Of a DNA stretch of 64,000 nt, positions 1 to 64,000 are shown in pieces. The stretch's first letter is position 1. Each line of letters starts with the position of its first letter. The position numbers were made by a program, and so were the translations under genes. This DNA is from Pseudomonadota bacterium (GTDB taxonomy: Bacteria; Pseudomonadota; Alphaproteobacteria; SHVP01), in assembly GCA_027622715.1 (NCBI GenBank), contig JAQBYN010000001.1, positions 1 to 64,000 on the forward strand, given 5' to 3'. Below the pieces are notes generated by a model. The model searched no databases, had not been told where the DNA came from, and saw only the letters and a program-made list of their open reading frames with translations.

Positions 1-261
1 AAGACATTGTTCATCGAGCCGGGCAGCCCATGGGAGAACGGCTACAACGAGAGCTTCAACGGAAAACTCCGGGACGAGTTGCTCAACGGTGAGATCTTCT
101 ACACGTTGCAGGAGGCGAAGGTGCTGATCGAACGCTGGCGCCGGCATTACAACACCGTCAGGCCGCACTCATCACTCGGCTACAAGCCGCCCGCACCGGT
201 CACGATCTTGCCGCCGATGGCCAAATCGCCTTACCCTCAAACCGTCCGGGCTCTCTCATAG
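1..261 (+). CDS. IS3-family transposase OrfB, C-terminal part (5' truncated by window edge)
   Basis: This is the C-terminal 86 residues of a DDE integrase-core transposase; translation is open from base 1. Visible hallmarks are the [18 protein letters not shown] block, which contains the catalytic Glu of the DDE triad, and the [17 protein letters not shown] block typical of IS3-family OrfB. The protein acts on the IS ends in cut-and-paste or copy-out transposition. The upstream DDE aspartates and OrfA are not in the window, so it is unknown whether the element is intact. Confidence 0.93.
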
Positions 262-290
262 AAACTGGACCACTGATCAGGGGCAGGCCA
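1..290 (+). mobile_element. Right end of an IS3-family insertion sequence (partial)
   Basis: The window opens inside an insertion sequence. Its transposase ends at 261, and about 30 bases later the element appears to finish with GGGGCAGGCCA at 280-290. That resembles the right terminal inverted repeat of IS407-like members of the IS3 family, which begin TGACCTGCCCC on the other strand. The reading frame of an unrelated gene remnant starts at 291, which agrees with 290 being the boundary. The left end and the target duplication lie outside the window, so the boundary is inferred. Confidence 0.7.
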
Positions 291-476
291 CGCCCGTTCA
301 ACGGCGATATCAACTATCCCAATGTAACGAAGGCGAGCGGCGATGCGGGCCTAACCGTGACAACCGTCGATCCATCGACGGCGGGCAACCGAACCGTGAC
401 CCTGATGACCGACGTCGTATCGAGCCGCCCGTGGACGCTGCTGGGCCCGCTCGTCGCGCCGGTCGGCGACGTCTAG
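291..476 (+). pseudogene. C-terminal remnant of an unidentified gene interrupted by the IS
   Basis: Immediately after the inferred IS end, a 61-residue open frame runs to a TAG stop at 474-476. It has no start of its own near the IS boundary. Its composition (NGDINYPN near the start, then a Thr/Val-rich stretch ending in PLVAPVGDV) looks like the tail of an extracytoplasmic beta-rich protein, but I do not recognise the family. The simplest reading is that IS insertion cut off the N-terminal part. It could also be chance coding in GC-rich DNA. Confidence 0.45.
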
Positions 477-482
477 GCCGCG

Positions 483-1151
483 CTAAAATACCGGTTTGAA
501 CAAACCCAGCGCCGTGTTGATGACGACGATCGCCCAGATCGCCCAGATCCACGGCTTGCCGCGGTTGATGAGCGACGCAATGGTGTCCTCGACTTCGGGA
601 GTCGAACCTTCGGTCAGGAGTCGCGTGAACGCGGGTCCGAACGGTTTGAACATGAAGTTGACGACGATGAGGATGACGATGGTCAAGCCGTAAAGCGCGA
701 CCTTGAGACGCAACCAGTTATCCGGAAACAATTCGCCGGCACTGAACGACACGATGAGCGCCACGATCACGACCGCAAGAAGCACGTAATTCCAGATATC
801 TTCGATGCGACGTAGCTTCTTGCCCCATTCCGGCGCGGTGGGCCGGTGCACATTCCAAACCAGCCAACCCCACGCAATTCCTAGCGCCCAAATCACGATA
901 AGCCAGGGCACACCGACCGGCGCCCATCCCTTGTTGTGGGCGATCGTCATGCCCGTAGGCACCATTAACGTCATGGCGAGGCGTGGAAAAATGTCGACAC
1001 CCTGAAGAATTCGGGCGAGGACCGCGCGCTGCGGCGGCGAATAGTCGCGATGGAGAATAAGAATCGCTGCGTAATACGTGCCCATGTCGGCACCTAGCCA
1101 AAATGCCATCAGCAAGACGTGAAAGAAGATAAAGAGCGTCGTCCAATCCAT
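483..1151 (-). CDS. Integral membrane protein of unknown function
   Basis: A 222-residue protein with about six hydrophobic helices, starting at an ATG (MDWTTLFIFFHVLLMAFWLGADMG). The His and Asp in the first helix recall CopD-like or DUF2269-like four- to six-helix membrane proteins, but no diagnostic motif settles the family. It is transcribed away from the SDR gene at 1267, leaving a 115-bp divergent promoter region. The gene looks intact and its codon use matches the rest of the window. Function is not assigned. Confidence 0.8.
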   Translation of the reverse strand: MDWTTLFIFFHVLLMAFWLGADMGTYYAAILILHRDYSPPQRAVLARILQGVDIFPRLAMTLMVPTGMTIAHNKGWAPVGVPWLIVIWALGIAWGWLVWNVHRPTAPEWGKKLRRIEDIWNYVLLAVVIVALIVSFSAGELFPDNWLRLKVALYGLTIVILIVVNFMFKPFGPAFTRLLTEGSTPEVEDTIASLINRGKPWIWAIWAIVVINTALGLFKPVF

Positions 1152-1266
1152 CGCCGCGACCCCGAACTCTGTTTTTTTCTAGCAACCCGCGTAACTTTCG
1201 GGCAATTGTTCGCCAGTATTCTAAAAAGTAGCCCAAGTAGTTGAGTGCATCAATCTGAGGTTTAGC

Positions 1267-2097
1267 ATGAAGTTGTCCGGTAAAACGGCGCTAGTAACGG
1301 GTGGCGCACGCGGATTGGGGCGATCCGCGGCGCTGGCCATGGCGCGCGAAGGTGCGTCGATTGTGGTCATCGATTTGTTGGCCGATATCGTTGAGGAATC
1401 GGCGGAAGAAATTCGCGGCACCGGAGCCGAGGCGCTGGCGATGTTCGCCGATATCAGCAACCCCGAACTGGTGACCGAGGCGTTTGCAAAGACGCAAGAA
1501 CGGTTCGGGCGGTTGGATATTTTGATCAATAACGCCGGCATCGCGCCAAACCGTTTGATCATGGATCAGTCATTGCTCGAGTGGGAGCAGGTGCTGCGGA
1601 CGAACCTGACCGGAACATTTCTGTGCTCGCAGGCCGCTGTGCCGATGATGGAACAGGTCGGCGGCGGCGCGATCGTCAATATCGCGTCGACCTCGGGTCA
1701 ACGCGGTGCAACCGGGCGCAGCGCCTACGGCGTGTCCAAAGCCGGGATCATTCAGTTGACGAAGATCATGGCGGTCGAGTTCGCGGAAAAGAATATTCGC
1801 GTCAACGCCATCGCGCCGGGACCGGTCGATACGGCGATCACCAACCATAGCCCCGGGACGGTCGAGGGCTATTTGAGCCGCATTCCAATGCGACGCTATG
1901 GGACGCTCGAAGCGATTGGTGCTGCCGCGTTGTTCCTCGCCTGCGATGATTCTTCGTACACGACGGGGCATGTGTTGAACGTGGACGGCGGCTTCGAAGC
2001 CGCGGGCCTGATGTTCCCGCAGGATGAGATTTCGGGCGCGGCGGACATGGAAGACGCCTTCGAGGGCATCAGTTTCCAGAGCGTCGAAGACAATTAA
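1267..2097 (+). CDS. Short-chain dehydrogenase/reductase (SDR)
   Basis: A 276-residue classical SDR that should catalyse NAD(P)-dependent oxidation or reduction of an alcohol or ketone. The Rossmann cofactor motif TGGARGLG is at residues 11-18 and NNAG at 88-91. The catalytic set is Asn113, Ser141, Tyr154 and Lys158 (YGVSK). Asp36 after the second beta strand suggests a preference for NAD. GAGG lies a few bases before the ATG. The protein carries about 25 extra acidic residues at its C-terminus beyond the usual 250. It precedes the tandem hydrolase genes and may act on the same substrate; that link is inference. Confidence 0.93.
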   Translation: MKLSGKTALVTGGARGLGRSAALAMAREGASIVVIDLLADIVEESAEEIRGTGAEALAMFADISNPELVTEAFAKTQERFGRLDILINNAGIAPNRLIMDQSLLEWEQVLRTNLTGTFLCSQAAVPMMEQVGGGAIVNIASTSGQRGATGRSAYGVSKAGIIQLTKIMAVEFAEKNIRVNAIAPGPVDTAITNHSPGTVEGYLSRIPMRRYGTLEAIGAAALFLACDDSSYTTGHVLNVDGGFEAAGLMFPQDEISGAADMEDAFEGISFQSVEDN

Positions 2098-2202
2098 ACC
2101 CGCAATAAACTAGCGAATCAGCGGGTTTACCGCCGAAGCGTGGCTGGCGCTTGCGCGACCGGTCGCCGTTCGGGCCAAATGAGCCCAAAGGGAGGACAGG
2201 GC

Positions 2203-3921
2203 ATGTCCGAAACAAACATCGACGCGGAGATGCGCTTTTGGCGCACCCCGGCGGGCGTCCGGCGCGCCTATGCTGATGGCCGGTTCGGCCAGCTTCATTA
2301 CCGGATCGCGCGTCCCACAGGCGCGACCGACAAAACGCCGCTTATTTGTTTCCACCTCAGCCCCAACTCGGGCCGGGTCTATGCCTTATGGCTTGCAGAA
2401 ATGTCCAAGGACCGGATTGCGGTCGCGCCGGATACGCCGGGTTTTGGTGAATCCGACGCGCCGCCCAGCGCCCCTGACATTGCCGACTATGCGGCCGCGA
2501 TGGGCGAGCTCATCGATCACCTCGGTTTCGATCAGGTTGACGTCATGGGTTATCACACCGGGTCGCGGACCTGCGTTGAGATCGCCCAGCAGCGGCCTCA
2601 ACAAATCAGGCGCATCGTTTTGGTTTCCGCCCCGATCTATTCCAAGGAAGAACTGGAAGTCCAATACAAGACCATGGGGACACCGAGTTCGGATGAGACA
2701 ACCGACGACGGGAGCCATCTGCAACGCAAATGGGATGGTCACCTTCGTTGGAAGGATCGCGCCGCACCGCTGGTGTTTGTCCACCGTGAAGTCTGCGAGG
2801 CGTTGCGCGGCGGCAACAAAGCGTGGTGGGGCCATCATGCAGCGTTCCGCCTGCAGCACGCGGAGCACTTGCCCAACGTCAAACAACCGGTCTTGGCGTT
2901 GTGCCCGAACGACGACCTGCGGGTGCCGACTCTGCGCGCGAAGGAATACATTCAAAACGGACGCGTGCATGAGTTGCCGGACTATGCGCACGGCATGTTG
3001 GACGTACACACCACTGAGGTCGCGAGCGTGGTGCGTGACTTCCTCGATGGTCCGGCCGCCGACATTGGGACAACGCAAAGCAGACCAACCCCGCCGCTGC
3101 CGCCAACGCCGCCTAAACGGGCTATCCGGCGCGCCTTCATGGACGGCCCCGACGGCGGGCAGGTGCACTACCGAACCGCGATGCCATCCGACCCGGCGCA
3201 GACGCCCCTTATGTGCCTGCACATGAGCCCCAATTCGGGGCGCATCTATGAAGCAATCTTGCAAGACATGGGGACGGACCGGGTTGCGGTCGCGCCGGAC
3301 ATGCCGGGCTTTGGTGAATCGGATGCGCCGAATGCGCCGCCGGAAATTGCCGACTATGCGCGGATCGCCGGGCATGTCGCCGACAATCTCGGTCTGAAAA
3401 GGATCGATGTGATGGGTTATCACACCGGCTCGGAGACCTGCATTGAGCTGGCGTTGCAGCGGCCCGATCTTGTGCGGCGGATCGTGCAGATCTCCTGCCC
3501 TGTGTTTACCGACGCAGAACTTGAAGAACTGCGACGCGGCTATGCGGCGGCGCCGTTGATGGCGGACGGCTCGCATCTCGTGGGCAAGTGGCGCCACATG
3601 CTGCCGTTCTATGGGCCCAAGGTGCCGCGCGAGGTGATGGCGCGAAACTTTGCTGAGGGATTGCGTGGTGGCCCGGTCGCGCATTGGGGACACCGCGCCG
3701 CGTTCAACTACGATTTGCGCGAGTCGCTGCCCCGTGTGACGCAACCGATTCTGGTGATCAATCCGAACGATGACTTGGTCGAGCAGACGCCGCGCGGATT
3801 ACCGCTGATGAAGAACGGACGCGTGTTTGAGATCAAAGATCGAGGACACGGGTTCATCGACACCATGACGGCCGAGTTCGCAAAAACTTTGCGCGGATTC
3901 CTCGACGTCGAAACCGTGTGA
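2203..3921 (+). CDS. Tandem double-domain alpha/beta-hydrolase-fold protein 1 (His at nucleophile elbow)
   Basis: A 572-residue fusion of two alpha/beta-hydrolase domains (about 1-285 and 306-572) joined by a Pro/Thr-rich linker at 293-304. The halves are clearly homologous: both contain FHLSPNSGR or LHMSPNSGR, PDxPGFGESDAP, VMGYHTGS and a late NDDL/HG pair. In a normal hydrolase the elbow is G-x-Ser-x-G. Here it is G-Y-His-T-G at His118 and His407, while the acid (Asp237/238, Asp523/524) and His (263, 549) positions are kept. The start at 2203 has GGGAGGACA upstream; an earlier in-frame ATG at 2140 lacks such a site. The gene is followed after 7 bp by a paralogue with the same layout. Reaction unknown. 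Confidence 0.92.
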   Translation: MSETNIDAEMRFWRTPAGVRRAYADGRFGQLHYRIARPTGATDKTPLICFHLSPNSGRVYALWLAEMSKDRIAVAPDTPGFGESDAPPSAPDIADYAAAMGELIDHLGFDQVDVMGYHTGSRTCVEIAQQRPQQIRRIVLVSAPIYSKEELEVQYKTMGTPSSDETTDDGSHLQRKWDGHLRWKDRAAPLVFVHREVCEALRGGNKAWWGHHAAFRLQHAEHLPNVKQPVLALCPNDDLRVPTLRAKEYIQNGRVHELPDYAHGMLDVHTTEVASVVRDFLDGPAADIGTTQSRPTPPLPPTPPKRAIRRAFMDGPDGGQVHYRTAMPSDPAQTPLMCLHMSPNSGRIYEAILQDMGTDRVAVAPDMPGFGESDAPNAPPEIADYARIAGHVADNLGLKRIDVMGYHTGSETCIELALQRPDLVRRIVQISCPVFTDAELEELRRGYAAAPLMADGSHLVGKWRHMLPFYGPKVPREVMARNFAEGLRGGPVAHWGHRAAFNYDLRESLPRVTQPILVINPNDDLVEQTPRGLPLMKNGRVFEIKDRGHGFIDTMTAEFAKTLRGFLDVETV

Positions 3922-3928
3922 GGACTCC

Positions 3929-5632
3929 ATGACAAACGACGCGATGAAAAACTGGCGAACGCCCGACGGCGTGCGCCGCGGCTTTGCCGACAGCCGTTAC
4001 GGACAAATTCATTATCGGATCGCGCGGCCAAGCGAGCCGAAGCAAATCCCCCTGATTTGCTTTCACCTGAGCCCCGGGTCGAGCCGGATGTATGGGCAGT
4101 TTCTGCAGCGCATGGGCGTGGACCGGGTGGCGATTGCCGCCGATTCTATTGGGTTCGGCGAAAGCTCCCCGCCGCCCGCGCCCAAAGAAATCGAGGATTT
4201 CGCGCAATGCATGGGCGACTTGTTGGATTCGCTGGGGATCGGCGACGTCGACGCAATGGGCATGCACACAGGCTCGGAGGTCGCGGTCGAACTAGCGCGA
4301 CAACGGCCCGAACAGGTCCGCCGCTTGGTTCTGATCTCGGCGCCGGTGTTTAGCGACGAAGAACTGGATGCCTTCCGCACCGAGTATCACGGGGTTCCCC
4401 TCGCGCCCGACGGCAGCCACCTTAAGATTCGATGGGACATGCACTGGCATTGGCGCGGACCCGGCGTCGGACCCGACCTGATCCAGCGCGAGATATCGGA
4501 GTCGCTTCGCGCCGGCGAAAAATACGAGTGGGGTCACCGGGCGGCGTTTAACTACCCGTTCGGTAAACGCTTGAGCGAAGTCAGCCAGCCGATCCTCGTC
4601 CTCAACACCGAGGACGACCTTGTCGAGCAGACCCGGCGCGCGGGACCGTTGATGCAGAACGGGCGCATTGTGGAATTACCCAAAGCGGACTACGGCCACG
4701 GGATGTTCGACATCCGTCCCGACGAGATCGCCGCGATCGTGCGGGAGTTTCTCGACGACGACGGGATCGACAACGACGCAATCAATCCCGACGACGCGGG
4801 CAAAACGACCATCGCCTCACCGGCGAGTGCGGCGACATTCGTGCGCCGCGCGTTTACCGATAGCCGGTGGGGCCAGCTGCATTATCGCGGCATTCACCCG
4901 CCCGAAGCCGAACGAACCCGGCGGCCGCTGATCTGTTTTCACGCCAGCCCAAGATCGGGCAAAGCATTTGTCAATTTGATGAAAGCCGTCGGGACGGATC
5001 GGATCGTCCTCGCGCCCGACACGCCGGGCTTTGGCGAAAGCGAGCCGCCATCCGAACCCGTCGAGATCGCCGATTTGGCCGACGTCATGGCGGATTTCGT
5101 CATGAAGCAAGGCTTTGACGAGGTCGACGTGTTCGGCTTTCACACCGGTAGCGAGGTCGCGACTGAGCTGTGGCACAAGATGGGCAAGATGGTGAAACAC
5201 ATCGTCATGTATTCCGCCCCCATCTTTTCCTACGAAGAACTCGCCGGGTTCCGCGCGCGCTACACCCCGGTCACCTTCGGCGAGGACGGCATGCACAACG
5301 TCACGCGGTGGCAGTTTTTCTGGCCGTGGTTGGGGCCGGATCAACCGATCGAAAACTACGCCGATGCATTCAATGAAACGCTGCGCTGGGGACCCGCCTA
5401 TTCGTGGGGGCACCGGGCCGCGTTCAACTATCCGATGGCCAAGCGGCTAAAGCAGGTGAACTGCCCGGTGCTGGTGCTCAATCCCGAGGATGATCTGTAC
5501 GAGCAGTCCAAACGGGCCGCCGAGGTCATCCAAAAAGGTCGCGTCCACGACTTGCCGGGGTTCGGCCACGGCATGCTCGACACGCGGACGCAGGAGATTG
5601 CGGCGATCGTACGCGAGTTTCTTGAGACCTGA
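3929..5632 (+). CDS. Tandem double-domain alpha/beta-hydrolase-fold protein 2 (His at nucleophile elbow)
   Basis: A 567-residue paralogue of the preceding protein, with two hydrolase-fold halves (about 1-277 and 303-567) and an acidic linker. The elbow motifs are GMHTG (His113) and GFHTG (His405), again with no serine. Asp229/230 with His257, and Asp521/522 with His547, fill the remaining triad positions. The halves share WGHRAAFNYP with each other and with protein 1. It starts 7 bp after the previous stop, with TGAGGA ahead of the ATG, so the two genes are almost certainly co-transcribed and may form a complex. Substrate unknown. Confidence 0.92.
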   Translation: MTNDAMKNWRTPDGVRRGFADSRYGQIHYRIARPSEPKQIPLICFHLSPGSSRMYGQFLQRMGVDRVAIAADSIGFGESSPPPAPKEIEDFAQCMGDLLDSLGIGDVDAMGMHTGSEVAVELARQRPEQVRRLVLISAPVFSDEELDAFRTEYHGVPLAPDGSHLKIRWDMHWHWRGPGVGPDLIQREISESLRAGEKYEWGHRAAFNYPFGKRLSEVSQPILVLNTEDDLVEQTRRAGPLMQNGRIVELPKADYGHGMFDIRPDEIAAIVREFLDDDGIDNDAINPDDAGKTTIASPASAATFVRRAFTDSRWGQLHYRGIHPPEAERTRRPLICFHASPRSGKAFVNLMKAVGTDRIVLAPDTPGFGESEPPSEPVEIADLADVMADFVMKQGFDEVDVFGFHTGSEVATELWHKMGKMVKHIVMYSAPIFSYEELAGFRARYTPVTFGEDGMHNVTRWQFFWPWLGPDQPIENYADAFNETLRWGPAYSWGHRAAFNYPMAKRLKQVNCPVLVLNPEDDLYEQSKRAAEVIQKGRVHDLPGFGHGMLDTRTQEIAAIVREFLET

Positions 5633-5633
5633 G

Positions 5634-5846
5634 TTATTTACCGCGGCTCACGAACCGGTCGCGCAAATCGATCAGCCCGGCATAGAGCAGCGCGCCCACG
5701 GCACCGCCGGCGAAGTAAGCAATTCCGCTGACGACAATGTTGTCTTCGGGGAGAATGCCGCGCGCCTGGATGACAGCGACGACAACGATCCCCAGCAGAA
5801 TGAAGACGTTAAGCCAAATGTTGAAACGCGGCCGATCTGTGCTCAT
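5634..5846 (-). CDS. Small two-helix membrane protein
   Basis: A 70-residue protein with two predicted membrane helices: NIWLNVFILLGIVVVAVIQA at about 9-28, and a Gly/Ala-rich helix at about 38-60. A basic tail (RDRFVSRGK) follows. It is convergent with the tandem hydrolase gene, and the two stop codons nearly touch. The family is not recognised. The hydrophobic pattern with flanking charges supports a real gene, but its small size keeps confidence moderate. Confidence 0.6.
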   Translation of the reverse strand: MSTDRPRFNIWLNVFILLGIVVVAVIQARGILPEDNIVVSGIAYFAGGAVGALLYAGLIDLRDRFVSRGK

Positions 5847-5900
5847 CGGTTTCCCCAGCGGGTTGGCGCGCCTGTCGCGCGCGACACCCCTTCCCTATGG

Positions 5901-6164
5901 TCAGTCGAAGACGGATGCAAGCTTGCCGCCTAGACTGTCATCGCCCTGCTTGGCGCGCTTGCGGACGACATGCCTGAGAAACCGGGCCGTCGTGCGGTAA
6001 AAACGACGCTTTCCGGGCTCGACATTGTCCAACATGCTACGGGTGTGAAGATGCTCGATTAGCACAACGACCTCGGCCTGACGGCGCGACCAGGCCAATG
6101 CGACGAAGTCATCCAACAGTTTGAGATCGCCTTCGACGCGTTCGTGTCCCGGCTCAATAAACAT
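5901..6164 (-). CDS. Small hypothetical protein
   Basis: An 87-residue, soluble-looking and mixed-charge protein. The ATG at 6164 is preceded by GGGGAA at a suitable distance; the frame extends 17 codons further upstream without such a site. No domain is recognised. The middle (LDDFVALAWSRRQAEVVVL) could form helix-strand structure, and the C-terminal half is strongly basic. It lies between a small membrane-protein gene and the divergently oriented monooxygenase gene. It may be a genuine short gene or a chance frame. Confidence 0.45.
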   Translation of the reverse strand: MFIEPGHERVEGDLKLLDDFVALAWSRRQAEVVVLIEHLHTRSMLDNVEPGKRRFYRTTARFLRHVVRKRAKQGDDSLGGKLASVFD

Positions 6165-6351
6165 ATTGTTCCCCGGCTGGTTGGCCCGATCGTTGCGGCG
6201 GAAATACACGGACAAAATACACGAACGATCGCAGCATTTCTTGTGTTGCCCTATGGATGGGCGATAACGGGAATTGGATCGCGTTTGTTCGCTGGTCTTC
6301 TCGAACTGTGGCGGCCTCCCCCTGCCCGCCTAATTGAGTTAGAACCGGGCT

Positions 6352-7443
6352 ATGGAGTTGGGCATCTTTCTCATGCCAGCGAGCGACCCATCGCGGCCGC
6401 TGGCCGAGGTCATCGACTGGAACATCGAGGTGATCGCGCGCGCCGACGCGTTGGGCTATGCGGAGGCGTGGGTGGGCCAACACATTACGACGCCGTGGGA
6501 GCCGTTGCCCTCGCCGCAGCAGATCATTGCCGGGGCGATCGGGCGCACCGAAAAGATCCGTTTGGGAACCGGCGTTGAAGTCCTGTACCAACAGCACCCG
6601 CTGCGTCTTGCAGCCGAGTTGATCCAACTGGACCATATGAGCCGGGGCCGCCTGATGTTCGGATTTGGCGCGGGCGGGACGGTGACCGACGGACAGCTGT
6701 ATGGGTTGGACTTTGCCAAGGGTGAGAATCAGGCGCGGTCGCGCGAAGCGTTAGAGATCATTTTGCAAGCGTGGTCGCCCGACGGGCCTGGCGACTTCGA
6801 TGGCCAATTTTGGACGACGCGGCGCCCGAAGTATTCCGATAACTACTATTGGCACCTCAAACCCTACGCGCCGGCCGAACCGCGCATCGCGTTTGCAGGG
6901 TTCATGCCCAAATCGGGATCGCTGATGATCGCGGGTGAAAAGGGCTACATCCCGATGAGTTTCAACGTGGCGCCGCAGCATGTGTCGGTCCACTGGCCGT
7001 CGATCGAAGAAGGCGCGGCACGCAGCGGGCGCACCCCGTCACGCAGCAACTGGCGGCAGATTCGCGAGGTCTATGTCGCCGATAGCGCCGCCGAGGCACG
7101 GCGCGCGGTGGTGGACGGCTTTGCCGGTACATTTTGGAATACGTATTTCAGCGTCATCGCCGAACGACTTGGTATCGCCGATATGTTCCGCCGCGACGGC
7201 GCGCCGCCGGGCGCCAAAGTTGACGCGGCCTATCTTGTCGATCACGGCACATGGTTTGTCGGCACGCCCGACACCGTTGCCGATCAAATCGTCGATCAGT
7301 ACCGGCAGACCGGCGGCTTTGGTGTGCTGCTGCAGATCGGCTTTGATTACGCCGACGCTGGCGCGCGGGAGGGCTGGTTTCACTCAATGGAATTGCTGGC
7401 CACGGAGGTCATGCCACGGGTCAACCGGCTGATTGGCGCGTAG
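6352..7443 (+). CDS. Luciferase-like flavin-dependent monooxygenase (LLM class)
   Basis: A 363-residue TIM-barrel protein of the bacterial luciferase superfamily. These enzymes use FMNH2 or F420 with O2 to hydroxylate or cleave small organic substrates. Family signatures are the N-terminal strand LGIFLMPA, AEAWVGQHIT, IRLGTGVEV.YQQHPLRLA, LDHMSRGRLMFGFGAG and the C-terminal VGTPDTVADQIVDQY. Length is normal. It lies between the tandem hydrolase pair and a methyltransferase gene, all on the same strand. A separate flavin reductase is not visible nearby. Its substrate cannot be read from the sequence. Confidence 0.9.
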   Translation: MELGIFLMPASDPSRPLAEVIDWNIEVIARADALGYAEAWVGQHITTPWEPLPSPQQIIAGAIGRTEKIRLGTGVEVLYQQHPLRLAAELIQLDHMSRGRLMFGFGAGGTVTDGQLYGLDFAKGENQARSREALEIILQAWSPDGPGDFDGQFWTTRRPKYSDNYYWHLKPYAPAEPRIAFAGFMPKSGSLMIAGEKGYIPMSFNVAPQHVSVHWPSIEEGAARSGRTPSRSNWRQIREVYVADSAAEARRAVVDGFAGTFWNTYFSVIAERLGIADMFRRDGAPPGAKVDAAYLVDHGTWFVGTPDTVADQIVDQYRQTGGFGVLLQIGFDYADAGAREGWFHSMELLATEVMPRVNRLIGA

Positions 7444-7557
7444 GCCTTAATCCAGCCGTATTGTGGGCACGACGGTCGCCGCGGCGCCTTTTCAAGCGTT
7501 GGTCAAGACGACATACTGCTAGGCAGACCATGCCAGCCGTCTGGGAGGACCCCGAAA

Positions 7558-8751
7558 ATGACCAAATACGTCCACCACGAGATGAAGGTCGCACCGACCC
7601 CAGAAGAAGCCGCGCGCCAAACCTTTATGTCGAGCATGCGCATGTACGTGCTGCTCGATATGGCGAACGGCATGCGCACCGTCTACGACACCGAGGTCGC
7701 GCCAAAATTTGAACGCAAGAACAAGCGCGCGCCGCGAGACGGCACAGAAGTTCATCGCGCCCTGAAGAAGGACACGTTCTTTAAGTTCTATTCGTCGATG
7801 CGCTGCAACGCGCAGGAGATGGTGTTCCGTTCGATCCTGCCGACGGTGGAACGCAGCCAAGATGCGCTGAATAAGAAGGCGAAAGTCCTGAGCCGGTCGA
7901 AAAAGGCTGCGGGTACGATCGAAACCGATCCGTCTTTCGTGGTGCCGCGCAGCGTGGCCGCGATCGACGTGCACCGGATGCCCGGCAACTACGACACCGA
8001 ATACGGCCCCGACGATGTGACGCAAGGCGCGGTCTACGACAACGGCATTTCCGTTTTCAGCATGGGGTTCTTCGGAGACAACCTAGACGACATCGGCAGT
8101 TCTATTTCGCTGTTCATCAAGAACAAGTATCCGAAGTTCGCGCCCAAGCGCATCTTGGATATGGGCTGCACCATTGGCCACAACACCGTGCCCTGGGCCA
8201 AGATCTATCCAAAGTCTGAGGTCCATGCGGTCGATGTGAGCGCGCCGGCGGTTCGCTACGGCCACGCGCGCGCCCAGTCTGATGGTGTTGCGGTTCATTT
8301 CCACCAACAGAACGCGGAACACACAAACTTTGAGGACGGCAGTTTCGATCTGATTTTCTCGTCGATGTTCCTGCATGAGGTGCCCAAGAAAGGCATCAAG
8401 AAAATATTCAAGGAAGCGCACCGGTTGCTTAAGCCCGGCGGGCTGATGCTGCATATGGAATTGCCGCCCAACAAGATGTTGGGGGCCTATGACAGCTTCT
8501 ATTTGGATTGGGACAGCTACTACAACAAAGAGCCGTTCTACAAACCGTTCCGCGATTTGGATCCGGAGGTGGTCTCGGAAAACGCCGGTTTCGCCAAGAA
8601 CAAGTTCGTGCAGTTCATCATTCCCAGCGTCGGCCAATACGGCGAAAAGGCGGTGAAGGACTCGGTGAAGAAACAGACCGGCAAGGCCGACGATCAAACC
8701 GGACGTTTTGCCGCCGGCATCCATTGGTATTGTTTCGGGGCCTGGAAGTGA
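7558..8751 (+). CDS. SAM-dependent methyltransferase, paralogue 1 of 3, with extra N-terminal domain
   Basis: A 397-residue protein. Residues about 195-330 form a class I methyltransferase core (RILDMGCTIGHNT at 198-210, VHAVDVSAP, FDLIFSSMFLHEVP, LLKPGGLMLHME). Residues 1-190 form an extra domain shared with the proteins at 18620-19732 and 30132-31295, including VAPKF at 47-51 and HRMPGNY at 139-145. The glycine loop is GCTIGH instead of the usual GxGxG. GGGAGG precedes the ATG. The next gene overlaps its stop by four bases (GTGA), implying translational coupling. The acceptor is unknown. Confidence 0.9.
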   Translation: MTKYVHHEMKVAPTPEEAARQTFMSSMRMYVLLDMANGMRTVYDTEVAPKFERKNKRAPRDGTEVHRALKKDTFFKFYSSMRCNAQEMVFRSILPTVERSQDALNKKAKVLSRSKKAAGTIETDPSFVVPRSVAAIDVHRMPGNYDTEYGPDDVTQGAVYDNGISVFSMGFFGDNLDDIGSSISLFIKNKYPKFAPKRILDMGCTIGHNTVPWAKIYPKSEVHAVDVSAPAVRYGHARAQSDGVAVHFHQQNAEHTNFEDGSFDLIFSSMFLHEVPKKGIKKIFKEAHRLLKPGGLMLHMELPPNKMLGAYDSFYLDWDSYYNKEPFYKPFRDLDPEVVSENAGFAKNKFVQFIIPSVGQYGEKAVKDSVKKQTGKADDQTGRFAAGIHWYCFGAWK

Positions 8752-9092
8752 CTGCGGCCGCTGAAAAGAAGCCGCTGCGCTACAGCGTCCGCGGCAAGAA
8801 TACCCAGTTCTTTTCGGGTGAAGGGGTCGACGAGTTGGTGTCGATCACCATGGCACTGGCGCAGGAGTTGTGGGTCGTGAAGGAGCGGCTCGCGGCTTTT
8901 GAGGCGGTGGCCACCAAGAAGAAGGTCTTCACCGCGAAGGAAATTGAGGGTTTCAAGTTCACGCCGGCGCAACGCGCGAAGCTTGATGCCGAGAGCCAAG
9001 CCTTCATCGACCGCGTGTTTTTCGTCTTGCGTGAACGCGTCGAGGGCCTGGCCGCCGACCCGGACGAGCCGCCCGCGCCCAAAGAACCATGA
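8748..9092 (+). CDS. Small hypothetical protein coupled to the methyltransferase gene
   Basis: A 114-residue soluble protein beginning with GTG inside the methyltransferase stop (GTGA overlap) and ending in an ATGA overlap with the next gene. It begins with a short basic stretch, then has an amphipathic helical middle (ELVSITMALAQELWVVKERL) and an acidic Pro-rich tail. The spacing within the operon makes it very likely real. I do not recognise the family. It could be an accessory subunit of the methyltransferase or of the ABM-type protein that follows (inference). Confidence 0.75.
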   Translation: MTAAAEKKPLRYSVRGKNTQFFSGEGVDELVSITMALAQELWVVKERLAAFEAVATKKKVFTAKEIEGFKFTPAQRAKLDAESQAFIDRVFFVLRERVEGLAADPDEPPAPKEP

Positions 9093-9388
9093 TCGTCATT
9101 GCTGGCACGGTGCGGGTGCCGCCGGAAAAGATCGACGGCGCGCGACCCCACATGGAGAAGATGCTCAACGCATCGCGCGCCGAGGCGGGTTGTATTTCCT
9201 ACAGCTATGCGCAGGACGTTCTTGACCCCAGCTTGATCCACGTTGCCGAAGTCTGGGAAAGCGACGATGCGCTGAAAATGCATTTTGAGTCGTCGCATAT
9301 GAAGGAATGGCGCGCGGCGGGCGCGACCTTCGGGATCAGCGACCGCAATCTAACGCGTTACGCCGTGACGGACGCCACGCCGCTGTAG
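9089..9388 (+). CDS. ABM-domain (antibiotic biosynthesis monooxygenase-like) protein
   Basis: A 99-residue dimeric ferredoxin-like-fold protein of the ABM/YgiN type. Visible signatures are VIAGTVRVPPEK, MEKMLNASRAEAGCISYSY (the usual ARxExGxxxY pattern), IHVAEVWESDDALKMHFES and HMKEW. Members oxygenate quinols or aromatic polyketides without cofactor, or degrade haem; some have no known activity. The start overlaps the preceding stop by four bases, tying it to the methyltransferase operon. Confidence 0.9.
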   Translation: MIVIAGTVRVPPEKIDGARPHMEKMLNASRAEAGCISYSYAQDVLDPSLIHVAEVWESDDALKMHFESSHMKEWRAAGATFGISDRNLTRYAVTDATPL

Positions 9389-9519
9389 ACGACCAACGCG
9401 ACGGCTTGGGCGTATGCCCTCCCCTTCCCTTTTGGCACGGCTGGCGGTCATGACGGTGGATCGCCGCGCACCTGGCGCGAGGCCGCGTTATGATGGCGGA
9501 CAAACAAGGGGAGGCCGGC

Positions 9520-11217
9520 ATGGGCGACACAACAATCCGCAGTCATTTTCTTACCGTGGGGACACGGCGGGTGCATTACCGGCGGGCCGGCTCGGGGCCT
9601 CCGGTGGTGATGCTGCACGCCTCACCGAGCTGGGCACGGGCGATCGACCCATTCACGCGAGTCTTTGCCGAGCGTTTTACCGCGATCGCGCTCGACAGCC
9701 CGGGCTATGGCCATTCCGATCTACTGGACATGGTGCAGCCCGAAATCCCCGATTTTGCTGAAGCGTTGAAAGACACGTTGGATGCGTTGGGCATCGACAA
9801 ATGCGCCATTTGGGGGTCGCACACCGGTGCCTCGATCGCGATGGAATTCACGGTGCGCTACCCTGAGCGGGTCTCGGTGTTCGTGATCGATGGGTATCCG
9901 GCGTACGAGGATGCCTACCGCGCCGATATGACGAAGTATTACCTGCCGCCGTATGAGCCAAAGTGGGATGCATCGCACTTGCTCAACACATGGCACAAGT
10001 TTCGCGAGCAGTTCATTTTTTCGCCGACATTCCGCTGGCACCGCGAAAACCGCTCAAGCACGGCGGCGCCGCCGCTGGCCGACCTGATGCAAGACATGGT
10101 GCTGCCGCGGTTTATTACCGGCGAGGCCTACAACATCGGTTACTCGGCAGTGTTCCGTTACGCGGGACTGGTGCCCATCGGCAAATTGGCGGTGCCAACA
10201 TGTTTTGGCGCGCGGACCGGCGATTCCTTGATCAAAGGGTTTCCATTGATTGAAACCCGCAAGGCCGAGGGTTCGTGGACTGAGGAACTGCCGCGCGATA
10301 TCCGCCAAGCGGCGTTGCGCTACCGCGAGATACTGGAAATGCACCCGGCACCCGGCGATGCCCCACCTGCGCCGGTACCGGTGAGCGTCGCGGGAAAGCT
10401 AAACCGCAGCTATGTCGATCTCGATTTCGGCCAGATGGCGGTGAGTGCCGCGGGACCCGAAGACGGGATACCACTGGTTTTGTTGCCGCAATTGCCGGGC
10501 GACGTGACGCTAGATGCGGGCTTTATGCTGGAATTGGCCAAGCTGGGCCGCCGCGTTATTGCGTTGGATATGCCCGGTAACGGCGATTCGGACGACTGGG
10601 CGGCGGCACCGTCGATCGCGGGCTACGCCGCGGTGCTGCTCCAGGCACTTGATAAACTTGGATTGGCGAAGGTCGATCTGCTGGGCCACCAAGGCGGCGC
10701 GTCGGTCGCGACCGAGTTCGTGCTGAATCATCGAAACCGGGTGCGCAATCTTTTGTTGTTTGCGCCGTTATCTATGCCTGACGAAGTACGCCTTGCCCTG
10801 GCACCACACTATGCGCCGCCAATTGAGCCCAAGGGCGACGGCTCACATCTCATCAGTCTGTGGTTTGCGTTACGCAACGAGCAGCTGTTCTGGCCGTGGT
10901 ACAACGAATCGATCGAGGCAATCCGACGCATCGAACCGGAAATCGATCCCAAGCTTTTGTCGCGCAAGATAACCGGCATCCTCAAGCACTACCGCAATTA
11001 CCACAAAGTCTGGCAGGCCGTGTTCGATTACCCGGTACGCGACCGCTTGCAGATGATCCAAGTGCGCACGCTGGTTGCGTCGATCGAGGATGATCCCTTT
11101 CACCGCTTTGCGCCGGAAGCCGCAGCGATGGTGCCGGACGGCGATTTCCAAATGGTCGATTTTCAGAACGACGCCATCGCCAAAGCGGTTGACGCGTTTC
11201 TGGTCGGCGGATCGTGA
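9520..11217 (+). CDS. Tandem double-domain alpha/beta-hydrolase-fold protein 3 (His and Gln elbows)
   Basis: A 565-residue fusion of two alpha/beta-hydrolase-fold halves (about 1-275 and 290-565), from a subfamily different from the pair at 2203-5632. The first-half elbow is G-S-His-T-G (His101), and the second-half elbow is G-H-Gln-G-G (Gln391). No clear C-terminal catalytic HG dipeptide is seen in either half, so it looks more degenerate than proteins 1 and 2. The lipase-like early motifs MLHASPS and LDSPGYGHSD are kept. GGGGAGG five bases before the ATG at 9520 decides the start. It overlaps the next gene by GTGA. Confidence 0.92.
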   Translation: MGDTTIRSHFLTVGTRRVHYRRAGSGPPVVMLHASPSWARAIDPFTRVFAERFTAIALDSPGYGHSDLLDMVQPEIPDFAEALKDTLDALGIDKCAIWGSHTGASIAMEFTVRYPERVSVFVIDGYPAYEDAYRADMTKYYLPPYEPKWDASHLLNTWHKFREQFIFSPTFRWHRENRSSTAAPPLADLMQDMVLPRFITGEAYNIGYSAVFRYAGLVPIGKLAVPTCFGARTGDSLIKGFPLIETRKAEGSWTEELPRDIRQAALRYREILEMHPAPGDAPPAPVPVSVAGKLNRSYVDLDFGQMAVSAAGPEDGIPLVLLPQLPGDVTLDAGFMLELAKLGRRVIALDMPGNGDSDDWAAAPSIAGYAAVLLQALDKLGLAKVDLLGHQGGASVATEFVLNHRNRVRNLLLFAPLSMPDEVRLALAPHYAPPIEPKGDGSHLISLWFALRNEQLFWPWYNESIEAIRRIEPEIDPKLLSRKITGILKHYRNYHKVWQAVFDYPVRDRLQMIQVRTLVASIEDDPFHRFAPEAAAMVPDGDFQMVDFQNDAIAKAVDAFLVGGS

Positions 11218-12884
11218 CAATCGCCCGGCATTTCGTCACCGTCGGTACCCGGCAAGTGCACTATCGTCGCGCCGGCAACGGCGCGCCGGTTGTCCTGCTG
11301 CACGCCAGTCCGAGTTCGTCGTGGGCGTTGACGACGTTTGTCGAACGGTTCGGCCAGGACTACGCAGCGATCGCCTTGGATACGCCGGGCTATGGTTTGT
11401 CGGATCCGCTCGCGGTCGAGTCGCCGGAAATCGGCGACTATGCCGAAGCCTTGGCTGAAACACTGGACGCGCTTGGGATCGAGCAGTGCGCCTTATTTGG
11501 ATCGCACACCGGCGCGACGGTGGCGATCGAATTCGCCCGGCGTTATCCGGCGCGGGTTTCGGTGGCGTTGTTCGACGGTTATCCCGCTTGGCCCGATCAT
11601 GAACGCGCCAATATGCTGCGCGAGTATTTGCCGCCGTGGCAGCCGGTGTGGACGGGCCTGCATCTAGTTGAGTTCTTTCTGCGCTACCGCGAGATGAGCA
11701 TCTACTGGCCGTGGTACGACCGGCGCAAGGCAACCCGCGCCGCAGCCGGCGGGCGCAATCTGGAGATGACCCACCGCATCACGCTGGCCGGCTTCATCGC
11801 CAGTAGCGGCTACGCCAAGGGCTATGCCGCTGTGTTCCGATATCCGGAGATTGAGGCCGTGCAAGGTTTGAGCGTGCCGACGTGTTTTGCCGGGCGGGCC
11901 GAAGATTCGTTGATCGAAGCCTTGAAGCTATTGGGCACGTTGCCTGCCGGATGCTGGCAAGAAACACTCCCGGCCGACGACGCTGGCGCGGCGCAACGCT
12001 ACGCCGAGATCATTGCGGCTCATCCGCCAACCGGCATTGCACCGCCGCCGCCCGAGACGGTCCCCGTGGCAGGCCGCATTACACGGCGCTTTGTCTCTTG
12101 GCATGGTGGCGAAATTCTGGTGCGTGAGTGTGGCCACGGCGAAGGCGCGCCGTTGGTCTTGCTGCCGCATGTGCCAGGTTCGAGCGAAACCTGCGAGCCA
12201 CTGATGCGCGCCCTGGCGGGTAGCCGCCGGGTTGTCGCACTTGATCCGCCGGGCAGCGGCGATTCGGATATGGCGGCCGTCCTTTCAGTTGACGAACAGG
12301 CCGATGCCATCGGTCAGGCTCTCACCGCGCTCGGCCTTGATACCGTTGATCTCTACGGCCACAACGGCGGGGCGTCGATCGCCGCTGCCGTTGCCACAGC
12401 GGACGAGAACAGGATACGACGGCTGATTCTAGACGCGCCACTCGCGGTACCGCTGGACGTTAGAAATGCATTGGCACCGCACTACGCGCGCCCGATTGAA
12501 ATTGAGACGGACGGCGGACACTTGCTCAAGTTGTGGCACACACTGCGCAACGAGCAACTGTACTGGCCATGGTACAACGAAGGTCTTGAGGGTGTGCGCT
12601 TCGTCGAGCCCGACACGGACCCAACACGAATGACCGTGCGGCTGATTGGAATCCTAAAGCAGCACCGGAATTATCAGGGCACTTATGCGGCGCTTTTTTC
12701 GGACGATCTCAGCAACCGTCTGCGCGGCCTCGCTTGTCCGACGCTGGTTTGTGCCGCCGAGAACGATCCGTTCGCCCGGTACTGCAACTTCGCCGCAGAT
12801 GTCATTCCCGGCGCAACACGCGCCGTCGCGCCAAGTGCGCCGGTGGACCGGGCGGTATTGATCCGCGAATTTCTGGACGCTTAA
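11214..12884 (+). CDS. Tandem double-domain alpha/beta-hydrolase-fold protein 4 (His and Asn elbows)
   Basis: A 556-residue paralogue of protein 3, starting with GTG in a four-base overlap with its stop. The halves span about 1-275 and 287-556. The elbows are G-S-His-T-G (His98) and G-H-Asn-G-G (Asn384). The halves share HYRRAG, LLHASPS, LDTPGYGLSDP and, in the C-terminal half, ALAPHYARPIE and LYWPWYNE with protein 3. The two proteins are probably made together and may form a hetero-oligomer. Classical serine hydrolysis is unlikely. Non-hydrolytic catalysis, ligand binding or His-dependent chemistry are alternatives. Confidence 0.92.
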   Translation: MTIARHFVTVGTRQVHYRRAGNGAPVVLLHASPSSSWALTTFVERFGQDYAAIALDTPGYGLSDPLAVESPEIGDYAEALAETLDALGIEQCALFGSHTGATVAIEFARRYPARVSVALFDGYPAWPDHERANMLREYLPPWQPVWTGLHLVEFFLRYREMSIYWPWYDRRKATRAAAGGRNLEMTHRITLAGFIASSGYAKGYAAVFRYPEIEAVQGLSVPTCFAGRAEDSLIEALKLLGTLPAGCWQETLPADDAGAAQRYAEIIAAHPPTGIAPPPPETVPVAGRITRRFVSWHGGEILVRECGHGEGAPLVLLPHVPGSSETCEPLMRALAGSRRVVALDPPGSGDSDMAAVLSVDEQADAIGQALTALGLDTVDLYGHNGGASIAAAVATADENRIRRLILDAPLAVPLDVRNALAPHYARPIEIETDGGHLLKLWHTLRNEQLYWPWYNEGLEGVRFVEPDTDPTRMTVRLIGILKQHRNYQGTYAALFSDDLSNRLRGLACPTLVCAAENDPFARYCNFAADVIPGATRAVAPSAPVDRAVLIREFLDA

Positions 12885-12967
12885 CGCCAGCCGACCCCGG
12901 CTCTCCATTCGCGGAGCGCCCACGGGTAATCCCGCGCGTCGCCAAGGCAACTTGCGATCCCCGGGCT

Positions 12968-13195
12968 CTATTCAGCGCAGCAGCTGGCGGCGTCTCCACC
13001 AGCCAGACGCGCCTCCTGGATCGGCGGACATGGGAGCGTCCCAAAGGAGCAGTAGACGCAGCAATCGCCCGCGTTGGGTCGCAGCACCGCGCCGCAACCC
13101 TTACAATCGTAGAAGAACTGGCATGCATCGGTCGGCATCGTTTCGGTTTCGCGATGCCCACATAAAGGGCAGGTGATTGTGGACTTTAGCTCCAC
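12968..13195 (-). CDS. GDCCVxC domain-containing protein
   Basis: A 75-residue Cys-rich protein. Two CxxC knuckles (CPLCGH and CKGCG) are followed by the hallmark GDCCVYCSFG and CPPIQ. The family is known as GDCCVxC (seleno)proteins and is often found beside mercury-resistance genes; some members carry selenocysteine, here all are Cys. The GTG at 13195 has GGAGAG upstream and gives a family-typical N-terminus. A GTG six codons earlier (13213) is possible. It is the last gene of the merT-merP group, just downstream of merP. Confidence 0.85.
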   Translation of the reverse strand: MELKSTITCPLCGHRETETMPTDACQFFYDCKGCGAVLRPNAGDCCVYCSFGTLPCPPIQEARLAGGDAASCCAE

Positions 13196-13223
13196 CAGCC
13201 GCTCTCCGTTCACCCGCGCGGGT

Positions 13224-13553
13224 CTAACTTTCTACGATCATTGCCGGATACCCGGCGTCCGCCGAGGCCCTGGCGATGTCGTTCGCCGTAGTTAGAGCCG
13301 GATCGAAAGTCACCGTTGCCGTTTTGGCCTCGCGGTCGACCTTGACCGAGCGAACACCTTCGAGCCGTTTCATCGCGCTCCTGACCGTAATCGGACAGAC
13401 AGCGCAGGTCATGTTCTCGACCAAGAAGGTGTGCGTACGCAGCGTTACTTCGTCAGCCGCTTGAGCGGTCGAGATCGGTGCCAAGCCGGTCGCGCCAAGT
13501 CCAGCGAGGCCCAACAACGCCACAAGAGACGCAATCGTCAAAGTACGTTTCAT
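13224..13553 (-). CDS. merP: Periplasmic mercuric-ion-binding protein MerP
   Basis: A 109-residue secreted heavy-metal-associated (HMA) domain protein. An N-terminal signal peptide ends near AQAADE. The metal site is NMTCAVCPITV; the two cysteines bind Hg(II) in the periplasm and pass it to the membrane protein MerT. The rest shows the beta-alpha-beta HMA fold (VRSVKVDREAKTATVTFDP and DAGYPA). It lies directly downstream of the frameshifted merT and upstream of the GDCCVxC gene. Confidence 0.92.
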   Translation of the reverse strand: MKRTLTIASLVALLGLAGLGATGLAPISTAQAADEVTLRTHTFLVENMTCAVCPITVRSAMKRLEGVRSVKVDREAKTATVTFDPALTTANDIARASADAGYPAMIVES

Positions 13554-13563
13554 CTCGTTCTCC

Positions 13564-13961
13564 CTAATATAATAGCGGCGCCCACCATTCGATCGTCATG
13601 GCGAGAACAACCAGCGGTGTGGCGGTCCATAGAGCGGATTTGGTGATTCGTGAGGATGCCGGGCGGGCGCAGAAAGAACCGTCTGCGCACGCCGGCTTCG
13701 GCCGGAAATAGACCCGCCGGAACGCCAACCCGAGAAGATCAGTGTCGCGCCGGCGAACAAAGGTTTGTAGGGCTCCAATGCCGTCAAAGTGCCGATCCAG
13801 GCACCCGACACCCCTATGGTCACAAGAACGAGGGGCACGATGCAGCACGATGAAGCGAGGATGGCGCCGATCAGACCGCCGGTCGCGAACCAGCCCGTGC
13901 GCGCGCCCGAATCGGCACCGTCAGCCGCACTATCAATGATGTTCGCGTTCGTTTGGGTCAT
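13564..13961 (-). pseudogene. merT: merT, mercuric transport protein, frameshifted
   Basis: Frame 1 (from 13961) encodes the MerT N-terminus with the SSCCIVPLVLVTIGV mercury-binding Cys pair and continues to AGATLIF near 13741. There the MerT-like sequence moves to another frame, giving GLAFRRVYFRPKPAC and ending KSALWTATPLVVLAMTIEWW at 13564. Adding one base in the ATCTTCTCGGG stretch would restore a normal protein of about 130 residues. Either the gene is inactivated by a single-base loss or this is a sequencing error. MerT normally moves Hg(II) through the inner membrane. Confidence 0.85.
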
Positions 13962-14001
13962 CCCGCGCCAATTCCATTCGACTCGACCTTGTGGCCTAGA
14001 A

Positions 14002-14032
14002 ACCCTACGGTCTGTAGTTACTACAGGATCAA
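14002..14032 (-). promoter_or_regulatory. MerR-type promoter/operator for merTP
   Basis: On the minus strand, a -35-like TTGATC (14027-14032) and a -10-like TAGGGT (14002-14007) are separated by 19 bp. This overlong spacer is the hallmark of promoters activated by MerR-family regulators through DNA distortion. Inside the spacer lies a perfect dyad CTGTAGT-A-ACTACAG (14012-14026), the likely MerR site. It sits between the divergent merT and merR genes. Confidence 0.8.
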
Positions 14033-14047
14033 GAGGTATTCGCGGAA

Positions 14048-14464
14048 ATGGCGTTCACGGCTGCGGGAGTCCCGATCAAACGCGGCGCGCTCGCGAAGCG
14101 TTCGCTTTGCAACATCGAGACGATTCGTTATTTCGAAAAGATCGGGCTGATGACCGATCCCGACCGCACCGAAGGTGGGCACAGGCTCTATCGGCCAGAA
14201 CACCAAGCCCGCCTCGCCTTCATCTTGCGGGGGCGGCAACTTGGGTTCTCTATCGACGAGTTGCGGAGTCTCTTGAGCCTCGTCGACTCGGGACACTATA
14301 CCTGCGGCGAAGTGCTCACCCTCACGTACAAACACTTGTCTATTGTCCGCGAGAAGATCGCTGACCTGCGGCGGCTGGAAACCACGCTCGCCAAGGTCGT
14401 GGGTGAATGCGCCGGAGGTCAGACGCCCGATTGCCCGATTATCGACGCGCTGCAGAGCGTTTGA
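14048..14464 (+). CDS. merR: MerR-family mercury-responsive transcriptional regulator
   Basis: A 138-residue regulator. The winged helix-turn-helix is RGALAKRSLCNIETIRYFEKIGL with GGHRLYR. A long dimerisation helix follows, and then the metal-binding cysteines in YTCGEV and ECAGGQTPDCP match the three Hg-ligand cysteines of MerR. The gene diverges from merT across an operator with the characteristic 19-bp promoter spacer. The N-terminus has about ten residues more than usual, so a later start is possible. Confidence 0.9.
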   Translation: MAFTAAGVPIKRGALAKRSLCNIETIRYFEKIGLMTDPDRTEGGHRLYRPEHQARLAFILRGRQLGFSIDELRSLLSLVDSGHYTCGEVLTLTYKHLSIVREKIADLRRLETTLAKVVGECAGGQTPDCPIIDALQSV

Positions 14465-14516
14465 TGGAGGGCGCCATTCTCCCCTCAACCGAATGAACCA
14501 AGTCGGGAGCCTGGAC

Positions 14517-15356
14517 TTAGAGGGCTGCGGGCAGCCGGCGTTTTACAAAGTCGTCAATTAGGTTGGCCATCAGCACGGGCTGGTCTTGGCTGATGCGATG
14601 GTCGCAGCCGGGCACGTCATGCGCCTCGGAGCCCGGAATCATCTCTTGTAGGCGCTTCATATTGTGCGCCGGAAAGACGTGCGACTCGACGCCGCGCATC
14701 ATCAGCGTTGGGCAGGACACCATGATGTCGTCCCACATGTCATTTTCGAGCACGCCTTCGGTGTATTGCGCCCCTTGTGGGTAATAGCGCCATTCGACCT
14801 CGCCCGTCTCGAGTTTCTTGAAGCTGTGTTCGGCGTAATGATCTTTCATATCTTGCGACCACAGGCGACTGAACGGCATCGCAGCCTTCGCCGAGTCGAA
14901 ATCGGGAAATCGATGGTTCTTGACGATCTCGTCCTTGACGTCGGCGCTGATCTTTTTGTCGAGCGATAAGCCTGGGTCGGCAACGACCAGCGCCGCCACA
15001 CGTGCGGGAAACTGCGAGGCGACGAGAAGCGCGATATTGCCGCCAGTTGCTGCGCCGACCAGAACCACTTGCGGAATTTGGAGCGAATCGAGGAATTCAA
15101 CGAGGTCCCAGACATATTCCTGGAGCACGTAGTCGCGTTCGGGATAGTCGCTGAACCCGTGGCCCCGCGCATCCGGGGCGATGAAGCGATTCGGCAGCGA
15201 ACTGGCGTCCACCATGAAGTCCCACACCCGTGCATTGGTCCGGTTTGGATGCATAAGCACAATCGGCGGGGAATCCCCGGGCCAGTCCAGATAGCTGACC
15301 CGCAAACGCGCGAGACGAATTTCCTCAGTGTCGGCGGGACTTTTGAATGTGACCAT
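14517..15356 (-). CDS. Single-domain alpha/beta-hydrolase-fold protein (Ala at nucleophile elbow)
   Basis: A 279-residue alpha/beta-hydrolase-fold protein with LMHPNRTN (oxyanion region), PDARGHGFSD and the elbow LVGAATGGN. The elbow reads G101-A-Ala103-T-G105, so the serine position is alanine. Late elements RGVESHVFP and GCDHRI match the acid and His regions. It is not a close copy of the tandem proteins, but it shows the same loss of nucleophile. It lies tail to tail with merR and diverges from the GT9 gene at 15464. Hydrolase activity is doubtful. Confidence 0.88.
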   Translation of the reverse strand: MVTFKSPADTEEIRLARLRVSYLDWPGDSPPIVLMHPNRTNARVWDFMVDASSLPNRFIAPDARGHGFSDYPERDYVLQEYVWDLVEFLDSLQIPQVVLVGAATGGNIALLVASQFPARVAALVVADPGLSLDKKISADVKDEIVKNHRFPDFDSAKAAMPFSRLWSQDMKDHYAEHSFKKLETGEVEWRYYPQGAQYTEGVLENDMWDDIMVSCPTLMMRGVESHVFPAHNMKRLQEMIPGSEAHDVPGCDHRISQDQPVLMANLIDDFVKRRLPAAL

Positions 15357-15463
15357 GGCTCAATGTTCTGGTGTGCCGAGGGTGGCGTCAAGGCGATTGA
15401 CGCTTATCAGCGGCGAGCCACACCTGTAAGAAGGAGCGGACCGCAACAACCGCTCACATAACC

Positions 15464-16402
15464 GTGGCCGACCACAAGCGCATTCTCGTCATCAAGCATA
15501 GCGCCCTGGGCGACTTCGTCATGGCGCTCGGCCCGTTTCGTGCGATCAGGACGCACCATCCGGACGCACATATCACCTTGCTGACGACGGCACCCTACGC
15601 CGACCTCGGACACGGATGCGGGTGGTTTGACGCGGTCGAGGTCGACCCTAAGCCCCACATCCTGCAATGGCGCAGCTGGCTGCGCCTGCGGCGATTTATC
15701 ATCGGTAGTGGCTTCGACCGGGTTTACGATCTGCAACACAGTAATCGGACGCACATGTATTTCCGGTTCTTCCGCCAGCCCAAGCCTGAGTGGTCGGGCA
15801 TTGCCCCGGGATGTTCTCATCCCCACCGCAATCCCAACCGCAACGTCCTGCACACGCTTGAGCGCCAGGCCGAGCAACTTGCCGCCGCCGGCATTGCGCA
15901 GACGCCGGCACCTGATCTCGATTGGTTGACCGGCAATACGACGACGTTCGGAATCGCGGGTCGGTTCGCACTTTTGGTGCCGGGCGGCGCACCGCACCGG
16001 CCTGACAAGCGGTGGCCGCCGGCACATTACGGTGCCGTTGCACGCGCCCTCGCCGATGCCGGTATCGTGCCCTTCGTGATCGGCACCCAGGCGGAGGCTG
16101 CCGAGATTCGCGCCGTGGCCGAATCCGAGCCTCGCGCGGTCGATTTGATGGGCCAAACGTCGTTCGGGCAGATCGCCGAACTGGCGCGGCACGCCAGCGT
16201 CGCGATCGGCAACGATACGGGACCGATGCACATTATCGCAGCCGCCGGTTGTGCCTCAGTCTCGTTGTTTTCCCATGCTTCAGTTCCAGCCCAGACGCAG
16301 CCGCGCGGACCCGCCGTCGTTGTGATTCAGCGCGAGTCACTGGCTGATCTCGATCCCGCGGCGGTTTTGGAGGCCGCCCAGGCCATCGCCAAGAAGACCT
16401 AG
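15464..16402 (+). CDS. Glycosyltransferase family 9 (heptosyltransferase-like)
   Basis: A 312-residue GT-B glycosyltransferase like the lipopolysaccharide core heptosyltransferases. It starts with the family motif ILVIKHSALGDFVMALGPFRAIR, has DRVYDLQHSNRT in the N-terminal half, and in the C-terminal half LVPGGAPHRPDKRWPPAHYGAVA and IGNDTGPMHIIAAAGC. The probable role is transfer of heptose or a related sugar onto lipid A core on the cytoplasmic face. It stands alone, with no other lipopolysaccharide gene in the window. The GTG start has no strong ribosome-binding site. Confidence 0.9.
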   Translation: MADHKRILVIKHSALGDFVMALGPFRAIRTHHPDAHITLLTTAPYADLGHGCGWFDAVEVDPKPHILQWRSWLRLRRFIIGSGFDRVYDLQHSNRTHMYFRFFRQPKPEWSGIAPGCSHPHRNPNRNVLHTLERQAEQLAAAGIAQTPAPDLDWLTGNTTTFGIAGRFALLVPGGAPHRPDKRWPPAHYGAVARALADAGIVPFVIGTQAEAAEIRAVAESEPRAVDLMGQTSFGQIAELARHASVAIGNDTGPMHIIAAAGCASVSLFSHASVPAQTQPRGPAVVVIQRESLADLDPAAVLEAAQAIAKKT

Positions 16403-16497
16403 GGTGCTGAAGCATTCGAGCCGTATTGCGCCGACCGAGCGCGCCAGCGACAATTCGATGCAATTGACTCTCTACTGACCCTGAAGGGACCCCTCCC

Positions 16498-17265
16498 ATG
16501 GCAACCGTGATCCAACTCTTTGCGACCGAACCGGCGAGCGACTTGCAGCGTCTGCAGCGCGAATTGGTGTTAGGCCACCATATCTTGGACCGCGAAGGCC
16601 AAGGCCTGGACATTGCTGGGCATGTCACGGCGCGCCTGCCGGGAACCGAGACCTTCTGGTCGAACCGTTTCCGCCTTGGCTTTGATGAGGCAGCCCCGGC
16701 CGAATTGCATGAGGTCGACTTGAAGCTCAAGGTTTTGTCGGGACTCGGCGAAATTAGCCCGGCGCTCGATCTTCACGCGGCGGTCTATGCGCGGCGGCCC
16801 GACGTCAACGCGGTCGTCCACACCCACGCGATGAATGCGATGGCGCTATCCTCAATTGGCGTGCCGCTGGCGATGATCGACCAGCAGGCCTCGATATTTT
16901 TTGAAGACATCGCCTTCTTCAACGAGCACCACGGGGTGTTCTTAGAGGGTGAAGGCGAAACCGATCTGATTGCGGCGGCGCTGGGTCAGAACCGCGCCGC
17001 GATTCTGAAGAATCACGGCATTGTGGTGGTCGGCACCAGTGTTCAAGAGGCCGTGGTTGGCGCGCTTGTGCTGGAGGGCGCCGCCAGTGTTCAGGTTCGC
17101 GCAATGGCAGCGGGAACGCTCGATCCGTTGCCGGACGCGGCGGCACGCCAATCCAAGAGCTTTCTCGGGCAGGCCGATATTTTCAACTGGAAGTTCGACT
17201 ATTACGCCCGCCGGGTTCTGCGGGAACGCCCGGACCTGCGCGAGGCCTTGGAAACCCAGGGCTAA
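16498..17265 (+). CDS. Class II aldolase/adducin family protein
   Basis: A 255-residue protein of the fuculose-phosphate-aldolase/adducin fold. Zn-ligand-type histidines appear in DLHAAVYARRPDVNAVVHTH and KNHGIVVVG. The family includes sugar-phosphate aldolases, 3-oxo-4-phosphate decarboxylases and hydroxy-acid lyases. Length is normal. It precedes an AhpD-like gene on the same strand. The substrate is not deducible; the catabolic neighbourhood points to cleavage or decarboxylation of a hydroxy-oxo-acid (inference). Confidence 0.9.
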   Translation: MATVIQLFATEPASDLQRLQRELVLGHHILDREGQGLDIAGHVTARLPGTETFWSNRFRLGFDEAAPAELHEVDLKLKVLSGLGEISPALDLHAAVYARRPDVNAVVHTHAMNAMALSSIGVPLAMIDQQASIFFEDIAFFNEHHGVFLEGEGETDLIAAALGQNRAAILKNHGIVVVGTSVQEAVVGALVLEGAASVQVRAMAAGTLDPLPDAAARQSKSFLGQADIFNWKFDYYARRVLRERPDLREALETQG

Positions 17266-17350
17266 CGACCCTTTGGTTGCGGCTGCGCTGCCGCAGCGGC
17301 ACAATGGAAATAGGCGCCTTGGCGCATTGCTGACCGACGGGAGATGACCG

Positions 17351-17926
17351 ATGCCTAATCCGATGCTGCGCCGCGTGCCACGCGACGAAATGACCGAGCG
17401 GATGCGCTCTGACTACGACACCGCTATGGCCTTGCGCGATGACGCGACGATGAACGAGGTCGGCGCCAACGCCCCAGAGCTTATGGAGTGGTACAAGGAC
17501 GAGTTCTACGGGAAGCTGTTCTACAGCGGGCGCGTCGAGCCGAGGCTCAAAGAAATCCTGCGCTACCGGCTGTCGATGACGCATGGTTGCGCCTATTGCA
17601 ACAAGGGCAACCGAGTCGCGGCGGAAAAACAAGGTGTGACCGCCGAACAGCTCAAATGGATCATGAACGAGGACGCCGATTGTTTCGACGCGAAAGAACG
17701 CGCGGTTCTGCGCTTGGCCGACCAAATCGTGATGACCAATATGCACGGCGAACTCGACCAGAAACTCCACAAAGAACTGAAGCCACACTTTGACGATGCC
17801 CAGATTTTCGAGCTCGGCATGGTCGCCGGCATCCTGACGGGTATGGCCAAGTTCATTTTCGTCTATGACTTGGTCGAGAAAGAGGCCAATTGCCCGGTCG
17901 TCCCGCTGAGCGACGCCGCGGAGTAA
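17351..17926 (+). CDS. Carboxymuconolactone decarboxylase/AhpD-family protein
   Basis: A 191-residue helical protein of the AhpD/CMD fold. The core SMTHGCAYCNKGN holds the CxxC pair (Cys80, Cys83). The family pattern CxxCxxxH is altered, with Asn87 in place of His. AhpD proteins are peroxidase/disulfide partners, while CMD proteins decarboxylate a lactone of aromatic catabolism; many relatives are unassigned. The ATG follows GGGAGATGACCG. It lies 85 bp behind the class II aldolase gene. Confidence 0.9.
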   Translation: MPNPMLRRVPRDEMTERMRSDYDTAMALRDDATMNEVGANAPELMEWYKDEFYGKLFYSGRVEPRLKEILRYRLSMTHGCAYCNKGNRVAAEKQGVTAEQLKWIMNEDADCFDAKERAVLRLADQIVMTNMHGELDQKLHKELKPHFDDAQIFELGMVAGILTGMAKFIFVYDLVEKEANCPVVPLSDAAE

Positions 17927-18192
17927 TTGCGATCGGCAATATCGCGCCGAGAATCGACCCGCCGAACAGCCGCGCCAATGGGGTTGTCCGCCTGCTCTCC
18001 TTGAGTGGGCTGACCGTCTTTATGATGCTTGGGGCCACCGCGTGCGGCGCGTTGAGCATTGTTGACCGGTGCGGGCGGGCCCACCCGCGCGGCACGCAGG
18101 GGTACCAGGATTGCGTGCGCGGCGAACAGGCCGAGGCCGAGCGCGTGCGGCAACGCGCCAACCGGCAATTCCCAACCATGAATTTGCCCTAG
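17890..18192 (+). CDS. Putative small lipoprotein (start uncertain)
   Basis: The frame ends with LTVFMMLGATAC, a lipobox-like sequence, followed by a Cys-containing segment with GTQGYQDCVRGEQAEAERVRQ. The same GY-x-x-C-V pattern occurs in the lipoprotein at 22784-23104, hinting at a common family. No good start is present: TTG at 17890 lies inside the upstream gene, while TTG at 18000 gives a signal peptide without basic residues. If real, it is an outer- or inner-membrane-anchored small protein of unknown role. Confidence 0.4.
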   Translation: MPGRPAERRRGVIAIGNIAPRIDPPNSRANGVVRLLSLSGLTVFMMLGATACGALSIVDRCGRAHPRGTQGYQDCVRGEQAEAERVRQRANRQFPTMNLP

Positions 18193-18198
18193 GCCACA

Positions 18199-18582
18199 GT
18201 GGCGCGCGATCGCAACTTTTACATCGAGGCGGTCGTTAGAGGATATTTTGGCGCGATGGATTCGGGTGACGTCGATGGCACCGTTGCATGCTTTGCACCG
18301 GACGCCACGCTGACGTGGGAATCCAACAATGTCCGCCTCACCGGGCATGACGAGCTACGCCCCTTTTTCGCCGAGCTGTGCGCGGGTACCAATGCGATGG
18401 CGCACGAAGTAACGAACTTCGTGGTGGATACCGACAAGGGCACCTGCGCCGTCGAAATCATCTACCGCAACGAGCGCACGGACGGGACGCTAGCGGATAT
18501 GGCGAACTGCAATTTCTTCGACTTTGGCGCCGACGGGAAGTTTACCCGCGTGCGGTTTTGGAGCGGCGGCTCGGTCGATTAG
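18199..18582 (+). CDS. SnoaL-like/NTF2-fold protein
   Basis: A 127-residue NTF2-like cone-fold protein. Typical features are the N-terminal helix YIEAVVRGYFGAMDSGDVDGTVACFAPDA, then TWESNNVRLTGHDELRPFF, and the beta-sheet DGKFTRVRFWSGG. SnoaL relatives include polyketide cyclases, isomerases and dehydratases. It uses a GTG start and is convergent with the methyltransferase gene at 18620. A tandem two-domain SnoaL protein is encoded 2 kb away at 20476. Confidence 0.85.
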   Translation: MARDRNFYIEAVVRGYFGAMDSGDVDGTVACFAPDATLTWESNNVRLTGHDELRPFFAELCAGTNAMAHEVTNFVVDTDKGTCAVEIIYRNERTDGTLADMANCNFFDFGADGKFTRVRFWSGGSVD

Positions 18583-18619
18583 AGCTCGACCAGCCAGTGC
18601 CGGCCCGTTTTGCGCCGAG

Positions 18620-19732
18620 CTACCCTGGTTTGCGCGCGTCGAGCACGTACATGTGGTTGTGCGGTGCGACCGTGGACATCGGCACGACGGCCGCGGTGTT
18701 GTGCGAAAATCCGGCCTGGACGGCAACATCAGCCCAATCGGTATCGCCCAGCGTGCCGATGAACGGCTCGGCGTTGTAGTGGGTGCTCCAATCGATCATG
18801 GCCTGGACGTACGGGGTCTTGTCCTCGTTATGGGGAAAGTCCATGTGCATCGCGATACCGCCCGGCGCGAGCAGCCGGCGGGTTTCCTTGACGTAGTTGC
18901 GTAAAGCCTTGGCTGAGGTTTCGTGCATCATGATGCACGAAAAAATGAGATCGAAACTCTCGTCTTCGAACTCGGTCGCTTCGGCATTTTGCTGGGAGAA
19001 ATGAATGTCGTAGCCCATCGACGAGGCCCGTTTGTGGCCATAGCGGAGCAACGGCGCGGCGACGTCGATGGCGTGCACCTCGGCGTCAGGAAATGCGTCA
19101 GCAAACGCACAAGTCACCTGCCCCGGCCCAGACCCCATGTCGAGGATGCGGCGCGGTTGGAAGCCAGGTTGCGCCTTGTCGAGATAAGCCAACAGGTCGT
19201 GACCGAATGAATCATGATTGGGGCCGCGCGCGCCCCGCGCATAGATGAAGGCACCGCGGTCCAACAACGCGCCTTGGTAGGCATCATCTTCGGTGGACTC
19301 GGTGTGGTAATTGCCGGGCATGCAGTGAATATCGACTGCCGCGACGTAGCGCGGCGTCTTGAGCGCCGGGTTGAGGCGCAATGACCCTTTGCCGACACCG
19401 GTATCTTTAACACGCTGGTTGAGCGCGTCGTCCTGTCGATCGAGCGACACTTGCACCGAATCCCAAATGATTTCCTGGGTCGCGCGGTTGAGCGCGCCCC
19501 ATGCCTGATGGAACGGATGACGTTCCATTGCCTGACGAACCTCTTTGCGGGTCTCGGGCTTGCGGCCGTGCGAATGGACAAAGCCGGGCTCCACCGCGTG
19601 GCGATAGACCGCGTCATTGCCGCCGACGATGTCGCCAGCGACGTACTCGCGCAACCGCTGCGCAAAGTCTTGCCGCGCCATTTCGTCGTGGTTGATCTCG
19701 GGGAACGCGCCGTGGGGTGCCTGACGGGTCAT
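18620..19732 (-). CDS. SAM-dependent methyltransferase, paralogue 2 of 3, with extra N-terminal domain
   Basis: A 370-residue protein with the same layout as the proteins at 7558 and 30132. The N-terminal domain (about 1-190) contains VEPGF-x(4)-GRKPETRKEVRQAM and HCMPGNYHTE. The core has motif I RILDMGSGPGQVT (195-207), the canonical GxGxG in this copy, then VHAIDVAAP, SQQNAEATEFEDESFDLIF and APGGIAMHMD. CAGGAGGCACCC precedes the ATG. Conservation of the N-terminal domain in all three paralogues suggests it binds the acceptor or forms the dimer (inference). Confidence 0.9.
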   Translation of the reverse strand: MTRQAPHGAFPEINHDEMARQDFAQRLREYVAGDIVGGNDAVYRHAVEPGFVHSHGRKPETRKEVRQAMERHPFHQAWGALNRATQEIIWDSVQVSLDRQDDALNQRVKDTGVGKGSLRLNPALKTPRYVAAVDIHCMPGNYHTESTEDDAYQGALLDRGAFIYARGARGPNHDSFGHDLLAYLDKAQPGFQPRRILDMGSGPGQVTCAFADAFPDAEVHAIDVAAPLLRYGHKRASSMGYDIHFSQQNAEATEFEDESFDLIFSCIMMHETSAKALRNYVKETRRLLAPGGIAMHMDFPHNEDKTPYVQAMIDWSTHYNAEPFIGTLGDTDWADVAVQAGFSHNTAAVVPMSTVAPHNHMYVLDARKPG

Positions 19733-19847
19733 GGGTGCCTCCTGGGTTCGGGGGCAGTTTAGCGCGAGTGTAGGTGGTTCGCTATCCGGCGGCGGGCGTC
19801 ACCGCTATCGGCGCAAACCCGGGCATTTCCAGCCCGAGAAGCCCCGA

Positions 19848-20465
19848 CTAGGTGTCCTTTGTGTGCAGTGCGACCACGGGATCGGCACCCTGCATGTCGC
19901 CGGCCCACCGCTCGATCAAGTCAGAGTCGATGTCCAATTGGTCGAGGATGCGGGCGACGGTGTGATCGACGAGATCGTCGATCGTCTTGGGGTGGGCATA
20001 GAAAGCGGGATCGCTTGGCAAAATAGTCACGCCCATGCGGGCCAGTTTGAGCATGTTCTCGAGGTGGATTGCCGACAGCGGGGTCTCACGCGGCACGATG
20101 ATCAACCGCCGGCGTTCCTTGAGGACGACATCTGCAGCGCGGTGGACGAGCGAATCGCCATAGCCGTTGGCGATGCAGCCCAGAGTACGCATCGAGCACG
20201 GCACGATAACCATTCCGTCGGTGCGGAACGAACCGGACGATACAGCGGCACTCATTTCGCCAGCGCCGTAAGAGACATCGGCCAGGGCGCGAACGTCCTT
20301 GGCGGTCTTGGTCGTTTCATGCTCGAGGGTCTGCTGGCCCCATTTGCTTAGGATCAGATGCGTTTCAACGTCCGGTGCCGCGCGCAGGACATCGAGCAGA
20401 CGGATGCCGAAGATCGCCCCCGACGCGCCCGTGATACCGACAATGATTTTTTTCGGAGGGGTCAT
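19848..20465 (-). CDS. UbiX-family flavin prenyltransferase
   Basis: A 205-residue flavoprotein of the UbiX/Pad1 family. It has KKIIVGITGASGAIFGIRLL at the N-terminus, VIVPCSMRTLGCIANGYGDSLVHRAADVVLKERR in the middle and RETPLSAIHLENML after it. UbiX attaches dimethylallyl phosphate to FMN to make the cofactor of UbiD-type decarboxylases. No ubiD homologue is in the window. The ATG at 20465 follows 10 bases after the tandem SnoaL stop, so the two genes form an operon. A role with UbiD partners elsewhere is likely (inference). Confidence 0.9.
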   Translation of the reverse strand: MTPPKKIIVGITGASGAIFGIRLLDVLRAAPDVETHLILSKWGQQTLEHETTKTAKDVRALADVSYGAGEMSAAVSSGSFRTDGMVIVPCSMRTLGCIANGYGDSLVHRAADVVLKERRRLIIVPRETPLSAIHLENMLKLARMGVTILPSDPAFYAHPKTIDDLVDHTVARILDQLDIDSDLIERWAGDMQGADPVVALHTKDT

Positions 20466-20475
20466 GGCGTACCGA

Positions 20476-21336
20476 TTAAACCCGTGTTCTGGCGAAACCG
20501 TGTTCGGCCATATCGTTCCACACCATTTGGTCGACGATTTTTCCGTCACGCAGGGTGAAGCGGTCGACGTAGCGAACGTTTTGGTAGGGCGTGCCGTCGG
20601 GCTTTTCGCCTTGCAGGGTGCCGAAACAGAAAACAACCGTACCGTCGCCGGCGTCGATTTCGTCGAAACGTTGGAAGGCTTTCCAGCTGTTTTGCGAGCG
20701 GCCCTTTTGAAACGCCACGAGTTCTTCTGGGGTGGTGAAACGGTGGCCGCCCATGAAGACGGTGTAGAAACCCGAACCCAGCATGGCGCGGGCGGTATCG
20801 AGGTCGCGTGCCTCCATCGTCCTCAGGTATTTGAGGACCAGCTTGGAGGCGGCACCCGTGGCGGTTTCGTCGCCGCGCGCGGGCGGGTTGGGCGGAATCG
20901 GGCGGTCGCCCGGGCCGAAGCCGTGTTCGCCCATGTCGTTCCACACGTTCTGACTGACGAACTTGCCGCCTTGGACGACAAATCGATCGACGAAACGGAT
21001 GCCCTCATAGGTGGTCTTCATGTCGATCTTCTTGCCGTACAGCGTGCCCCAGGCGTAGACGACGGTGCCGTCCGCCGCGTCTGCGGTTTCATCGAAGCGG
21101 TCGAAAACCTTGAGTGCGGTGCCTTGGCGTCCTTTGCCGTAGGCGATCAGCCCCTCGAGCGAGTCAAAGTGGCAATCGCCCGGGAATACCATATGAAAGT
21201 CGGGTGCCTGCATCGCCTTGGCGGCATCGAGGTCGCGCGCCTCCATGGTCCGCAAGTAGGTGAGCACCAGATTGGACGCCGACCCTGGGGTCAGCGTCGT
21301 TTCCGCATCGGCGATGACATCGGCGAGATTGGCCAT
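20476..21336 (-). CDS. Tandem SnoaL-like double-domain protein
   Basis: A 286-residue protein made of two NTF2/SnoaL-like domains (about 1-135 and 155-286) with a Pro-rich linker PPNPPAR. The halves are near duplicates: YLRTMEARDLDAAKAM matches YLRTMEARDLDTARAM, and both end in VWNDM(G/A)EHGF. A good site, AGGAGGAACCC, precedes the ATG. Fusion of two copies would make a pseudodimer within one chain, paralleling the fused hydrolases in the same region. Function is unknown; isomerase, cyclase or binding roles are all seen in the fold. Confidence 0.88.
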   Translation of the reverse strand: MANLADVIADAETTLTPGSASNLVLTYLRTMEARDLDAAKAMQAPDFHMVFPGDCHFDSLEGLIAYGKGRQGTALKVFDRFDETADAADGTVVYAWGTLYGKKIDMKTTYEGIRFVDRFVVQGGKFVSQNVWNDMGEHGFGPGDRPIPPNPPARGDETATGAASKLVLKYLRTMEARDLDTARAMLGSGFYTVFMGGHRFTTPEELVAFQKGRSQNSWKAFQRFDEIDAGDGTVVFCFGTLQGEKPDGTPYQNVRYVDRFTLRDGKIVDQMVWNDMAEHGFARTRV

Positions 21337-21384
21337 GGGTTCCTCCTGAGGGCGCGACGCTTACGGCGCAACTAGCCGCTTGGG

Positions 21385-21639
21385 TTAAGGATCGTGCTGG
21401 TCCGCCCGCAGCAGCGTAAGGACGAGCGAGAATATGTTGTACCAAATAAACCCCAGCGCCAGAATAAACAGCACGGTGCCGGGAATGATGAGAATCGACA
21501 GGCCGGCGGCGCTCAAATAGGGCAAGCCGCCGATGGAAAACCAGATCCAGCCGCCGACACCGATCGTGAACGTGCCGATCCCGGCGACAACGAGCGCCAA
21601 GGCCAGGCGCCAGGTCAGATAGGGTCCCTCTTCTTCCAT
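21385..21639 (-). CDS. Small two-helix membrane protein
   Basis: An 84-residue protein with a first helix TWRLALALVVAGIGTFTIGV, a second around ILIIPGTVLFILALGFIWY and an amphipathic end. The ATG at 21639 is chosen as the nearest start before the first helix; a GTG 30 codons upstream is possible but has no ribosome-binding site. No family is recognised. It is transcribed away from the isocitrate-lyase-superfamily gene. Confidence 0.6.
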   Translation of the reverse strand: MEEEGPYLTWRLALALVVAGIGTFTIGVGGWIWFSIGGLPYLSAAGLSILIIPGTVLFILALGFIWYNIFSLVLTLLRADQHDP

Positions 21640-21873
21640 TTCCTCGGTTCTCTGCGGCGCCTTTCGGCCCCTGGACGGTTCGATTATGGTAAACCATTCG
21701 GGAGCGATGAAGGGCAGAAGACTGGGCACGGCGCTTGGCGCCGAAACACAGTAGAAGCAGGTTCCAAGTTCGGTCCGACTGCCCCTCTAAACAAGCCCCG
21801 CGCCTGTACTCGACGCCGAACAGATTGGGCACGCGAGTACGGGCAACCAAGAACGAGCAACAGGATAGATATC

Positions 21874-22770
21874 GTGAGCAATAACGGACACGGCGCCTAC
21901 CCCACTTTGAAACAACAATTGGCAGCGGATGAGATCATCCTCGCGCCCGGTTGCTTCGATGCCTTTTCGGCCATGATGGTGCAGCAGGCTGGGTTTTCAG
22001 CGGCCTATATTACCGGCGCCTCAATCGCCTATACCCGCCTGGGCATGCCCGATATCGGTCTGGTCTCGATGAACGAGGTGGCGACGACCGTGTCGCTAAT
22101 CGCCGAACGGGTCGACCTGCCACTCATCGTCGACGGTGATACCGGCTGGGGCAACGCGATCAACACCCAACGCACCGTGCGCTTGTTTGAAGCGTCGGGC
22201 GCGACCGCCATTCAACTGGAAGATCAAACCTTTCCCAAGCGTTGCGGCCATCTCAAAGGCAAGAGCCTGATCCCGGCGGGCGAAATGGTTGGCAAGATCA
22301 AAGCGGCCGCCGACGCACGCCGTTCGGACGACTTTTTGATCATCGGGCGGACCGACGCCATCGCGGTCGAGGGCTACGACAAGGCCGTCGAACGCGCCGA
22401 ACGCTACGTCGAGGCGGGCGCGGATATTCTGTTTGTTGAGGCCCCGGAAGACGAAGATCAGCAACGCGATATGTGCGCCCGGTTCAAGGGCCGCGCGCCA
22501 CTATTGGCCAACATGGTCGAAGGCGGCTCGACACCGGTGAGCGACGCGAAGGCTTTGCAGGATTTGGGCTATTCCGTTGTGATTTTCCCGGGCGGCTTGT
22601 TCCGCGCCTATAGCCTGCTCGCCGGTGAATACTTTGCGAGTTTGAAGAAGCACGGCACGACCAACGCGTTCCGCAATCGGATGTACGACTTCAAGCAAAT
22701 CAACGAATTGCTGGAGACCGAAACCATCCTGAGCAACGCCGCGCAATACGACGCCGCGAATTTCGAGTAG
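21874..22770 (+). CDS. Isocitrate lyase/PEP mutase superfamily enzyme
   Basis: A 298-residue TIM-barrel protein of the PEP mutase/methylisocitrate lyase family. It has APGCFDAFSAMMVQQAGF, IVDGDTGWGNA with the Mg-binding acid, the active-site loop KRCGH with its catalytic cysteine (the lyase-type motif), GRTDA, and VEAPEDEDQ. Such enzymes cleave C-C bonds of 2-substituted malates or citrates, or decarboxylate oxaloacetate. The GTG start at 21874 has AGGA upstream. The same frame runs open for about 480 bases further upstream, but without a supported start. Confidence 0.9.
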   Translation: MSNNGHGAYPTLKQQLAADEIILAPGCFDAFSAMMVQQAGFSAAYITGASIAYTRLGMPDIGLVSMNEVATTVSLIAERVDLPLIVDGDTGWGNAINTQRTVRLFEASGATAIQLEDQTFPKRCGHLKGKSLIPAGEMVGKIKAAADARRSDDFLIIGRTDAIAVEGYDKAVERAERYVEAGADILFVEAPEDEDQQRDMCARFKGRAPLLANMVEGGSTPVSDAKALQDLGYSVVIFPGGLFRAYSLLAGEYFASLKKHGTTNAFRNRMYDFKQINELLETETILSNAAQYDAANFE

Positions 22771-22783
22771 GCGGACGCCGCCT

Positions 22784-23104
22784 GTGCCGCGATCGCGCGT
22801 TGCGACGCTTACCGTGCTGTGTGTAATGCTGTTGGGCGCATGCGCCAGCGGGACCAACCTCTCGTTCAATCCGTTTGGCGCGGGCCAAACTCGCGCCACG
22901 AGTGCGCAGAAATGCACTGGTCAAGGATACCGCGAGGACAGTACGGGCTATGGCGAGTGTGTCGCATTTTACGACAAACAGACCTTCACCAACCGCCGCA
23001 ATATCGTGCTGGCGGTCGGTGTCGCGGCGCTGGCGGTATTTGCGTTTGAGGGGCAGTGCGACTGTCTGTTCGGCCCCGACCGCGGCGTTAAGTACACCAA
23101 CTAG
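22784..23104 (+). CDS. Small lipoprotein of unknown function
   Basis: A 106-residue protein. The signal peptide RVATLTVLCVMLLGAC ends in a clear LLGAC lipobox for lipidation. The mature part has two further Cys (KCTGQGY and GECVAFY), then a hydrophobic helix, and ends in a segment with GQCDCLFG. It begins with GTG 14 bp after the isocitrate-lyase-type gene and is probably in its operon. It resembles the weak candidate at 17890-18192. Confidence 0.7.
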   Translation: MPRSRVATLTVLCVMLLGACASGTNLSFNPFGAGQTRATSAQKCTGQGYREDSTGYGECVAFYDKQTFTNRRNIVLAVGVAALAVFAFEGQCDCLFGPDRGVKYTN

Positions 23105-23158
23105 GCAATCCAGGTGCGACCTGCCGACCCGCAAGACTGATGTTCGCCTCCGCCGAAG

Positions 23159-23184
23159 AAAAAAGCCCCGCGGAACGGGGCTTT
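23159..23184 (-). terminator. Rho-independent terminator of the secreted-protein gene
   Basis: A perfect 9-bp stem (AAAGCCCCG at 23162-23170 with CGGGGCTTT at 23176-23184) closes a five-base loop. On the minus strand it is followed by a run of six T. It lies 22 bp downstream of the stop of the minus-strand gene 23207-23740 and would also shield the convergent lipoprotein gene. Confidence 0.85.
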
Positions 23185-23206
23185 GATCTTCGGAGACGTC
23201 GTCCTG

Positions 23207-23740
23207 TTAGGATTCGGAAATCGTGAAGGTCAGGGTTTCGCTGTAGTCGGTTGCCTGATCGAGGTTCGCAGAGGTGCCATCGTAGGAGATGTTTGCGTCG
23301 TAGGTATCGCCGCCTACCGACGAGCGCGCGGCGCTCGAAATAAAGCTACCTGCCGCCCCCGAAAACGCGACCGCGACCGCATTACGCAAGAGCAAAAAGG
23401 ATAGGTCGTCGTTGAGGGTTGCCGTTGGGCTGTGGAAGCACGGCCCGTTTGCCGCACCGCAGTCGCTGCTGGTCTGGTTCAAGGAACTGACCGACACCGA
23501 ATAGCCAGTCGGATTGTTGGCCTCGGCAACGACAGTTGCCACTTTGAGTTGGGTGACAGAACCCGTCAGGTCGAGGCCTGAGGCCGCCGCTGCCGGGGTA
23601 ATGCTGATCGCAAGAATCTGCTGAACGGTTCCGGTGAGCGTCAACTGGCTCGAGGTTGCCGCAATCGCCGCGGCGCCACTAGCCAACACAGCGGCGGCTG
23701 CAAATCCGGCCAACGCGCGCTGTAAATTTATTCTGCTCAT
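23207..23740 (-). CDS. Secreted beta-rich protein of unknown function
   Basis: A 177-residue exported protein. The signal peptide (RALAGFAAAAVLASGAAAIA, cut after AIA-A) is preceded by the site AGGAGAAACCA before the ATG. The mature part is rich in Thr/Ser/Val, alternates like a beta-sandwich (QLTLTGTVQQILAISITP, NNPTGYSVSVSSLN, DYSETLTFTISES) and has one Cys pair for a possible disulfide. The pattern resembles surface or pilin-like beta-sandwich proteins, but I do not recognise the family. It has its own terminator. Confidence 0.8.
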   Translation of the reverse strand: MSRINLQRALAGFAAAAVLASGAAAIAATSSQLTLTGTVQQILAISITPAAAASGLDLTGSVTQLKVATVVAEANNPTGYSVSVSSLNQTSSDCGAANGPCFHSPTATLNDDLSFLLLRNAVAVAFSGAAGSFISSAARSSVGGDTYDANISYDGTSANLDQATDYSETLTFTISES

Positions 23741-23883
23741 TGGTTTCTCCTCTATGTCGCGATTGATCCCTTGTCACTATTGTTCGACTTTGCGACGAAT
23801 AAGTCCTTGACACTCCTCAAAACACCCTGGGTTGCAGGCGGCGCGATGACTTCCACCCACAGACGGCTGTTCGGCGGCACGAG

Positions 23884-25464
23884 ATGACTCAGGTACCAAC
23901 GATCGATGCCTGCGCGGCCCAATTACGACAAGTGTTGGGCAACGAGCATGTCCACGACGATGCGCCGACGCGGCAGTTTTTCTCGACTGACATTTTTTAT
24001 GTCGGCGAACCCTGTGCGCTGGTCATTGCGCCGGGCAACACCGATGAACTTGGCGCCGCAGTCGCCGCGGCGACTAGCGCGGGCCTCGCTGTCGTGCCGC
24101 GCGGTGGCGGGATGTCCTATACCCGAGGATATCTCGGTGGGCCGCGCTCGGTTTTGGTCGATACCCGCCGGATGGATCATGTCCTAGAGATCAACACGCA
24201 TGACCTGTTCGTGACCGTGGAGTGCGGGATTTCTTGGGAGGCACTCGACGCCGCGCTTAAGCCGCACGGCGTACGCACACCGTTTTGGGGAACCGGATCG
24301 GGCAAGTACGCGACGGTGGGTGGTACGGTCTCTCAGAACGCCATCAACTACGGGTCGGGCCGGTATGGACCGTCGGTCGACTCCGTCCTTGGCCTGACTG
24401 TCGTTGTGGCCGACGGGTCGACGCTGACCACCGGATCGGCGGCAACGCCCTTTGCCCCGTCGCCGTTTTTCCGCACCTACGGCCCCGATCTGACGGGCCT
24501 TTTTCTGGCCGATACCGGGGCGCTGGGCATCAAAGCGACGGCCACGTTGAAACTGATCCCCCGTGCGCCGGCGATTGAATACGCGTCGTTCGAGTTCGCC
24601 GATGCCGCTGCGTTGTGTGGCGCCATGAGTGCCCTCGCCCGCCACGCCTTGACCAGCGAATGTTCAGGCTACGACGCGTTGCTGATGGCCTACATGATCC
24701 GCAAACAGAGTTTCGGCGACGACATACGCAAGCTGGGACAGGTTGTCCGCTCAGGGCAAAACCTGTTTGAGGGGGTGCGCGATGCAGCGAAAGTGGCGAT
24801 GGCCGGACGCCACGCGTTCCGCAACGTCGCCTATTCCATTCACTACACGGTCGATGGCCGTAACGCCACCGAGGCCGTCGGCAAAATGGCGCAGGCCAAG
24901 GCGATTTGCGGCGCGGCAGGCGAGGAGATCGACGCAAGTGTCCCGCGGTTGGTCCGGGCGGGGCCGTTTCCGTCGCCGACCTTGCTGTTCAACAAGGACG
25001 GCAAGCAGTGGATCCCGGTCCACGCGATCGTGCCCCATTCGCGGGCGTTGGCCTTCGTCGGCGCGGTCGAGGCGTACTTCCAGACACATCAGGCCGTCCT
25101 AGATAAGAATGCGATCGAATGGGGCAACTTCATTGTTCCTGCCAGTGCCCAAGCACTGCGGATCGAACCCTGTCTATTTTTCCCCGACGCGCCGAACGCG
25201 CTGCGGCGAAGTTTCTTCGATGCCGACTATCTGAGCGGCATTGCCGAACATGACCGCGATCAAGATGTCCACGACGCGGTCCGCGACCTGCGCCAAGGGA
25301 TTGCGGCGCTCGCCAAAGATTTCGGCGCGGTTCATTTTCAGATCGGCCGCCAGTACCCCTACCGGGAAACCCGCGACGCGAAGACTTATGCGTTGCTGCG
25401 CGCCGTCAAGGCGGCGGTGGATCCGCGCGGGTTGATGAACCCTGGCGTCCTGGGCCTGGATTAG
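23884..25464 (+). CDS. FAD-dependent oxidase/dehydrogenase, vanillyl-alcohol-oxidase fold
   Basis: A 526-residue protein with an N-terminal PCMH-type FAD-binding domain (ALVIAPGNTDELGAAVAAATSAGLAVVPRGGGMSYT, VECGISWEALD, GGTVSQNAINYGSGRYG, FLADTGALGI) and a C-terminal substrate domain ending DPRGLMNPGVLGL. This is the architecture of 4-cresol dehydrogenase, vanillyl alcohol oxidase and GlcD-like 2-hydroxyacid dehydrogenases. I cannot tell which substrate it uses. It could oxidise a phenolic or hydroxyacid intermediate in the surrounding cluster (inference). Confidence 0.9.
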   Translation: MTQVPTIDACAAQLRQVLGNEHVHDDAPTRQFFSTDIFYVGEPCALVIAPGNTDELGAAVAAATSAGLAVVPRGGGMSYTRGYLGGPRSVLVDTRRMDHVLEINTHDLFVTVECGISWEALDAALKPHGVRTPFWGTGSGKYATVGGTVSQNAINYGSGRYGPSVDSVLGLTVVVADGSTLTTGSAATPFAPSPFFRTYGPDLTGLFLADTGALGIKATATLKLIPRAPAIEYASFEFADAAALCGAMSALARHALTSECSGYDALLMAYMIRKQSFGDDIRKLGQVVRSGQNLFEGVRDAAKVAMAGRHAFRNVAYSIHYTVDGRNATEAVGKMAQAKAICGAAGEEIDASVPRLVRAGPFPSPTLLFNKDGKQWIPVHAIVPHSRALAFVGAVEAYFQTHQAVLDKNAIEWGNFIVPASAQALRIEPCLFFPDAPNALRRSFFDADYLSGIAEHDRDQDVHDAVRDLRQGIAALAKDFGAVHFQIGRQYPYRETRDAKTYALLRAVKAAVDPRGLMNPGVLGLD

Positions 25465-26484
25465 TCGACGAGGAAACGGACCGGGCCGGCGAGCGCGAGA
25501 ACGCTTTCATCATCTGGACCGTGCCAGTAGAGACAGGCTTCAGCCGTCACGCTTTGCCCGCCGCCCACGCCCAACGGTTCAGCGAGACGCAGATCGACAC
25601 GGCGCGAACCTGACGCGACGTCCAGCGTCGCGTCAGCCTGAACCATGTGTGGCTGGCTTTCGTCGACATAAGAGATCGTGAATCGACTCTGCAGCATTCC
25701 CGATTGGGCCGGGCGCGCCAAATCTAGGCCGATGCCATGCACGGGTTGACCGAGAGTTGCACCGGCGCTGTAAAGATGCCGCCCGATCCCTGGATAATCG
25801 GGCCCGGCAAGCACCAGGAACGGCGGCCCTTCAAACGACGGTCGCATTGAGGTGAACGCCGCCGCAGGGCTGTGACCGGCGATCGCGCCGCCGATCTCGC
25901 GCCATTCGGGGCGGAGTTGAAGGAAGTCTTTCACCGCGTTGAACACCGGCGCCTGGGTGGAGTCGTCAACAAGAATCACTGCACCCGGACCGGCAAATCG
26001 CGCGCAATTGAGTAGATCGGCGAGCGCGGCAGTGTGCCGGTGGTCACCGTCCACGATACAGAGGTCAAACCAGAACTCTTTTCTGTGGAGGAATGTCACG
26101 AACAAGTCGGCTGCGCTGTAGGGCAGGAACATGGTTGCATCGCGCATCGCGCATCGGCTGCGGCCATGTCGCTATTTCCGCCTCGACATACGGCGCGCGC
26201 GCACCATTGCTGTCAATCGTCAGAACCATGCCGCGGCCTTGGACGGCGTCGGCGAGAACTTTCGCCCCGCCGCCAAAATAGGTGCCAATCTCCAAAACTG
26301 AACGGGCGTCGAGCACCTGTACTGTTTCGTGGAGGAAAGCTAGCGCGCTTGGCGCGAGAAGAGATTTGCTCTCCGCGCCAGCGAATTCTGCGCATTTTTT
26401 GTGATAAGACTCGGACGACAGAATCGCGCCGATGGTGTCCGCGACATCGCAGTTGGCGTCGTTGGCCGGTGATAGGTTTTGCAT
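25461..26484 (-). pseudogene. Class I SAM methyltransferase-like gene, frameshifted by a 7-bp repeat
   Basis: The upstream frame (ATG at 26484 after GGAG) gives SVLEIGTYFGGGAKVLADAV, a methyltransferase motif I, and VLTIDSNG, then reads out of frame near 26150. The downstream frame continues with DLFVTFLHRKEFWFDLCIVDGDHRH and VILVDDST, the next parts of the same fold, down to 25461. The two frames meet at a 7-bp tandem repeat; removing one unit joins them into one protein of about 338 residues. The fold resembles class I or cephalosporin-hydroxylase-like methyltransferases (VDGDH). Inactivated, phase-switched, or a sequencing error. Confidence 0.8.
26136..26156. repeat. Three copies of a 7-bp tandem repeat (cgcatcg, first copy tgcatcg)
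   Basis: The units tgcatcg (26136-26142), cgcatcg (26143-26149) and cgcatcg (26150-26156) are contiguous. They sit exactly at the reading-frame change of the methyltransferase pseudogene. Seven is not a multiple of three, so gain or loss of a copy by slipped-strand mispairing changes the frame. Confidence 0.9.
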
Positions 26485-26770
26485 GGCCGCTCCTTCGCCG
26501 ACGATCCTTGGGCTTTTTGATGAAGAAACGGTTAACGCCGAGGCCGTCGTATCAAGAGCGGCATCGCCGACTATCTTCAAAGTACGGATGTCCTGATAGA
26601 ATGACTTGGCGCGATCTTGACCGGATCAAGAACGGAAACGACGATTGTTCGCAATGGCCTCCCCCATCCGTCTTTGAGGATTTCATCGCTCTTTATCGAA
26701 ACCCCGCCGGACAGACCGACACCAGGCGCCTTCTTGGGCGCAATGCTCGGGCAGACGCCGTGAGCCGTCC

Positions 26771-27247
26771 ATGAAACGCGATTGGGTCGCCGGCATTCTC
26801 CTTCTGTCGGCGGCACCGCTATTGCTGGTGGGGTTGTGGTTGCCGGTCATTTCGGTCCGCAGCATGCTGGTCTTCGCGCGTGACTTCTCGCTCATCGACG
26901 GGGTCGCGGAATTCTGGCGCAGCGGCAACTACGTCCTTTTTGCGATTATTGGGGTCTTCACGGTGCTATTGCCAACCATGAAGATTGGCACGGGCCTGCT
27001 GGTTTGGTCGCTTGGACTGACCCATGGATGGGCACCGGCGCTCGTGACGCAGTTTGATCGCATCTCGCGGTGGTCGATGCTGGATGTCCTGGTGGTGGCG
27101 CTGACCATCCTTTTGCTCGAGGGAACTTTGGTGACACGCGGCGATATCGGCCTGGGGTTTGTTTTCTTTGGCGGGGCCGTCATCCTGTCGACCATGGCCA
27201 CGCACCGTATTGCCCAGTGGCGCCCGCCTGCCGACGATCGGATATGA
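26771..27247 (+). CDS. Paraquat-inducible protein A-like membrane protein
   Basis: A 158-residue integral membrane protein with about four helices. Features typical of the PqiA domain are LLVGLWLPVISVRS near the start, FSLIDGVAEFWRSGNY, VFTVLLPTMKIGTGLLVW and RWSMLDVLVVALTILLLEG. PqiA proteins work with MCE-domain proteins in envelope lipid transport; this single-domain copy is far from the MCE operon at 47-50 kb. It is followed after 7 bp by the CoA-transferase genes, possibly only by chance. Confidence 0.88.
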   Translation: MKRDWVAGILLLSAAPLLLVGLWLPVISVRSMLVFARDFSLIDGVAEFWRSGNYVLFAIIGVFTVLLPTMKIGTGLLVWSLGLTHGWAPALVTQFDRISRWSMLDVLVVALTILLLEGTLVTRGDIGLGFVFFGGAVILSTMATHRIAQWRPPADDRI

Positions 27248-27254
27248 TGCCGGC

Positions 27255-28076
27255 ATGACGACCTGGACCACCGTCGACGAGGTTGCCAGCATGATCCCCG
27301 ATGGATCGGCGTTGGCGCTGATCCGCGACGGGTGCGGCGTGGCCATGAGCGCAACACGCGCCCTCATCCGTCGGGGCGTGCGCGATCTACGCCTTGTCAA
27401 TGTACCAACGGGCGGAATCCAGACTGACCTGCTGATCGGTGCGGGTTGCGTGGCCGAACTGGAAACCTCCGGCGTTTCGTTGGGCGAATACGGGCCCGCG
27501 GGTCGGTTCGCACAGGCCGTGACCAGCGGCACGCTGACCCTCAAGGAGGCAACCTGCCCGGCCATTCACGCCGGCCTCCAAGCCGCCGAGAAGGGTGCAC
27601 CGTTTCTGCCGCTGCGCGGCGTTCTCGGCTCGGACATTCTGCGATTTCGACCCGATTGGCGGGTCATCAACAACCCGTTGAACGATGCGGCAGAAGACCC
27701 CGTCGTGGTCATCCCGGCGATCACGCCCGACATTGCGCTGTTCCACTGTGCGATGGCGGACGACGCGGGCAATGTCTGGGTCGGCCGCGAGCGCGACCTC
27801 ATAACGATGGCGCACGCCGCGCGCCAAACCCTGGTGACGGTCGAACGTCGCTATCCCGGCAATTTGTTTGATGACGCGGCGTTGGCTGCCGGAACATTGT
27901 CGTCATTTTACGTGACCGCCGTCGCGCCTGCGGCTGAGGGCTGCAAGCCGCTTGGCTTCACCGGCCATTACGGCGAGGACGAAGACGCATTGCGCGCCTA
28001 TGCCAAGGCGTCCCGGCGCGACGCCGAGTTCGCGACATATCTCGCCGCGTATGCAACCGCGCCTGCAGCCGTATGA
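27255..28076 (+). CDS. CoA-transferase family subunit A
   Basis: A 273-residue protein of the class I CoA-transferase alpha-type fold. It contains IPDGSALAL, NVPTGGIQTDLLIGAGCVAELETSGVSLGEYGPAG, KGAPFLPLRGVLGSDILR and NPLNDAAEDPVVVIPAI. Together with the next gene it should transfer CoA between acids, or hydrolyse a ring as IpdAB does in steroid catabolism. The start ATG is 7 bp after the PqiA stop. Its stop overlaps the start of subunit B by four bases. Confidence 0.87.
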   Translation: MTTWTTVDEVASMIPDGSALALIRDGCGVAMSATRALIRRGVRDLRLVNVPTGGIQTDLLIGAGCVAELETSGVSLGEYGPAGRFAQAVTSGTLTLKEATCPAIHAGLQAAEKGAPFLPLRGVLGSDILRFRPDWRVINNPLNDAAEDPVVVIPAITPDIALFHCAMADDAGNVWVGRERDLITMAHAARQTLVTVERRYPGNLFDDAALAAGTLSSFYVTAVAPAAEGCKPLGFTGHYGEDEDALRAYAKASRRDAEFATYLAAYATAPAAV

Positions 28077-28807
28077 CTAATTTCAATCGTCATGAATTGC
28101 TGATCGCGACGATGGCGCGGCTGCTTATTGGCACGCGCCACATCGCCGTCGGGGTTTCGTCGCCGATCCCCGCATCCGCCGCGCTGTTGACGCGGCATCA
28201 ATCGAACGGCGCGACACGCGTATCGATCCTCGGCGACCCCAGCAATACGTTTTGGTCGGATGGGGGCAAAGAATTGTTCGATTGCGCCGCGCAGGGACGG
28301 ATCGACGCCTTCTTTTTTTCCGGCGGCCAAATTGACGGCGCGGGCAACATCAATCTCGTCGGCATCGGGGACTATCCGCGCTCGACCGTACGCTTTGGCG
28401 GCTCCTACGGATCGGCATTTTTGTACTACATGATCCCGCGCATCATTCTGTTCCGGCCCGATCACGATCCCCGCGTCTTGGTTCCGAAGGTTGATTTCAT
28501 CAGCGCCGCCGGGACCAGCCCGCCGGGGGTATGGCGGCGGGGCGGGCCCTATGCCCTGGTCACCGGAAAAGCGGTATTTCATTTCGACTCAAACGAGGGC
28601 CGCTTCACGCTGCAGTCGGTGCACCCCGGCGAGACGTTGCCCGACATTCAGGCGACGACCGGCTTTGCGTTCGATGTCGCCCCGGACTTGAGCGAGACCG
28701 AATCACCTGATGCGACAACGCTGAGCCTCATCCGCGGCAGCGTGGGGCGAGAAATTGCCGCGACCTATCCAAAGTTCGCGCGCGAATCGCTGGGCATTGC
28801 GGCATGA
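28073..28807 (+). CDS. CoA-transferase family subunit B
   Basis: A 244-residue beta-type subunit starting in an ATGA overlap with subunit A. Visible are GVSSPIPASAALLTRH, FFSGGQIDGAGNINLVGIGDYPRSTVRFGGSYG and PPGVWRRGGPYALVTG. The SENG motif carrying the catalytic Glu of classical CoA-transferases is not seen. This agrees with IpdB-like or other atypical members, so either Glu in subunit A is used or the activity differs. A four-base overlap couples it to the CaiB gene. Confidence 0.87.
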   Translation: MTNFNRHELLIATMARLLIGTRHIAVGVSSPIPASAALLTRHQSNGATRVSILGDPSNTFWSDGGKELFDCAAQGRIDAFFFSGGQIDGAGNINLVGIGDYPRSTVRFGGSYGSAFLYYMIPRIILFRPDHDPRVLVPKVDFISAAGTSPPGVWRRGGPYALVTGKAVFHFDSNEGRFTLQSVHPGETLPDIQATTGFAFDVAPDLSETESPDATTLSLIRGSVGREIAATYPKFARESLGIAA

Positions 28808-29997
28808 CGCGGGCGCTGGAAGGCATGAAGGTCGTTGATCTGTCGCGCGTCTTGGGTGGGCCCTATTGCACTCAGATGCTTGCTGACCACGGCGCCGACG
28901 TGATTAAGGTCGAGCCGCCCCAGGGCGACGAGACACGGGAATGGGGACCGCCGTTCGCGCACGGCCTGAGCGCCTACTTCGCCAGTCTGAACCGCAACAA
29001 GCGCAGCCTTGCCTTGGACCTGTCAAAGGACGAAGGCCGTGCGGTTCTGATGCGGATGTTGGAATCGGCCGATATCGTGATCGAGAACTTTAAGGTTGGG
29101 ACGATGGAGCGCTGGGGGATTGGACCTGACACGCTGCAGCAGCGCTTTCCTAAACTGATCCATGCGCGCATCACTGGTTTCGGCAGCGAAGGTCCACTGG
29201 GTGGGATGCCGGGCTACGACGGCGCCGTTCAGGCCTGGTCCGGCTTGCTCAGTGTCAACGGCGATCCCGGCACGGGGCCCGTGCGCGTTGGCGTGTCCAT
29301 CGTCGACATGGTCACCGGGTTGAACACCGCCATCGGCATTCTGATGGCGGTCGAAGAGCGGCACCGCTCCGGCACCGGCCAGTTCCTTGAAGTCACGCTC
29401 TACGATGCTGCGCTGTCTATCCTGCTGCCTTACCCGCACAACTGGTTCATATCCGACCAACCGCCCAAAATGATGGGCAACCGTAGTCCCAATATCGCGC
29501 CGTATGACCTATTCCCGACCGCCGGGCACGACCTCTTTCTCGCGGTCGGCAATGACCGGCAGTTCCAGCGCCTGTGCACCGAATTGGGGCAACCCGAGAT
29601 TGCCGACGATCCACGCTTTGCGACCAACGCGGACCGGCTGGATCATCAAGCCGAATTGCGCGCGGTGTTAGAAGGGCCCCTGTCCGCCCATGACGGGGAG
29701 GCCTTGGCCAAGCGCCTTATGGCGGTCGGTATCCCGGCCGGGGCGGTCCTTTCGGTGCCTGATGCCATGAACCATCCCCACACCGCGCATCGAAATATGA
29801 TTGTCGATGCGGGCCGAGTTCGCACGATTGGGACCCCCATCAAGTTCGGCCGGACGCCCGCCGGGGTCCCCACCGAACCTCCCGCTTTTGGCGCCCATAG
29901 CGCAGTTATCCTCGCCGAGTTCGGCTTTGGACCTGAGGAGATCGAGACCCTCAGGGCAACCGGCGTTACCCCCGAGACCACGCGAAAATTGACCTGA
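28804..29997 (+). CDS. CaiB/BaiF family (type III) CoA-transferase
   Basis: A 397-residue enzyme. The signatures are MKVVDLSRVLGGPYCTQMLADHGADVIKVEPPQGDETREW, NRNKRSLALDLSKDEGR, MPGYDGAVQAWSGL, with the region of the catalytic Asp, and VSIVDMVTGL. Type III enzymes move CoA between acyl acceptors. Having it next to a type I pair with four-base overlaps means two different CoA-transfer steps are co-expressed. This fits activation and recycling of acid intermediates in an uncharacterised degradation pathway (inference). Confidence 0.92.
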   Translation: MTRALEGMKVVDLSRVLGGPYCTQMLADHGADVIKVEPPQGDETREWGPPFAHGLSAYFASLNRNKRSLALDLSKDEGRAVLMRMLESADIVIENFKVGTMERWGIGPDTLQQRFPKLIHARITGFGSEGPLGGMPGYDGAVQAWSGLLSVNGDPGTGPVRVGVSIVDMVTGLNTAIGILMAVEERHRSGTGQFLEVTLYDAALSILLPYPHNWFISDQPPKMMGNRSPNIAPYDLFPTAGHDLFLAVGNDRQFQRLCTELGQPEIADDPRFATNADRLDHQAELRAVLEGPLSAHDGEALAKRLMAVGIPAGAVLSVPDAMNHPHTAHRNMIVDAGRVRTIGTPIKFGRTPAGVPTEPPAFGAHSAVILAEFGFGPEEIETLRATGVTPETTRKLT

Positions 29998-30131
29998 ATC
30001 AGCGAATTGGCAGCGTTGCCGGCCCAGAATGCGCGCAGCATGATCGCCCCGGCGGGCATTTCCGGTTCGGGCGGACCGTTGTGATATATTGACCGCAGAT
30101 AAATCGCCTTCCGGCGCAGGAGACTAAAGCA

Positions 30132-31295
30132 ATGACCCAGCCCAACGTGACGACGTGGCGTGGATACGGGAAGCACGAAATGCTTGTCGACACCAACCAC
30201 GACGAAGCATCCCGCATAGATTTCATGATGAATCTGTTCAAGCACATGGGATCCGAGATTTGGCCGGGACACCGCAAGCTTTACGAAAACAAAGTTGAGC
30301 CCGCTTTCAAGAAGGCGCATGGCCGCAAACCTAAGGATCGGCACGAAGTCCGCGAGGTCATGCTTGACGAAGAGTACTTTCGTCTTTGGAGCATGCTGCG
30401 CGTTTATGCGCAGGAGAACATCTACAGCGAGCGCCGCAACATTGTTGAACGGCAGCTCGACGATTTGGTCGCGCGGGCGAAACCCCGCGAGTCGGACAAG
30501 GGTACCGTCGAGATCGACCCAAATTTCGTCGCGCCGCGCTATCAAACGAACCTCGACATGCATTGGATGCCAGGCGGCTACGCGAACGAAGTCACGCAAG
30601 ACGATGTCGCGGCGGGTGCGATGTACGACACCGGCGGGCTATATGTTTCAACCGGCGGGATGTTCGGCAAATACAACAACGGCGCCGCGTATGCGGTAGT
30701 GGCCTGGATTCAAGAGAACTTCCCGCGCCTGAAGCCCAAGCGCATTCTCGATCAGGGTTGCACGGTGGGCCACAACACGCTCCCCTATAAGGACGCTTGG
30801 CCTGATGCGGAAGTGATCGGTATCGACATTGGCGGTCCCGGCCTGCGCTACGCGCACCGGCGTGCCGAAAGCCTGGGCTACAAGGTCACGTTTTCACAGC
30901 AAAACGCGGAGGCGACTAAGTACGAGGACGAGTCCTTCGACATGGTGCTGTCGACGATGTTCTTGCATGAAACGTCGAACAAGGCGGTCTACAACATCGT
31001 CAAAGAGAACCGGCGTCTGTTGAAGCCGGGCGGGCTGATGTTGCACGTGGAGCAGCCGCCGTTTGAAAAGATCGCCGAGCCATTCGATCAACTCATGAAG
31101 GATTGGGACACCCACAACAATAACGAACCGTTCTGGGGCCGGATGCACGATATGGACCTCGAGGACGTGGCGTTGCGGGCCGGTTTCAAGAAGAGCGATA
31201 TCGTCCAGACGTTTGCACCGACGGTTACGCCGACGGAGAGCGACAAGTACAATCGCGGCAATGGTCAGTGGTTTATGTTTGCCGCGACCAAATAG
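30132..31295 (+). CDS. SAM-dependent methyltransferase, paralogue 3 of 3, with extra N-terminal domain
   Basis: A 387-residue paralogue of the proteins at 7558 and 18620. The N-terminal domain holds VEPAF-x(4)-GRKPKDRHEVREVM (55-77) and HWMPGGY (144-150). The core has RILDQGCTVGHNT (204-216), with the same GCTxGHN loop as paralogue 1, then SQQNAEATKYEDESFDMVLSTMFLHET and KPGGLMLHVE. CAGGAGACTAAAGCA precedes the ATG. It is monocistronic, with a terminator right after it. The methyl acceptor is unknown. Confidence 0.9.
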   Translation: MTQPNVTTWRGYGKHEMLVDTNHDEASRIDFMMNLFKHMGSEIWPGHRKLYENKVEPAFKKAHGRKPKDRHEVREVMLDEEYFRLWSMLRVYAQENIYSERRNIVERQLDDLVARAKPRESDKGTVEIDPNFVAPRYQTNLDMHWMPGGYANEVTQDDVAAGAMYDTGGLYVSTGGMFGKYNNGAAYAVVAWIQENFPRLKPKRILDQGCTVGHNTLPYKDAWPDAEVIGIDIGGPGLRYAHRRAESLGYKVTFSQQNAEATKYEDESFDMVLSTMFLHETSNKAVYNIVKENRRLLKPGGLMLHVEQPPFEKIAEPFDQLMKDWDTHNNNEPFWGRMHDMDLEDVALRAGFKKSDIVQTFAPTVTPTESDKYNRGNGQWFMFAATK

Positions 31296-31317
31296 AGCGA
31301 CGCAAATCGATGAGAGA

Positions 31318-31343
31318 AGGGGCGCTCCGGCGTCCCTTTTTTT
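31318..31343 (+). terminator. Rho-independent terminator after methyltransferase 3
   Basis: AGGGGCGC (31318-31325) pairs with GCGTCCCT (31330-31337), with one G-U pair, around a TCCG loop. A run of seven T ends at 31343. It lies 22 bp after the methyltransferase stop and just before the convergent gene's stop at 31348. Confidence 0.85.
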
Positions 31344-31347
31344 GCGT

Positions 31348-32652
31348 CTAATCTCTAGAGTTCGAGGCATCGCCGACCGTCGGTTCGACGGTGGGTTGTG
31401 GCGGCGGACTTGTCTCAAGCGCCGTAGGGACGTCGGCCGGTGGCTGCGTAGGGGCGGCGCCTGATACCGCCCCGCCGCGCGGACCCGCCGCGTTGGCGCC
31501 GCCGTCTCGTCGCGCCACGGCATCCGTTACAGCCCGCTGGGCGGCCTCTGACTGCCGCAACAGCAGGGCATCGGAGGACGACGGCCTGTCTGTCGCGCGG
31601 GTCGCTGTCGCGTCCCGAAGGGCATCTCGCGCAGTTTCGCGTGCCGCCTGTTGCTCGCGGTGCAGGGTCCGAACGTCGTCCAATGATCGGCGCGGTGCGC
31701 CGATGCCGGATCTCTGGATGCTGTCGACCACGATGGCCCGCCCGAGGACCGCCCGACCGAGGATCGATACGCGGGCGCCAGGTACGGCCTCGGCAGCACC
31801 GCGCACCTGGCTCTGGAGACTTTGGATCGCGTAGCGGCCAACTCGAAAATCGTCCTGATCAAGATCACCACTCACAATCCCCTCGATCGACACCACGCCG
31901 ACTCGACCGCCGAACGGCACCTCAGGTTCAACCGTGATGCTGGACGCGACCAGGCCCAGCTCGGACAACGGTCCGGTCACGACCACCGCCGAGCCATTTT
32001 GCACGGGTCCGTCGCTGACAATCGTCAGGCCGCCGACGGCGAAGCGACCGGGCGCTGCTTCTCGGGCGATGCCACGGACCACCGCGACGCCGGCTTCTGC
32101 ACGGTCCACCCGCGATGCCAGGATTCGCCCCTGCGAATCCCGCAATCCATTGACTTCCAGCCAAGCGCCCGCGGCCACGTCGAGCGGCCCCGCAGCCGGG
32201 TCGAGGACAACCTCCTGCCCGGCAACCACAATTATCGTGCCGCCCTCACTGGATTGCTGGAGTGGCCCGACGACGGCAGGCTGGATTTCGATGGAGTCGG
32301 TACCAAGTTGACCGTCGCGTTCAACCGCGATTAACGCGACAACTTGTCCGATCTTGAGGTCCTGCGTGTCGCGCGACCGACCGTTTGACGTCACGGTCGC
32401 AGCCTGCGGGAACTCGACTTCGAAACCGTTGACGAAGATCGACCCGAATCCCGTTATGGTGCCGACGATACCGGTGCCGACGATACCGGTGCCACCGATA
32501 CCGCGATCATCCCCGCTAATGCCGGTGCCGCCAATGCCACGGTCGCCGGCAATCCTGAGCTCGCCAAAGGGCGTGCAGGCGCCGAGTACGATGATCACCA
32601 AGGCCGACAACACCCGGATGTAGGATTTGGCAATGGCTCGCGGGTTATTCAT
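31348..32652 (-). CDS. DUF5666-domain lipoprotein
   Basis: A 434-residue exported protein with lipobox LVIIVLGAC near residue 25. A Gly-rich segment with repeats of (D)RGIGGTGI and GIVGTGIVGT follows. Then come several beta-barrel-like DUF5666 modules (GFGSIFVNGFEVEF, LKIGQVVALIAVE, GAWLEVNGLRDSQGRILASRVD, GIVSGDLDQDDFRVG). The C-terminal third is Ala/Arg/Pro-rich and probably disordered. Its ATG overlaps the stop of the upstream DUF6502 gene (ATGAATAA), a pairing I know from other proteobacteria. Function unknown; envelope location is inferred. Confidence 0.87.
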   Translation of the reverse strand: MNNPRAIAKSYIRVLSALVIIVLGACTPFGELRIAGDRGIGGTGISGDDRGIGGTGIVGTGIVGTITGFGSIFVNGFEVEFPQAATVTSNGRSRDTQDLKIGQVVALIAVERDGQLGTDSIEIQPAVVGPLQQSSEGGTIIVVAGQEVVLDPAAGPLDVAAGAWLEVNGLRDSQGRILASRVDRAEAGVAVVRGIAREAAPGRFAVGGLTIVSDGPVQNGSAVVVTGPLSELGLVASSITVEPEVPFGGRVGVVSIEGIVSGDLDQDDFRVGRYAIQSLQSQVRGAAEAVPGARVSILGRAVLGRAIVVDSIQRSGIGAPRRSLDDVRTLHREQQAARETARDALRDATATRATDRPSSSDALLLRQSEAAQRAVTDAVARRDGGANAAGPRGGAVSGAAPTQPPADVPTALETSPPPQPTVEPTVGDASNSRD

Positions 32653-33499
32653 CGCCGTCCTCGACAGTCGGCGTATCGACATCGCGCGTCTCGTAGAAAT
32701 AGACGCCGAAGGTCATTCGGCGCGCGGCATTCGCGTCGCCAGCGTCCTCGTCGGCGAGCCGTAGGGCCTCACGATTGACCTTGAGCAGCGCCTCGTTGCC
32801 GAGTTTCCTGGCCAACGACTCTAGGCGCACGACCGACTTTGGCGTCAAGGCGTCGTAGAAGACCGCTCGTTCCATATGCCGCGGTTCCTCGGCGAAAAGA
32901 TTCTCGGTCGATGCCGCGACGTGATCCCTAAGATTCCGCCCGAAAAAGTGGGCGCTTTCGTCGAAGCCGGCGCGGGGCACGAACGCGTCGGCATTGAGAC
33001 ACACCCGATCGTCTGAATCGATGTGGACCACGCCTAAGCGCAGCCATTCATCAAGGATGGCGCGGGCCCGTAAATCGGTGCTGACCGAACGCACGAGGCT
33101 CTCGAAGGTTGGCACCCCTGCGTCGTCGTTTCGTCGTGGAAGCGGCACCGGGTGGCCGTCTGGGTCCGCATAATCCGGTGAGCCCGCCCAGACGCCGACA
33201 ATTCTGGAACCCAGTGAGGACGCTCTGGCTGACGGCGCGTCGTCGCTAGAACCGGACAAGCGCTTGACGTCCTTTCGGTGGACACCCGTTGCAAGACTGA
33301 TCCGACTTTGGGTCTGCGGTTCGCCAGCCTCCGATAGTTCCCTGTTGGCGACGTCGACGTAAATCTGTTTCAGGAGATCCGATAGCTGGGGAAAAGAAAG
33401 GCCATGGGCCATCAGGCCGCGCACGAGAGGCCGCAATAGCACTTTCAGTGCGCGGAGAAGCGCCGCGGGAGGGCTACCTGTGCCGCTGTTTCCTGACAT
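32645..33499 (-). CDS. DUF6502 family protein (putative regulator)
   Basis: A 284-residue soluble protein. The N-terminal helical part contains LKVLLRPLVRGLMAHGLSFPQLSDLLKQIYV and SRISLATGVHRKDVKRL, which looks like a helix-turn-helix. This suggests it is a DNA-binding protein (inference). The ATG at 33499 (MSGNSG) is chosen because the longer frame runs through the two palindromes upstream. It is the first gene of an operon with the DUF5666 lipoprotein. The natural proposal is that it binds the adjacent palindromes. Confidence 0.85.
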   Translation of the reverse strand: MSGNSGTGSPPAALLRALKVLLRPLVRGLMAHGLSFPQLSDLLKQIYVDVANRELSEAGEPQTQSRISLATGVHRKDVKRLSGSSDDAPSARASSLGSRIVGVWAGSPDYADPDGHPVPLPRRNDDAGVPTFESLVRSVSTDLRARAILDEWLRLGVVHIDSDDRVCLNADAFVPRAGFDESAHFFGRNLRDHVAASTENLFAEEPRHMERAVFYDALTPKSVVRLESLARKLGNEALLKVNREALRLADEDAGDANAARRMTFGVYFYETRDVDTPTVEDGDE

Positions 33500-33522
33500 T
33501 CCAAGAATATAGATTACTAGCC

Positions 33523-33570
33523 GTGTGAAAAATACCCACATGATCATTGACGTGGGAATATTTCCCACGT
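33523..33570. promoter_or_regulatory. Two related palindromic operator-like sites
   Basis: The downstream site (33550-33570) is a perfect inverted repeat with arms ACGTGGGAA and TTCCCACGT around TAT. The upstream site GTGTGAAAAATACCCAC (33523-33539) matches its 17-base core GTGGGAATATTTCCCAC at 13 of 17 positions. The centres are 29 bp apart, close to three helical turns. They lie between the divergent DUF6502 and pentapeptide-repeat genes, 24 bp from one start and about 49 bp from the other. Confidence 0.75.
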
Positions 33571-33618
33571 AACGTGGCGTGCATGGACCCGACCGATCTT
33601 GTCGAAAAGGACACCACG

Positions 33619-34359
33619 ATGCACACGCGGGCCAATGAATTGGGAACTTACACCGGCATGAAGATCAGCCGCCGGGATTTGGTGACCGTGCTGCAAAGTC
33701 ACCACCGGTTTGCCTGGGGATTTGCCGACGGGAAGCAGGCGCATTTCAAAAACTGCGACCTCACGCACCTTGATCTTGCCGGTGTTAATTTTCGCGCCGC
33801 TATCCTGACCGGGTGCGATTTGCGTCTGATGTCGTTGGTCGAAACAGATTTTCAGGACGCCCATTTGGCGGGGGCCCGCTTCGACGGCGCAAACTTGGAA
33901 GGCGCAAATTTCGAACGCGCCGACTTGCGGGGCGCTAGTTTTCGCAACGCTATCGCGACCGCGAGCTGCTTCCGGAAAGCAGATTTCCGCCCGCTCGCGA
34001 GTCATTCTGCCGATCTTTCACACGCCTGCATGGAGGCATGTGACTTCAGTTACGCCAGGCTTTCCGGTGCGCGACTCTGCGGCACACGACTGACCGACGG
34101 CACTTTCTGTCACGCCGACATGGCCGGGGCCACTCTGACACGTGCAGATCTGTCGCGCGCGGATCTGGCAAGCGCAAGCCTGCGAAACGCTGACTGCCGC
34201 GGCGCGCTCATGTTGGGTTCGATCATGAGGGCAACAAACATCCAAGGCGCCGAATTCTCGGGCACCGTGTGGGACGGCGGAAACGTTCTATTCACCTCGA
34301 TTTTTGGCGCATACCCCAGGCGCGACCGACGCGCAAAACAAACGGAGAGATACCAATGA
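33619..34359 (+). CDS. Pentapeptide-repeat protein
   Basis: A 246-residue protein. Residues about 55-215 consist of A(D/N)LxX-type pentapeptide repeats (for example ARFDGANLEGANFERADLRGASF, SRADLASASLRNADCRGALM), which fold into a right-handed quadrilateral beta-helix. Such helices can mimic DNA or act as scaffolds. The ATG at 33619 has AAAAGGA seven bases upstream; an earlier ATG (33583) is less supported. It diverges from the DUF6502 operon across two palindromes and overlaps the next gene by ATGA. Confidence 0.9.
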   Translation: MHTRANELGTYTGMKISRRDLVTVLQSHHRFAWGFADGKQAHFKNCDLTHLDLAGVNFRAAILTGCDLRLMSLVETDFQDAHLAGARFDGANLEGANFERADLRGASFRNAIATASCFRKADFRPLASHSADLSHACMEACDFSYARLSGARLCGTRLTDGTFCHADMAGATLTRADLSRADLASASLRNADCRGALMLGSIMRATNIQGAEFSGTVWDGGNVLFTSIFGAYPRRDRRAKQTERYQ

Positions 34360-35156
34360 AACCTAGATATTTGATCACACCGCTAGTCGTGGGAATGCTG
34401 TGCCTGATCGTCGGCACCGCTACCGCGCAACCGCAAAGCCAATTGGATATTGAGGAGACGCTCATCCTCGGGGACGCCCTCGTCGACCGGGCAAACCGCG
34501 CGGCGTCAGGCTTAACAGCGCAAGATGCGGCGCGCGCCCGCGCAGCCATTGAGGCGCTGGATGTCCCGGGGCTAGCCCGGGCGCGCAGCGCCCTCGCGAC
34601 CTACCGTGACAATGACTATGCCAGAGCACGCGCGCTACTTGGTCCGTTGCTCGGGCAAGATGCCGCCACTATACGCGCGGCTGCGGCGCGCCTACGGGGA
34701 CAGGTGCACGCCAATCTGCGAAACGCGATCGCAGCAGCGAGCGATACCGATGTCGCTCGCTTGGCGGCCGCACTCCAACTCCTGCAGACGCAGAACCTGC
34801 CGCGCTTTCGTAGCTTCATGGCGCAACACCCGCTGGCGATCGCCCGGCTGCGAAGCGCGTTGGCGCAGCAGGAGGCGCGGCAGGAGGCGGCGCGGCTTGA
34901 GACCGCGCGCCCGCCGGCGCGGGCACAGCGGGCCCGCACGGACTTTGTGCGATCAAGTCGGGCGCAGCCGGTCCGCGCGGCTCCCCCATCGAGATCGGCC
35001 AGATCGTCTAGCGCGCGGCGCGGGGACGCTCAGGCTTCCAACGGCGGCGGTCGCGGCCCTTCTGCCGCCGGCGTCGGTCAGGCTGCTGCGCAACCGTCAA
35101 GCTCGGCATCCGCTTCTACGAGCGTCAGTGCCGTGTCGGTTCGAGGCGGCCGCTGA
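34356..35156 (+). CDS. Secreted Ala/Arg-rich protein of unknown function
   Basis: A 266-residue protein with a signal peptide (YLITPLVVGMLCLIVGTATA, cleavage before QPQSQ). An Ala-rich helical middle with QDAARARAAIEALDVPGLARARSALATY follows, then a low-complexity C-terminus rich in Ala, Arg and Ser. GGAGAGATACCA precedes the ATG, which overlaps the pentapeptide gene's stop. No domain is recognised. Co-expression with the pentapeptide protein, opposite the DUF5666 lipoprotein, suggests one envelope-related module (inference). Confidence 0.75.
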   Translation: MKPRYLITPLVVGMLCLIVGTATAQPQSQLDIEETLILGDALVDRANRAASGLTAQDAARARAAIEALDVPGLARARSALATYRDNDYARARALLGPLLGQDAATIRAAAARLRGQVHANLRNAIAAASDTDVARLAAALQLLQTQNLPRFRSFMAQHPLAIARLRSALAQQEARQEAARLETARPPARAQRARTDFVRSSRAQPVRAAPPSRSARSSSARRGDAQASNGGGRGPSAAGVGQAAAQPSSSASASTSVSAVSVRGGR

Positions 35157-35300
35157 CGGAGCGACGTGGGCGCCGTCCGCCCCCAAGACTGGCGGCGCCC
35201 GCTTCGCTCGATCAGCGGGTCAAGTCCCTGATCACACGCAGCGAGGCCGACGACTGCCGGTGCCGCCAGCGGGCAATAGAGGGTCCGGAAACGCGCGCCG

Positions 35301-36266
35301 TTACTGCTGCTTTTTCCATTCCTGCATGATGTCAAAGCCGGTCGCGTTCCACACACCGGCATGTTTGCCAACATAGTTGAGCGCTTCTTCGAGATACTTG
35401 ATCCGGTGCGGTTGGCCCGACATCCACGGGTGAATCGTGATCGCCATGATCCGGCCACCCTCGCGGCCGGCCTCGTCATACATGAGATCGAACTGATCCT
35501 TAACTTGATCAACGAAGTCTTGCTCCTGGTGCTTGTAGTGCAACCAGACCATCGAATCGTCGATCCAATGCTGGTGCGGCATCGCGACGATTTCGCCGGA
35601 TTTGGTGCGGAACGGATAAGGCATATCGTCGTTGATCCAGTCGCAGAAATATTCGACCCCTTCTGCCGCGATGTAATCAGGGGTATCCCACGATTCGGAG
35701 CGCCCGGGGGATAGCCATCCTTTGACCGGTTGGCCCGACATCTCGCGCAAGACCGAAAGCGATTCTTTGACCAACGCCTTTTCGTCTTCCGCCGGGAGGC
35801 CTGTGTAATGAAGTTTGGCCATATCGACGCCGTTGGCCATGACTTCCCAGCCGCGCTCGTTGACCTGATCGATCAGGTACGGATAGCGCTGCGCCACCAT
35901 CGAGTTAAAAGACGCCGTCACGTTCCCGATTCCCGCTGCATCCAGCGCATCCATAACGCGGAATACACCGACACGATTGCCGTAGTCGCGGAGCGAAAAG
36001 TGACGGATGTCGGGGTAAGACGTGACCATGCCGCCAAGCGCTTTGAACGGTTTGGCCGGCGTATCCAATGGGAAAAATTCAAAAGCAACATTCACCCACA
36101 ACGCGACCCGCGCGCCGTTCGGCCAAGCGACCGGTTTCCTGCGCACCAAAAGCGACCAGTCGTAGCGGTCATGGTCCATGCCATAGGAGCGGTGGGGGTA
36201 TTCGAGATAACTGTCCGGCACGGAGGCGCCGGAAACTTCCTTTTGTTCAATGGGGGGGCGTGCCAT
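35301..36266 (-). CDS. Polysaccharide deacetylase/PuuE-like protein 2
   Basis: A 321-residue NodB-fold protein of the PuuE (allantoinase-like) type. It has ARVALWVNVAFEFFPLDTP, SLRDYGNRVGVFRVMDALDAAGI, KGWLSPGRSESWDTPDYIAAEGVEYFCDW and ITIHPWMSGQPHRIKYLEEAL. Where the upstream paralogue has SHG, this one has ANG, so a conserved His of the family is missing. The ATG at 36266 is 5 bp after the paralogue's stop, with GAGGAG upstream. It probably acts on a C-N bond of a small amide or ureide rather than a polysaccharide (inference). Confidence 0.87.
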   Translation of the reverse strand: MARPPIEQKEVSGASVPDSYLEYPHRSYGMDHDRYDWSLLVRRKPVAWPNGARVALWVNVAFEFFPLDTPAKPFKALGGMVTSYPDIRHFSLRDYGNRVGVFRVMDALDAAGIGNVTASFNSMVAQRYPYLIDQVNERGWEVMANGVDMAKLHYTGLPAEDEKALVKESLSVLREMSGQPVKGWLSPGRSESWDTPDYIAAEGVEYFCDWINDDMPYPFRTKSGEIVAMPHQHWIDDSMVWLHYKHQEQDFVDQVKDQFDLMYDEAGREGGRIMAITIHPWMSGQPHRIKYLEEALNYVGKHAGVWNATGFDIMQEWKKQQ

Positions 36267-36270
36267 GACG

Positions 36271-37197
36271 CTAGCTCCTCGCCGGATGTTTTTTCTTGAA
36301 ATCTTTGGCGGCCTGCACGTACTCGTCGTAGTAGTGCTCGTAATAGTACTCGGCAATCTCGCGGCCTGTTGCGACCCAAACGTCATCATGGCCAGTGATG
36401 TATTTGAGGGCGTCCTCGAACGCCGCGAGCCGATGCCCCTGCCCTACTGCATAAGCGTGTAGCGGGATGCACATAACAGTACCGTTCTTCGCCCCGTCTT
36501 TGCGCAACCGATCAAAGTTTGATTTGAGCATGTCGGCGTAGCGCCGCGGCGGCACCATGCTGCCGTTGTAGACGATGATGTCGTTCATCTCGAGCGAGTA
36601 AGGGATCGAGATGAAACGGCCTTCCTTGACGTTAACCGGGAACGGTTGATCGTCGATGAAAAGGTCGCAGGTATAAAGGATGCCGTTCTTAGCGAGCAGA
36701 TCCATTGTCCGTTCGGTATGGGTCAGCGCCGGGGCGAGATAGCCCGCGATCCGCTGGCCAGTATGCTTTTGGACGTTCTCGATCGAGTCGGTGATGATTG
36801 CTTGTTCCTGCGCCTCGCTCATCGCATAGGAATACCGGGTGTTGTAAATCCCGTGGGAGAAGAATTCCCACTTTCGCTCCTTACAGGCCTCGATAATCTC
36901 GGGGTGGTGGTCGAGCAGCGCGACCGATAATGAAATCGAACCGCGCACGCCGTAGCGGTCCATGACGTCCATCATGCGCCAGTGTCCGACACGGTTGCCG
37001 TGGTCGCGCTCCGAATAAGGGACTAAGTCCGGTGTCGGTTTTCCCCAGGGTGTGCGCAGCGGGTTTACCGGCGGATCGATCTCGTAATATTCAATGTTCG
37101 GGGCGACCCAGAAGGCGACCTTCGCGCCGTTCGGCCATTTGATCGATGGCCGAGCGTTCCACGGTAGATAATCGTAAAGACCGAGATCGGCTTTCAC
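36271..37197 (-). CDS. Polysaccharide deacetylase/PuuE-like protein 1
   Basis: A 308-residue NodB-fold protein homologous to its downstream neighbour. Shared elements are the N-terminal PNGAKVAFWVAPNIEYYEIDPP, YSERDHGNRVGHWRMMDVMDRYGVRGSISL, WEFFSHGIYNTR, with the SHG motif of the PuuE group, and IPLHAYAVGQGHRLAAFEDAL. PuuE-type enzymes hydrolyse cyclic ureides such as allantoin; others act on amides. It is the middle gene of an operon that begins with an isochorismatase-fold hydrolase. Confidence 0.88.
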   Translation of the reverse strand: MKADLGLYDYLPWNARPSIKWPNGAKVAFWVAPNIEYYEIDPPVNPLRTPWGKPTPDLVPYSERDHGNRVGHWRMMDVMDRYGVRGSISLSVALLDHHPEIIEACKERKWEFFSHGIYNTRYSYAMSEAQEQAIITDSIENVQKHTGQRIAGYLAPALTHTERTMDLLAKNGILYTCDLFIDDQPFPVNVKEGRFISIPYSLEMNDIIVYNGSMVPPRRYADMLKSNFDRLRKDGAKNGTVMCIPLHAYAVGQGHRLAAFEDALKYITGHDDVWVATGREIAEYYYEHYYDEYVQAAKDFKKKHPARS

Positions 37198-37234
37198 AGC
37201 CCCTCCTATCGTTTGGTTGAGCCTTGGGTAGCGC

Positions 37235-37909
37235 CTAGTTGGCGGCTTGGTAGTTTTCGAGATAGGCCTTAACGGCGGCGTATGGCTCGACGTCGGCGTA
37301 TTTCAGTTGCATATCGCTCAAATTGGCAAAGTGCGGAATCTCGTGTTTGTCGGCGACGCATTCCTCCGCGACGATGGTGCGATACCCGCGCGACAGCGAG
37401 TCAACACAGGTCGCCCGTACGCAGCCCGAGGTAGATCCCCCGGTCAGAATAATCGTATCGACCTGGTGCCAGGTGCAGAGCGATTGCAGCGAGGTCTCAT
37501 GGAAAGCGGATGGCATAAGCTTGTTGTAGATCGCGTCGCGTTTGTGATCGATCTTAAGCCGGTCATCAAACTCGAAGCGCTCGGAGTCGATCTTGATGTT
37601 TTGCAGCGAATCCGGTGTGTCGGTGCGGGTTCCCCAAATACCGGCATCCTCAGCCGACTCCATGTAGCCGACATGAGTCCAGACAACCGGCAGTCGCTTC
37701 GAGCGGCAAATCTCGGAGAGATCATTGATGAAATCGAGTTGCTGAGGGTGGGTTTCGTAGGCGGTCTTGAATTTTCCGACCGCGGTATAGGCTTTTTGCA
37801 GATCGATATTGACCAAAATCGGTTTACGCCCGAAGCCAAACTTTGCCCGGTTCGGGTTTGCCTTGATCTGGGCGTAGTACTCGCGCGGCGTGAGATCCGA
37901 AGATTCCAT
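37235..37909 (-). CDS. Isochorismatase-fold cysteine hydrolase
   Basis: A 224-residue cysteine hydrolase. The triad is visible as Asp36 (VNIDLQKAY), Lys130 (YNKLMPSAF) and Cys163 (GGSTSGCVRATCVD), with the cis-peptide-type TGGSTSG before it. This set fits N-carbamoylsarcosine amidohydrolase or nicotinamidase-like amidases rather than true isochorismatases. GGGGAGGACGTCAGG precedes the ATG. As first gene of an operon with two PuuE-like proteins, it suggests stepwise hydrolysis of a ureide or hydantoin-type compound (inference). Confidence 0.9.
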   Translation of the reverse strand: MESSDLTPREYYAQIKANPNRAKFGFGRKPILVNIDLQKAYTAVGKFKTAYETHPQQLDFINDLSEICRSKRLPVVWTHVGYMESAEDAGIWGTRTDTPDSLQNIKIDSERFEFDDRLKIDHKRDAIYNKLMPSAFHETSLQSLCTWHQVDTIILTGGSTSGCVRATCVDSLSRGYRTIVAEECVADKHEIPHFANLSDMQLKYADVEPYAAVKAYLENYQAAN

Positions 37910-38022
37910 CCTGACGTCCTCCCCTAGTCGTTTGTTGTTTGGATTTGGCCGTAGAATCGGGTCGCGTACCGGCAATGTCAAGCAAACGGGCGAGCCGCAG
38001 ATGGCGGGCCGCGTGGCCTCGG

Positions 38023-38547
38023 TTAGGAAAATTTCTCGATGGCTTTTTCTAGGGCCGTCAAGAGTTCCCGGCCCATCAATCCACCGTCACCCTCGACGCG
38101 TTCCTTGATGACGGCGTTCATCGTGTCGATGTGCGATTTGACGATCTCAAGATGACTCTCGCTGGTCAGCGCCCGGGTGACCGTCAATTTGTACAGGGAA
38201 TCAGCAACGGTCGTGACCAGTGGATAGCCGAACGTCCCGCCTTGCCCGCGCATATCATGCGCGATTTCGTTTAGGCGTTTGAATTCGATCGCGCGACGGC
38301 TTTCATCTTTGTCCTTTGCCTTGCGAAATAGATCGTAGAGCTCCCGTACCTGACCCTGGACCCAATCGGGGTAATCGTCCGCGAACTTATCGAGCTCGGC
38401 CATCGCTTGTTCCAGGGCTTTCATGGCGAACTTGCCGGGCTCCCGGCTTTGGCCGGTACCGGCTTTCTCCTTCAGCCGGTTGCGCAAACGGAAATAGCGC
38501 ACCTTGATCTTGCCCTTGGGATCGAGATCAAGAGATTTCGTCGTCAT
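38023..38547 (-). CDS. Hpt-like phosphotransfer protein
   Basis: A 174-residue, mainly helical protein. NEIAHDMRGQGGTFGYPL places His97 in the histidine-phosphotransfer motif (xHxxKGxxxxxG-like, here with Arg for Lys). The N-terminus is basic. Its start overlaps the end of the receiver gene by 20 bases, so the two are translationally coupled. Whether His97 is phosphorylated cannot be seen here. The partner receiver lacks the usual Asp, so a phosphate would have to come from another protein. Confidence 0.75.
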   Translation of the reverse strand: MTTKSLDLDPKGKIKVRYFRLRNRLKEKAGTGQSREPGKFAMKALEQAMAELDKFADDYPDWVQGQVRELYDLFRKAKDKDESRRAIEFKRLNEIAHDMRGQGGTFGYPLVTTVADSLYKLTVTRALTSESHLEIVKSHIDTMNAVIKERVEGDGGLMGRELLTALEKAIEKFS

Positions 38548-39082
38548 AGATGATCTCTATCTCCTCGGGTTTGATTTTTCGTCGATCGGCAAGGCGCGAC
38601 TCGGTCTTTCTGCGGCGCCGATCCGGGCCAAAATAGTCAGGCGTGAGGACAAACTGCCGCGGTCGTTCAATGACCTGCCCAAGACGCTGCATCAGGGATT
38701 GAACCGAATAGGGTTTGCCAAGAATTTCTGAGACGCCAAGATCGCGCACCTCGTTGACATGCGACATGTCGGCGAAGCCGGTTACCATCACGAACGGCAA
38801 GAATTTGTCAGGCGATTCTTTGTGGCGCCGGACCCACTTGAGCAGCAACATGCCGTCAACCGGGGTCATCTGCCAATTCGCCATCACAAGGTCGACCGAG
38901 TTGATGCCGCCTTTTAGGGGATCCTGCCCAACTCGTTTGAGCGTTTCGATGGCCTCGGAACCATCGTCAACCGCGATGACGGTGCCGACCCCAATAGTGT
39001 GCAAAAGGGACTTCAGAAGACCGCGCATATAGGCGTTGTCGTCGGCGACAATTGCGGTAAAGAGACGTAGATCGTAGTCCAT
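38528..39082 (-). CDS. CheY-like receiver protein with Asn in place of the phospho-acceptor Asp
   Basis: A 184-residue single-domain response regulator. The acidic pair is Asp14-Asp15 (VADDN), the conserved Thr is Thr101 (VMVTGFAD) and the Lys is Lys123 (LGKPYS). The acceptor position reads VMANWQMTPVDG, giving Asn69 where CheY-type proteins have Asp. A charged tail of about 50 residues (RRRRKTESRLADRRK) follows. Asn cannot carry the phosphate, so this is probably a pseudo-receiver, perhaps locked in one state. It precedes the Hpt-like gene in one operon. Confidence 0.88.
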   Translation of the reverse strand: MDYDLRLFTAIVADDNAYMRGLLKSLLHTIGVGTVIAVDDGSEAIETLKRVGQDPLKGGINSVDLVMANWQMTPVDGMLLLKWVRRHKESPDKFLPFVMVTGFADMSHVNEVRDLGVSEILGKPYSVQSLMQRLGQVIERPRQFVLTPDYFGPDRRRRKTESRLADRRKIKPEEIEIIYDDEIS

Positions 39083-39145
39083 TGTCCCCTCTGCGGGAGC
39101 GACGCCCTAGCTTGGCCGAAGTGTGCTATCCGGCCCTGGACGCAT

Positions 39146-40162
39146 TCACACCGTCCAAGTGTAGCCTGAACGCAGAAGTTTGTTGAGGTCTGCGTTGGGC
39201 GATTTCGCCCGGACGTCAGCAGCCTGATCGAGCACGCTCGCCTCGTAGGTTGGCGCGGGGTTGCAGTAGAGCACCCCGAGAGCGACCGGCAATTGATCCG
39301 AGTCCATCGAGGCAAGCAGATTCGCCATGACCCGGTTGGTCTCGTCGTGAACCAAAATATCGTCAACCGTCACACCGTCCTCGCCCACGGTCACGGCCTC
39401 GATCTCAAAAACACCCGCGCGCATGCGAAGGCCACGGTTCTTCTCCGCGCCGAAGATCATCGGCTTGCCATGCTCGACGCGAACCTGACGTTCGCTCGCC
39501 ACGGACGGGGCTTTGAAAGAATCGAACACGCCGTCGTTGTAGACAATGCAGTTCTGGAAAATCTCTAGAAGCGACGCGCCCCGATGTTCGTGCGCCCGCT
39601 TGAACATAATCGGCAAGTGCTTCAGATCCGTGTCGACCGACCGGGCGACAAAACGCGCGCCCGATCCTAAGGCAAACAGCGCAGCCGAAACCGGCGCCTC
39701 GACCGACCCTTGCGGGGTCGACGGCGACCGTGTTCCGACGCGCGAGGTCGGCGAGTACTGCCCCTTGGTCAGTCCATAAATCTCATTGTTGAAGATCAGA
39801 ATTTGAAGATCGACATTGCGGCGCAACGTATGCATGAGGTGGTTGCCGCCAATCGACAACATGTCACCGTCGCCCCCGACGACCCAGACATCCAGTTCCG
39901 GATTCGAGAGTTTAATGCCAGTTGCAAACGCCGGGGCCCGACCATGGATCGTATGAAAGCCGTAGGTCTCCATGTAATACGGGAATCGCGCGGCGCAGCC
40001 GATACCGGACACGAAAACGGTTTTCTCGGGCGTTGCACCGATTTCCGGCATCGTTCGTTGAAGCGCCTTGAGAATCGCATAATCCCCGCATCCAGGGCAC
40101 CAACGGACCTCTTGATCGGTCGCGAAGTCCTTGGCGGTCAGTTGCTGCGGCACGACGTTCAT
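39146..40162 (-). CDS. korB: 2-oxoacid:ferredoxin oxidoreductase, beta subunit
   Basis: A 338-residue TPP-binding subunit. CPGCGDYAILKAL and GIGCAARFPYYMETYG hold cysteines for the Fe-S cluster. The TPP/Mg site is VVGGDGDMLSIGGNHLMHTLRRN followed by NNEIYGLTKGQYSPTS. It decarboxylates a 2-oxoacid, most likely 2-oxoglutarate, to acyl-CoA and passes electrons to ferredoxin; it can run in reverse. The gene directly follows korA with stop and start abutting. A separate ferredoxin gene is not in the window. Confidence 0.93.
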   Translation of the reverse strand: MNVVPQQLTAKDFATDQEVRWCPGCGDYAILKALQRTMPEIGATPEKTVFVSGIGCAARFPYYMETYGFHTIHGRAPAFATGIKLSNPELDVWVVGGDGDMLSIGGNHLMHTLRRNVDLQILIFNNEIYGLTKGQYSPTSRVGTRSPSTPQGSVEAPVSAALFALGSGARFVARSVDTDLKHLPIMFKRAHEHRGASLLEIFQNCIVYNDGVFDSFKAPSVASERQVRVEHGKPMIFGAEKNRGLRMRAGVFEIEAVTVGEDGVTVDDILVHDETNRVMANLLASMDSDQLPVALGVLYCNPAPTYEASVLDQAADVRAKSPNADLNKLLRSGYTWTV

Positions 40163-42031
40163 TTAGGCCCCCAGGCGCGCGCGAATGGCGCTCTCGATTT
40201 CGGCAATCTTGAAGGGTTGGCCAGATACCTTGCTGACCTTTTCGGCCGGCACCAGGTATTCGGCCCGCAACACGGTCACGAGCTGGCCGGTATTCATTTC
40301 GGGGACCAGCACCGTTTTGAAACTCGCCAGCAGCGACCCGAGATTGCGTGGCAAAGGCCAAATATGGCGTAAATGAATGTGCGACACGGCGTGACCTTCG
40401 GCACGAACGTTCGATACCGCGCGATCGATCGGACCATACGTCGAACCCCAACCGACCACCGCAATGTCGCCAGAGGTCTCACCCTGTTCTACGGCCTGTT
40501 CGGGAATGTCGTTGGCGATGCCATCGATCTTCGCCTTACGGGTATCGGTCATCCTCTGGTGGTTCGTCGCGTCATACGAGATATGGCCCGAGTCGTAGTC
40601 TTTTTCGATCCCGCCGATACGGTGCTCAAGACCCGGCGTTCCGGGTATGGCCCAGTTTCGCGCCAGCGTCTTTTCATCCCGGTGGAACGGATGAAAGCCT
40701 TCTACCTCGGTGCGGAACTTGACGCCAAACGGCGCCACGTCGTCGACGTCAGGAATGAGCCAGGGCTCGGCCGCGTTGGCAATGTAACCGTCGGTCAACA
40801 GCATCACCGGGGTCATGTATTTCGTCGCGAGGCGGACAACTTCGACCGCCGTCTCGAAGCAGTCCGAAGGGGAACGCGACGCCAACACGACCAAGGGTGC
40901 GTCCGCGTTTCGCCCATAAACCGCTTGATACAAATCCGACTGCTCGGTCTTGGTCGGCAACCCCGTTGACGGCCCCGCCCGCTGCGAGTTCACCACGATG
41001 AGTGGCAATTCCGTGCTGATCGCCAGGCCAATGGCTTCGCCCTTGAGCGCTATGCCCGGGCCGGAGCTCGAGGTGATTCCGAGATGACCCGCGAAGGACG
41101 CACCGATGGCGGAGCAAACCGCTGCGATTTCGTCTTCGGCCTGGAACGTGACGACGCCGTACTGTTTGAGGCGCGCCAGGATGTGCAGGATCGGCGACGC
41201 AGGGGTGATCGGATATGATCCGAACATTATCTTCAGGCCGGCCTTGTGCGCGCCCACGACTAGGCCCCAAGCTAATGCCTCACCGCCGGATACCGTGCGA
41301 TACTCGCCCGGCTCAATCTTAGCCGCCGCGACCGAGTAGGTCGGCACGTCCCCTTCCATCTCCGCTGTCTCACCAAACGCGTGGCCCGCGTTGAGCGCCG
41401 CAATGTTCGCCGTGGCGAGGCCCGATTGCTTCGCGAACTTCTTGTTGAGCCAGTCGACTGTCGGCTGACGGTCGCGTGCATACATCCAGTAGACCAATCC
41501 AAGGGTCCAGAGATTCTTGCAGCGAAGCGCATCTTTCTTCCCAAGGCCGGACTCTTTCACAGCCTCCATCGTGAGCGCCGAGACATCGATCTCGATGACG
41601 CGATAGGCATTGAGCGTCTTGTCTTCGAGCGGGTTACTCGCGAAGCCCGCGCGCTTGACGTTCCGATCACTAAAGCTACCAACATCGACGATGATCACGC
41701 CGCCATCGCGAACGTTGCCCAACTCCACCTTCAGCGCAGCCGGGTTCATCGCAACCAACACATCGATGGCATCACCGGATGTTTTGATCCGCCGGCCGCC
41801 GAAATTGATTTGAAACGATGAAACCCCGAATGTCGTTCCCGTTGGCGCCCTGATTTCCGCAGGAAAGTCGGGGAACGTGGCAAGGTCGTTGCCAGCAAGT
41901 GCCGCCGCTTGAGTAAACTGCCCGCCGGTCAGCTGCATGCCGTCGCCGGAATCGCCGGCGAAACGAACGACAACCGATTCGCGTGCTTCACGGGGCGTTC
42001 TAATTTCCGCCACCGCAGCCGTACTTGCCAT
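40163..42031 (-). CDS. korA: 2-oxoacid:ferredoxin oxidoreductase, alpha subunit (gamma-alpha fusion)
   Basis: A 622-residue fusion. The N-terminal gamma-type domain (about 20-200, VVRFAGDSGDGMQLTGGQF, INFGGRRIKTSGDAIDVLVAMNP) is followed by the pyrimidine-binding alpha domain (GEALAWGLVVGAHKAGLKIMFGSYPITPASPILHILARL, ITSSSGPGIALKGEAIGLA, GLPTKTEQSDL) and a C-terminal domain. This is the KorA layout for 2-oxoglutarate. GGAGACTA lies before two tandem ATGs at 42034 and 42031; the second has better spacing. Product and partner are as for korB. Confidence 0.93.
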   Translation of the reverse strand: MASTAAVAEIRTPREARESVVVRFAGDSGDGMQLTGGQFTQAAALAGNDLATFPDFPAEIRAPTGTTFGVSSFQINFGGRRIKTSGDAIDVLVAMNPAALKVELGNVRDGGVIIVDVGSFSDRNVKRAGFASNPLEDKTLNAYRVIEIDVSALTMEAVKESGLGKKDALRCKNLWTLGLVYWMYARDRQPTVDWLNKKFAKQSGLATANIAALNAGHAFGETAEMEGDVPTYSVAAAKIEPGEYRTVSGGEALAWGLVVGAHKAGLKIMFGSYPITPASPILHILARLKQYGVVTFQAEDEIAAVCSAIGASFAGHLGITSSSGPGIALKGEAIGLAISTELPLIVVNSQRAGPSTGLPTKTEQSDLYQAVYGRNADAPLVVLASRSPSDCFETAVEVVRLATKYMTPVMLLTDGYIANAAEPWLIPDVDDVAPFGVKFRTEVEGFHPFHRDEKTLARNWAIPGTPGLEHRIGGIEKDYDSGHISYDATNHQRMTDTRKAKIDGIANDIPEQAVEQGETSGDIAVVGWGSTYGPIDRAVSNVRAEGHAVSHIHLRHIWPLPRNLGSLLASFKTVLVPEMNTGQLVTVLRAEYLVPAEKVSKVSGQPFKIAEIESAIRARLGA

Positions 42032-42150
42032 CATTAGTCTCCATCGTTCGGGCCGTCGCGGACCATAGGTCCCACCCATGACCTAATCAAGGGGTTGGTG
42101 GGCCTAGGCCGGGCGCAAACCCGCTGTAACCTTAGGATTTGTATGGTTGC

Positions 42151-43455
42151 TCATGCACCCAATACTGCCAGCATTTCGGGCACAGTCTCGAACTTTCGTC
42201 GTGGCGCCGACGCCGGTGCCGCCGCGACCTCGGCGGATTCGATCAGCTTCCAATCCTCGAAGGTCACAACTCGCACGCCGCGTTCGGCCAAACACTTGGT
42301 TAGAGCCACCCGGCCGGGCTTGCCGCCTTCGCCGCAGTCTGCCGCGATATGGTCTGCCGCCATCGCGCCATCAGGGCGGTTGGTGGATATGACGCCGCTC
42401 GGCCCCCGCTTTACCCAGCCAACGGCATAGACACCTGGGACGACCCGACCATCTTTATGAACCACGATCGCCTGTTTTTCGTCGAAGGGAACATCCGCGA
42501 CCGGCAGCGACCGGTAGCCCACTGCCGGTATGACCAGGCCGCACTCGATTTCGAAAAACTCTCCGGTCCCGGTTGCGCGGCCATCCACGACGTGGGTCTT
42601 TTCAAGACGAATGCCCTCGACATGCTCGCCGCCAAGAATCTCAACCGGATTGGCGTAAAACGAAAAATGCACGTGCTTGGGCGCATCGCTCGATTTGAAT
42701 CGCGTAAACTCTTTTAGCGTGGCGAGATTTTTTTCTTTGAGCCTTTGGTCGCGCGGATTATCCAGCGCGCCGACTTCGTCGGGCAGCTGCGCTGGATCAA
42801 CCAATGGTACGGCGTTCTTTAGTTCGCCCATCTCGCGAAGCTCAACATTCGTAAACTTGGCCTCGATCGGCCCTCGCCGTCCCAGCATATAAACATCGGT
42901 GATCGGCGCGGCTTCAATTGCCGCCGCGGCATATTCCGGGAGGTCCGAATCGGCCATCTCTTCGCGCGTCTTGACGAGAACCCGCGCGATGTCGATGGCG
43001 ACATTGCCGTTGCCGATGACGGCGACACTTTTTGAATTGAGGTCAGGATTCAGGTGACGCAGATCGGGGTGGGCGTTGTACCAACCGACAAAGGCGGCCG
43101 AGCCGATAACGCCCTTCTTGTCCTCACCTGGAACGCCAGCGTGACGATCATGCCCAGCGCCTACCGCGAGAACGACGGCGTCGTACATCTCCCGCAACTC
43201 CGGCAGCGAGATGTCCCTGCCCACTTCGACATTGCCAAAAAAACGGCAGTGGTCCGCCAGGGCGGTTTTCTCGAAAGCACGCGAAACTTTTTTGGTTGTT
43301 TGATGATCCGGGGCAACGCCGAACCGGATCAATCCGTAAGGCGTGGGTAGGCGATCAATCAGATCGATGGTGCAGTCCAGACCCTTTTTGATCAACGCAT
43401 CGGCCGTATAGAACCCGGCCGGGCCGGTACCGATAATCGCCACGCTAACGGTCAT
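42151..43455 (-). CDS. Ferredoxin-NADP+ reductase, FprA/adrenodoxin-reductase type
   Basis: A 434-residue two-dinucleotide flavoprotein. The FAD motif is VAIIGTGPAGFYTADAL at the start, then DRLPTPYGLIRFGVAPDHQ, diagnostic of this family. The NADP motif VAVIGNGNVAIDIARVL follows, then RRGPIEAKFTNVELREM and TNRPDGAMAAD. It exchanges electrons between ferredoxin and NADP(H). It is upstream of korAB on the same strand, 120 bp away. This fits recycling the ferredoxin used or made by KorAB (inference). Confidence 0.93.
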   Translation of the reverse strand: MTVSVAIIGTGPAGFYTADALIKKGLDCTIDLIDRLPTPYGLIRFGVAPDHQTTKKVSRAFEKTALADHCRFFGNVEVGRDISLPELREMYDAVVLAVGAGHDRHAGVPGEDKKGVIGSAAFVGWYNAHPDLRHLNPDLNSKSVAVIGNGNVAIDIARVLVKTREEMADSDLPEYAAAAIEAAPITDVYMLGRRGPIEAKFTNVELREMGELKNAVPLVDPAQLPDEVGALDNPRDQRLKEKNLATLKEFTRFKSSDAPKHVHFSFYANPVEILGGEHVEGIRLEKTHVVDGRATGTGEFFEIECGLVIPAVGYRSLPVADVPFDEKQAIVVHKDGRVVPGVYAVGWVKRGPSGVISTNRPDGAMAADHIAADCGEGGKPGRVALTKCLAERGVRVVTFEDWKLIESAEVAAAPASAPRRKFETVPEMLAVLGA

Positions 43456-43537
43456 TACCCACGCCTCCCCGACGCTTTTGGACCAATCTTTAGTGCGCCG
43501 GAAGTATAGGTGGACGGGGCGCTATCGCAACGCGCGA

Positions 43538-44362
43538 TCAAAGCAGATTGAAGCGCATATTCTCGCGAGCAACAATCGCGCCGCCCCACATCTGGCGCGC
43601 CTCGGTCTCGACCTGCTCCATGAAGCCGTCTTCGTGATCGGGGTCGTGATGGTAAATCGCGAGCGTTTTTACGTTGGCTGCCTGGCAGAGGCGAACGCCC
43701 TCTTGCCAAGTCGAGTGGCCCCAACCGACGCGCCCAGGGAATTCTTTATCGGTGTAGGTGCAGTCGTAAACAACGAGGTCCGACCCTTCGATCAGGGCCA
43801 GAATGTTTTGGTCAGGCGACCCAACAATGTGCTCGGAATCGGTCACGTAGCACATCGACTTACCGCCATACTCGACGCGATAGCCGGTCGCGCCATTGGG
43901 ATGGTTGAGCGGTGTGGTGCGAACCGTGACTTCGTCGAAAAGAGTGAACATTTCGCCGGCATTGAAGTCCTCGAACGCCATGCTAGCCCCCATCAACTCA
44001 AGCGGCACCGGAAAGGTCGGTTGCGCCATCGTGCCGGCAAGAATCTTCTCGATCCCGCCTTGCTCCACGAGATGACCCGCCATGACGACGAATTCGTTCC
44101 CTTTGGAAAATGCCGGTGAGAAAAACGGAAATCCGTTGATGTGATCCCAATGGGTGTGGGACATCAGCAACCGCGCTGAGGTGATCCCCTTGCGCTGCAA
44201 CCAGTGGCCGAGGTTCCGAATTCCCGTGCCCGCGTCAAAGATGAGGCGATTGCCGTTGACCGCGAACTCAATGCAGCTCTTATTGCCGCCGAAGGCAACA
44301 TGCCGCGGAGAGGGGCAGGCAATGCTCCCACGGACGCCCCAGAACTTAATCTTGAAGCTCAT
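43538..44362 (-). CDS. MBL-fold metallo-hydrolase
   Basis: A 274-residue metallo-beta-lactamase-fold enzyme. It begins with FWGVRGSIACPSPRHVAFGGNKSCIEF, LIFDAGTGIRNLG, the metal motif HTHWDH at about 69-74, YVTDSEH, VYDCTYTDKEFP and WGHSTWQEG. The opening GVRGSI is typical of the PhnP/cyclic-nucleotide phosphodiesterase-like branch, so a phosphodiesterase is possible. Two class III cyclases are encoded at 57-63 kb, but no direct link is visible. The gene is monocistronic. Confidence 0.9.
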   Translation of the reverse strand: MSFKIKFWGVRGSIACPSPRHVAFGGNKSCIEFAVNGNRLIFDAGTGIRNLGHWLQRKGITSARLLMSHTHWDHINGFPFFSPAFSKGNEFVVMAGHLVEQGGIEKILAGTMAQPTFPVPLELMGASMAFEDFNAGEMFTLFDEVTVRTTPLNHPNGATGYRVEYGGKSMCYVTDSEHIVGSPDQNILALIEGSDLVVYDCTYTDKEFPGRVGWGHSTWQEGVRLCQAANVKTLAIYHHDPDHEDGFMEQVETEARQMWGGAIVARENMRFNLL

Positions 44363-44568
44363 TGCCGCGTAATTCTCTGTGAGATCCCGTGAACCGCTGA
44401 CTTAGACGCTGTCGTACTATTAATGACCGGCATGATCCTGACAATTCACCGGATGTTGCCCGCAGTCTACCCGATTTGCGAGCAAAATTCGATAGTTACC
44501 AGCTTTTTATTGCCCGATAGGTTAACAGTTCTCGAAAAGTGGCTGCGTTTGGTTCGCTTATGCTGGGC

Positions 44569-44817
44569 CTAGCGCAAAAGGTCCCGGCCACGCTCGGTGA
44601 GCCGGCACACCAGCCAATCTGGTTTGATCGGGTTGTCAAACCAGGGCTCCGCCCAGCCCTGTTCGATGCAGTATTTGATCGTTTTGGCGCTGATTTGCTG
44701 ACCCGAGGAGTCAAATATCGGCAACTTGCCGCCGGGCTGCTTGAGTCCACGCTTTAGGTAGCGGCGCTGCGCCACCGAAACCTTGTGAGCCGTTGGCTTC
44801 GTTTGAGTCACGGGCAT
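44569..44817 (-). CDS. Small hypothetical protein
   Basis: An 82-residue basic protein. VAQRRYLKRGLKQPGGKLPIFD and KTIKYCIEQGWAEPWF are followed by VCRLTERGRDLLR, the end of a winged-helix-like domain (the TxxGR motif at the end of MarR-type winged helices). A DNA-binding role is a guess from this pattern. It lies divergent from the ADP-ribosylglycohydrolase gene. Confidence is limited by size. Confidence 0.6.
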   Translation of the reverse strand: MPVTQTKPTAHKVSVAQRRYLKRGLKQPGGKLPIFDSSGQQISAKTIKYCIEQGWAEPWFDNPIKPDWLVCRLTERGRDLLR

Positions 44818-44924
44818 GACCGAGCCTAAACCATCGCATTGGGCGGCGACAATACAGATCGGTCGAAGGCTGGCTGGACGCGCTTTTCTCCTGTAACAGT
44901 AACGCCGATTTGGCGGAGGGACGC

Positions 44925-45851
44925 GTGCCAGTTTCTACACTGGACAAGTTTCGCGGCGCAATGCTCGGCGGCGCGGTTGGGGACGCAATCGGCGAGCTCG
45001 CTTCGGCACATAGTGACCTGGACTCGCTGACCGACTGGATCAGCGAGGGCGATGTGCTGCGCTATACCGACGACACCGCCATGTCGATCGGGCTCGCGGA
45101 AGCCCTGTCGATGTCGGGCGGCGCCATCAACGAAGAAGAAATCGGCAAAATCTTTCAACGAAATTATGGGCGCGAGCCATGGCGAGACTACAGCTCGAGC
45201 GTTCCCGCGATCTTCGCGTCGGCAAAGCGCCACGACATGCCATTCTCGGAAGCCGCCGCCCGCCTGCATGACGGTACAGGCTCATTCGGAAACGGCGCCG
45301 CCATGCGGATTGCCCCGCTCGGCATTCTCTATCGCAATTCGGACAAATTGCGCGACTGTGCCGAGCAGTCTGCGCGGATCACTCATGCCCATGCCGTCGG
45401 GATCTATGGTGCCGCAATTATGGCGTGGGCGGTGGCCCAGCTCGCAAATCTCGACCCCAAGTCAAAATTTCCCTTTGCCGAGTTTTGCACGGGGATTGTG
45501 CGCTTTGCGCAGACAAAGGAAATGAGACTAAAGCTGGTCCAGGTGGTCGAATTGATCGCCAGCAAAGCCTCGCCCAAGAACGCAGCAAAGACACTGACCC
45601 TTTCGCAGTCGGTCGCGGAATCGCTGCCTTACTCGCTATATAGTTTTCTTAGCAACATGAAGTCGTTCGAGGATTGCCTCTATTGCGCCATCCTTCAGGG
45701 CGGTGACCGGGACACCCTGGGTTCGATGGCGGGCGCATTATCCGGCAGTTTCCTGGGCGCGAAAGCCATTCCAAAGGATTGGATATCCAGGATCGAGAAC
45801 CTGGATACGCTCGAAGATCTGGCCAAACGGCTGAACGGTCTAAGCGTCTAG
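44925..45851 (+). CDS. ADP-ribosylglycohydrolase family protein
   Basis: A 308-residue all-helical protein of the DraG/ARH family, which removes ADP-ribose from proteins or small molecules using two Mg ions. Metal-binding motifs are GGAVGDAIGE, YTDDTAMSIGLAEAL and GGDRDTLGSMAGALSGSFLGA. GTGSFGNGAAMRIAPLG is also typical. The GTG at 44925 has GGAGGGAC a few bases upstream; an earlier TTG at 44910 has no such site. No matching ADP-ribosyltransferase is seen nearby. Confidence 0.92.
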   Translation: MPVSTLDKFRGAMLGGAVGDAIGELASAHSDLDSLTDWISEGDVLRYTDDTAMSIGLAEALSMSGGAINEEEIGKIFQRNYGREPWRDYSSSVPAIFASAKRHDMPFSEAAARLHDGTGSFGNGAAMRIAPLGILYRNSDKLRDCAEQSARITHAHAVGIYGAAIMAWAVAQLANLDPKSKFPFAEFCTGIVRFAQTKEMRLKLVQVVELIASKASPKNAAKTLTLSQSVAESLPYSLYSFLSNMKSFEDCLYCAILQGGDRDTLGSMAGALSGSFLGAKAIPKDWISRIENLDTLEDLAKRLNGLSV

Positions 45852-45903
45852 CCGAAGGTCCGGGCCTGCTGCTACGATCCCACCACCGGTGAGGAGCAAC
45901 ACC

Positions 45904-46725
45904 ATGAAGAAGATCGCTGTTATTGGAACCGGATTTCGCCGCACTGGCGACGATAAGCCGCCGCAAGAAATCCTCGATGTTCGGGCAGAGTCCTTTGATC
46001 CGCGCCTAATCGAAACCCGCCTCCCCGCCTTTCCGATTAACGAAATCAATCGGAACATGAGCGAAATAGCGAACATCGAAACCGGACTGCGGGCCGAGGC
46101 CGAAGGGTTTGATGCTGTCTTCATCAATACTGTCGGCGATTACGGGCTTAGCGCATTGCGCTCCGCGGTTCGCATTCCAGTGATCGGCGCGGGACAGGCG
46201 ACGATGCATGCCGCCTGTCAGCTCGGCGGCAACTTTTCGATTGTCACGATCTGGCCGCCGCAACTGCTGTTCATTTACCACGGCCTGCTGCAACTCTACC
46301 GCATGGAAGATCGCTGCGTTTCCATACGATGCGTCAGCGCCGATGAAGAACTCGATACGTTGAGCGATGACAAGAATTTTGTGACCGACATGCGGTCCGG
46401 CGAAACCAGCCAACAAGACCGCATTGTCCGTCAGTGCGAGAAGGCGATACAAGACGACGGCGCGGACACGATCATGCTGGGGTGCACCTGTATGTCACCC
46501 GCGGCGAAGGATATTGCAGCGCGGGTTGACGCGCCGGTCTTGAACCCACTGACCACCGGTTACAAGGCTGTGGAAATGCAGCTTGCCCTGGGCCTATCCC
46601 ACAGCGTCCACAAATACCCGCAGGCTGGCGGCGACCGCCACGACCATTACCGCGCGATGGCGGACGCGGTAAAAGCGTTGGACTTCCAGGATCCGCGCGG
46701 CCAAACGAAGGAAGCCGCCGAATAA
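45904..46725 (+). CDS. Asp/Glu/hydantoin racemase superfamily protein with a single catalytic Cys
   Basis: A 273-residue two-domain protein of the Asp/Glu racemase fold (IAVIGTGFRRT, RIPVIGAGQATMHAACQLGGNFSIVT, MLGCTCMSPA). The second catalytic Cys is present (Cys194). The first, normally in a NC or ACF motif, is replaced by Thr76 (NTVGD). A one-cysteine layout is known for arylmalonate decarboxylases of this fold. GAGGAGCAACACC precedes the ATG. It follows the ADP-ribosylglycohydrolase gene by 52 bp. Racemase activity is unlikely; decarboxylase or isomerase activity is possible. Confidence 0.85.
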   Translation: MKKIAVIGTGFRRTGDDKPPQEILDVRAESFDPRLIETRLPAFPINEINRNMSEIANIETGLRAEAEGFDAVFINTVGDYGLSALRSAVRIPVIGAGQATMHAACQLGGNFSIVTIWPPQLLFIYHGLLQLYRMEDRCVSIRCVSADEELDTLSDDKNFVTDMRSGETSQQDRIVRQCEKAIQDDGADTIMLGCTCMSPAAKDIAARVDAPVLNPLTTGYKAVEMQLALGLSHSVHKYPQAGGDRHDHYRAMADAVKALDFQDPRGQTKEAAE

Positions 46726-46729
46726 GGGA

Positions 46730-47377
46730 TTACCGCGGTCGGTACGCCCCAGCGCCGGTCGTCAAACTCCACTCGACCGTGCGGCGGATGACTTTGCCGA
46801 GCGCATCGTCGAATGCCAGAATCACATCCTCCATTGACGTACTCGCTGCCGCGACCTTTGCGTCGAAGTTTTCGGACGCGATAATCTCACGCCGTGGCTG
46901 TTGAATAAGCAAAGCACTGAGCCGAACGTGAACCATGGGCGGCTGATTCGGATTGCCATACTCGGCCTGGAACTCGCGGAGCTCGGTTTTCAAATTGAAG
47001 TCGGAGCGCAGACCAATGGTCTGCCGTCCCACCGCAACAATCTTTCCGCTGTTTTCGAATGATTCGACAAGGAGGGTTTGGATCATGCGGGGCGCCCTCT
47101 CAGTCCAACGGGCGCCGGCAAAGTATTGGAGTTCGATCGCCCTGGTCCGCAGCGCGATGCTTTGCACCTGGAGCCCGCCGGCAGCGCTAGGCTCCTCGAC
47201 AACAAGCTGCCAATCGACCGCCGGCAGCTGTTCGTCAAATGTGTTCTTGGGCGTCAGTGTAAACATTTTCGCGGGCGGCCCGCCGCCCGGTAACACGCCG
47301 CAGCCCGCCAGCAGACCTAGGGCGAGCACGAAAGCCGGCAGCGCCCGCCGACTATTGATATTCCCAGACCAAGTCAT
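46730..47377 (-). CDS. ABC-type transport auxiliary lipoprotein of the Mla/MCE system
   Basis: A 215-residue lipoprotein with lipobox ALGLLAGC in a signal peptide starting near residue 12. The mature part matches the ABC transport auxiliary component (PF03886 type): MFTLTPKNTFDEQLP, WQLVVEEPSAAGGLQVQSIALRTRAIELQYFAGARWTERAPRMIQTLLVESFENSG. It is the last gene of the operon; its start overlaps the MCE-domain stop by four bases. Location is the periplasmic side of the outer or inner membrane. It likely relays lipid. Confidence 0.88.
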   Translation of the reverse strand: MTWSGNINSRRALPAFVLALGLLAGCGVLPGGGPPAKMFTLTPKNTFDEQLPAVDWQLVVEEPSAAGGLQVQSIALRTRAIELQYFAGARWTERAPRMIQTLLVESFENSGKIVAVGRQTIGLRSDFNLKTELREFQAEYGNPNQPPMVHVRLSALLIQQPRREIIASENFDAKVAAASTSMEDVILAFDDALGKVIRRTVEWSLTTGAGAYRPR

Positions 47378-48375
47378 TGCGTTTCAAAACCCCGCTGTGC
47401 GTCGCCAAAAAGGAATTGGGCTGGGTCCGATTCAATTGCCGTCGTGAGGCGCGACAGGTCGCCCATCAACGCCCGCATATCGGCGATTAGTCCGGAGAAT
47501 TCGTAGAGCCCCTCGGCCGAGAAATCGGCGAGGGGCTGCCGTGTTTCTTTGATAATTGAATCAAGGCCATCGGATACCTGAGTTACCGCCTGTATCAAAT
47601 TCCTCAAGTCGTTTTCAATCACGCCATCGGCGGTCGAGACCGCCCCTCGCAGCACCGCCAGCGTCGCGTCAGCGCTATCTGATAGCGTATCGACCTTGAT
47701 ATCCAGCGTTTCGACGAGCGAATTGAGCGACACAGCCGCCTTTCTCATCTCACCCGACGTACGCTCAACATTGTCGAGGATACTGCCGAGATCCTCGGAA
47801 CGACTGGCCAGTTCGCCGGACAGCGCTTGGACGTCGATAATGATCGACGACAACGCCTGAATATTCTCGTTGTTGACCAGTTTTTTCGACTGCTCCAACA
47901 GCTCGACGCCGCGCGCGATGAGATCCGGTGCGCCCTGAAACAGTCGCTGAAACTGTGACGGGCGCGAATCGATCACCGGAAATCGTTCGCCAGGAAGTAT
48001 CTCGGTCAAGGCAGGGCTTTCGACACTACCGCCGGTTAGCGCGACGAGCGACACCCCGGTGATCCCTTGGGCCTGAAGCTCAGCGACTGAATCTATTTTC
48101 ACCGGTGTGTCGGTCGCAATATCGACCAGCACGAGCACCTGCTGAGGATTGCGCGGATCGATGCGGATCGACTGGACGTTGCCGACCGGAATGCCATTAT
48201 AGAGGACGCTGCTGGCGGTGCTGAGGCCCGCGACCGAACCTTCAAAGTAGATCGTATAGCGGGCGAACTCGCGGTCGACCTCAAGTTTGGCCAACCAGAT
48301 CACAAACCCGAAGAGGCCGAGAACGACCAACAGGACAAATGAGCCGACCAGGATGTAGTTCGCTCTATTTTCCAT
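47374..48375 (-). CDS. MCE-domain lipid transport protein (MlaD-like)
   Basis: A 333-residue membrane-anchored protein. One N-terminal helix (NYILVGSFVLLVVLGLFGFVIW) is followed by the MCE domain (TIYFEGSVAGLSTASSVLYNGIPVGNVQSIRID, GITGVSLVALTGG) and a long helical C-terminus. MCE proteins form hexameric rings that carry phospholipid across the periplasm. The ATG at 48375 is used because the longer frame lies mostly in the ATPase gene. It stands third in the permease-ATPase-MCE-lipoprotein operon. Confidence 0.9.
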   Translation of the reverse strand: MENRANYILVGSFVLLVVLGLFGFVIWLAKLEVDREFARYTIYFEGSVAGLSTASSVLYNGIPVGNVQSIRIDPRNPQQVLVLVDIATDTPVKIDSVAELQAQGITGVSLVALTGGSVESPALTEILPGERFPVIDSRPSQFQRLFQGAPDLIARGVELLEQSKKLVNNENIQALSSIIIDVQALSGELASRSEDLGSILDNVERTSGEMRKAAVSLNSLVETLDIKVDTLSDSADATLAVLRGAVSTADGVIENDLRNLIQAVTQVSDGLDSIIKETRQPLADFSAEGLYEFSGLIADMRALMGDLSRLTTAIESDPAQFLFGDAQRGFETQ

Positions 48376-48388
48376 TCTGTTCCCCGGT

Positions 48389-49159
48389 CTAGCCCAGCGC
48401 GGCCCTGGCACGCGGGCCATGAAAATACTCGCGGACCCAGGGATGATCGCTTGCCAGCATCACATCCATAGGTCCGATGACAGAGACTCGGTGGTCGGCA
48501 AGCACGGCGATACGGTCGCAAATTGCATTCAGGCTGTCCAGATCGTGGGTCACCATGAATACGGTCAGGCCCAGCGACTGCTGAAGCCGCTTAATCAGCT
48601 GGTCGAAGGCCGCGGCGCCAATTGGGTCAAGGCCGGCCGTCGGCTCATCGAGAAAAAGGATATCGGGATCCAAAGCAAGCGCACGCGCGAGCCCCGCACG
48701 TTTGCGCATGCCGCCCGAGAGCTGCGAGGGATATTTGTGACAGGCGTTCATCGGCAGTCCGACCATCCGCAGCTTTAGCGCCGCGACCTCCTTGCGAAAG
48801 GCGTGTGACATCGCGGTGTGTTCCTTCAGCGGCACCTCAATGTTCTCTTCAACCGTGAGCGAGCTGAACAACGCGCCATCTTGAAAGAGGACGCCCCACC
48901 GTTGTTCTAGTTGCAGCATTTGGGCTCGGGTCGCGCCGGTAACGGGGCGGTCGAGGACTTCGATGGAACCGGCGGTCGGGCTGTTCAGCCCAATGATCGT
49001 GCGCAGCAAAACAGACTTGCCGGTCCCCGACCCGCCGACGACGCCAATCACTTCGCCCCGACGCACATCTAGATCGAGCGCGTCGTGGATGATCTGCGGC
49101 CCGAACTGGGTGCGTAAGCCGCGAATTCGGATGGCGGTGGTGTCATGGTGCGCGGACAT
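48389..49159 (-). CDS. Mla-type ABC transporter ATPase
   Basis: A 256-residue ATPase. Walker A is GVVGGSGTGKSVLLR, the signature is LSGGMRKRAGLARALALD, and Walker B is ILFLDEPTAGLDPIGAAAFDQL, with a late H-loop (VTHDLDS). LSGGMRKR is typical of the MlaF/Ttg2A group, which drives lipid transport. The ATG shares the A of the permease TGA (TGATG), so the two are translationally coupled. Confidence 0.92.
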   Translation of the reverse strand: MSAHHDTTAIRIRGLRTQFGPQIIHDALDLDVRRGEVIGVVGGSGTGKSVLLRTIIGLNSPTAGSIEVLDRPVTGATRAQMLQLEQRWGVLFQDGALFSSLTVEENIEVPLKEHTAMSHAFRKEVAALKLRMVGLPMNACHKYPSQLSGGMRKRAGLARALALDPDILFLDEPTAGLDPIGAAAFDQLIKRLQQSLGLTVFMVTHDLDSLNAICDRIAVLADHRVSVIGPMDVMLASDHPWVREYFHGPRARAALG

Positions 49160-50295
49160 CAAATTCCGATCACTTGGAAGAAGATGGAGAACGCGGCATC
49201 TACCACGATGACAAGGAAAATGGCCTCGACGACCGCGCGGGTCGTGCGCTGACCCACGCTGGTCGCGCTGCCCGTGACCTGAAAACCTTCATAACACCCG
49301 ATCATGGCGATCATGAAAGCGAAGAAGGGTGCTTTCAAAATGCCAACCCAGAATGACCACAAGCCAATTGCGTCGCGCAGCCGCTCGATGAAAGTCGCCG
49401 GCGAAATATCTAGCGCAATCCACGCCATGAGCCCGCCACCCAAGAGGCCCATAATGTCGGCGAAAAATGCCAGCAACGGCAGGGTGATGATCAGCGCGAA
49501 TAGCCTGGGTAAGACCAGAACTTCCATCGGGTTAAGGCCGAGCGTCTGCATCGCATCGACCTCTTCGTTCACTTTCATCGATCCGATCTGCGCGGTAAAC
49601 GCGCTGCCCGACCGGCCGGCGACGATGATCGCCGTCATGAGGACCCCGATCTCGCGCAGCACGGAGATCGCGACGAGGTTCACGACAAAAACCTCCGCCC
49701 CGAATCGCTGCAATTGGCTGGCACCCTGAAACGCGAGAACAATGCCGATGAGAAACGACATCAACCCGACGATCGGGATCGCGTTCAGCCCAACTTCCTC
49801 CATGTGATGGAAGAGCGACGTCAGTCGGAGTTTGCGTGGGCGGACGAGAACGCCGGCGGCGGTTACCAGGATAAGGCCGAAAAACCCGAGGAGATCGGCC
49901 GTCTCCCGTGCGATTTCAACGGCGCTTTTTCCGACATGTTCGACCATGTTGACGAACGAGTTGCCGGTGGGCTCGTCGGGCTCGAGCTCGGCTTCCGCCG
50001 CGCGGACCACTTCAATGAGCGCGATTTGATCTTCGCTAGCACCGGTCAGCTCAACCGACACCCCGCTCGCTTCCAGGTTTCGGGCAGTTCGGTAGATCGT
50101 CCAGGCGCCAGCGGTGTCGAGGACGTCTAATTGGCTTAGGTCGATTTCGATCGGGCCGGTCGCCGCTTCGGCGATCGCCCGGATCTCCTTTTCGACAGCA
50201 AAGAGGCCACCGACCGCCCAGCGACCGACCGGCGTAAGAATCTGGCGACCGTCGCTGCTTGAGGTTTCAAGCCAGGTCTCTTCGCTCGCCGCCAT
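49159..50295 (-). CDS. Mla-type ABC permease with N-terminal STAS domain
   Basis: A 378-residue permease. Residues about 1-110 form a STAS domain (IEIDLSQLDVLDTAGAWTIYRTARNL), which in separate form is MlaB. The rest is the MlaE permease: SLFHHMEEVGLNAIPIVGLMSFLIGIVLAFQ, IGVLMTAIIVAGRSGSAFTAQIGSMKVNEEVDAM, LGLNPMEVLVLPRLFALIITLPLL. The fusion replaces separate MlaB and MlaE and is common in alphaproteobacteria. The ATG at 50295 (MAASEE) is the likeliest start. The operon faces away from cytochrome c. Confidence 0.92.
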   Translation of the reverse strand: MAASEETWLETSSSDGRQILTPVGRWAVGGLFAVEKEIRAIAEAATGPIEIDLSQLDVLDTAGAWTIYRTARNLEASGVSVELTGASEDQIALIEVVRAAEAELEPDEPTGNSFVNMVEHVGKSAVEIARETADLLGFFGLILVTAAGVLVRPRKLRLTSLFHHMEEVGLNAIPIVGLMSFLIGIVLAFQGASQLQRFGAEVFVVNLVAISVLREIGVLMTAIIVAGRSGSAFTAQIGSMKVNEEVDAMQTLGLNPMEVLVLPRLFALIITLPLLAFFADIMGLLGGGLMAWIALDISPATFIERLRDAIGLWSFWVGILKAPFFAFMIAMIGCYEGFQVTGSATSVGQRTTRAVVEAIFLVIVVDAAFSIFFQVIGI

Positions 50296-50375
50296 GCCTC
50301 GTGACCCCCGCCGCTGGAGAGCCGATTGTAGCCCGCCCACGTGCGATCAAGAAATCGTCATGTCGAGGTTTGCTT

Positions 50376-50392
50376 GCCCCGCCTGTCGGGGC
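50376..50392 (+). promoter_or_regulatory. Hairpin in the leader of the cytochrome c gene
   Basis: GCCCCG (50376-50381) and CGGGGC (50387-50392) pair around CCTGT, followed by TTTCT. It resembles a weak terminator, yet no plus-strand gene ends here. It lies 42 bp before the cytochrome c start, between that gene and the divergent Mla operon. It could be an attenuator for cytochrome c. Confidence 0.45.
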
Positions 50393-50434
50393 TTTCTATG
50401 TTTCGGCTGCGGCAAACATTTGAGGTAGGCAACG

Positions 50435-50812
50435 ATGTTTAAGAAAACGAGCGCCCTATTGGTCGTGGCGACCATCAGCATCGTGAGCGGCGCAGCGCTG
50501 GCTGATGGGGACGTTGAAAACGGAAAAAAAGTCTTCCGCAAATGTCTGGCCTGCCACACCGTCGAAGCAGACGGAAAACATAAAGTCGGCCCCAATCTCC
50601 ACGGGATCGTCGGCCGCGCCGCCGGCAAGGCCGACGGCTATCGGTATTCGAAAGCGATGGCGGAGTCTGGGCTTACCTGGGACGAAGAGACACTGGAGAC
50701 CTATCTCGAAAACCCGCGGGCCCGCGTCAAAGGCACCAAAATGAGCTTTGTCGGCCTGAAAAAGGAAGACGAGCGCGAAGACATTATCGCGTTTCTCAAA
50801 GCCGCCCAGTAG
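50435..50812 (+). CDS. Class I cytochrome c
   Basis: A 125-residue periplasmic cytochrome with a signal peptide cut at about ALA-DGDVE. The haem motif is CLACH (residues 37-41) and the axial Met is Met103 ([11 protein letters not shown]). [13 protein letters not shown] and [19 protein letters not shown] are hallmarks of cytochrome c2/cycA-type electron carriers. It shuttles electrons between the bc1 complex and oxidases. TGAGGTAGG precedes the ATG. A possible attenuator hairpin lies in the leader. Confidence 0.93.
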
Positions 50813-50884
50813 CGCCTCCTTCTCAATCGCTCCGGACCGCTATTGGCAAATCGGCTGAGAGTCGAGGCGGGGTGGCGTCCCGCA

Positions 50885-51397
50885 TCACTCATTGCCCACG
50901 TGTGCGCTGCGGCGCTCCAGAATGATCGTGTCGCGCCAGCGTCCCCTTTGTGGAGCATGGGTCATTCTTGCAATGCGTTCTCGGCGGCCGACGATCCGGA
51001 AACCGTGCCGCGCGTGAAGCCGCGCGCTGGCCGTGTTTTCTTCAAAAATAGACGATTGCAGCGTCCAAATGCCTTCGCCTTCGGCACTATCGATCATCGC
51101 TGTGAGCAGGAGGCTGCCAATCCCCCGTCCGAGCGACGAGGGCGCCACATAAACGCTGACCTCAGCGACACCGCGGTAGGCCTGGCGCCGCGATACCGGC
51201 GCTAGAGCAGCCCACCCGACAACGCTAGATTCGGTCGCAGCGACTAAGCGGCTGTGGCTGTGGTGTGATGCCGACCAGTCTTGCCAGTTCGGGGCCTGGG
51301 CTTCGAACGTTGAGTCGCCGCGATCGATACCGTCTTGGTAAATGGCGATGACCGCCTCCGCATCGCCTTCGACCATCGGTCGAATCGCCAGGGACAT
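50885..51397 (-). CDS. GNAT N-acetyltransferase, phosphinothricin-acetyltransferase-like
   Basis: A 170-residue GNAT protein. It has IRPMVEGDAEAVIAIYQDGIDRGDSTFE at the start, GWAALAPVSRRQAYRGVAEVSVYVAPSSLGRGIGSLLL with the acetyl-CoA loop (RGIG), and SIFEENTASARLHARHGFRIVGRRERIARM. This is the pat/bar-type layout that acetylates small amines such as phosphinothricin or methionine sulfone. It begins 8 bp after the aapP stop, making it a fifth gene of the aap operon. This suggests an amino-acid-like substrate (inference). Confidence 0.9.
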   Translation of the reverse strand: MSLAIRPMVEGDAEAVIAIYQDGIDRGDSTFEAQAPNWQDWSASHHSHSRLVAATESSVVGWAALAPVSRRQAYRGVAEVSVYVAPSSLGRGIGSLLLTAMIDSAEGEGIWTLQSSIFEENTASARLHARHGFRIVGRRERIARMTHAPQRGRWRDTIILERRSAHVGNE

Positions 51398-51404
51398 CAA
51401 TGGC

Positions 51405-52169
51405 TCACAGGATTTGACTCAAGAAGAGCTTCGTCCGGTCGGACTGCGGGTTGTTGAAGAATTCGTCAGGCGTGTTCTGCTCAACGATTTGACCGGCGTC
51501 CATGAAAATGACGCGGTCCGCCACTTGTGCCGCGAAGCCCATCTCGTGGGTCACGACAATCATCGTCATGCCGGTCTCGGCGAGATCGACCATGACATCG
51601 AGCACCTCTTTGATCATCTCCGGGTCGAGCGCCGAAGTCGGTTCGTCGAAGAGCATGATGTTGGGCTGCATGCATAGGCTGCGCGCGATCGCAACCCGCT
51701 GTTGCTGACCGCCCGACAATTGACCGGGATATTTATCAGCCTGCTCCGGTATTTTGACCCGCTCAAGCAACTCCATCGCCAACTTCTCGGCGTCTCGTTT
51801 AGGCGTCTTACGCACCCAGATCGGACCCAACGTGCAGTTTTCGAGGACCGACAAATGCGGAAACAAATTGAACTGCTGGAAGACCATGCCGACTTCGCGG
51901 CGAATCGCATCAATATTTTTCAGATCGTGGGTGAGTTCCGTTCCGTCGACCACGATTGAGCCTTGCTGATGCTCTTCGAGGCGGTTGATGCAACGGATGA
52001 GCGTGGACTTGCCAGACCCGGAGGGACCACAGATCACGATCCGCTCTCGCGGTGCGACCGATAGGTTGATATCGCGAAGTACGTGAAACGGACCAAACCA
52101 TTTGTTCAGTCCGACAATATCTATCATCGGCTGGGCGTTTGGAGCGGTCTGGTTCTGATCCGTAGACAT
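51405..52169 (-). CDS. aapP: General L-amino acid ABC transporter ATPase
   Basis: A 254-residue polar amino acid ABC ATPase. Walker A is [25 protein letters not shown], the Q-loop [18 protein letters not shown], the signature [15 protein letters not shown], Walker [20 protein letters not shown] and the H-loop VTHEMGFA. This close match to the AapP/GlnQ group and the order J-Q-M-P define the aap system. It is followed by the GNAT gene. Confidence 0.95.
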
Positions 52170-52177
52170 AGTGCCCT

Positions 52178-53287
52178 CTAGTGTTTGGACGTATCGAGGC
52201 GCTGCTCGAGATAGACCGAGTACCGCGACATCGAAAAACAGACGACAAAGAAGAAGAGTGAAATAAAGACTTGAGTCTCGACCGCTAACCCCAGCCAGTC
52301 CGGGTTCGAAATCATCGTCCTGCCTATGTTCAGGACATCAAAAAGACCGATCACAATCACCAGTGTCGTATCTTTGAACAGACCGATGAAAGTATTGACG
52401 ATGCCCGGAATCGAAATCTTGAGGGCCTGAGGAAGGATGATTAATCCCATCATCCTCCAGTATCCGAGGCCAAGCGCTTGTGCCGCTTCGTACTGGCCAC
52501 GCGGGATTGCCTGCAAACCACCGCGAATGACCTCAGCCATATACGCCGAGGCAAAAGCTGTCACGACGACAATCACCCGGACCACAAGATCTAAACTGAA
52601 CGAGGAGGGCAAGAAGATGGGCAACAGAATGGCGGCTACGAACAACAGCGTGATTAGCGGCACGCCGCGAAACACCTCGATGAACGCGACCGACAGCGTC
52701 CGCACGATAGGCATCTTGGACCGCCGTCCTAAGGCAAGCACAATGCCGATCGGCAGCGACAACACTATTCCGGCCAGGCCCACCGTGACGTTGAGCATAA
52801 ACCCGCCGAATTTGTTGGTCGGGACTTCCTCGAGTCCAAAGCCGCCAATCAGCAGGAAGGTCGCGACAAACGGAAAAGCGAGAGAGAACCACCGCAACTG
52901 CTTGGCACCCGGCATCTTGTCGAAAAGGATCGGGGCGAGGGCCGGTAGTATCAGGAAGAGCGCAAGGTTGACGCGCCATGTCTGCTCGTCGGGATAAAAG
53001 CCGTACAAAAACTGATCGATCCGCTGATCGAACCAAGCCCAGCAGGCCCCTGTTCCCGTGCAAGCGAAACGGTCGGTGCCGGCAAAATCGGCGTCAAAGA
53101 ATGCCCAATTAAGAAGACCCGGAATAATGAGCCACAGGGCGTACAGCGCCAGAAGCGTGAGCCCTGTATTGAGCCACCCAGAAAACAGATTGGCGCGAAG
53201 CCAGCCGATAATGCCGGACATCGCGACGGGTGGTGCGCGCTCGGGCAACATATCGTTCGGCTGACGGAAGAATGGCGACGTCGTCAT
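52178..53287 (-). CDS. aapM: General L-amino acid ABC transporter permease
   Basis: A 369-residue permease of the HisMQ type. An N-terminal region with [15 protein letters not shown] precedes the C-terminal transport domain with the EAA-type loop [47 protein letters not shown]. It also contains [20 protein letters not shown], typical of AapM. Start and stop overlaps place it between aapQ and aapP. The ATG at 53287 overlaps the aapQ stop by four bases. Confidence 0.95.
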
Positions 53288-54465
53288 CGTTCCACCAGGG
53301 CAATGTGACTGTTGTACCAATTCATGAAGGCCGAGGTCCCCAAGCTGAGACTTAGGTAAACCACCATCCAAATGCCGACGACCTCGATGGCCTGCCCACT
53401 TTGGTTCAAGACGGTGTTCCCGATCGACACAAGATCCTGGTAGCCGATCGCGATGGCGAGCGACGAGTTTTTTGTCAGATTGAGATACTGGCTCGTCAGC
53501 GGCGGAATAATTACGCGCAACGCCTGCGGAATGATGATCTTGCGCATGGTCAAACCGGGCCGGAGGCCCAACGCATGCGCGGCCTCGCTCTGCCCCTTAC
53601 TCACCGACAAAATACCGGCGCGCACAATTTCCGAGATGAACGCTCCGGTGTACGTCGTCAGCGCCCACCACAGGGCGACAAGCTCTGGCGTGATATTGAA
53701 TCCGCCGCGGAAGTTGAACCGCGTCTTTTCCGGGATGTCCCAATCCAGCGGCTGTCCGAGAGCAACGAAAAGCAACAGCGGCGGCAGGACGACTAGGCCG
53801 AGGCCGACCCAGAGCATCGGGAACGGCTGACCGGTCGCCATATGACGGCGACGGGCCCAGCGACCGACGAGGTAAGAGGCGAAGACGCCTAAGAGGAATG
53901 CCAACGCAACCCAGCCGAACCCGTTTTCCAAGATCGGCGCGGGCATCCGTACCCCGCGGTTGTTCAGGAATAGAGAATTGCCGATGGACAGACTGTCGGC
54001 GACTTTGGGTAGTCCCGTAAGGATCGACCACCAGAAAATAATCTGCAGGAGTACGGGCACATTGCGGGTGAATTCGACGTAGACACCGATCAATCGACCG
54101 ACCAGCCAATTGTTGGACAGGCGGAAAACGCCGGCAAGGAAACCAATCACCGTTGCCGATATGATTCCGGCGGCGGATACCAGCAAGGTGTTTAGAAGTC
54201 CCACGACCAGTGCCCGACCAAACGTGGAGGTCGAAGCGTATTCGATAAGATTCTGGTTAATCTCGAAAAAGGCGGGATCTTGGAGGAAGCCAAAGCCGGG
54301 CTCCATGCCCCGCGCCTGCAAGTTCGCCATGGTGTTGGCGACAAAGAATGCGACCAGGAGGGCGAGCCCGAGAACCACCAGAATCTGAAAAAGCGCGCTA
54401 CGCGCACGCTCGTCGCTCCAAATGCGACGGATCTGGAAACCGGACTCTTGGCGCGAGTTGGCCAT
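53284..54465 (-). CDS. aapQ: General L-amino acid ABC transporter permease
   Basis: A 393-residue permease with a long N-terminal part of extra helices. The conserved loop is FISEIVRAGILSVSKGQSEAAHALGLRPGLTMRKIIIPQALRVIIPPLTSQYLNLTKNSSLAIAIGYQDLVS. This KNSSLA ending and the length are typical of AapQ. It forms the inner-membrane channel with AapM. A strong hairpin separates it from aapJ. Confidence 0.95.
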   Translation of the reverse strand: MANSRQESGFQIRRIWSDERARSALFQILVVLGLALLVAFFVANTMANLQARGMEPGFGFLQDPAFFEINQNLIEYASTSTFGRALVVGLLNTLLVSAAGIISATVIGFLAGVFRLSNNWLVGRLIGVYVEFTRNVPVLLQIIFWWSILTGLPKVADSLSIGNSLFLNNRGVRMPAPILENGFGWVALAFLLGVFASYLVGRWARRRHMATGQPFPMLWVGLGLVVLPPLLLFVALGQPLDWDIPEKTRFNFRGGFNITPELVALWWALTTYTGAFISEIVRAGILSVSKGQSEAAHALGLRPGLTMRKIIIPQALRVIIPPLTSQYLNLTKNSSLAIAIGYQDLVSIGNTVLNQSGQAIEVVGIWMVVYLSLSLGTSAFMNWYNSHIALVER

Positions 54466-54492
54466 GAAAAACGGCGACTGCTGAAGTCTAAA

Positions 54493-54550
54493 GCTAAGCG
54501 AGCGGTTGCGCGCCGCCCGCTAGGCGGACGACGCGCAAACCACGCTTAGC
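54493..54550 (-). promoter_or_regulatory. Long hairpin between aapJ and aapQ
   Basis: Outer arms GCTAAGCG (54493-54500) and CGCTTAGC (54543-54550) are followed inward by GGTTGCGCG against CGCGCAAACC (one bulged A). A perfect CCGCC/GGCGG stem with a five-base loop forms the apex (54513-54527). The structure begins at the aapJ stop codon. Such hairpins behind a binding-protein gene protect its mRNA and lower expression of the following permease genes. Confidence 0.8.
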
Positions 54551-55571
54551 GCATCGGTGGTGCGTAGAGGAGACCACCCTTGGTGTACAACGCGTTCTGA
54601 CCGCGATCTAACGCCAGGGCCGTGTTTGGGCCGAGGAAACGATCGAAGATCTCACCGTAGTTGCCAACGGCTTTGATCACGTTTGCCGCCCAGTCCTTTT
54701 GCAACCCGAGCATCTCGCCCAAGGAACCTTCAGAACCCAGCATCCGATTGATCTCGGGATTGTTGGTGCCTTTCGCCATTTCGGCGACATTGGCTTGGGT
54801 CACCCCATACTCTTCGGCATTGATGAGAACGTTAAGCGTCCAACGCGCGACGTCCGCCCATTGATCGTCGCCCTGCCGCACAAGCGGACCAAGCGGCTCT
54901 TTGGAAATGATCTCAGGGAACACCATGTGGGCGTCGGCATTCTCAAATGTCGTTTTGGTCGCCGCTAGGCCCGAGGCATCGGTGGTGTAGACATCGCAAC
55001 GGTCGGCAAGATAGGCCACGCGTGCTTCTTCGTTGGTCTCGATCGGAACCGGTTCGAACTTGATGTTATTGACCCGGAAGAAATCCGCGAGATTGAGTTC
55101 CGTCGTCGTGCCGGTCTGGATGCACACCGAAGCGCCATCCAGCTCCTTGGCGCTCTTTACGCCCAGCGACTTACGACCGATGAACCCCTGGCCGTCGTAG
55201 TAGTTCACGCCGACAAAAGTGAAGGCGAGGTCGACGTCACGCGAAAACGTCCAGGTCGTGTTGCGCGACAGAAGGTCGATTTCACCTGAGGCAAGCGCCG
55301 GGAAACGATTGGCACCGGTCAAATTGACGAATTGAACCTTGTTGCCATCGCCAAAAACAGCCGCGGCGACCGCTCTGCAGAAGGCGGCATCGAAGCCGGT
55401 CCAATTGCCCGAATCGTCGGTATAGGCAAAACCTGGCAATCCTGTGTTGATTCCGCATTTGAGCGCGCCAGCAGCCCGGACATCATCCAAAGTTGCCGCG
55501 TGGCTAATCGAGGCGCCGCCAATTGTGGCCGCAGCCACTATCGCCGCCGCAAAATATTTCACTGATTTCAT
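54546..55571 (-). CDS. aapJ: General L-amino acid ABC transporter periplasmic binding protein
   Basis: A 341-residue secreted protein with signal peptide KYFAAAIVAAATIGGASISHA. The mature part shows TLDDVRAAGALKCGINTGLPGFAYTDDSGNWTGFDAAFCRAVAAAVFGD, typical of AapJ, and RNTTWTFSRDVDLAFTF. It binds a broad range of L-amino acids in the periplasm. GGGAGG lies before the ATG. First gene of the aap operon. Confidence 0.95.
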   Translation of the reverse strand: MKSVKYFAAAIVAAATIGGASISHAATLDDVRAAGALKCGINTGLPGFAYTDDSGNWTGFDAAFCRAVAAAVFGDGNKVQFVNLTGANRFPALASGEIDLLSRNTTWTFSRDVDLAFTFVGVNYYDGQGFIGRKSLGVKSAKELDGASVCIQTGTTTELNLADFFRVNNIKFEPVPIETNEEARVAYLADRCDVYTTDASGLAATKTTFENADAHMVFPEIISKEPLGPLVRQGDDQWADVARWTLNVLINAEEYGVTQANVAEMAKGTNNPEINRMLGSEGSLGEMLGLQKDWAANVIKAVGNYGEIFDRFLGPNTALALDRGQNALYTKGGLLYAPPMR

Positions 55572-56049
55572 TATTACTAACCTCCCATTGTGTTTTCGTG
55601 CCGACAGGTTGGCTAGCCCCCGCTTCCGTTGGAGCCGCCCTTCACCTGCCTGCTTGAATGAACCTTAGCGACATCGCCCCACCCGACCAAGCTTAAGGCC
55701 AAAAATACGACAGCGAAATTGACCTAGGGTCAAGGGCCGCGATTTTGTTAAGACTAGCCGCGTCCCTGCGCTGGCTGTCAGGCGCATCCCAGCGCCGTGC
55801 CACGACGAGATTTTTGTGGCGCGCCCACCGGCGGAATAACGCCGGCTATCCGGCCAGGCTGAGCGCCCGTCGTATGGTCGGATCGCAGCGCAACGCCGTT
55901 AACGTGCGGGAAACCGTGATTGCCGATACTTGCTCCCGGAAAGGTTTACCGGCCATCGAGGCGGCCAACCTTGGATCGGTCAATTGCGGATCGCGGATGG
56001 CCGCGCCTATTGTGGCGGTTCCAATGCGGACCATGAAAACACGAGCGAC
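55572..56049. other. Intergenic region between aapJ and the HD-GYP gene
   Basis: This 478-bp stretch is expected to contain the divergent promoters of aapJ and the HD-GYP gene. The first 170 bases are A/T-richer than average. Codon-like composition continues from about 55745 on, and a minus-strand 62-codon frame (55846-56034) is open, but neither frame has a ribosome-binding site or recognisable product. Nothing further is supported. Confidence 0.5.
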
Positions 56050-57282
56050 ATGAGCCTTGTTCTTGAATTACTGGCGTACGTCGAAAAGGACGCGCCCAGG
56101 AACGTCAGTCAACTTCTCGACCGGTTTCTCGGCAAATGTCGAGAAATCACAGGGTCCGATGCGGCAACGGCATATATTGTCCGCCGACGCGGGCGCGAAC
56201 GCGTCCTCGCACCGGTCGCCCGCCAGAATGGGATCTCAGTCCAGCGGCCTAACGCAGTTGAGCCGATCCCACTGAACGCAGCGACGATCGCCGGCTATGT
56301 CGCGGGATCCGGCGAGGTGGTCAGGCTGGAAGACGTCGGGCGGGTGCCGGTAGCCCGTCCCTATAGTTTCAACCCGGCGCTCGAAGCGCCGGGGTTCGAT
56401 GTCGGACCGCTGGTATGCTTTCCCATCATGACCTTCCAGGGTCGCGTTGTTGCTGTCATTGAACTCATGATGCGACGCAACGACGCGGTCAGCGCGACTG
56501 CCCCCTTCTCCCAAAAGGAGATCGACGGGCTGATGGAAGTCGCGGCCGTGATCTCGGGCTACGTCGAGCGAACCGACAATCTCGAGCAGATCGAGGAACG
56601 GAACGTCAAGTTGCGCCAGCGCAATCGCGCGCTCGCCAGACAGCGTGAACGGATCGCACAGTTACAGTCGGAAACCGAAGAGGCATTCAAGCTGTCGATC
56701 AGCTTGCTCGCCCGCGCCGCGGAAATTCACGACGAAGGAACCGGCAATCACATTGTTCGCGTTAACGAGTACGCTTACTTCCTGGCGCAACGCATGGGGA
56801 TGGCAAAAGACTTCTGCGACGAAATTCGCTACTCCGCACAGCTTCACGACGTCGGAAAGCTCAGCGTCGACCAGGCCATCTTGAACAAGGGCGGCGCGTT
56901 GACGGCCGACGAGCGGAGCCAGATGGATCAGCACCCCATTTTTGGCTTCCAAATCTTGTCACATTCGCATCGCCTGAAGCTCGCCGCGGAAATCGCGCTC
57001 TTTCACCATGAAAAATGGGACGGATCGGGGTACCCGCATGGCGTGAAGGGGGAAGAAATTCCGATTTCCGCGCGGATCGTCGCGCTTGCCGATACCTACG
57101 ACGCGCTTCGGGCCAAACGGTCCTACAAATCTGCCTATTCCCACAAGAGAACGGTGGACGTCATCGTCAAGGGCGACAAGAGGCTCGACCCGGTTGGGCA
57201 CTTCGATCCGGACCTCATCGAGATCTTCATCCGCAACCACCAGGGCCTCGACAATATCTGGCAAGAGTTCGCCGACGCCTAG
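56050..57282 (+). CDS. GAF/HD-GYP domain phosphodiesterase
   Basis: A 410-residue cytoplasmic signalling protein. A GAF-type sensor at about 10-175 is followed by a coiled helix (NVKLRQRNRALARQRERIAQ) and the HD-GYP domain (about 215-400). The domain has SAQLHDVGKLSVD and HHEKWDGSGYPHGVKGEEIP, the latter being the GYP motif, plus IVALADTYDALRAKRSYK. HD-GYP proteins hydrolyse c-di-GMP. The ATG at 56050 starts at the GAF domain; the frame continues 40 codons upstream. It precedes the CHASE2 cyclase gene by 77 bp. Confidence 0.92.
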   Translation: MSLVLELLAYVEKDAPRNVSQLLDRFLGKCREITGSDAATAYIVRRRGRERVLAPVARQNGISVQRPNAVEPIPLNAATIAGYVAGSGEVVRLEDVGRVPVARPYSFNPALEAPGFDVGPLVCFPIMTFQGRVVAVIELMMRRNDAVSATAPFSQKEIDGLMEVAAVISGYVERTDNLEQIEERNVKLRQRNRALARQRERIAQLQSETEEAFKLSISLLARAAEIHDEGTGNHIVRVNEYAYFLAQRMGMAKDFCDEIRYSAQLHDVGKLSVDQAILNKGGALTADERSQMDQHPIFGFQILSHSHRLKLAAEIALFHHEKWDGSGYPHGVKGEEIPISARIVALADTYDALRAKRSYKSAYSHKRTVDVIVKGDKRLDPVGHFDPDLIEIFIRNHQGLDNIWQEFADA

Positions 57283-57359
57283 AGCGAACGCCCTTTAACG
57301 CGTAGTCTTTGTTTGAGACTCACGCCGATGAAGACTTAGGCTGCGGGATTGTCGCCACC

Positions 57360-59624
57360 ATGCTGAAACGCGTTCGACGCGCCCAACACATTCTCGTTCC
57401 GCTGGCGATGATCGCCATCGCGGTGGCGGCCCGATGGGCTTTGCCTCAGGTCGAAGAATTGCAAATGCGGGTCTTCGACGTTTACCAGCGGATTGCGCCG
57501 CGCGAATACGTCCCAGTGCCGGTGAAGTATGTCGATCTGGATGACGAGTCGCTGGAAAAGATCGGCCAATGGCCGTGGCCGCGGACGTTCGTCGCTCAAC
57601 TTGTCGCCCAGTTAGCGAATGCGGGCGCAGCAGCAATTGCATTCGATATTGTCTTCGCCGAGCCCGACCGAACATCACCCCAGTTCATAATCGATTTGTG
57701 GCCGTTGACCCGAGAAGTCGAGGCTCTCAAAGCCAATATGGACGAATTGCCCGACCACGACGCGATATTGGCCGAAGTTATTTCTCAGACGCCGGTGATT
57801 ACCGGATTTGTGCTGACGAGCGACGGCAATCTGCCGCGTACGCCGGCTCACAAGGCTTCCATTGCCTATGGCGGAGACAATCCCCGCGACTACATTTTTG
57901 GTTTTCCCGGCGCAGTCGGGAACTTGGACATCCTGACGGAACATGCATCGGGGAACGGAAGCTTCAATCTCGTTGCCGAGCGCGACGGGATTGTCCGCCG
58001 CGTCCCGCTGTTCTTGAGGCTCAATGGTGAAGACGAAGTCTACCCGTCTCTCGCCGCCGAAGTCATACGCGTCGTGCAGGGCGCCAACACCTACATTATC
58101 AAATCGGCTGGCGCGAGCGGGGAGATCGGCTACGGCGGCGTACGGCTCGGCCTAACCGGCGTCAAGATCGGACACTTTGAGGTGCCGACCGGGCCACAGG
58201 GCCGAATGTGGTTGCACTTCACCAAGCGCGTGCCGGAGCGCCGGATCCCGGCGTGGAAGGTATTCAGCGCCGACTTTGACCCGGCTTCGGTCGAAGGGCA
58301 GATCGTGTTTATCGGCACCTCGGCCGCTGGTCTATTTGATATTCGAGCGACACCGCTCGAGGCGGCTACGCCGGGCGTGGAAGTCCATGTGCAAGCGGTC
58401 GAACAAATCCTGCTGAATCACTACCTTGAGCGTCCCGATTGGGCCGAAGGCGCCGAGTACATCTACATGGTTCTGCTCGGTCTACTGCTGGTCTTTATCC
58501 TGCCGAGTCTGGGTGCGTTGTGGAGCGCCATCATTGGCGCGCTCGGCATCGGCATCGCGATTGCGGCCTCATGGTATCTATACCGGGGACAGCTTTGGTT
58601 GCTCGATCCGATCTACGCATCGACTGTTGTCGTGCTGGTCTATATGTCGAGTTCGCTGCTTAACTTTCTCAAGACCGAGGCGGAGAAACGTCAGGTCCGC
58701 GGCGCCTTTAGCCAGTACCTATCGCCTGCCCTCGTCGAACAATTGGCCAACGAACCGGAGCGTCTTGTCCTCGGCGGCGAAATGCGCGACATGACCCTGC
58801 TGTTTTGCGATATCCGCGGTTTCACCACAATTTCAGAACAGTTCAAGACCGATCCACGCGGACTGACCAGACTCATCAACCGGTTCCTAACGCCGATGAC
58901 CGACATGATCCTCGATCGGCGCGGGACCATCGACAAATACATGGGTGATTGCATCATGGCGTTCTGGAACGCGCCGCTGGACGACGCGATCCACGCCGAG
59001 CATGGCTGCGAGTCGGCGCTAGCGATGTTCAACGCGCTGCACGGGCTAAACGAAAAACTTCGGCTGGAAGCGGAAAGTGAGAATCGAACGCACTATCCCA
59101 TCAACGTTGGTATCGGTCTTAACAGCGGCGAATGCTGTGTCGGTAACATGGGGTCGGATAAGCGTTTTGACTATTCCGTGCTGGGCGACGCCGTAAACTT
59201 GGCGGCCCGTCTAGAAGGTCAGTCGAAGAACTACGGCGTTGGCGTCGTGATTGGCGAGGAAACACGCAAAGCCGCCCCCCAATTTGCCTCGCTGGAACTC
59301 GATCTAATTGCCGTTAAGGGCAAAACCGAACCGGTGCTGATTCACGGGCTGCGCGGCGACGCAGCGGAACGAAAAGATGCGGCATTTCTCGCACTGGAAA
59401 AACAGCACGCGGAAATGATCGTTGCTTATCGCGGCCAGCAATGGGATCGCGCTGAACAACTGATCGCCGAATGCCGCGTCTTGGCCAAAAAGACCAACGG
59501 CGAATCACACGGGCTTGGCGGGCTGGATGTGCTCTACGACCTGTATGTGGATCGCATCGCCGCCTACCGCGAGACCCCGCCGGCAACCGATTGGGACGGC
59601 GTCTTCATCGCCACGTCCAAATAG
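57360..59624 (+). CDS. CHASE2-domain class III adenylate/guanylate cyclase
   Basis: A 754-residue membrane protein. An N-terminal helix and a periplasmic CHASE2 sensor (about 30-345; VKYVDLDDESLEKIGQWPWPR, FIGTSAAGLFDIRATPL) are followed by three helices (about 360-440). The catalytic domain contains MTLLFCDIRGFTTISEQF and GDCIMAFWNAP, the two metal aspartates, and VGIGLNSGECCVGNMGSDKRFDYSVLGDAVNLAARL. It ends DWDGVFIATSK. It makes cAMP or cGMP in response to an extracellular signal; nucleotide specificity is not assigned. Confidence 0.93.
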   Translation: MLKRVRRAQHILVPLAMIAIAVAARWALPQVEELQMRVFDVYQRIAPREYVPVPVKYVDLDDESLEKIGQWPWPRTFVAQLVAQLANAGAAAIAFDIVFAEPDRTSPQFIIDLWPLTREVEALKANMDELPDHDAILAEVISQTPVITGFVLTSDGNLPRTPAHKASIAYGGDNPRDYIFGFPGAVGNLDILTEHASGNGSFNLVAERDGIVRRVPLFLRLNGEDEVYPSLAAEVIRVVQGANTYIIKSAGASGEIGYGGVRLGLTGVKIGHFEVPTGPQGRMWLHFTKRVPERRIPAWKVFSADFDPASVEGQIVFIGTSAAGLFDIRATPLEAATPGVEVHVQAVEQILLNHYLERPDWAEGAEYIYMVLLGLLLVFILPSLGALWSAIIGALGIGIAIAASWYLYRGQLWLLDPIYASTVVVLVYMSSSLLNFLKTEAEKRQVRGAFSQYLSPALVEQLANEPERLVLGGEMRDMTLLFCDIRGFTTISEQFKTDPRGLTRLINRFLTPMTDMILDRRGTIDKYMGDCIMAFWNAPLDDAIHAEHGCESALAMFNALHGLNEKLRLEAESENRTHYPINVGIGLNSGECCVGNMGSDKRFDYSVLGDAVNLAARLEGQSKNYGVGVVIGEETRKAAPQFASLELDLIAVKGKTEPVLIHGLRGDAAERKDAAFLALEKQHAEMIVAYRGQQWDRAEQLIAECRVLAKKTNGESHGLGGLDVLYDLYVDRIAAYRETPPATDWDGVFIATSK

Positions 59625-59741
59625 CCCACCGCCAGCTTATTTCTCTGCGCCGGTCACGAACTGGCGGCGAGCCCTGCGTTGTAGGGCCTTTGCCAAATCG
59701 GTATGGTTCGCGCCGACCGCTCAGAGGCCAAGAATATCGCC

Positions 59742-60950
59742 ATGGAAAACCTCCGCACCCTTGATGACATCGACGTTGAGGGAAAAACCGTTCTGGTTCG
59801 CGCCGATCTCAACGTCCCGATGGAAGACCTCAACATGACGGACGGTTTGCGCCTCGAACGGCTCGCGCCGACGCTGCGCGAACTTCTCGCGGCTGGCGCA
59901 CGCGTTGTTGTCCTGTCGCACTTTGGCCGCCCCAAGGGGAAATTTCAGGCCGCACTATCATTGCGCCGCGTCCGCGAAGTTCTCGGGACAGCACTCGGGC
60001 GACCCCCAATTCCGTTTTCCGACACTTGCATTGGGACGGCGGCCAAGGAGGCGGTCGGAAATCTGGAACCGGGCGAAATTATCTTGATGGAGAACCTACG
60101 CTTTCACGCGGGGGAGGAAGCCAACGACCCCGCCTTTGCCGCTGCGCTCGCCGAACTCGGCGATATATACATCAACGAAGCATTCTCATGTTCACACCGC
60201 GCGCACGCGTCCATCGAGGGAATCACACATTTTCTTCCCAGCGTTGCGGGACGGGGCATGGAAGTCGAACTGACGGCCTTGAGCAAAGCGCTCGACGCAC
60301 CACAAGAACCCGTCGCGGCGATTGTCGGCGGTTCCAAGGTTTCGACGAAGCTGGGTGCGCTGACCAACTTGGTCGCAAAGGTCCAATTCCTTGTGATCGG
60401 TGGCGGCATGGCCAACACCTTTCTGTTCGCGCGCGGCGTCGAGATTGGCAAGAGTTTGTGCGAGCCCGGGCTTGCGACAACGGCGCGCGAAGTCGAGGCG
60501 GCGGCGGTCGCCGCTGGTTGCGAGATCATCTTGCCGGATGATGCCGTCGTCGCGCGAAAATTACGGCCCAATGTCGCCAACACCACCGTCGACATCGCGA
60601 ATGTTCCGAGTGATGCAATGATCCTTGACGTTGGATCAAAAACCGTCGCGAGGCTCGTGGACATACTTGGTGGGTGCCGCACAGTTGTCTGGAACGGTCC
60701 GTTGGGGGCTTTCGAAACGCCGCCCTTTCAATCCGGGACAGTCGCCGTCGCTCAGGCCGTTGCGGCGCTGACGAGGGACGGAACATTGTTGAGCGTCGCA
60801 GGCGGCGGAGACACGATGGCGGCACTGGCTCAAGCCCAAGTCGATACCGACTTCAGCTACATTTCGGCCGCCGGCGGCGCTTTCTTGGAGTGGCTCGAGG
60901 GAAAAGCACTGCCCGGCGTCGAGGCGCTGGTGCGCTCGGCAGCCGCGTAA
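59742..60950 (+). CDS. pgk: Phosphoglycerate kinase
   Basis: A 402-residue glycolytic kinase (1,3-bisphosphoglycerate + ADP to 3-phosphoglycerate + ATP). Signatures are KTVLVRADLNVPM, LSHFGRPKGK, MENLRFHAGEEAND, VGGSKVSTKLGALTNL, GGGMANTF, VWNGPLGAFE and SVAGGGDTMAAL. The ATG at 59742 gives the family's usual N-terminus. It stands alone without gap or fba, and is convergent with the GAF cyclase gene with abutting stops. This is an essential housekeeping gene set between two cyclases. Confidence 0.96.
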   Translation: MENLRTLDDIDVEGKTVLVRADLNVPMEDLNMTDGLRLERLAPTLRELLAAGARVVVLSHFGRPKGKFQAALSLRRVREVLGTALGRPPIPFSDTCIGTAAKEAVGNLEPGEIILMENLRFHAGEEANDPAFAAALAELGDIYINEAFSCSHRAHASIEGITHFLPSVAGRGMEVELTALSKALDAPQEPVAAIVGGSKVSTKLGALTNLVAKVQFLVIGGGMANTFLFARGVEIGKSLCEPGLATTAREVEAAAVAAGCEIILPDDAVVARKLRPNVANTTVDIANVPSDAMILDVGSKTVARLVDILGGCRTVVWNGPLGAFETPPFQSGTVAVAQAVAALTRDGTLLSVAGGGDTMAALAQAQVDTDFSYISAAGGAFLEWLEGKALPGVEALVRSAAA

Positions 60951-63317
60951 CTATTTGGACGTCATTACCCAAACGCCGTCCCACGAATCGCCTGGCGGAT
61001 CGTCTTTAAGATGGAGGCACCGGTCAACGTAGGTCTGAGATAGCTTGTCACTGGGATTGCGGGCGAGCGCTTCTCGGAATTTGTCGACGGCCTTATCCCA
61101 CGACCCCGCGCGGTAGTGCTTCATGCCTTCGTTGAAGTAATTCACCACGTCCATAAGGTTGGGAAACGTTTCGTCGGTGTGATAGTCGAGCACTTCATAC
61201 ACGCCGACCGGCTCGGTCTTGCCCTTTACCACCACCATATCGACATCGCGAATTCGGTAGGTGCCGCGCAGCATCTTAACGGTGTTTTCGCTAATCAGAA
61301 TTCTCGCCGAGTACGCTTTGCAGGCGCTCTCAAGCCGGGAGGCTAGATTAACGCCGTCACCGATCAGGGTGTAATCCATACGTTTGGGCGACCCGATGTT
61401 ACCGGAAACAACCGTATCGGTGTTGAGCCCGATCCCCATGTCGACCGGCATCATGCCGCGGGTCTCGCGCTCTTTGTTCCAAGCCCAGAGATCGCGAATC
61501 ATGCTGATTGAGGCACGCACCGCGCGGTCCTCATCGTCGTCATGCGCAATCGGCAAGCCGAACGCCGCCATGATTGCATCGCCGATGAACTTGTCGAGCA
61601 TCCCCTCTTCGCGGGAGATGCAGTCAACCATGATCGTGAAATAGTCGTTGAGAAACGACACTGTTCCCTGGGCGCCCAATTCCTCGGTAAGCGTCGTGAA
61701 GCCGCGAATATCGGAAAAGAGCACTGTTGCCTTTTGGCTGGAACCGCCAAGAATATCTTCGCCGCCGTCGCGCATTAGTCGGTCGGCGATCCCCGGGTCC
61801 ATGTAGCGCGACATGGTCGACTTCATGCGCTTTTCGGAACTGATGTCTTCGACCATCATCATCAGGCCGAGCTTTTCGTCCTCGCCGCCGACCAAAGGAA
61901 GAATCGTCAGATTGGTCGAGATGGTGGCGCCATCGAAACTTAACTCGGCATCGACAAAAATGTCCTGCTCCTGCTCCTCGCGAACCTTCGCTAGCCGTTC
62001 GAGCACCCATGCGTTGTCCCCAACAAAAAACGTCTCGGCCGTCTTGCCGGCGACGTCCGCCGCCCGGGTTTTGAAGATCCGGAGGCCCGCTTTGTTGCAG
62101 GTCACGATGGCACCTTGATCATCAAACGTGATCACGCCGTTCGACATACTTTCCAGCATCGAATCGTTGTAGTTCTTCATCTGCTGGATGTCGTCGAACA
62201 GCTTCGCATTCTCCAACGCAATCGCGACCTGCGCCGTAAACGCCTTGAGTCTGCTTTCGTCTTCGGCGGTGAACGGTCCGCCACGCTTATTGAGTACCTG
62301 GGTGACGCCGATGACCTTGCCGCTCTTGTTGGCGACCGGTACGCAGAGTATCGATCGGGTGAAGAATCCCGTCTGCTTGTCAAAACCGGGGTTGAAGCGA
62401 AGATCGGCGTACGCGTGCGGAATGTTCACGCTCTTTTTGGACGTAAACACCGCGCCTGCAATGCCGGCATTGTTGGGGAGACGGATTTCGCCGATCGTCG
62501 AATCGCCTTGGGCAACGCGCGAAAAAAGTTCGCCCGTCTTCTCGTCGCTCAAGAATAATGTCGAGCGCTCAGCGCCCAGCATCCGCGTCGCTTCGCCCAT
62601 TACGCGCTGGAGCAATGTCCCGAGCTCAAGTTCTGACGTCACGTCCGCGACGAGATCGAGAAACTCCATCTCCCTTTCGCGGCTGTCCTTCATCCGTTCG
62701 ACAAAGACTGTGCTCTGAAGCGCGACTGCCGCCTGCGTTGTCATTTGCTCTAACAAGTGACGGTCATCCTCAGTGAACTTTCCCTCGTTTTTGTTGAGAG
62801 ACTGCATCACGCCGATGACTTCGCCTTTTACCGTCCGGATCGGAACGCAGAGAACGCTCTTGGTCGTAAACCCGGTTTGTTGGTCGATCGCGCGATTGAA
62901 CCGCTCGTCCTTGTAGGCATCGTGGATGATGATGCCTTTACCGTCGGTGAATGCGTGACCGGCGATGCCGCTTGTATTGAGAATCCGAATCTCGCGGCGA
63001 AAGGTCCCTTGTGCGACCCGCGAATACAGCTCGCCGGTTTGGGGGTCATTCAGGAACAGCGTGCCGCGTTCGCAGCCGAGCTCAAATGACGTCATTTCGA
63101 CGAGGGTTTCGAGGATATCGTCGAGCGATTCGATCGACGCGCAGCGCCGCGAGACACTCAGCAGAATTTCGGCATGCCGCAAGCGCGCATCGACGTCCTG
63201 CCGACGATCAGCCTCGGCCGTCGACGCCTCGGCGCCAGTGGCCGGCGCCTTTTTCTTGGCGCGCCCCTTCCGCTGATTAGCCTTGGCCTTTTCCGCCGTT
63301 TCCGACTGCATCGCCAT
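60951..63317 (-). CDS. GAF-GAF-PAS class III adenylate/guanylate cyclase
   Basis: A 788-residue soluble cyclase. A basic Lys/Ala-rich N-terminus is followed by two similar GAF domains (about 48-215 and 225-385, both with ERGTLFL or ERSTLFL, TGEL(Y/F)SRVAQG and SVLCVP or SILCVP), a PAS domain (about 395-510) and the catalytic domain (about 540-690: VLFSDIRGFTTLTEEL, GDAIMAAFG, YTLIGDGVNLASRL). A C-terminal TPR-like helix pair ends DSWDGVWVMTSK. The start overlaps the coiled-coil gene by 41 bases, so the two are coupled. Confidence 0.93.
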   Translation of the reverse strand: MAMQSETAEKAKANQRKGRAKKKAPATGAEASTAEADRRQDVDARLRHAEILLSVSRRCASIESLDDILETLVEMTSFELGCERGTLFLNDPQTGELYSRVAQGTFRREIRILNTSGIAGHAFTDGKGIIIHDAYKDERFNRAIDQQTGFTTKSVLCVPIRTVKGEVIGVMQSLNKNEGKFTEDDRHLLEQMTTQAAVALQSTVFVERMKDSREREMEFLDLVADVTSELELGTLLQRVMGEATRMLGAERSTLFLSDEKTGELFSRVAQGDSTIGEIRLPNNAGIAGAVFTSKKSVNIPHAYADLRFNPGFDKQTGFFTRSILCVPVANKSGKVIGVTQVLNKRGGPFTAEDESRLKAFTAQVAIALENAKLFDDIQQMKNYNDSMLESMSNGVITFDDQGAIVTCNKAGLRIFKTRAADVAGKTAETFFVGDNAWVLERLAKVREEQEQDIFVDAELSFDGATISTNLTILPLVGGEDEKLGLMMMVEDISSEKRMKSTMSRYMDPGIADRLMRDGGEDILGGSSQKATVLFSDIRGFTTLTEELGAQGTVSFLNDYFTIMVDCISREEGMLDKFIGDAIMAAFGLPIAHDDDEDRAVRASISMIRDLWAWNKERETRGMMPVDMGIGLNTDTVVSGNIGSPKRMDYTLIGDGVNLASRLESACKAYSARILISENTVKMLRGTYRIRDVDMVVVKGKTEPVGVYEVLDYHTDETFPNLMDVVNYFNEGMKHYRAGSWDKAVDKFREALARNPSDKLSQTYVDRCLHLKDDPPGDSWDGVWVMTSK

Positions 63318-63951
63318 GCAGGCTCTCCCACTGATCTCGTAGTATGCGAAGGGACTCTTGAAGGTGAGTCACCTCGTTTCGGCGAGCACGCTCTTCGTCG
63401 TGTATTTTACCCTCATATTCCGCGCGTGTCCTATCTAGCGAGTCTCTGAGGGATTGTGCGGCTTCGCGAAGCGTCGCTATCTCTCCGCTCGATTCGGCGA
63501 CCGCGTGTTGGACGTTCCTCTGAGCCTCGAAACGATGGGTGTCAAGTTCGTCGCGGAGCGCCTGAGCCGCGCTTTTAAGCTGTCGAATTTCGTTGGCGGC
63601 GTCTGCCCGCGCTTCCTGGACCCTGGTATCTGCCGCGTGCCGTACGTCGTCCACCTTGTCGCGAAGGCTTTGGGCCGCGGCGCGCAATTGGACGATTTCG
63701 TCGTAGGATTCCGCTCGAGCCTTTTGGACGGCGGCCTCTTTGTCCATGCGTAGGTTATCGAGCTCGTCGCGCAACGCTTGCGCTGTCTCTCTAAGTTGGG
63801 CGATTTCATCTTGCGACCCCGCGGCGGCACGCTGGCCCACGGTTTGCTTCTCGAATTCGCTGCGCTCGAGCTCCTCGCGGAGTGCCGCAGCAGTCAGCCT
63901 GAGCTGCCGTATTTCCGTTTCAAGTTCGTGCAGCTTTTCAGCGTTATCCAT
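63277..63951 (-). CDS. Coiled-coil protein with 36-residue tandem repeats
   Basis: A 224-residue, almost wholly helical protein. Five full 36-residue repeats and a partial sixth follow the pattern E(I/V)xxL-x(4)-A(Q/A)(A/S)LR(D/E)xLD. The first begins at EIRQLRLTAAALREELE and the last at EVTHLQESLRILRDQ. Thirty-six residues equal ten alpha-helical turns, so the hydrophobic stripe runs straight. No catalytic domain is present. Its end overlaps the start of the GAF cyclase, suggesting a scaffold or dimerisation partner (inference). The ATG at 63951 is chosen over one four codons earlier. Confidence 0.85.
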   Translation of the reverse strand: MDNAEKLHELETEIRQLRLTAAALREELERSEFEKQTVGQRAAAGSQDEIAQLRETAQALRDELDNLRMDKEAAVQKARAESYDEIVQLRAAAQSLRDKVDDVRHAADTRVQEARADAANEIRQLKSAAQALRDELDTHRFEAQRNVQHAVAESSGEIATLREAAQSLRDSLDRTRAEYEGKIHDEERARRNEVTHLQESLRILRDQWESLHGDAVGNGGKGQG

Positions 63952-64000
63952 TGCGTCCCGCAACCAAAGCTTGCGACCGCACCGACCGCAAGCGCAAAAT

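Follow-up and report, generated by a model that had tools for sequence, protein, structure and literature searches.

A hydrolase-like protein family with a conserved histidine at the nucleophile elbow, encoded beside a putative cyclic-imide module in an alphaproteobacterium

The alpha/beta-hydrolase (ABH) fold is among the largest enzyme superfamilies, and the residue at its elbow defines its chemistry. A review of the superfamily describes only Ser, Asp and Cys at the elbow, plus serine-less dyads, and no His elbow (PMC11878206). The stretch of DNA analysed here, 64,000 nucleotides of contig JAQBYN010000001.1 from an alphaproteobacterium of the lineage SHVP01 (the window), encodes five ABH-fold proteins, P1 to P5, whose nine domains have none of these three residues, raising the question of whether such proteins are enzymes and, if so, of what kind.

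P1, 2203..3921 (+): 572 aa tandem ABH-fold protein, class I; elbows His118 (2554-2556) and His407 (3421-3423), both GYHTG
P2, 3929..5632 (+): 567 aa tandem ABH-fold protein, class I; elbows His113 (4265-4267) and His405 (5141-5143)
P3, 9490..11217 (+): 575 aa tandem ABH-fold protein, class II; elbows His111 (domain A, 9820-9822) and Gln401 (domain B, 10690-10692; degenerate, HxSP lost)
P4, 11214..12884 (+): 556 aa tandem ABH-fold protein, class II; elbows His98 (domain A, 11505-11507; with Ser32 and Asp231) and Asn384 (domain B, 12363-12365; degenerate)
P5, 14517..15356 (-): single-domain ABH-fold protein of a separate family; elbow Ala103 (15048-15050)

Profile matching detects two Pfam Abhydrolase_1/6 stretches in each of P1-P4 and one in P5, which together with the beta5-tight turn-alphaC core places the proteins in the ABH superfamily. 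The initial annotation had read all nine elbows as lacking Ser, Cys and Asp, and this is confirmed at the level of the codons, the elbows carrying His, Gln, Asn or Ala; the Asp elbow of haloalkane dehalogenases and epoxide hydrolases is likewise found in none of the nine. The register was established by alignment with PDB entries, in which GYHTG falls on GWSLG and GSHTG on GNSMG, and by AlphaFold models. In P4 domain A (mean pLDDT 92.8) a strand at 92-97 is followed by His98 and a helix at 99-110, and in P1 (mean pLDDT 77) strands at 112-117 and 401-406 lead into His118 and His407, respectively. The models of P1 and P4 domain A thus bear out the proposal that His stands at the nucleophile position, as His, not a neighbouring Ser, occupies the beta5-alphaC turn. 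A Ser at the 'x' of GxHTG acting as hidden nucleophile was rejected because x is highly variable (Y, S, T, F, D, M, N, R, H, A, V, L). P1, which is preceded by a GGAGG ribosome-binding site upstream of its ATG at 2203 and whose domain B begins near residue 307, contains the motifs HLSP and HMSP. P1 and P2 retain the acid and His positions in each of their two domains, as had been claimed for these proteins; the beta7 acid is present throughout P1-P4 and ambiguous in P5, and the beta8 His is, by its spacing, absent in P3 and P4.

The GxHTG proteins share with canonical ABH enzymes (PF00561/PF12697) the fold, the beta5-elbow-alphaC arrangement, a DxxGxGxS segment and the beta7 acid, but differ in that the elbow is His in place of Ser, Asp or Cys, the HG motif is replaced by HxSP and the beta8 His is often missing. 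The nearest solved structures are fluoroacetate dehalogenase RPA1163, Est1 and the C-C hydrolases BphD/HsaD, and profile matches are at superfamily level only (best E 1e-22; TM about 0.68). Matches to the haloalkane dehalogenase, epoxide hydrolase, C-C hydrolase, RutD and PcaD profiles lie far under the curated cut-offs, and none of these functions was assigned. Serine-less ABH carboxy-lyases and CGI-58-type proteins also have no elbow nucleophile but, unlike the GxHTG proteins, keep an acid-His dyad or have an unknown site (PMC11878206).

The nine domains are not the single set that was first supposed but fall into three groups. Six (P1A, P1B, P2A, P2B, P3A and P4A) combine a His-Thr elbow, HxSP after beta3, the beta7 acid and an A6-profile match, the features proposed here to define the GxHTG family; the combination is absent from P3B, P4B and P5. 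The GHQGG and GHNGG domains, P3B and P4B, form a degenerate sister clade, and P5 is a member of an Ala-elbow family that has its own close relatives; P5 itself retains a beta8-type His. One common family for the nine domains was thus rejected. In other genera of the taxonomic family P5 adjoins P4 as a conserved arrangement.

Conservation was assessed with the numbering of P4 domain A; the sample, drawn from several bacterial orders, comprised 143 distinct domains with a His elbow. His98, Asp56, Gly59 and Gly61 are present in 100% of these domains and Thr99, His30 and Pro33 in 99%, while position 231 is D/E in all 141 aligned; the expectation that relatives keep GxHTG is therefore borne out. 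Sphingomonad tandem copies in which both flanking glycines have changed still have His-Thr (ATHTS, 9 domains). The host genome contains 15 tandem copies, and 6-35 copies occur in each of nine other genomes of the same taxonomic family (9/9 searched). Single-domain GxHTG proteins are found in sphingomonads, Roseomonas, Comamonadaceae, Rhodobacterales and Streptomyces, named genomes having been scanned by profile with a narrow alignment. The His elbow is not a matter of chance, because most other hydrolase-fold proteins of the host genome retain Ser (GTSLG, GTSMG, GTSRG, GWSMG etc.) and His is conserved across the 143 domains of several orders; an annotation artefact was likewise rejected. P1-P4 are members of a large, apparently unnamed hydrolase-like family in which a strictly conserved His replaces Ser. 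As the initial annotation had supposed, no description of a His-elbow family or GxHTG-like motif was found in the literature searched, which lay largely outside subscription papers.

What the His does is suggested by the residues that are kept and lost with it. By a spacing criterion, the beta8 His is missing in 83/143 His-elbow domains, and all single-domain members inspected are without it. That many members have apparently given up the beta8 His and kept the acid and HxSP favours the elbow His as general base over a nucleophile and over mere binding. We infer that the catalytic His has in effect been relocated to the elbow, away from the beta8 loop, the old His having gone in many members. 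It most likely serves as general base or acid, assisted by the nearly invariant beta7 acid and by the hydroxyls of Ser/Thr32 in the HxSP loop and of Thr99 where the oxyanion site used to be; no acyl-enzyme would form on the elbow. Both halves of the class I proteins P1 and P2 look active, and in class II (P3, P4) the N-domain would be active with the C-domain as a degenerate partner. Judged by typical triad geometry, the elbow His may be 1-2 Angstrom too far from the acid. C-domains without the His still carry this acid, which may thus be structural.

The position of the His in the models, exactly that of the nucleophile, is what a covalent N-acyl (or N-alkyl) histidine at the elbow would require, but many members lack a second His to activate it and no precedent for the ABH fold was found in the literature searched; we consider such a nucleophile very improbable. 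An unlikely reading, although one that carries some weight, is that the proteins are non-catalytic and the fold acts as a receptor or as a scaffold or partner of neighbouring enzymes, with the His for ligand binding. The degenerate C-domains and the diverged lids of the 15 tandem copies in the host genome are in keeping with binding, and inactive ABH domains are known, e.g. Arb2 (PMC11878206). Weighed against this are the very tight conservation of His98, Thr99, HxSP and the acid across bacterial orders and the location of the genes in catabolic operons, not beside regulators.

The HxSP motif lends itself to a further interpretation, in which the nucleophile would be Ser/Thr32, with the elbow His and the beta7 Asp to activate it; the proteins would still be hydrolases, their Ser-His-Asp set having Ser and His swapped. 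Ser or Thr occupies position 32 in 139/143 His-elbow domains vs 8/50 domains without His (Fisher test p = 1e-29, kinship ignored), Ser32 is lost along with His in a single-domain Leu-elbow clade (GTLSG/GTLAG) and in the His-less C-domains, and the acid is nearly invariant. On the tree, however, the association has p = 1 with only 4 supported independent pairs, too few independent changes, and the link, not being significant once relatedness is counted, is kept only as a rival. In addition, His-elbow members L017, L070 and L023 lack Ser/Thr32 and Lys-elbow copies retain it. Swapped residues are thus decidedly unlikely, in our estimate, and general base or acid catalysis by the elbow His is the preferred reading.

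Genes among and around P1-P4 bear on the reaction in which this His would act.

486..1151 (-): small membrane-like protein, no Pfam match; adjoins GxHTG genes in sphingomonads and in the host's taxonomic family
1267..2097 (+): SDR oxidoreductase
6352..7443 (+): luciferase-like (LLM) flavin monooxygenase
7558..8751 (+): class I SAM methyltransferase MT1; 13 external loci have this family close to GxHTG genes
16498..17265 (+): class II aldolase/adducin family
17351..17926 (+): carboxymuconolactone decarboxylase (CMD) family protein
18199..18582 (+): SnoaL-like protein
18620..19732 (-): class I SAM methyltransferase MT2, MT1 family
19848..20636 (-): flavoprotein (UbiX-like); gene start probably inside the ORF
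20476..21336 (-): two-domain SnoaL-like protein
21880..22770 (+): isocitrate lyase/PEP mutase family lyase
23884..25464 (+): FAD-linked (VAO-type) oxidase; recurs beside GxHTG genes in 20-21 external loci
27159..28807 (+): two-subunit CoA transferase
28804..29997 (+): CaiB/BaiF (family III) CoA transferase
30132..31295 (+): class I SAM methyltransferase MT3, MT1 family
35301..37197 (-): polysaccharide-deacetylase-family pair, PuuE allantoinase-like; candidate cyclic amide/imide hydrolases
37235..37981 (-): isochorismatase-type amidase; nearest PDB entry N-carbamoylsarcosine amidohydrolase
45889..46725 (+): Asp/Glu/hydantoin racemase family

Synteny of the cluster spans 46 kb in a second species of the genus and is partial in three other genera. 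In sphingomonads, one Comamonas, one Azospirillum and a further class, GxHTG genes repeatedly have as neighbours an FAD oxidase, methyltransferase, VOC protein, DUF3108 protein, amidase, PuuE-like protein, LeuCD-like proteins and lyase, the external loci being mostly from related sphingomonads and hence non-independent; a Streptomyces plasmid also has an LLM gene downstream of one for a GxHTG protein. The neighbours match the families of PuuE allantoinase, isochorismatase-type amidases, LeuCD/DmdAB hydratases and 2,3-dimethylmalate/methylisocitrate lyases, which form a conserved module; the nearest PDB entries of the 21880..22770 lyase are methylisocitrate lyase, petal death protein and 2,3-dimethylmalate lyase. 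The window contains the PuuE-like pair, amidase and lyase of this module; two other genera and plasmid pJE1, for which a literature search found no paper, have LeuCD-like genes within the cluster. Where tested, module genes fall below the equivalog cut-off for a named function, with the exception of LeuCD at subfamily level.

An amidase, two PuuE-like hydrolases, a LeuCD-like hydratase and an alkylmalate-type lyase together read as breakdown of a cyclic imide (alkylmaleimide-like), and the conserved pathway around P1-P4 probably breaks down nitrogen-containing ring compounds. We infer the cyclic-imide substrate and the order of steps from the families of the neighbouring genes; nothing relevant to the module or to bacterial maleimide breakdown was found in the literature searched, again largely outside subscription papers. 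P1-P4 would catalyse at least one step in which a C-C or C-N bond is broken or a proton removed and, with the flavin oxidase, methyltransferases and LLM oxygenase as partners, may convert an N-heterocycle to an alkylated cyclic imide, which would then be handled by the PuuE-like hydrolases, isochorismatase-type amidase, LeuCD-like hydratase and alkylmalate-type lyase. The amidase/PuuE-like module recurs with its lyase and LeuCD-like genes in many families and is often present without a GxHTG gene, and the ABH step is therefore upstream or optional. We judge the chances to be evenly balanced that P1-P4 are a distinct ABH clade using the elbow His as general base or acid in such an N-heterocycle to cyclic imide pathway.

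A cluster resembling N-heterocycle breakdown also brings to mind the cofactor-free oxygenases HOD, QDO and AqdC: a deprotonated N-heterocycle would react with O2 inside the oxyanion pocket, the role of the elbow residue being confined to tuning. These enzymes likewise leave the elbow nucleophile unused, and some have Ala (PMC10548524), as does P5 with its retained His. In comparison by sequence, the GxHTG proteins differ in having an elbow His and often no beta8 His, so that no GxHTG domain shows the Ser/Ala elbow, beta8 His and acid of this type; HOD needs that His and the acid, and the His is, by its spacing, absent in P3, P4 and all single-domain members inspected. P5 has Ala and His but no close HOD match, no HOD structure appearing among its best 60 PDB matches. 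Oxygenase chemistry of this kind is doubtful at best.

In the same clusters a HapK/RedY-like protein (of a family named after prodiginine genes) and hydantoinases are encoded, which, with the PuuE-like proteins, LeuCD and alkylmalate-type lyase, point toward a pyrrole-derived substrate without showing it. A speculative extension, to which we give little credence, is that an ABH class with a His-elbow active site, Ser32 being possibly a moved nucleophile, serves an undescribed route from pyrrole-derived compounds (e.g. chlorophyll/heme linear tetrapyrroles) through alkylmaleimides to central metabolism. Should the substrate be a fragment of a tetrapyrrole, this would bear on the destination of chlorophyll nitrogen and carbon.

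The GxHTG proteins are a variant within a known fold whose function is predicted from sequence and models. The automatic annotation 'alpha/beta hydrolase' probably gives them the wrong mechanism. Little is known of what becomes of cyclic imides in soil and water, and the linked module provides a concrete catabolic route for them that can be tested. As the His is conserved and the nitrogen-ring pathway around it is conserved, P1-P4 may therefore be enzymes with chemistry undescribed for this fold, and a conserved His-elbow branch would offer a clean natural experiment on how the ABH fold changes its chemistry.

The window covers the opening 64 kb of a contig of 216 kb, from a source genome of 3.1 Mb, and carries four tandem two-domain alpha/beta-hydrolase (ABH) proteins, P1 to P4, together with a single-domain ABH protein, P5:

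2203-3921, + strand, P1, two ABH domains
3929-5632, + strand, P2, two ABH domains
9490-11217, + strand, P3, two ABH domains, C-domain elbow GHQGG
11214-12884, + strand, P4, two ABH domains, C-domain elbow GHNGG
14517-15356, - strand, P5, one ABH domain

The nine nucleophile-elbow sequences in these proteins are exactly those reported, without serine, in the initial annotation. In PDB alignments, GYHTG is matched to GWSLG and GSHTG to GNSMG, so that the elbow His falls on the catalytic Ser, and AlphaFold models of P4 domain A and of P1 agree with the proposal that His occupies the catalytic Ser position. His98 of P4 domain A lies between a strand at 92-97 and a helix at 99-110 (pLDDT 92.8), and His118 and His407 of P1 are likewise located between strand beta5 and helix alphaC (pLDDT 77). 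The best-matching PDB folds are ordinary ABH enzymes, e.g. fluoroacetate dehalogenase (TM about 0.68); a close relative was not found among solved structures, the best profile match in the PDB having an E of 1e-22.

The nine domains had been proposed as one set, a grouping which is not retained here as three kinds are distinguished. The GxHTG elbow is present in six of the nine. The GHQGG domain of P3 and the GHNGG domain of P4 are degenerate and fall in a separate C-domain clade of the tree, in which the His, the HxSP motif following beta3 and usually the first His are lost. P5 is a member of a different family, whose orthologues conserve GAATGGN together with a His close to the C-terminus; the source genome encodes two additional copies with an Ala elbow (GGATG and GTATG). 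The tandem proteins themselves fall into two separate types in the tree, class I (P1, P2), in which the halves are related to each other and both apparently intact, and class II (P3, P4), in which an intact N-domain is joined to the degenerate C-domain clade. Class II tandems are also found in sphingomonads and in one genome from another proteobacterial class.

The source genome encodes 15 tandem proteins, with an N-domain elbow of GxHTG in 14 and GTKTG in one, and GxHTG is also present in several of its single-domain proteins. Ser is kept in most of the remaining ABH proteins of this genome. Within the same family, each of the nine other genomes contains 6-35 matches. Among same-class genomes outside the family a match at E <= 1e-30 was observed in only 1 of 31, and across the phylum at E <= 1e-40 in 6 of 398, source genome counted, a lower bound as the phylum sample is thin and only six candidates were scored per genome. 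Retention of the motif in relatives, named in the initial annotation as an outcome that would support it, was observed as G[STY]HTG in 39 of 49 loci of named relatives (Sphingomonadales, Roseomonas and other Rhodospirillales, Comamonadaceae and other Burkholderiales, Rhodobacterales), and a Streptomyces plasmid carries GHHTG. The GxHTG family is real and conserved. It is apparently also undescribed, as had been suggested, no description having been found in the literature searched.

Across 143 distinct His-elbow domains (P4 numbering), His98, Asp56, Gly59 and Gly61 are invariant (100%), Thr99, His30 and Pro33 are at 99%, and the beta7 acid, acid231, is Asp or Glu in 141/141 aligned domains. 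Of the 143 domains, 83 have no His at the usual beta8 spacing, among them every inspected single-domain protein of sphingomonads, Roseomonas and Comamonadaceae. In nine sphingomonad tandem proteins (within loci L024-L037, L061) the elbow is ATHTS, both flanking glycines being replaced and His-Thr retained. On the simplest interpretation, the catalytic His would have been relocated to the elbow and would act there as general base or acid with acid231 and the hydroxyls of HxSP and Thr99. Alternatively, Ser32 could be a moved nucleophile: Ser or Thr is found at this position in 139/143 domains and tracks His98 in raw counts (8/50 where His98 is absent), but there are too few independent changes on the tree for a test of this link. 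Single-domain members of a Leu-elbow clade of the same family (GTLSG/GTLAG; L063-L068, L071; Burkholderiales, Rhodocyclaceae, Lysobacterales) have lost both the elbow His and Ser32, the latter replaced by Ala, and retain the remaining frame. A published superfamily overview covers elbows with Ser, Asp or Cys as well as serine-less dyads, but names none with His (PMC11878206). HOD-type dioxygenases show that the fold can function without the nucleophile, some having Ala at the elbow (PMC10548524). The GxHTG proteins are candidate enzymes.

Synteny with another species of the genus extends over 486-46,722, at 72-95% identity for most genes and 68% for P4, and parts of this block are syntenic with three further genera. 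Comparisons with loci of sphingomonads, Azospirillum and Rhodobacterales, along with the same-class assignments, fit an uncultured family of Alphaproteobacteria as the source. Two genes and one tRNA call require comment:

13596-13961, - strand, MerT gene between P4 and P5, Pfam match to first half only
14048-14464, + strand, MerR gene between P4 and P5
18551-18628, tRNA-Ser (aga), ARAGORN call overlapping the end of a SnoaL-like gene

As P4 and P5 are almost adjacent in the sister species and the MerT match is half-length, 12885-14516 looks like an insertion carrying a decayed mercury-transport gene. The tRNA is probably a false call. Unexpectedly, several genera of the family retain a glycosyltransferase family 9 gene (15464-16402) within this catabolic cluster. 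The following genes recur beside GxHTG genes in external loci:

FAD-linked oxidase, 20-21 loci
SAM methyltransferase family, 13 loci
VOC protein, 13 loci
PuuE-like deacetylase-fold proteins, 9-10 loci
isocitrate lyase/PEP mutase-type lyase, 8-10 loci
CaiB, 8 loci
SDR, 7-9 loci
small membrane-like protein (483-1151 in the window), 7 loci
isochorismatase-type amidase, 6 loci

Plasmid pJE1 of Sphingomonas sp. JE1 combines these recurrent neighbours with two LeuCD pairs, HMG-CoA lyase, a HapK/RedY-like protein, a TonB receptor and hydantoinase A/B proteins. The order in Comamonas endophytica is GxHTG gene, amidase, PuuE-like, PuuE-like, and in the window's family two other genera have LeuCD genes inside the cluster. 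The three SAM methyltransferase paralogues of the window (7558-8751, 18620-19732, 30132-31295), whose family also accompanies GxHTG genes in other bacteria, have an N-terminal region, about 180 residues long, that is uncharacterised. On an Antarctobacter plasmid (L020, 1882-6834), a GxHTG gene and the linked methyltransferase gene are preceded by two genes resembling PLP-dependent decarboxylases and one for a 76-aa protein, a setting which may be biosynthetic rather than catabolic.

In the window, the PuuE-like proteins resemble PuuE allantoinase, the amidase N-carbamoylsarcosine amidohydrolase, and the lyase methylisocitrate lyase, petal death protein and 2,3-dimethylmalate lyase. Searches of other genomes detected the amidase and PuuE-like pair, often with lyase and LeuCD, in many families and mostly without a GxHTG gene, so that they form a self-standing module; such loci (L146, L148, L149, L154, L157-L159, L162) are widespread. 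By analogy with the dimethylmaleate hydratase and dimethylmalate lyase steps, the module fits a route in which a cyclic imide would be converted to an amide acid, then an alkylmaleate, an alkylmalate and finally a 2-oxoacid plus a short acid. The GxHTG proteins, FAD oxidase, methyltransferases and luciferase-like flavin monooxygenase would act upstream. Since alkylmaleimides are known products of tetrapyrrole breakdown and HapK takes its family name from prodiginine genes, pyrrole compounds are a lead, rather than a result, as substrates of this pathway.
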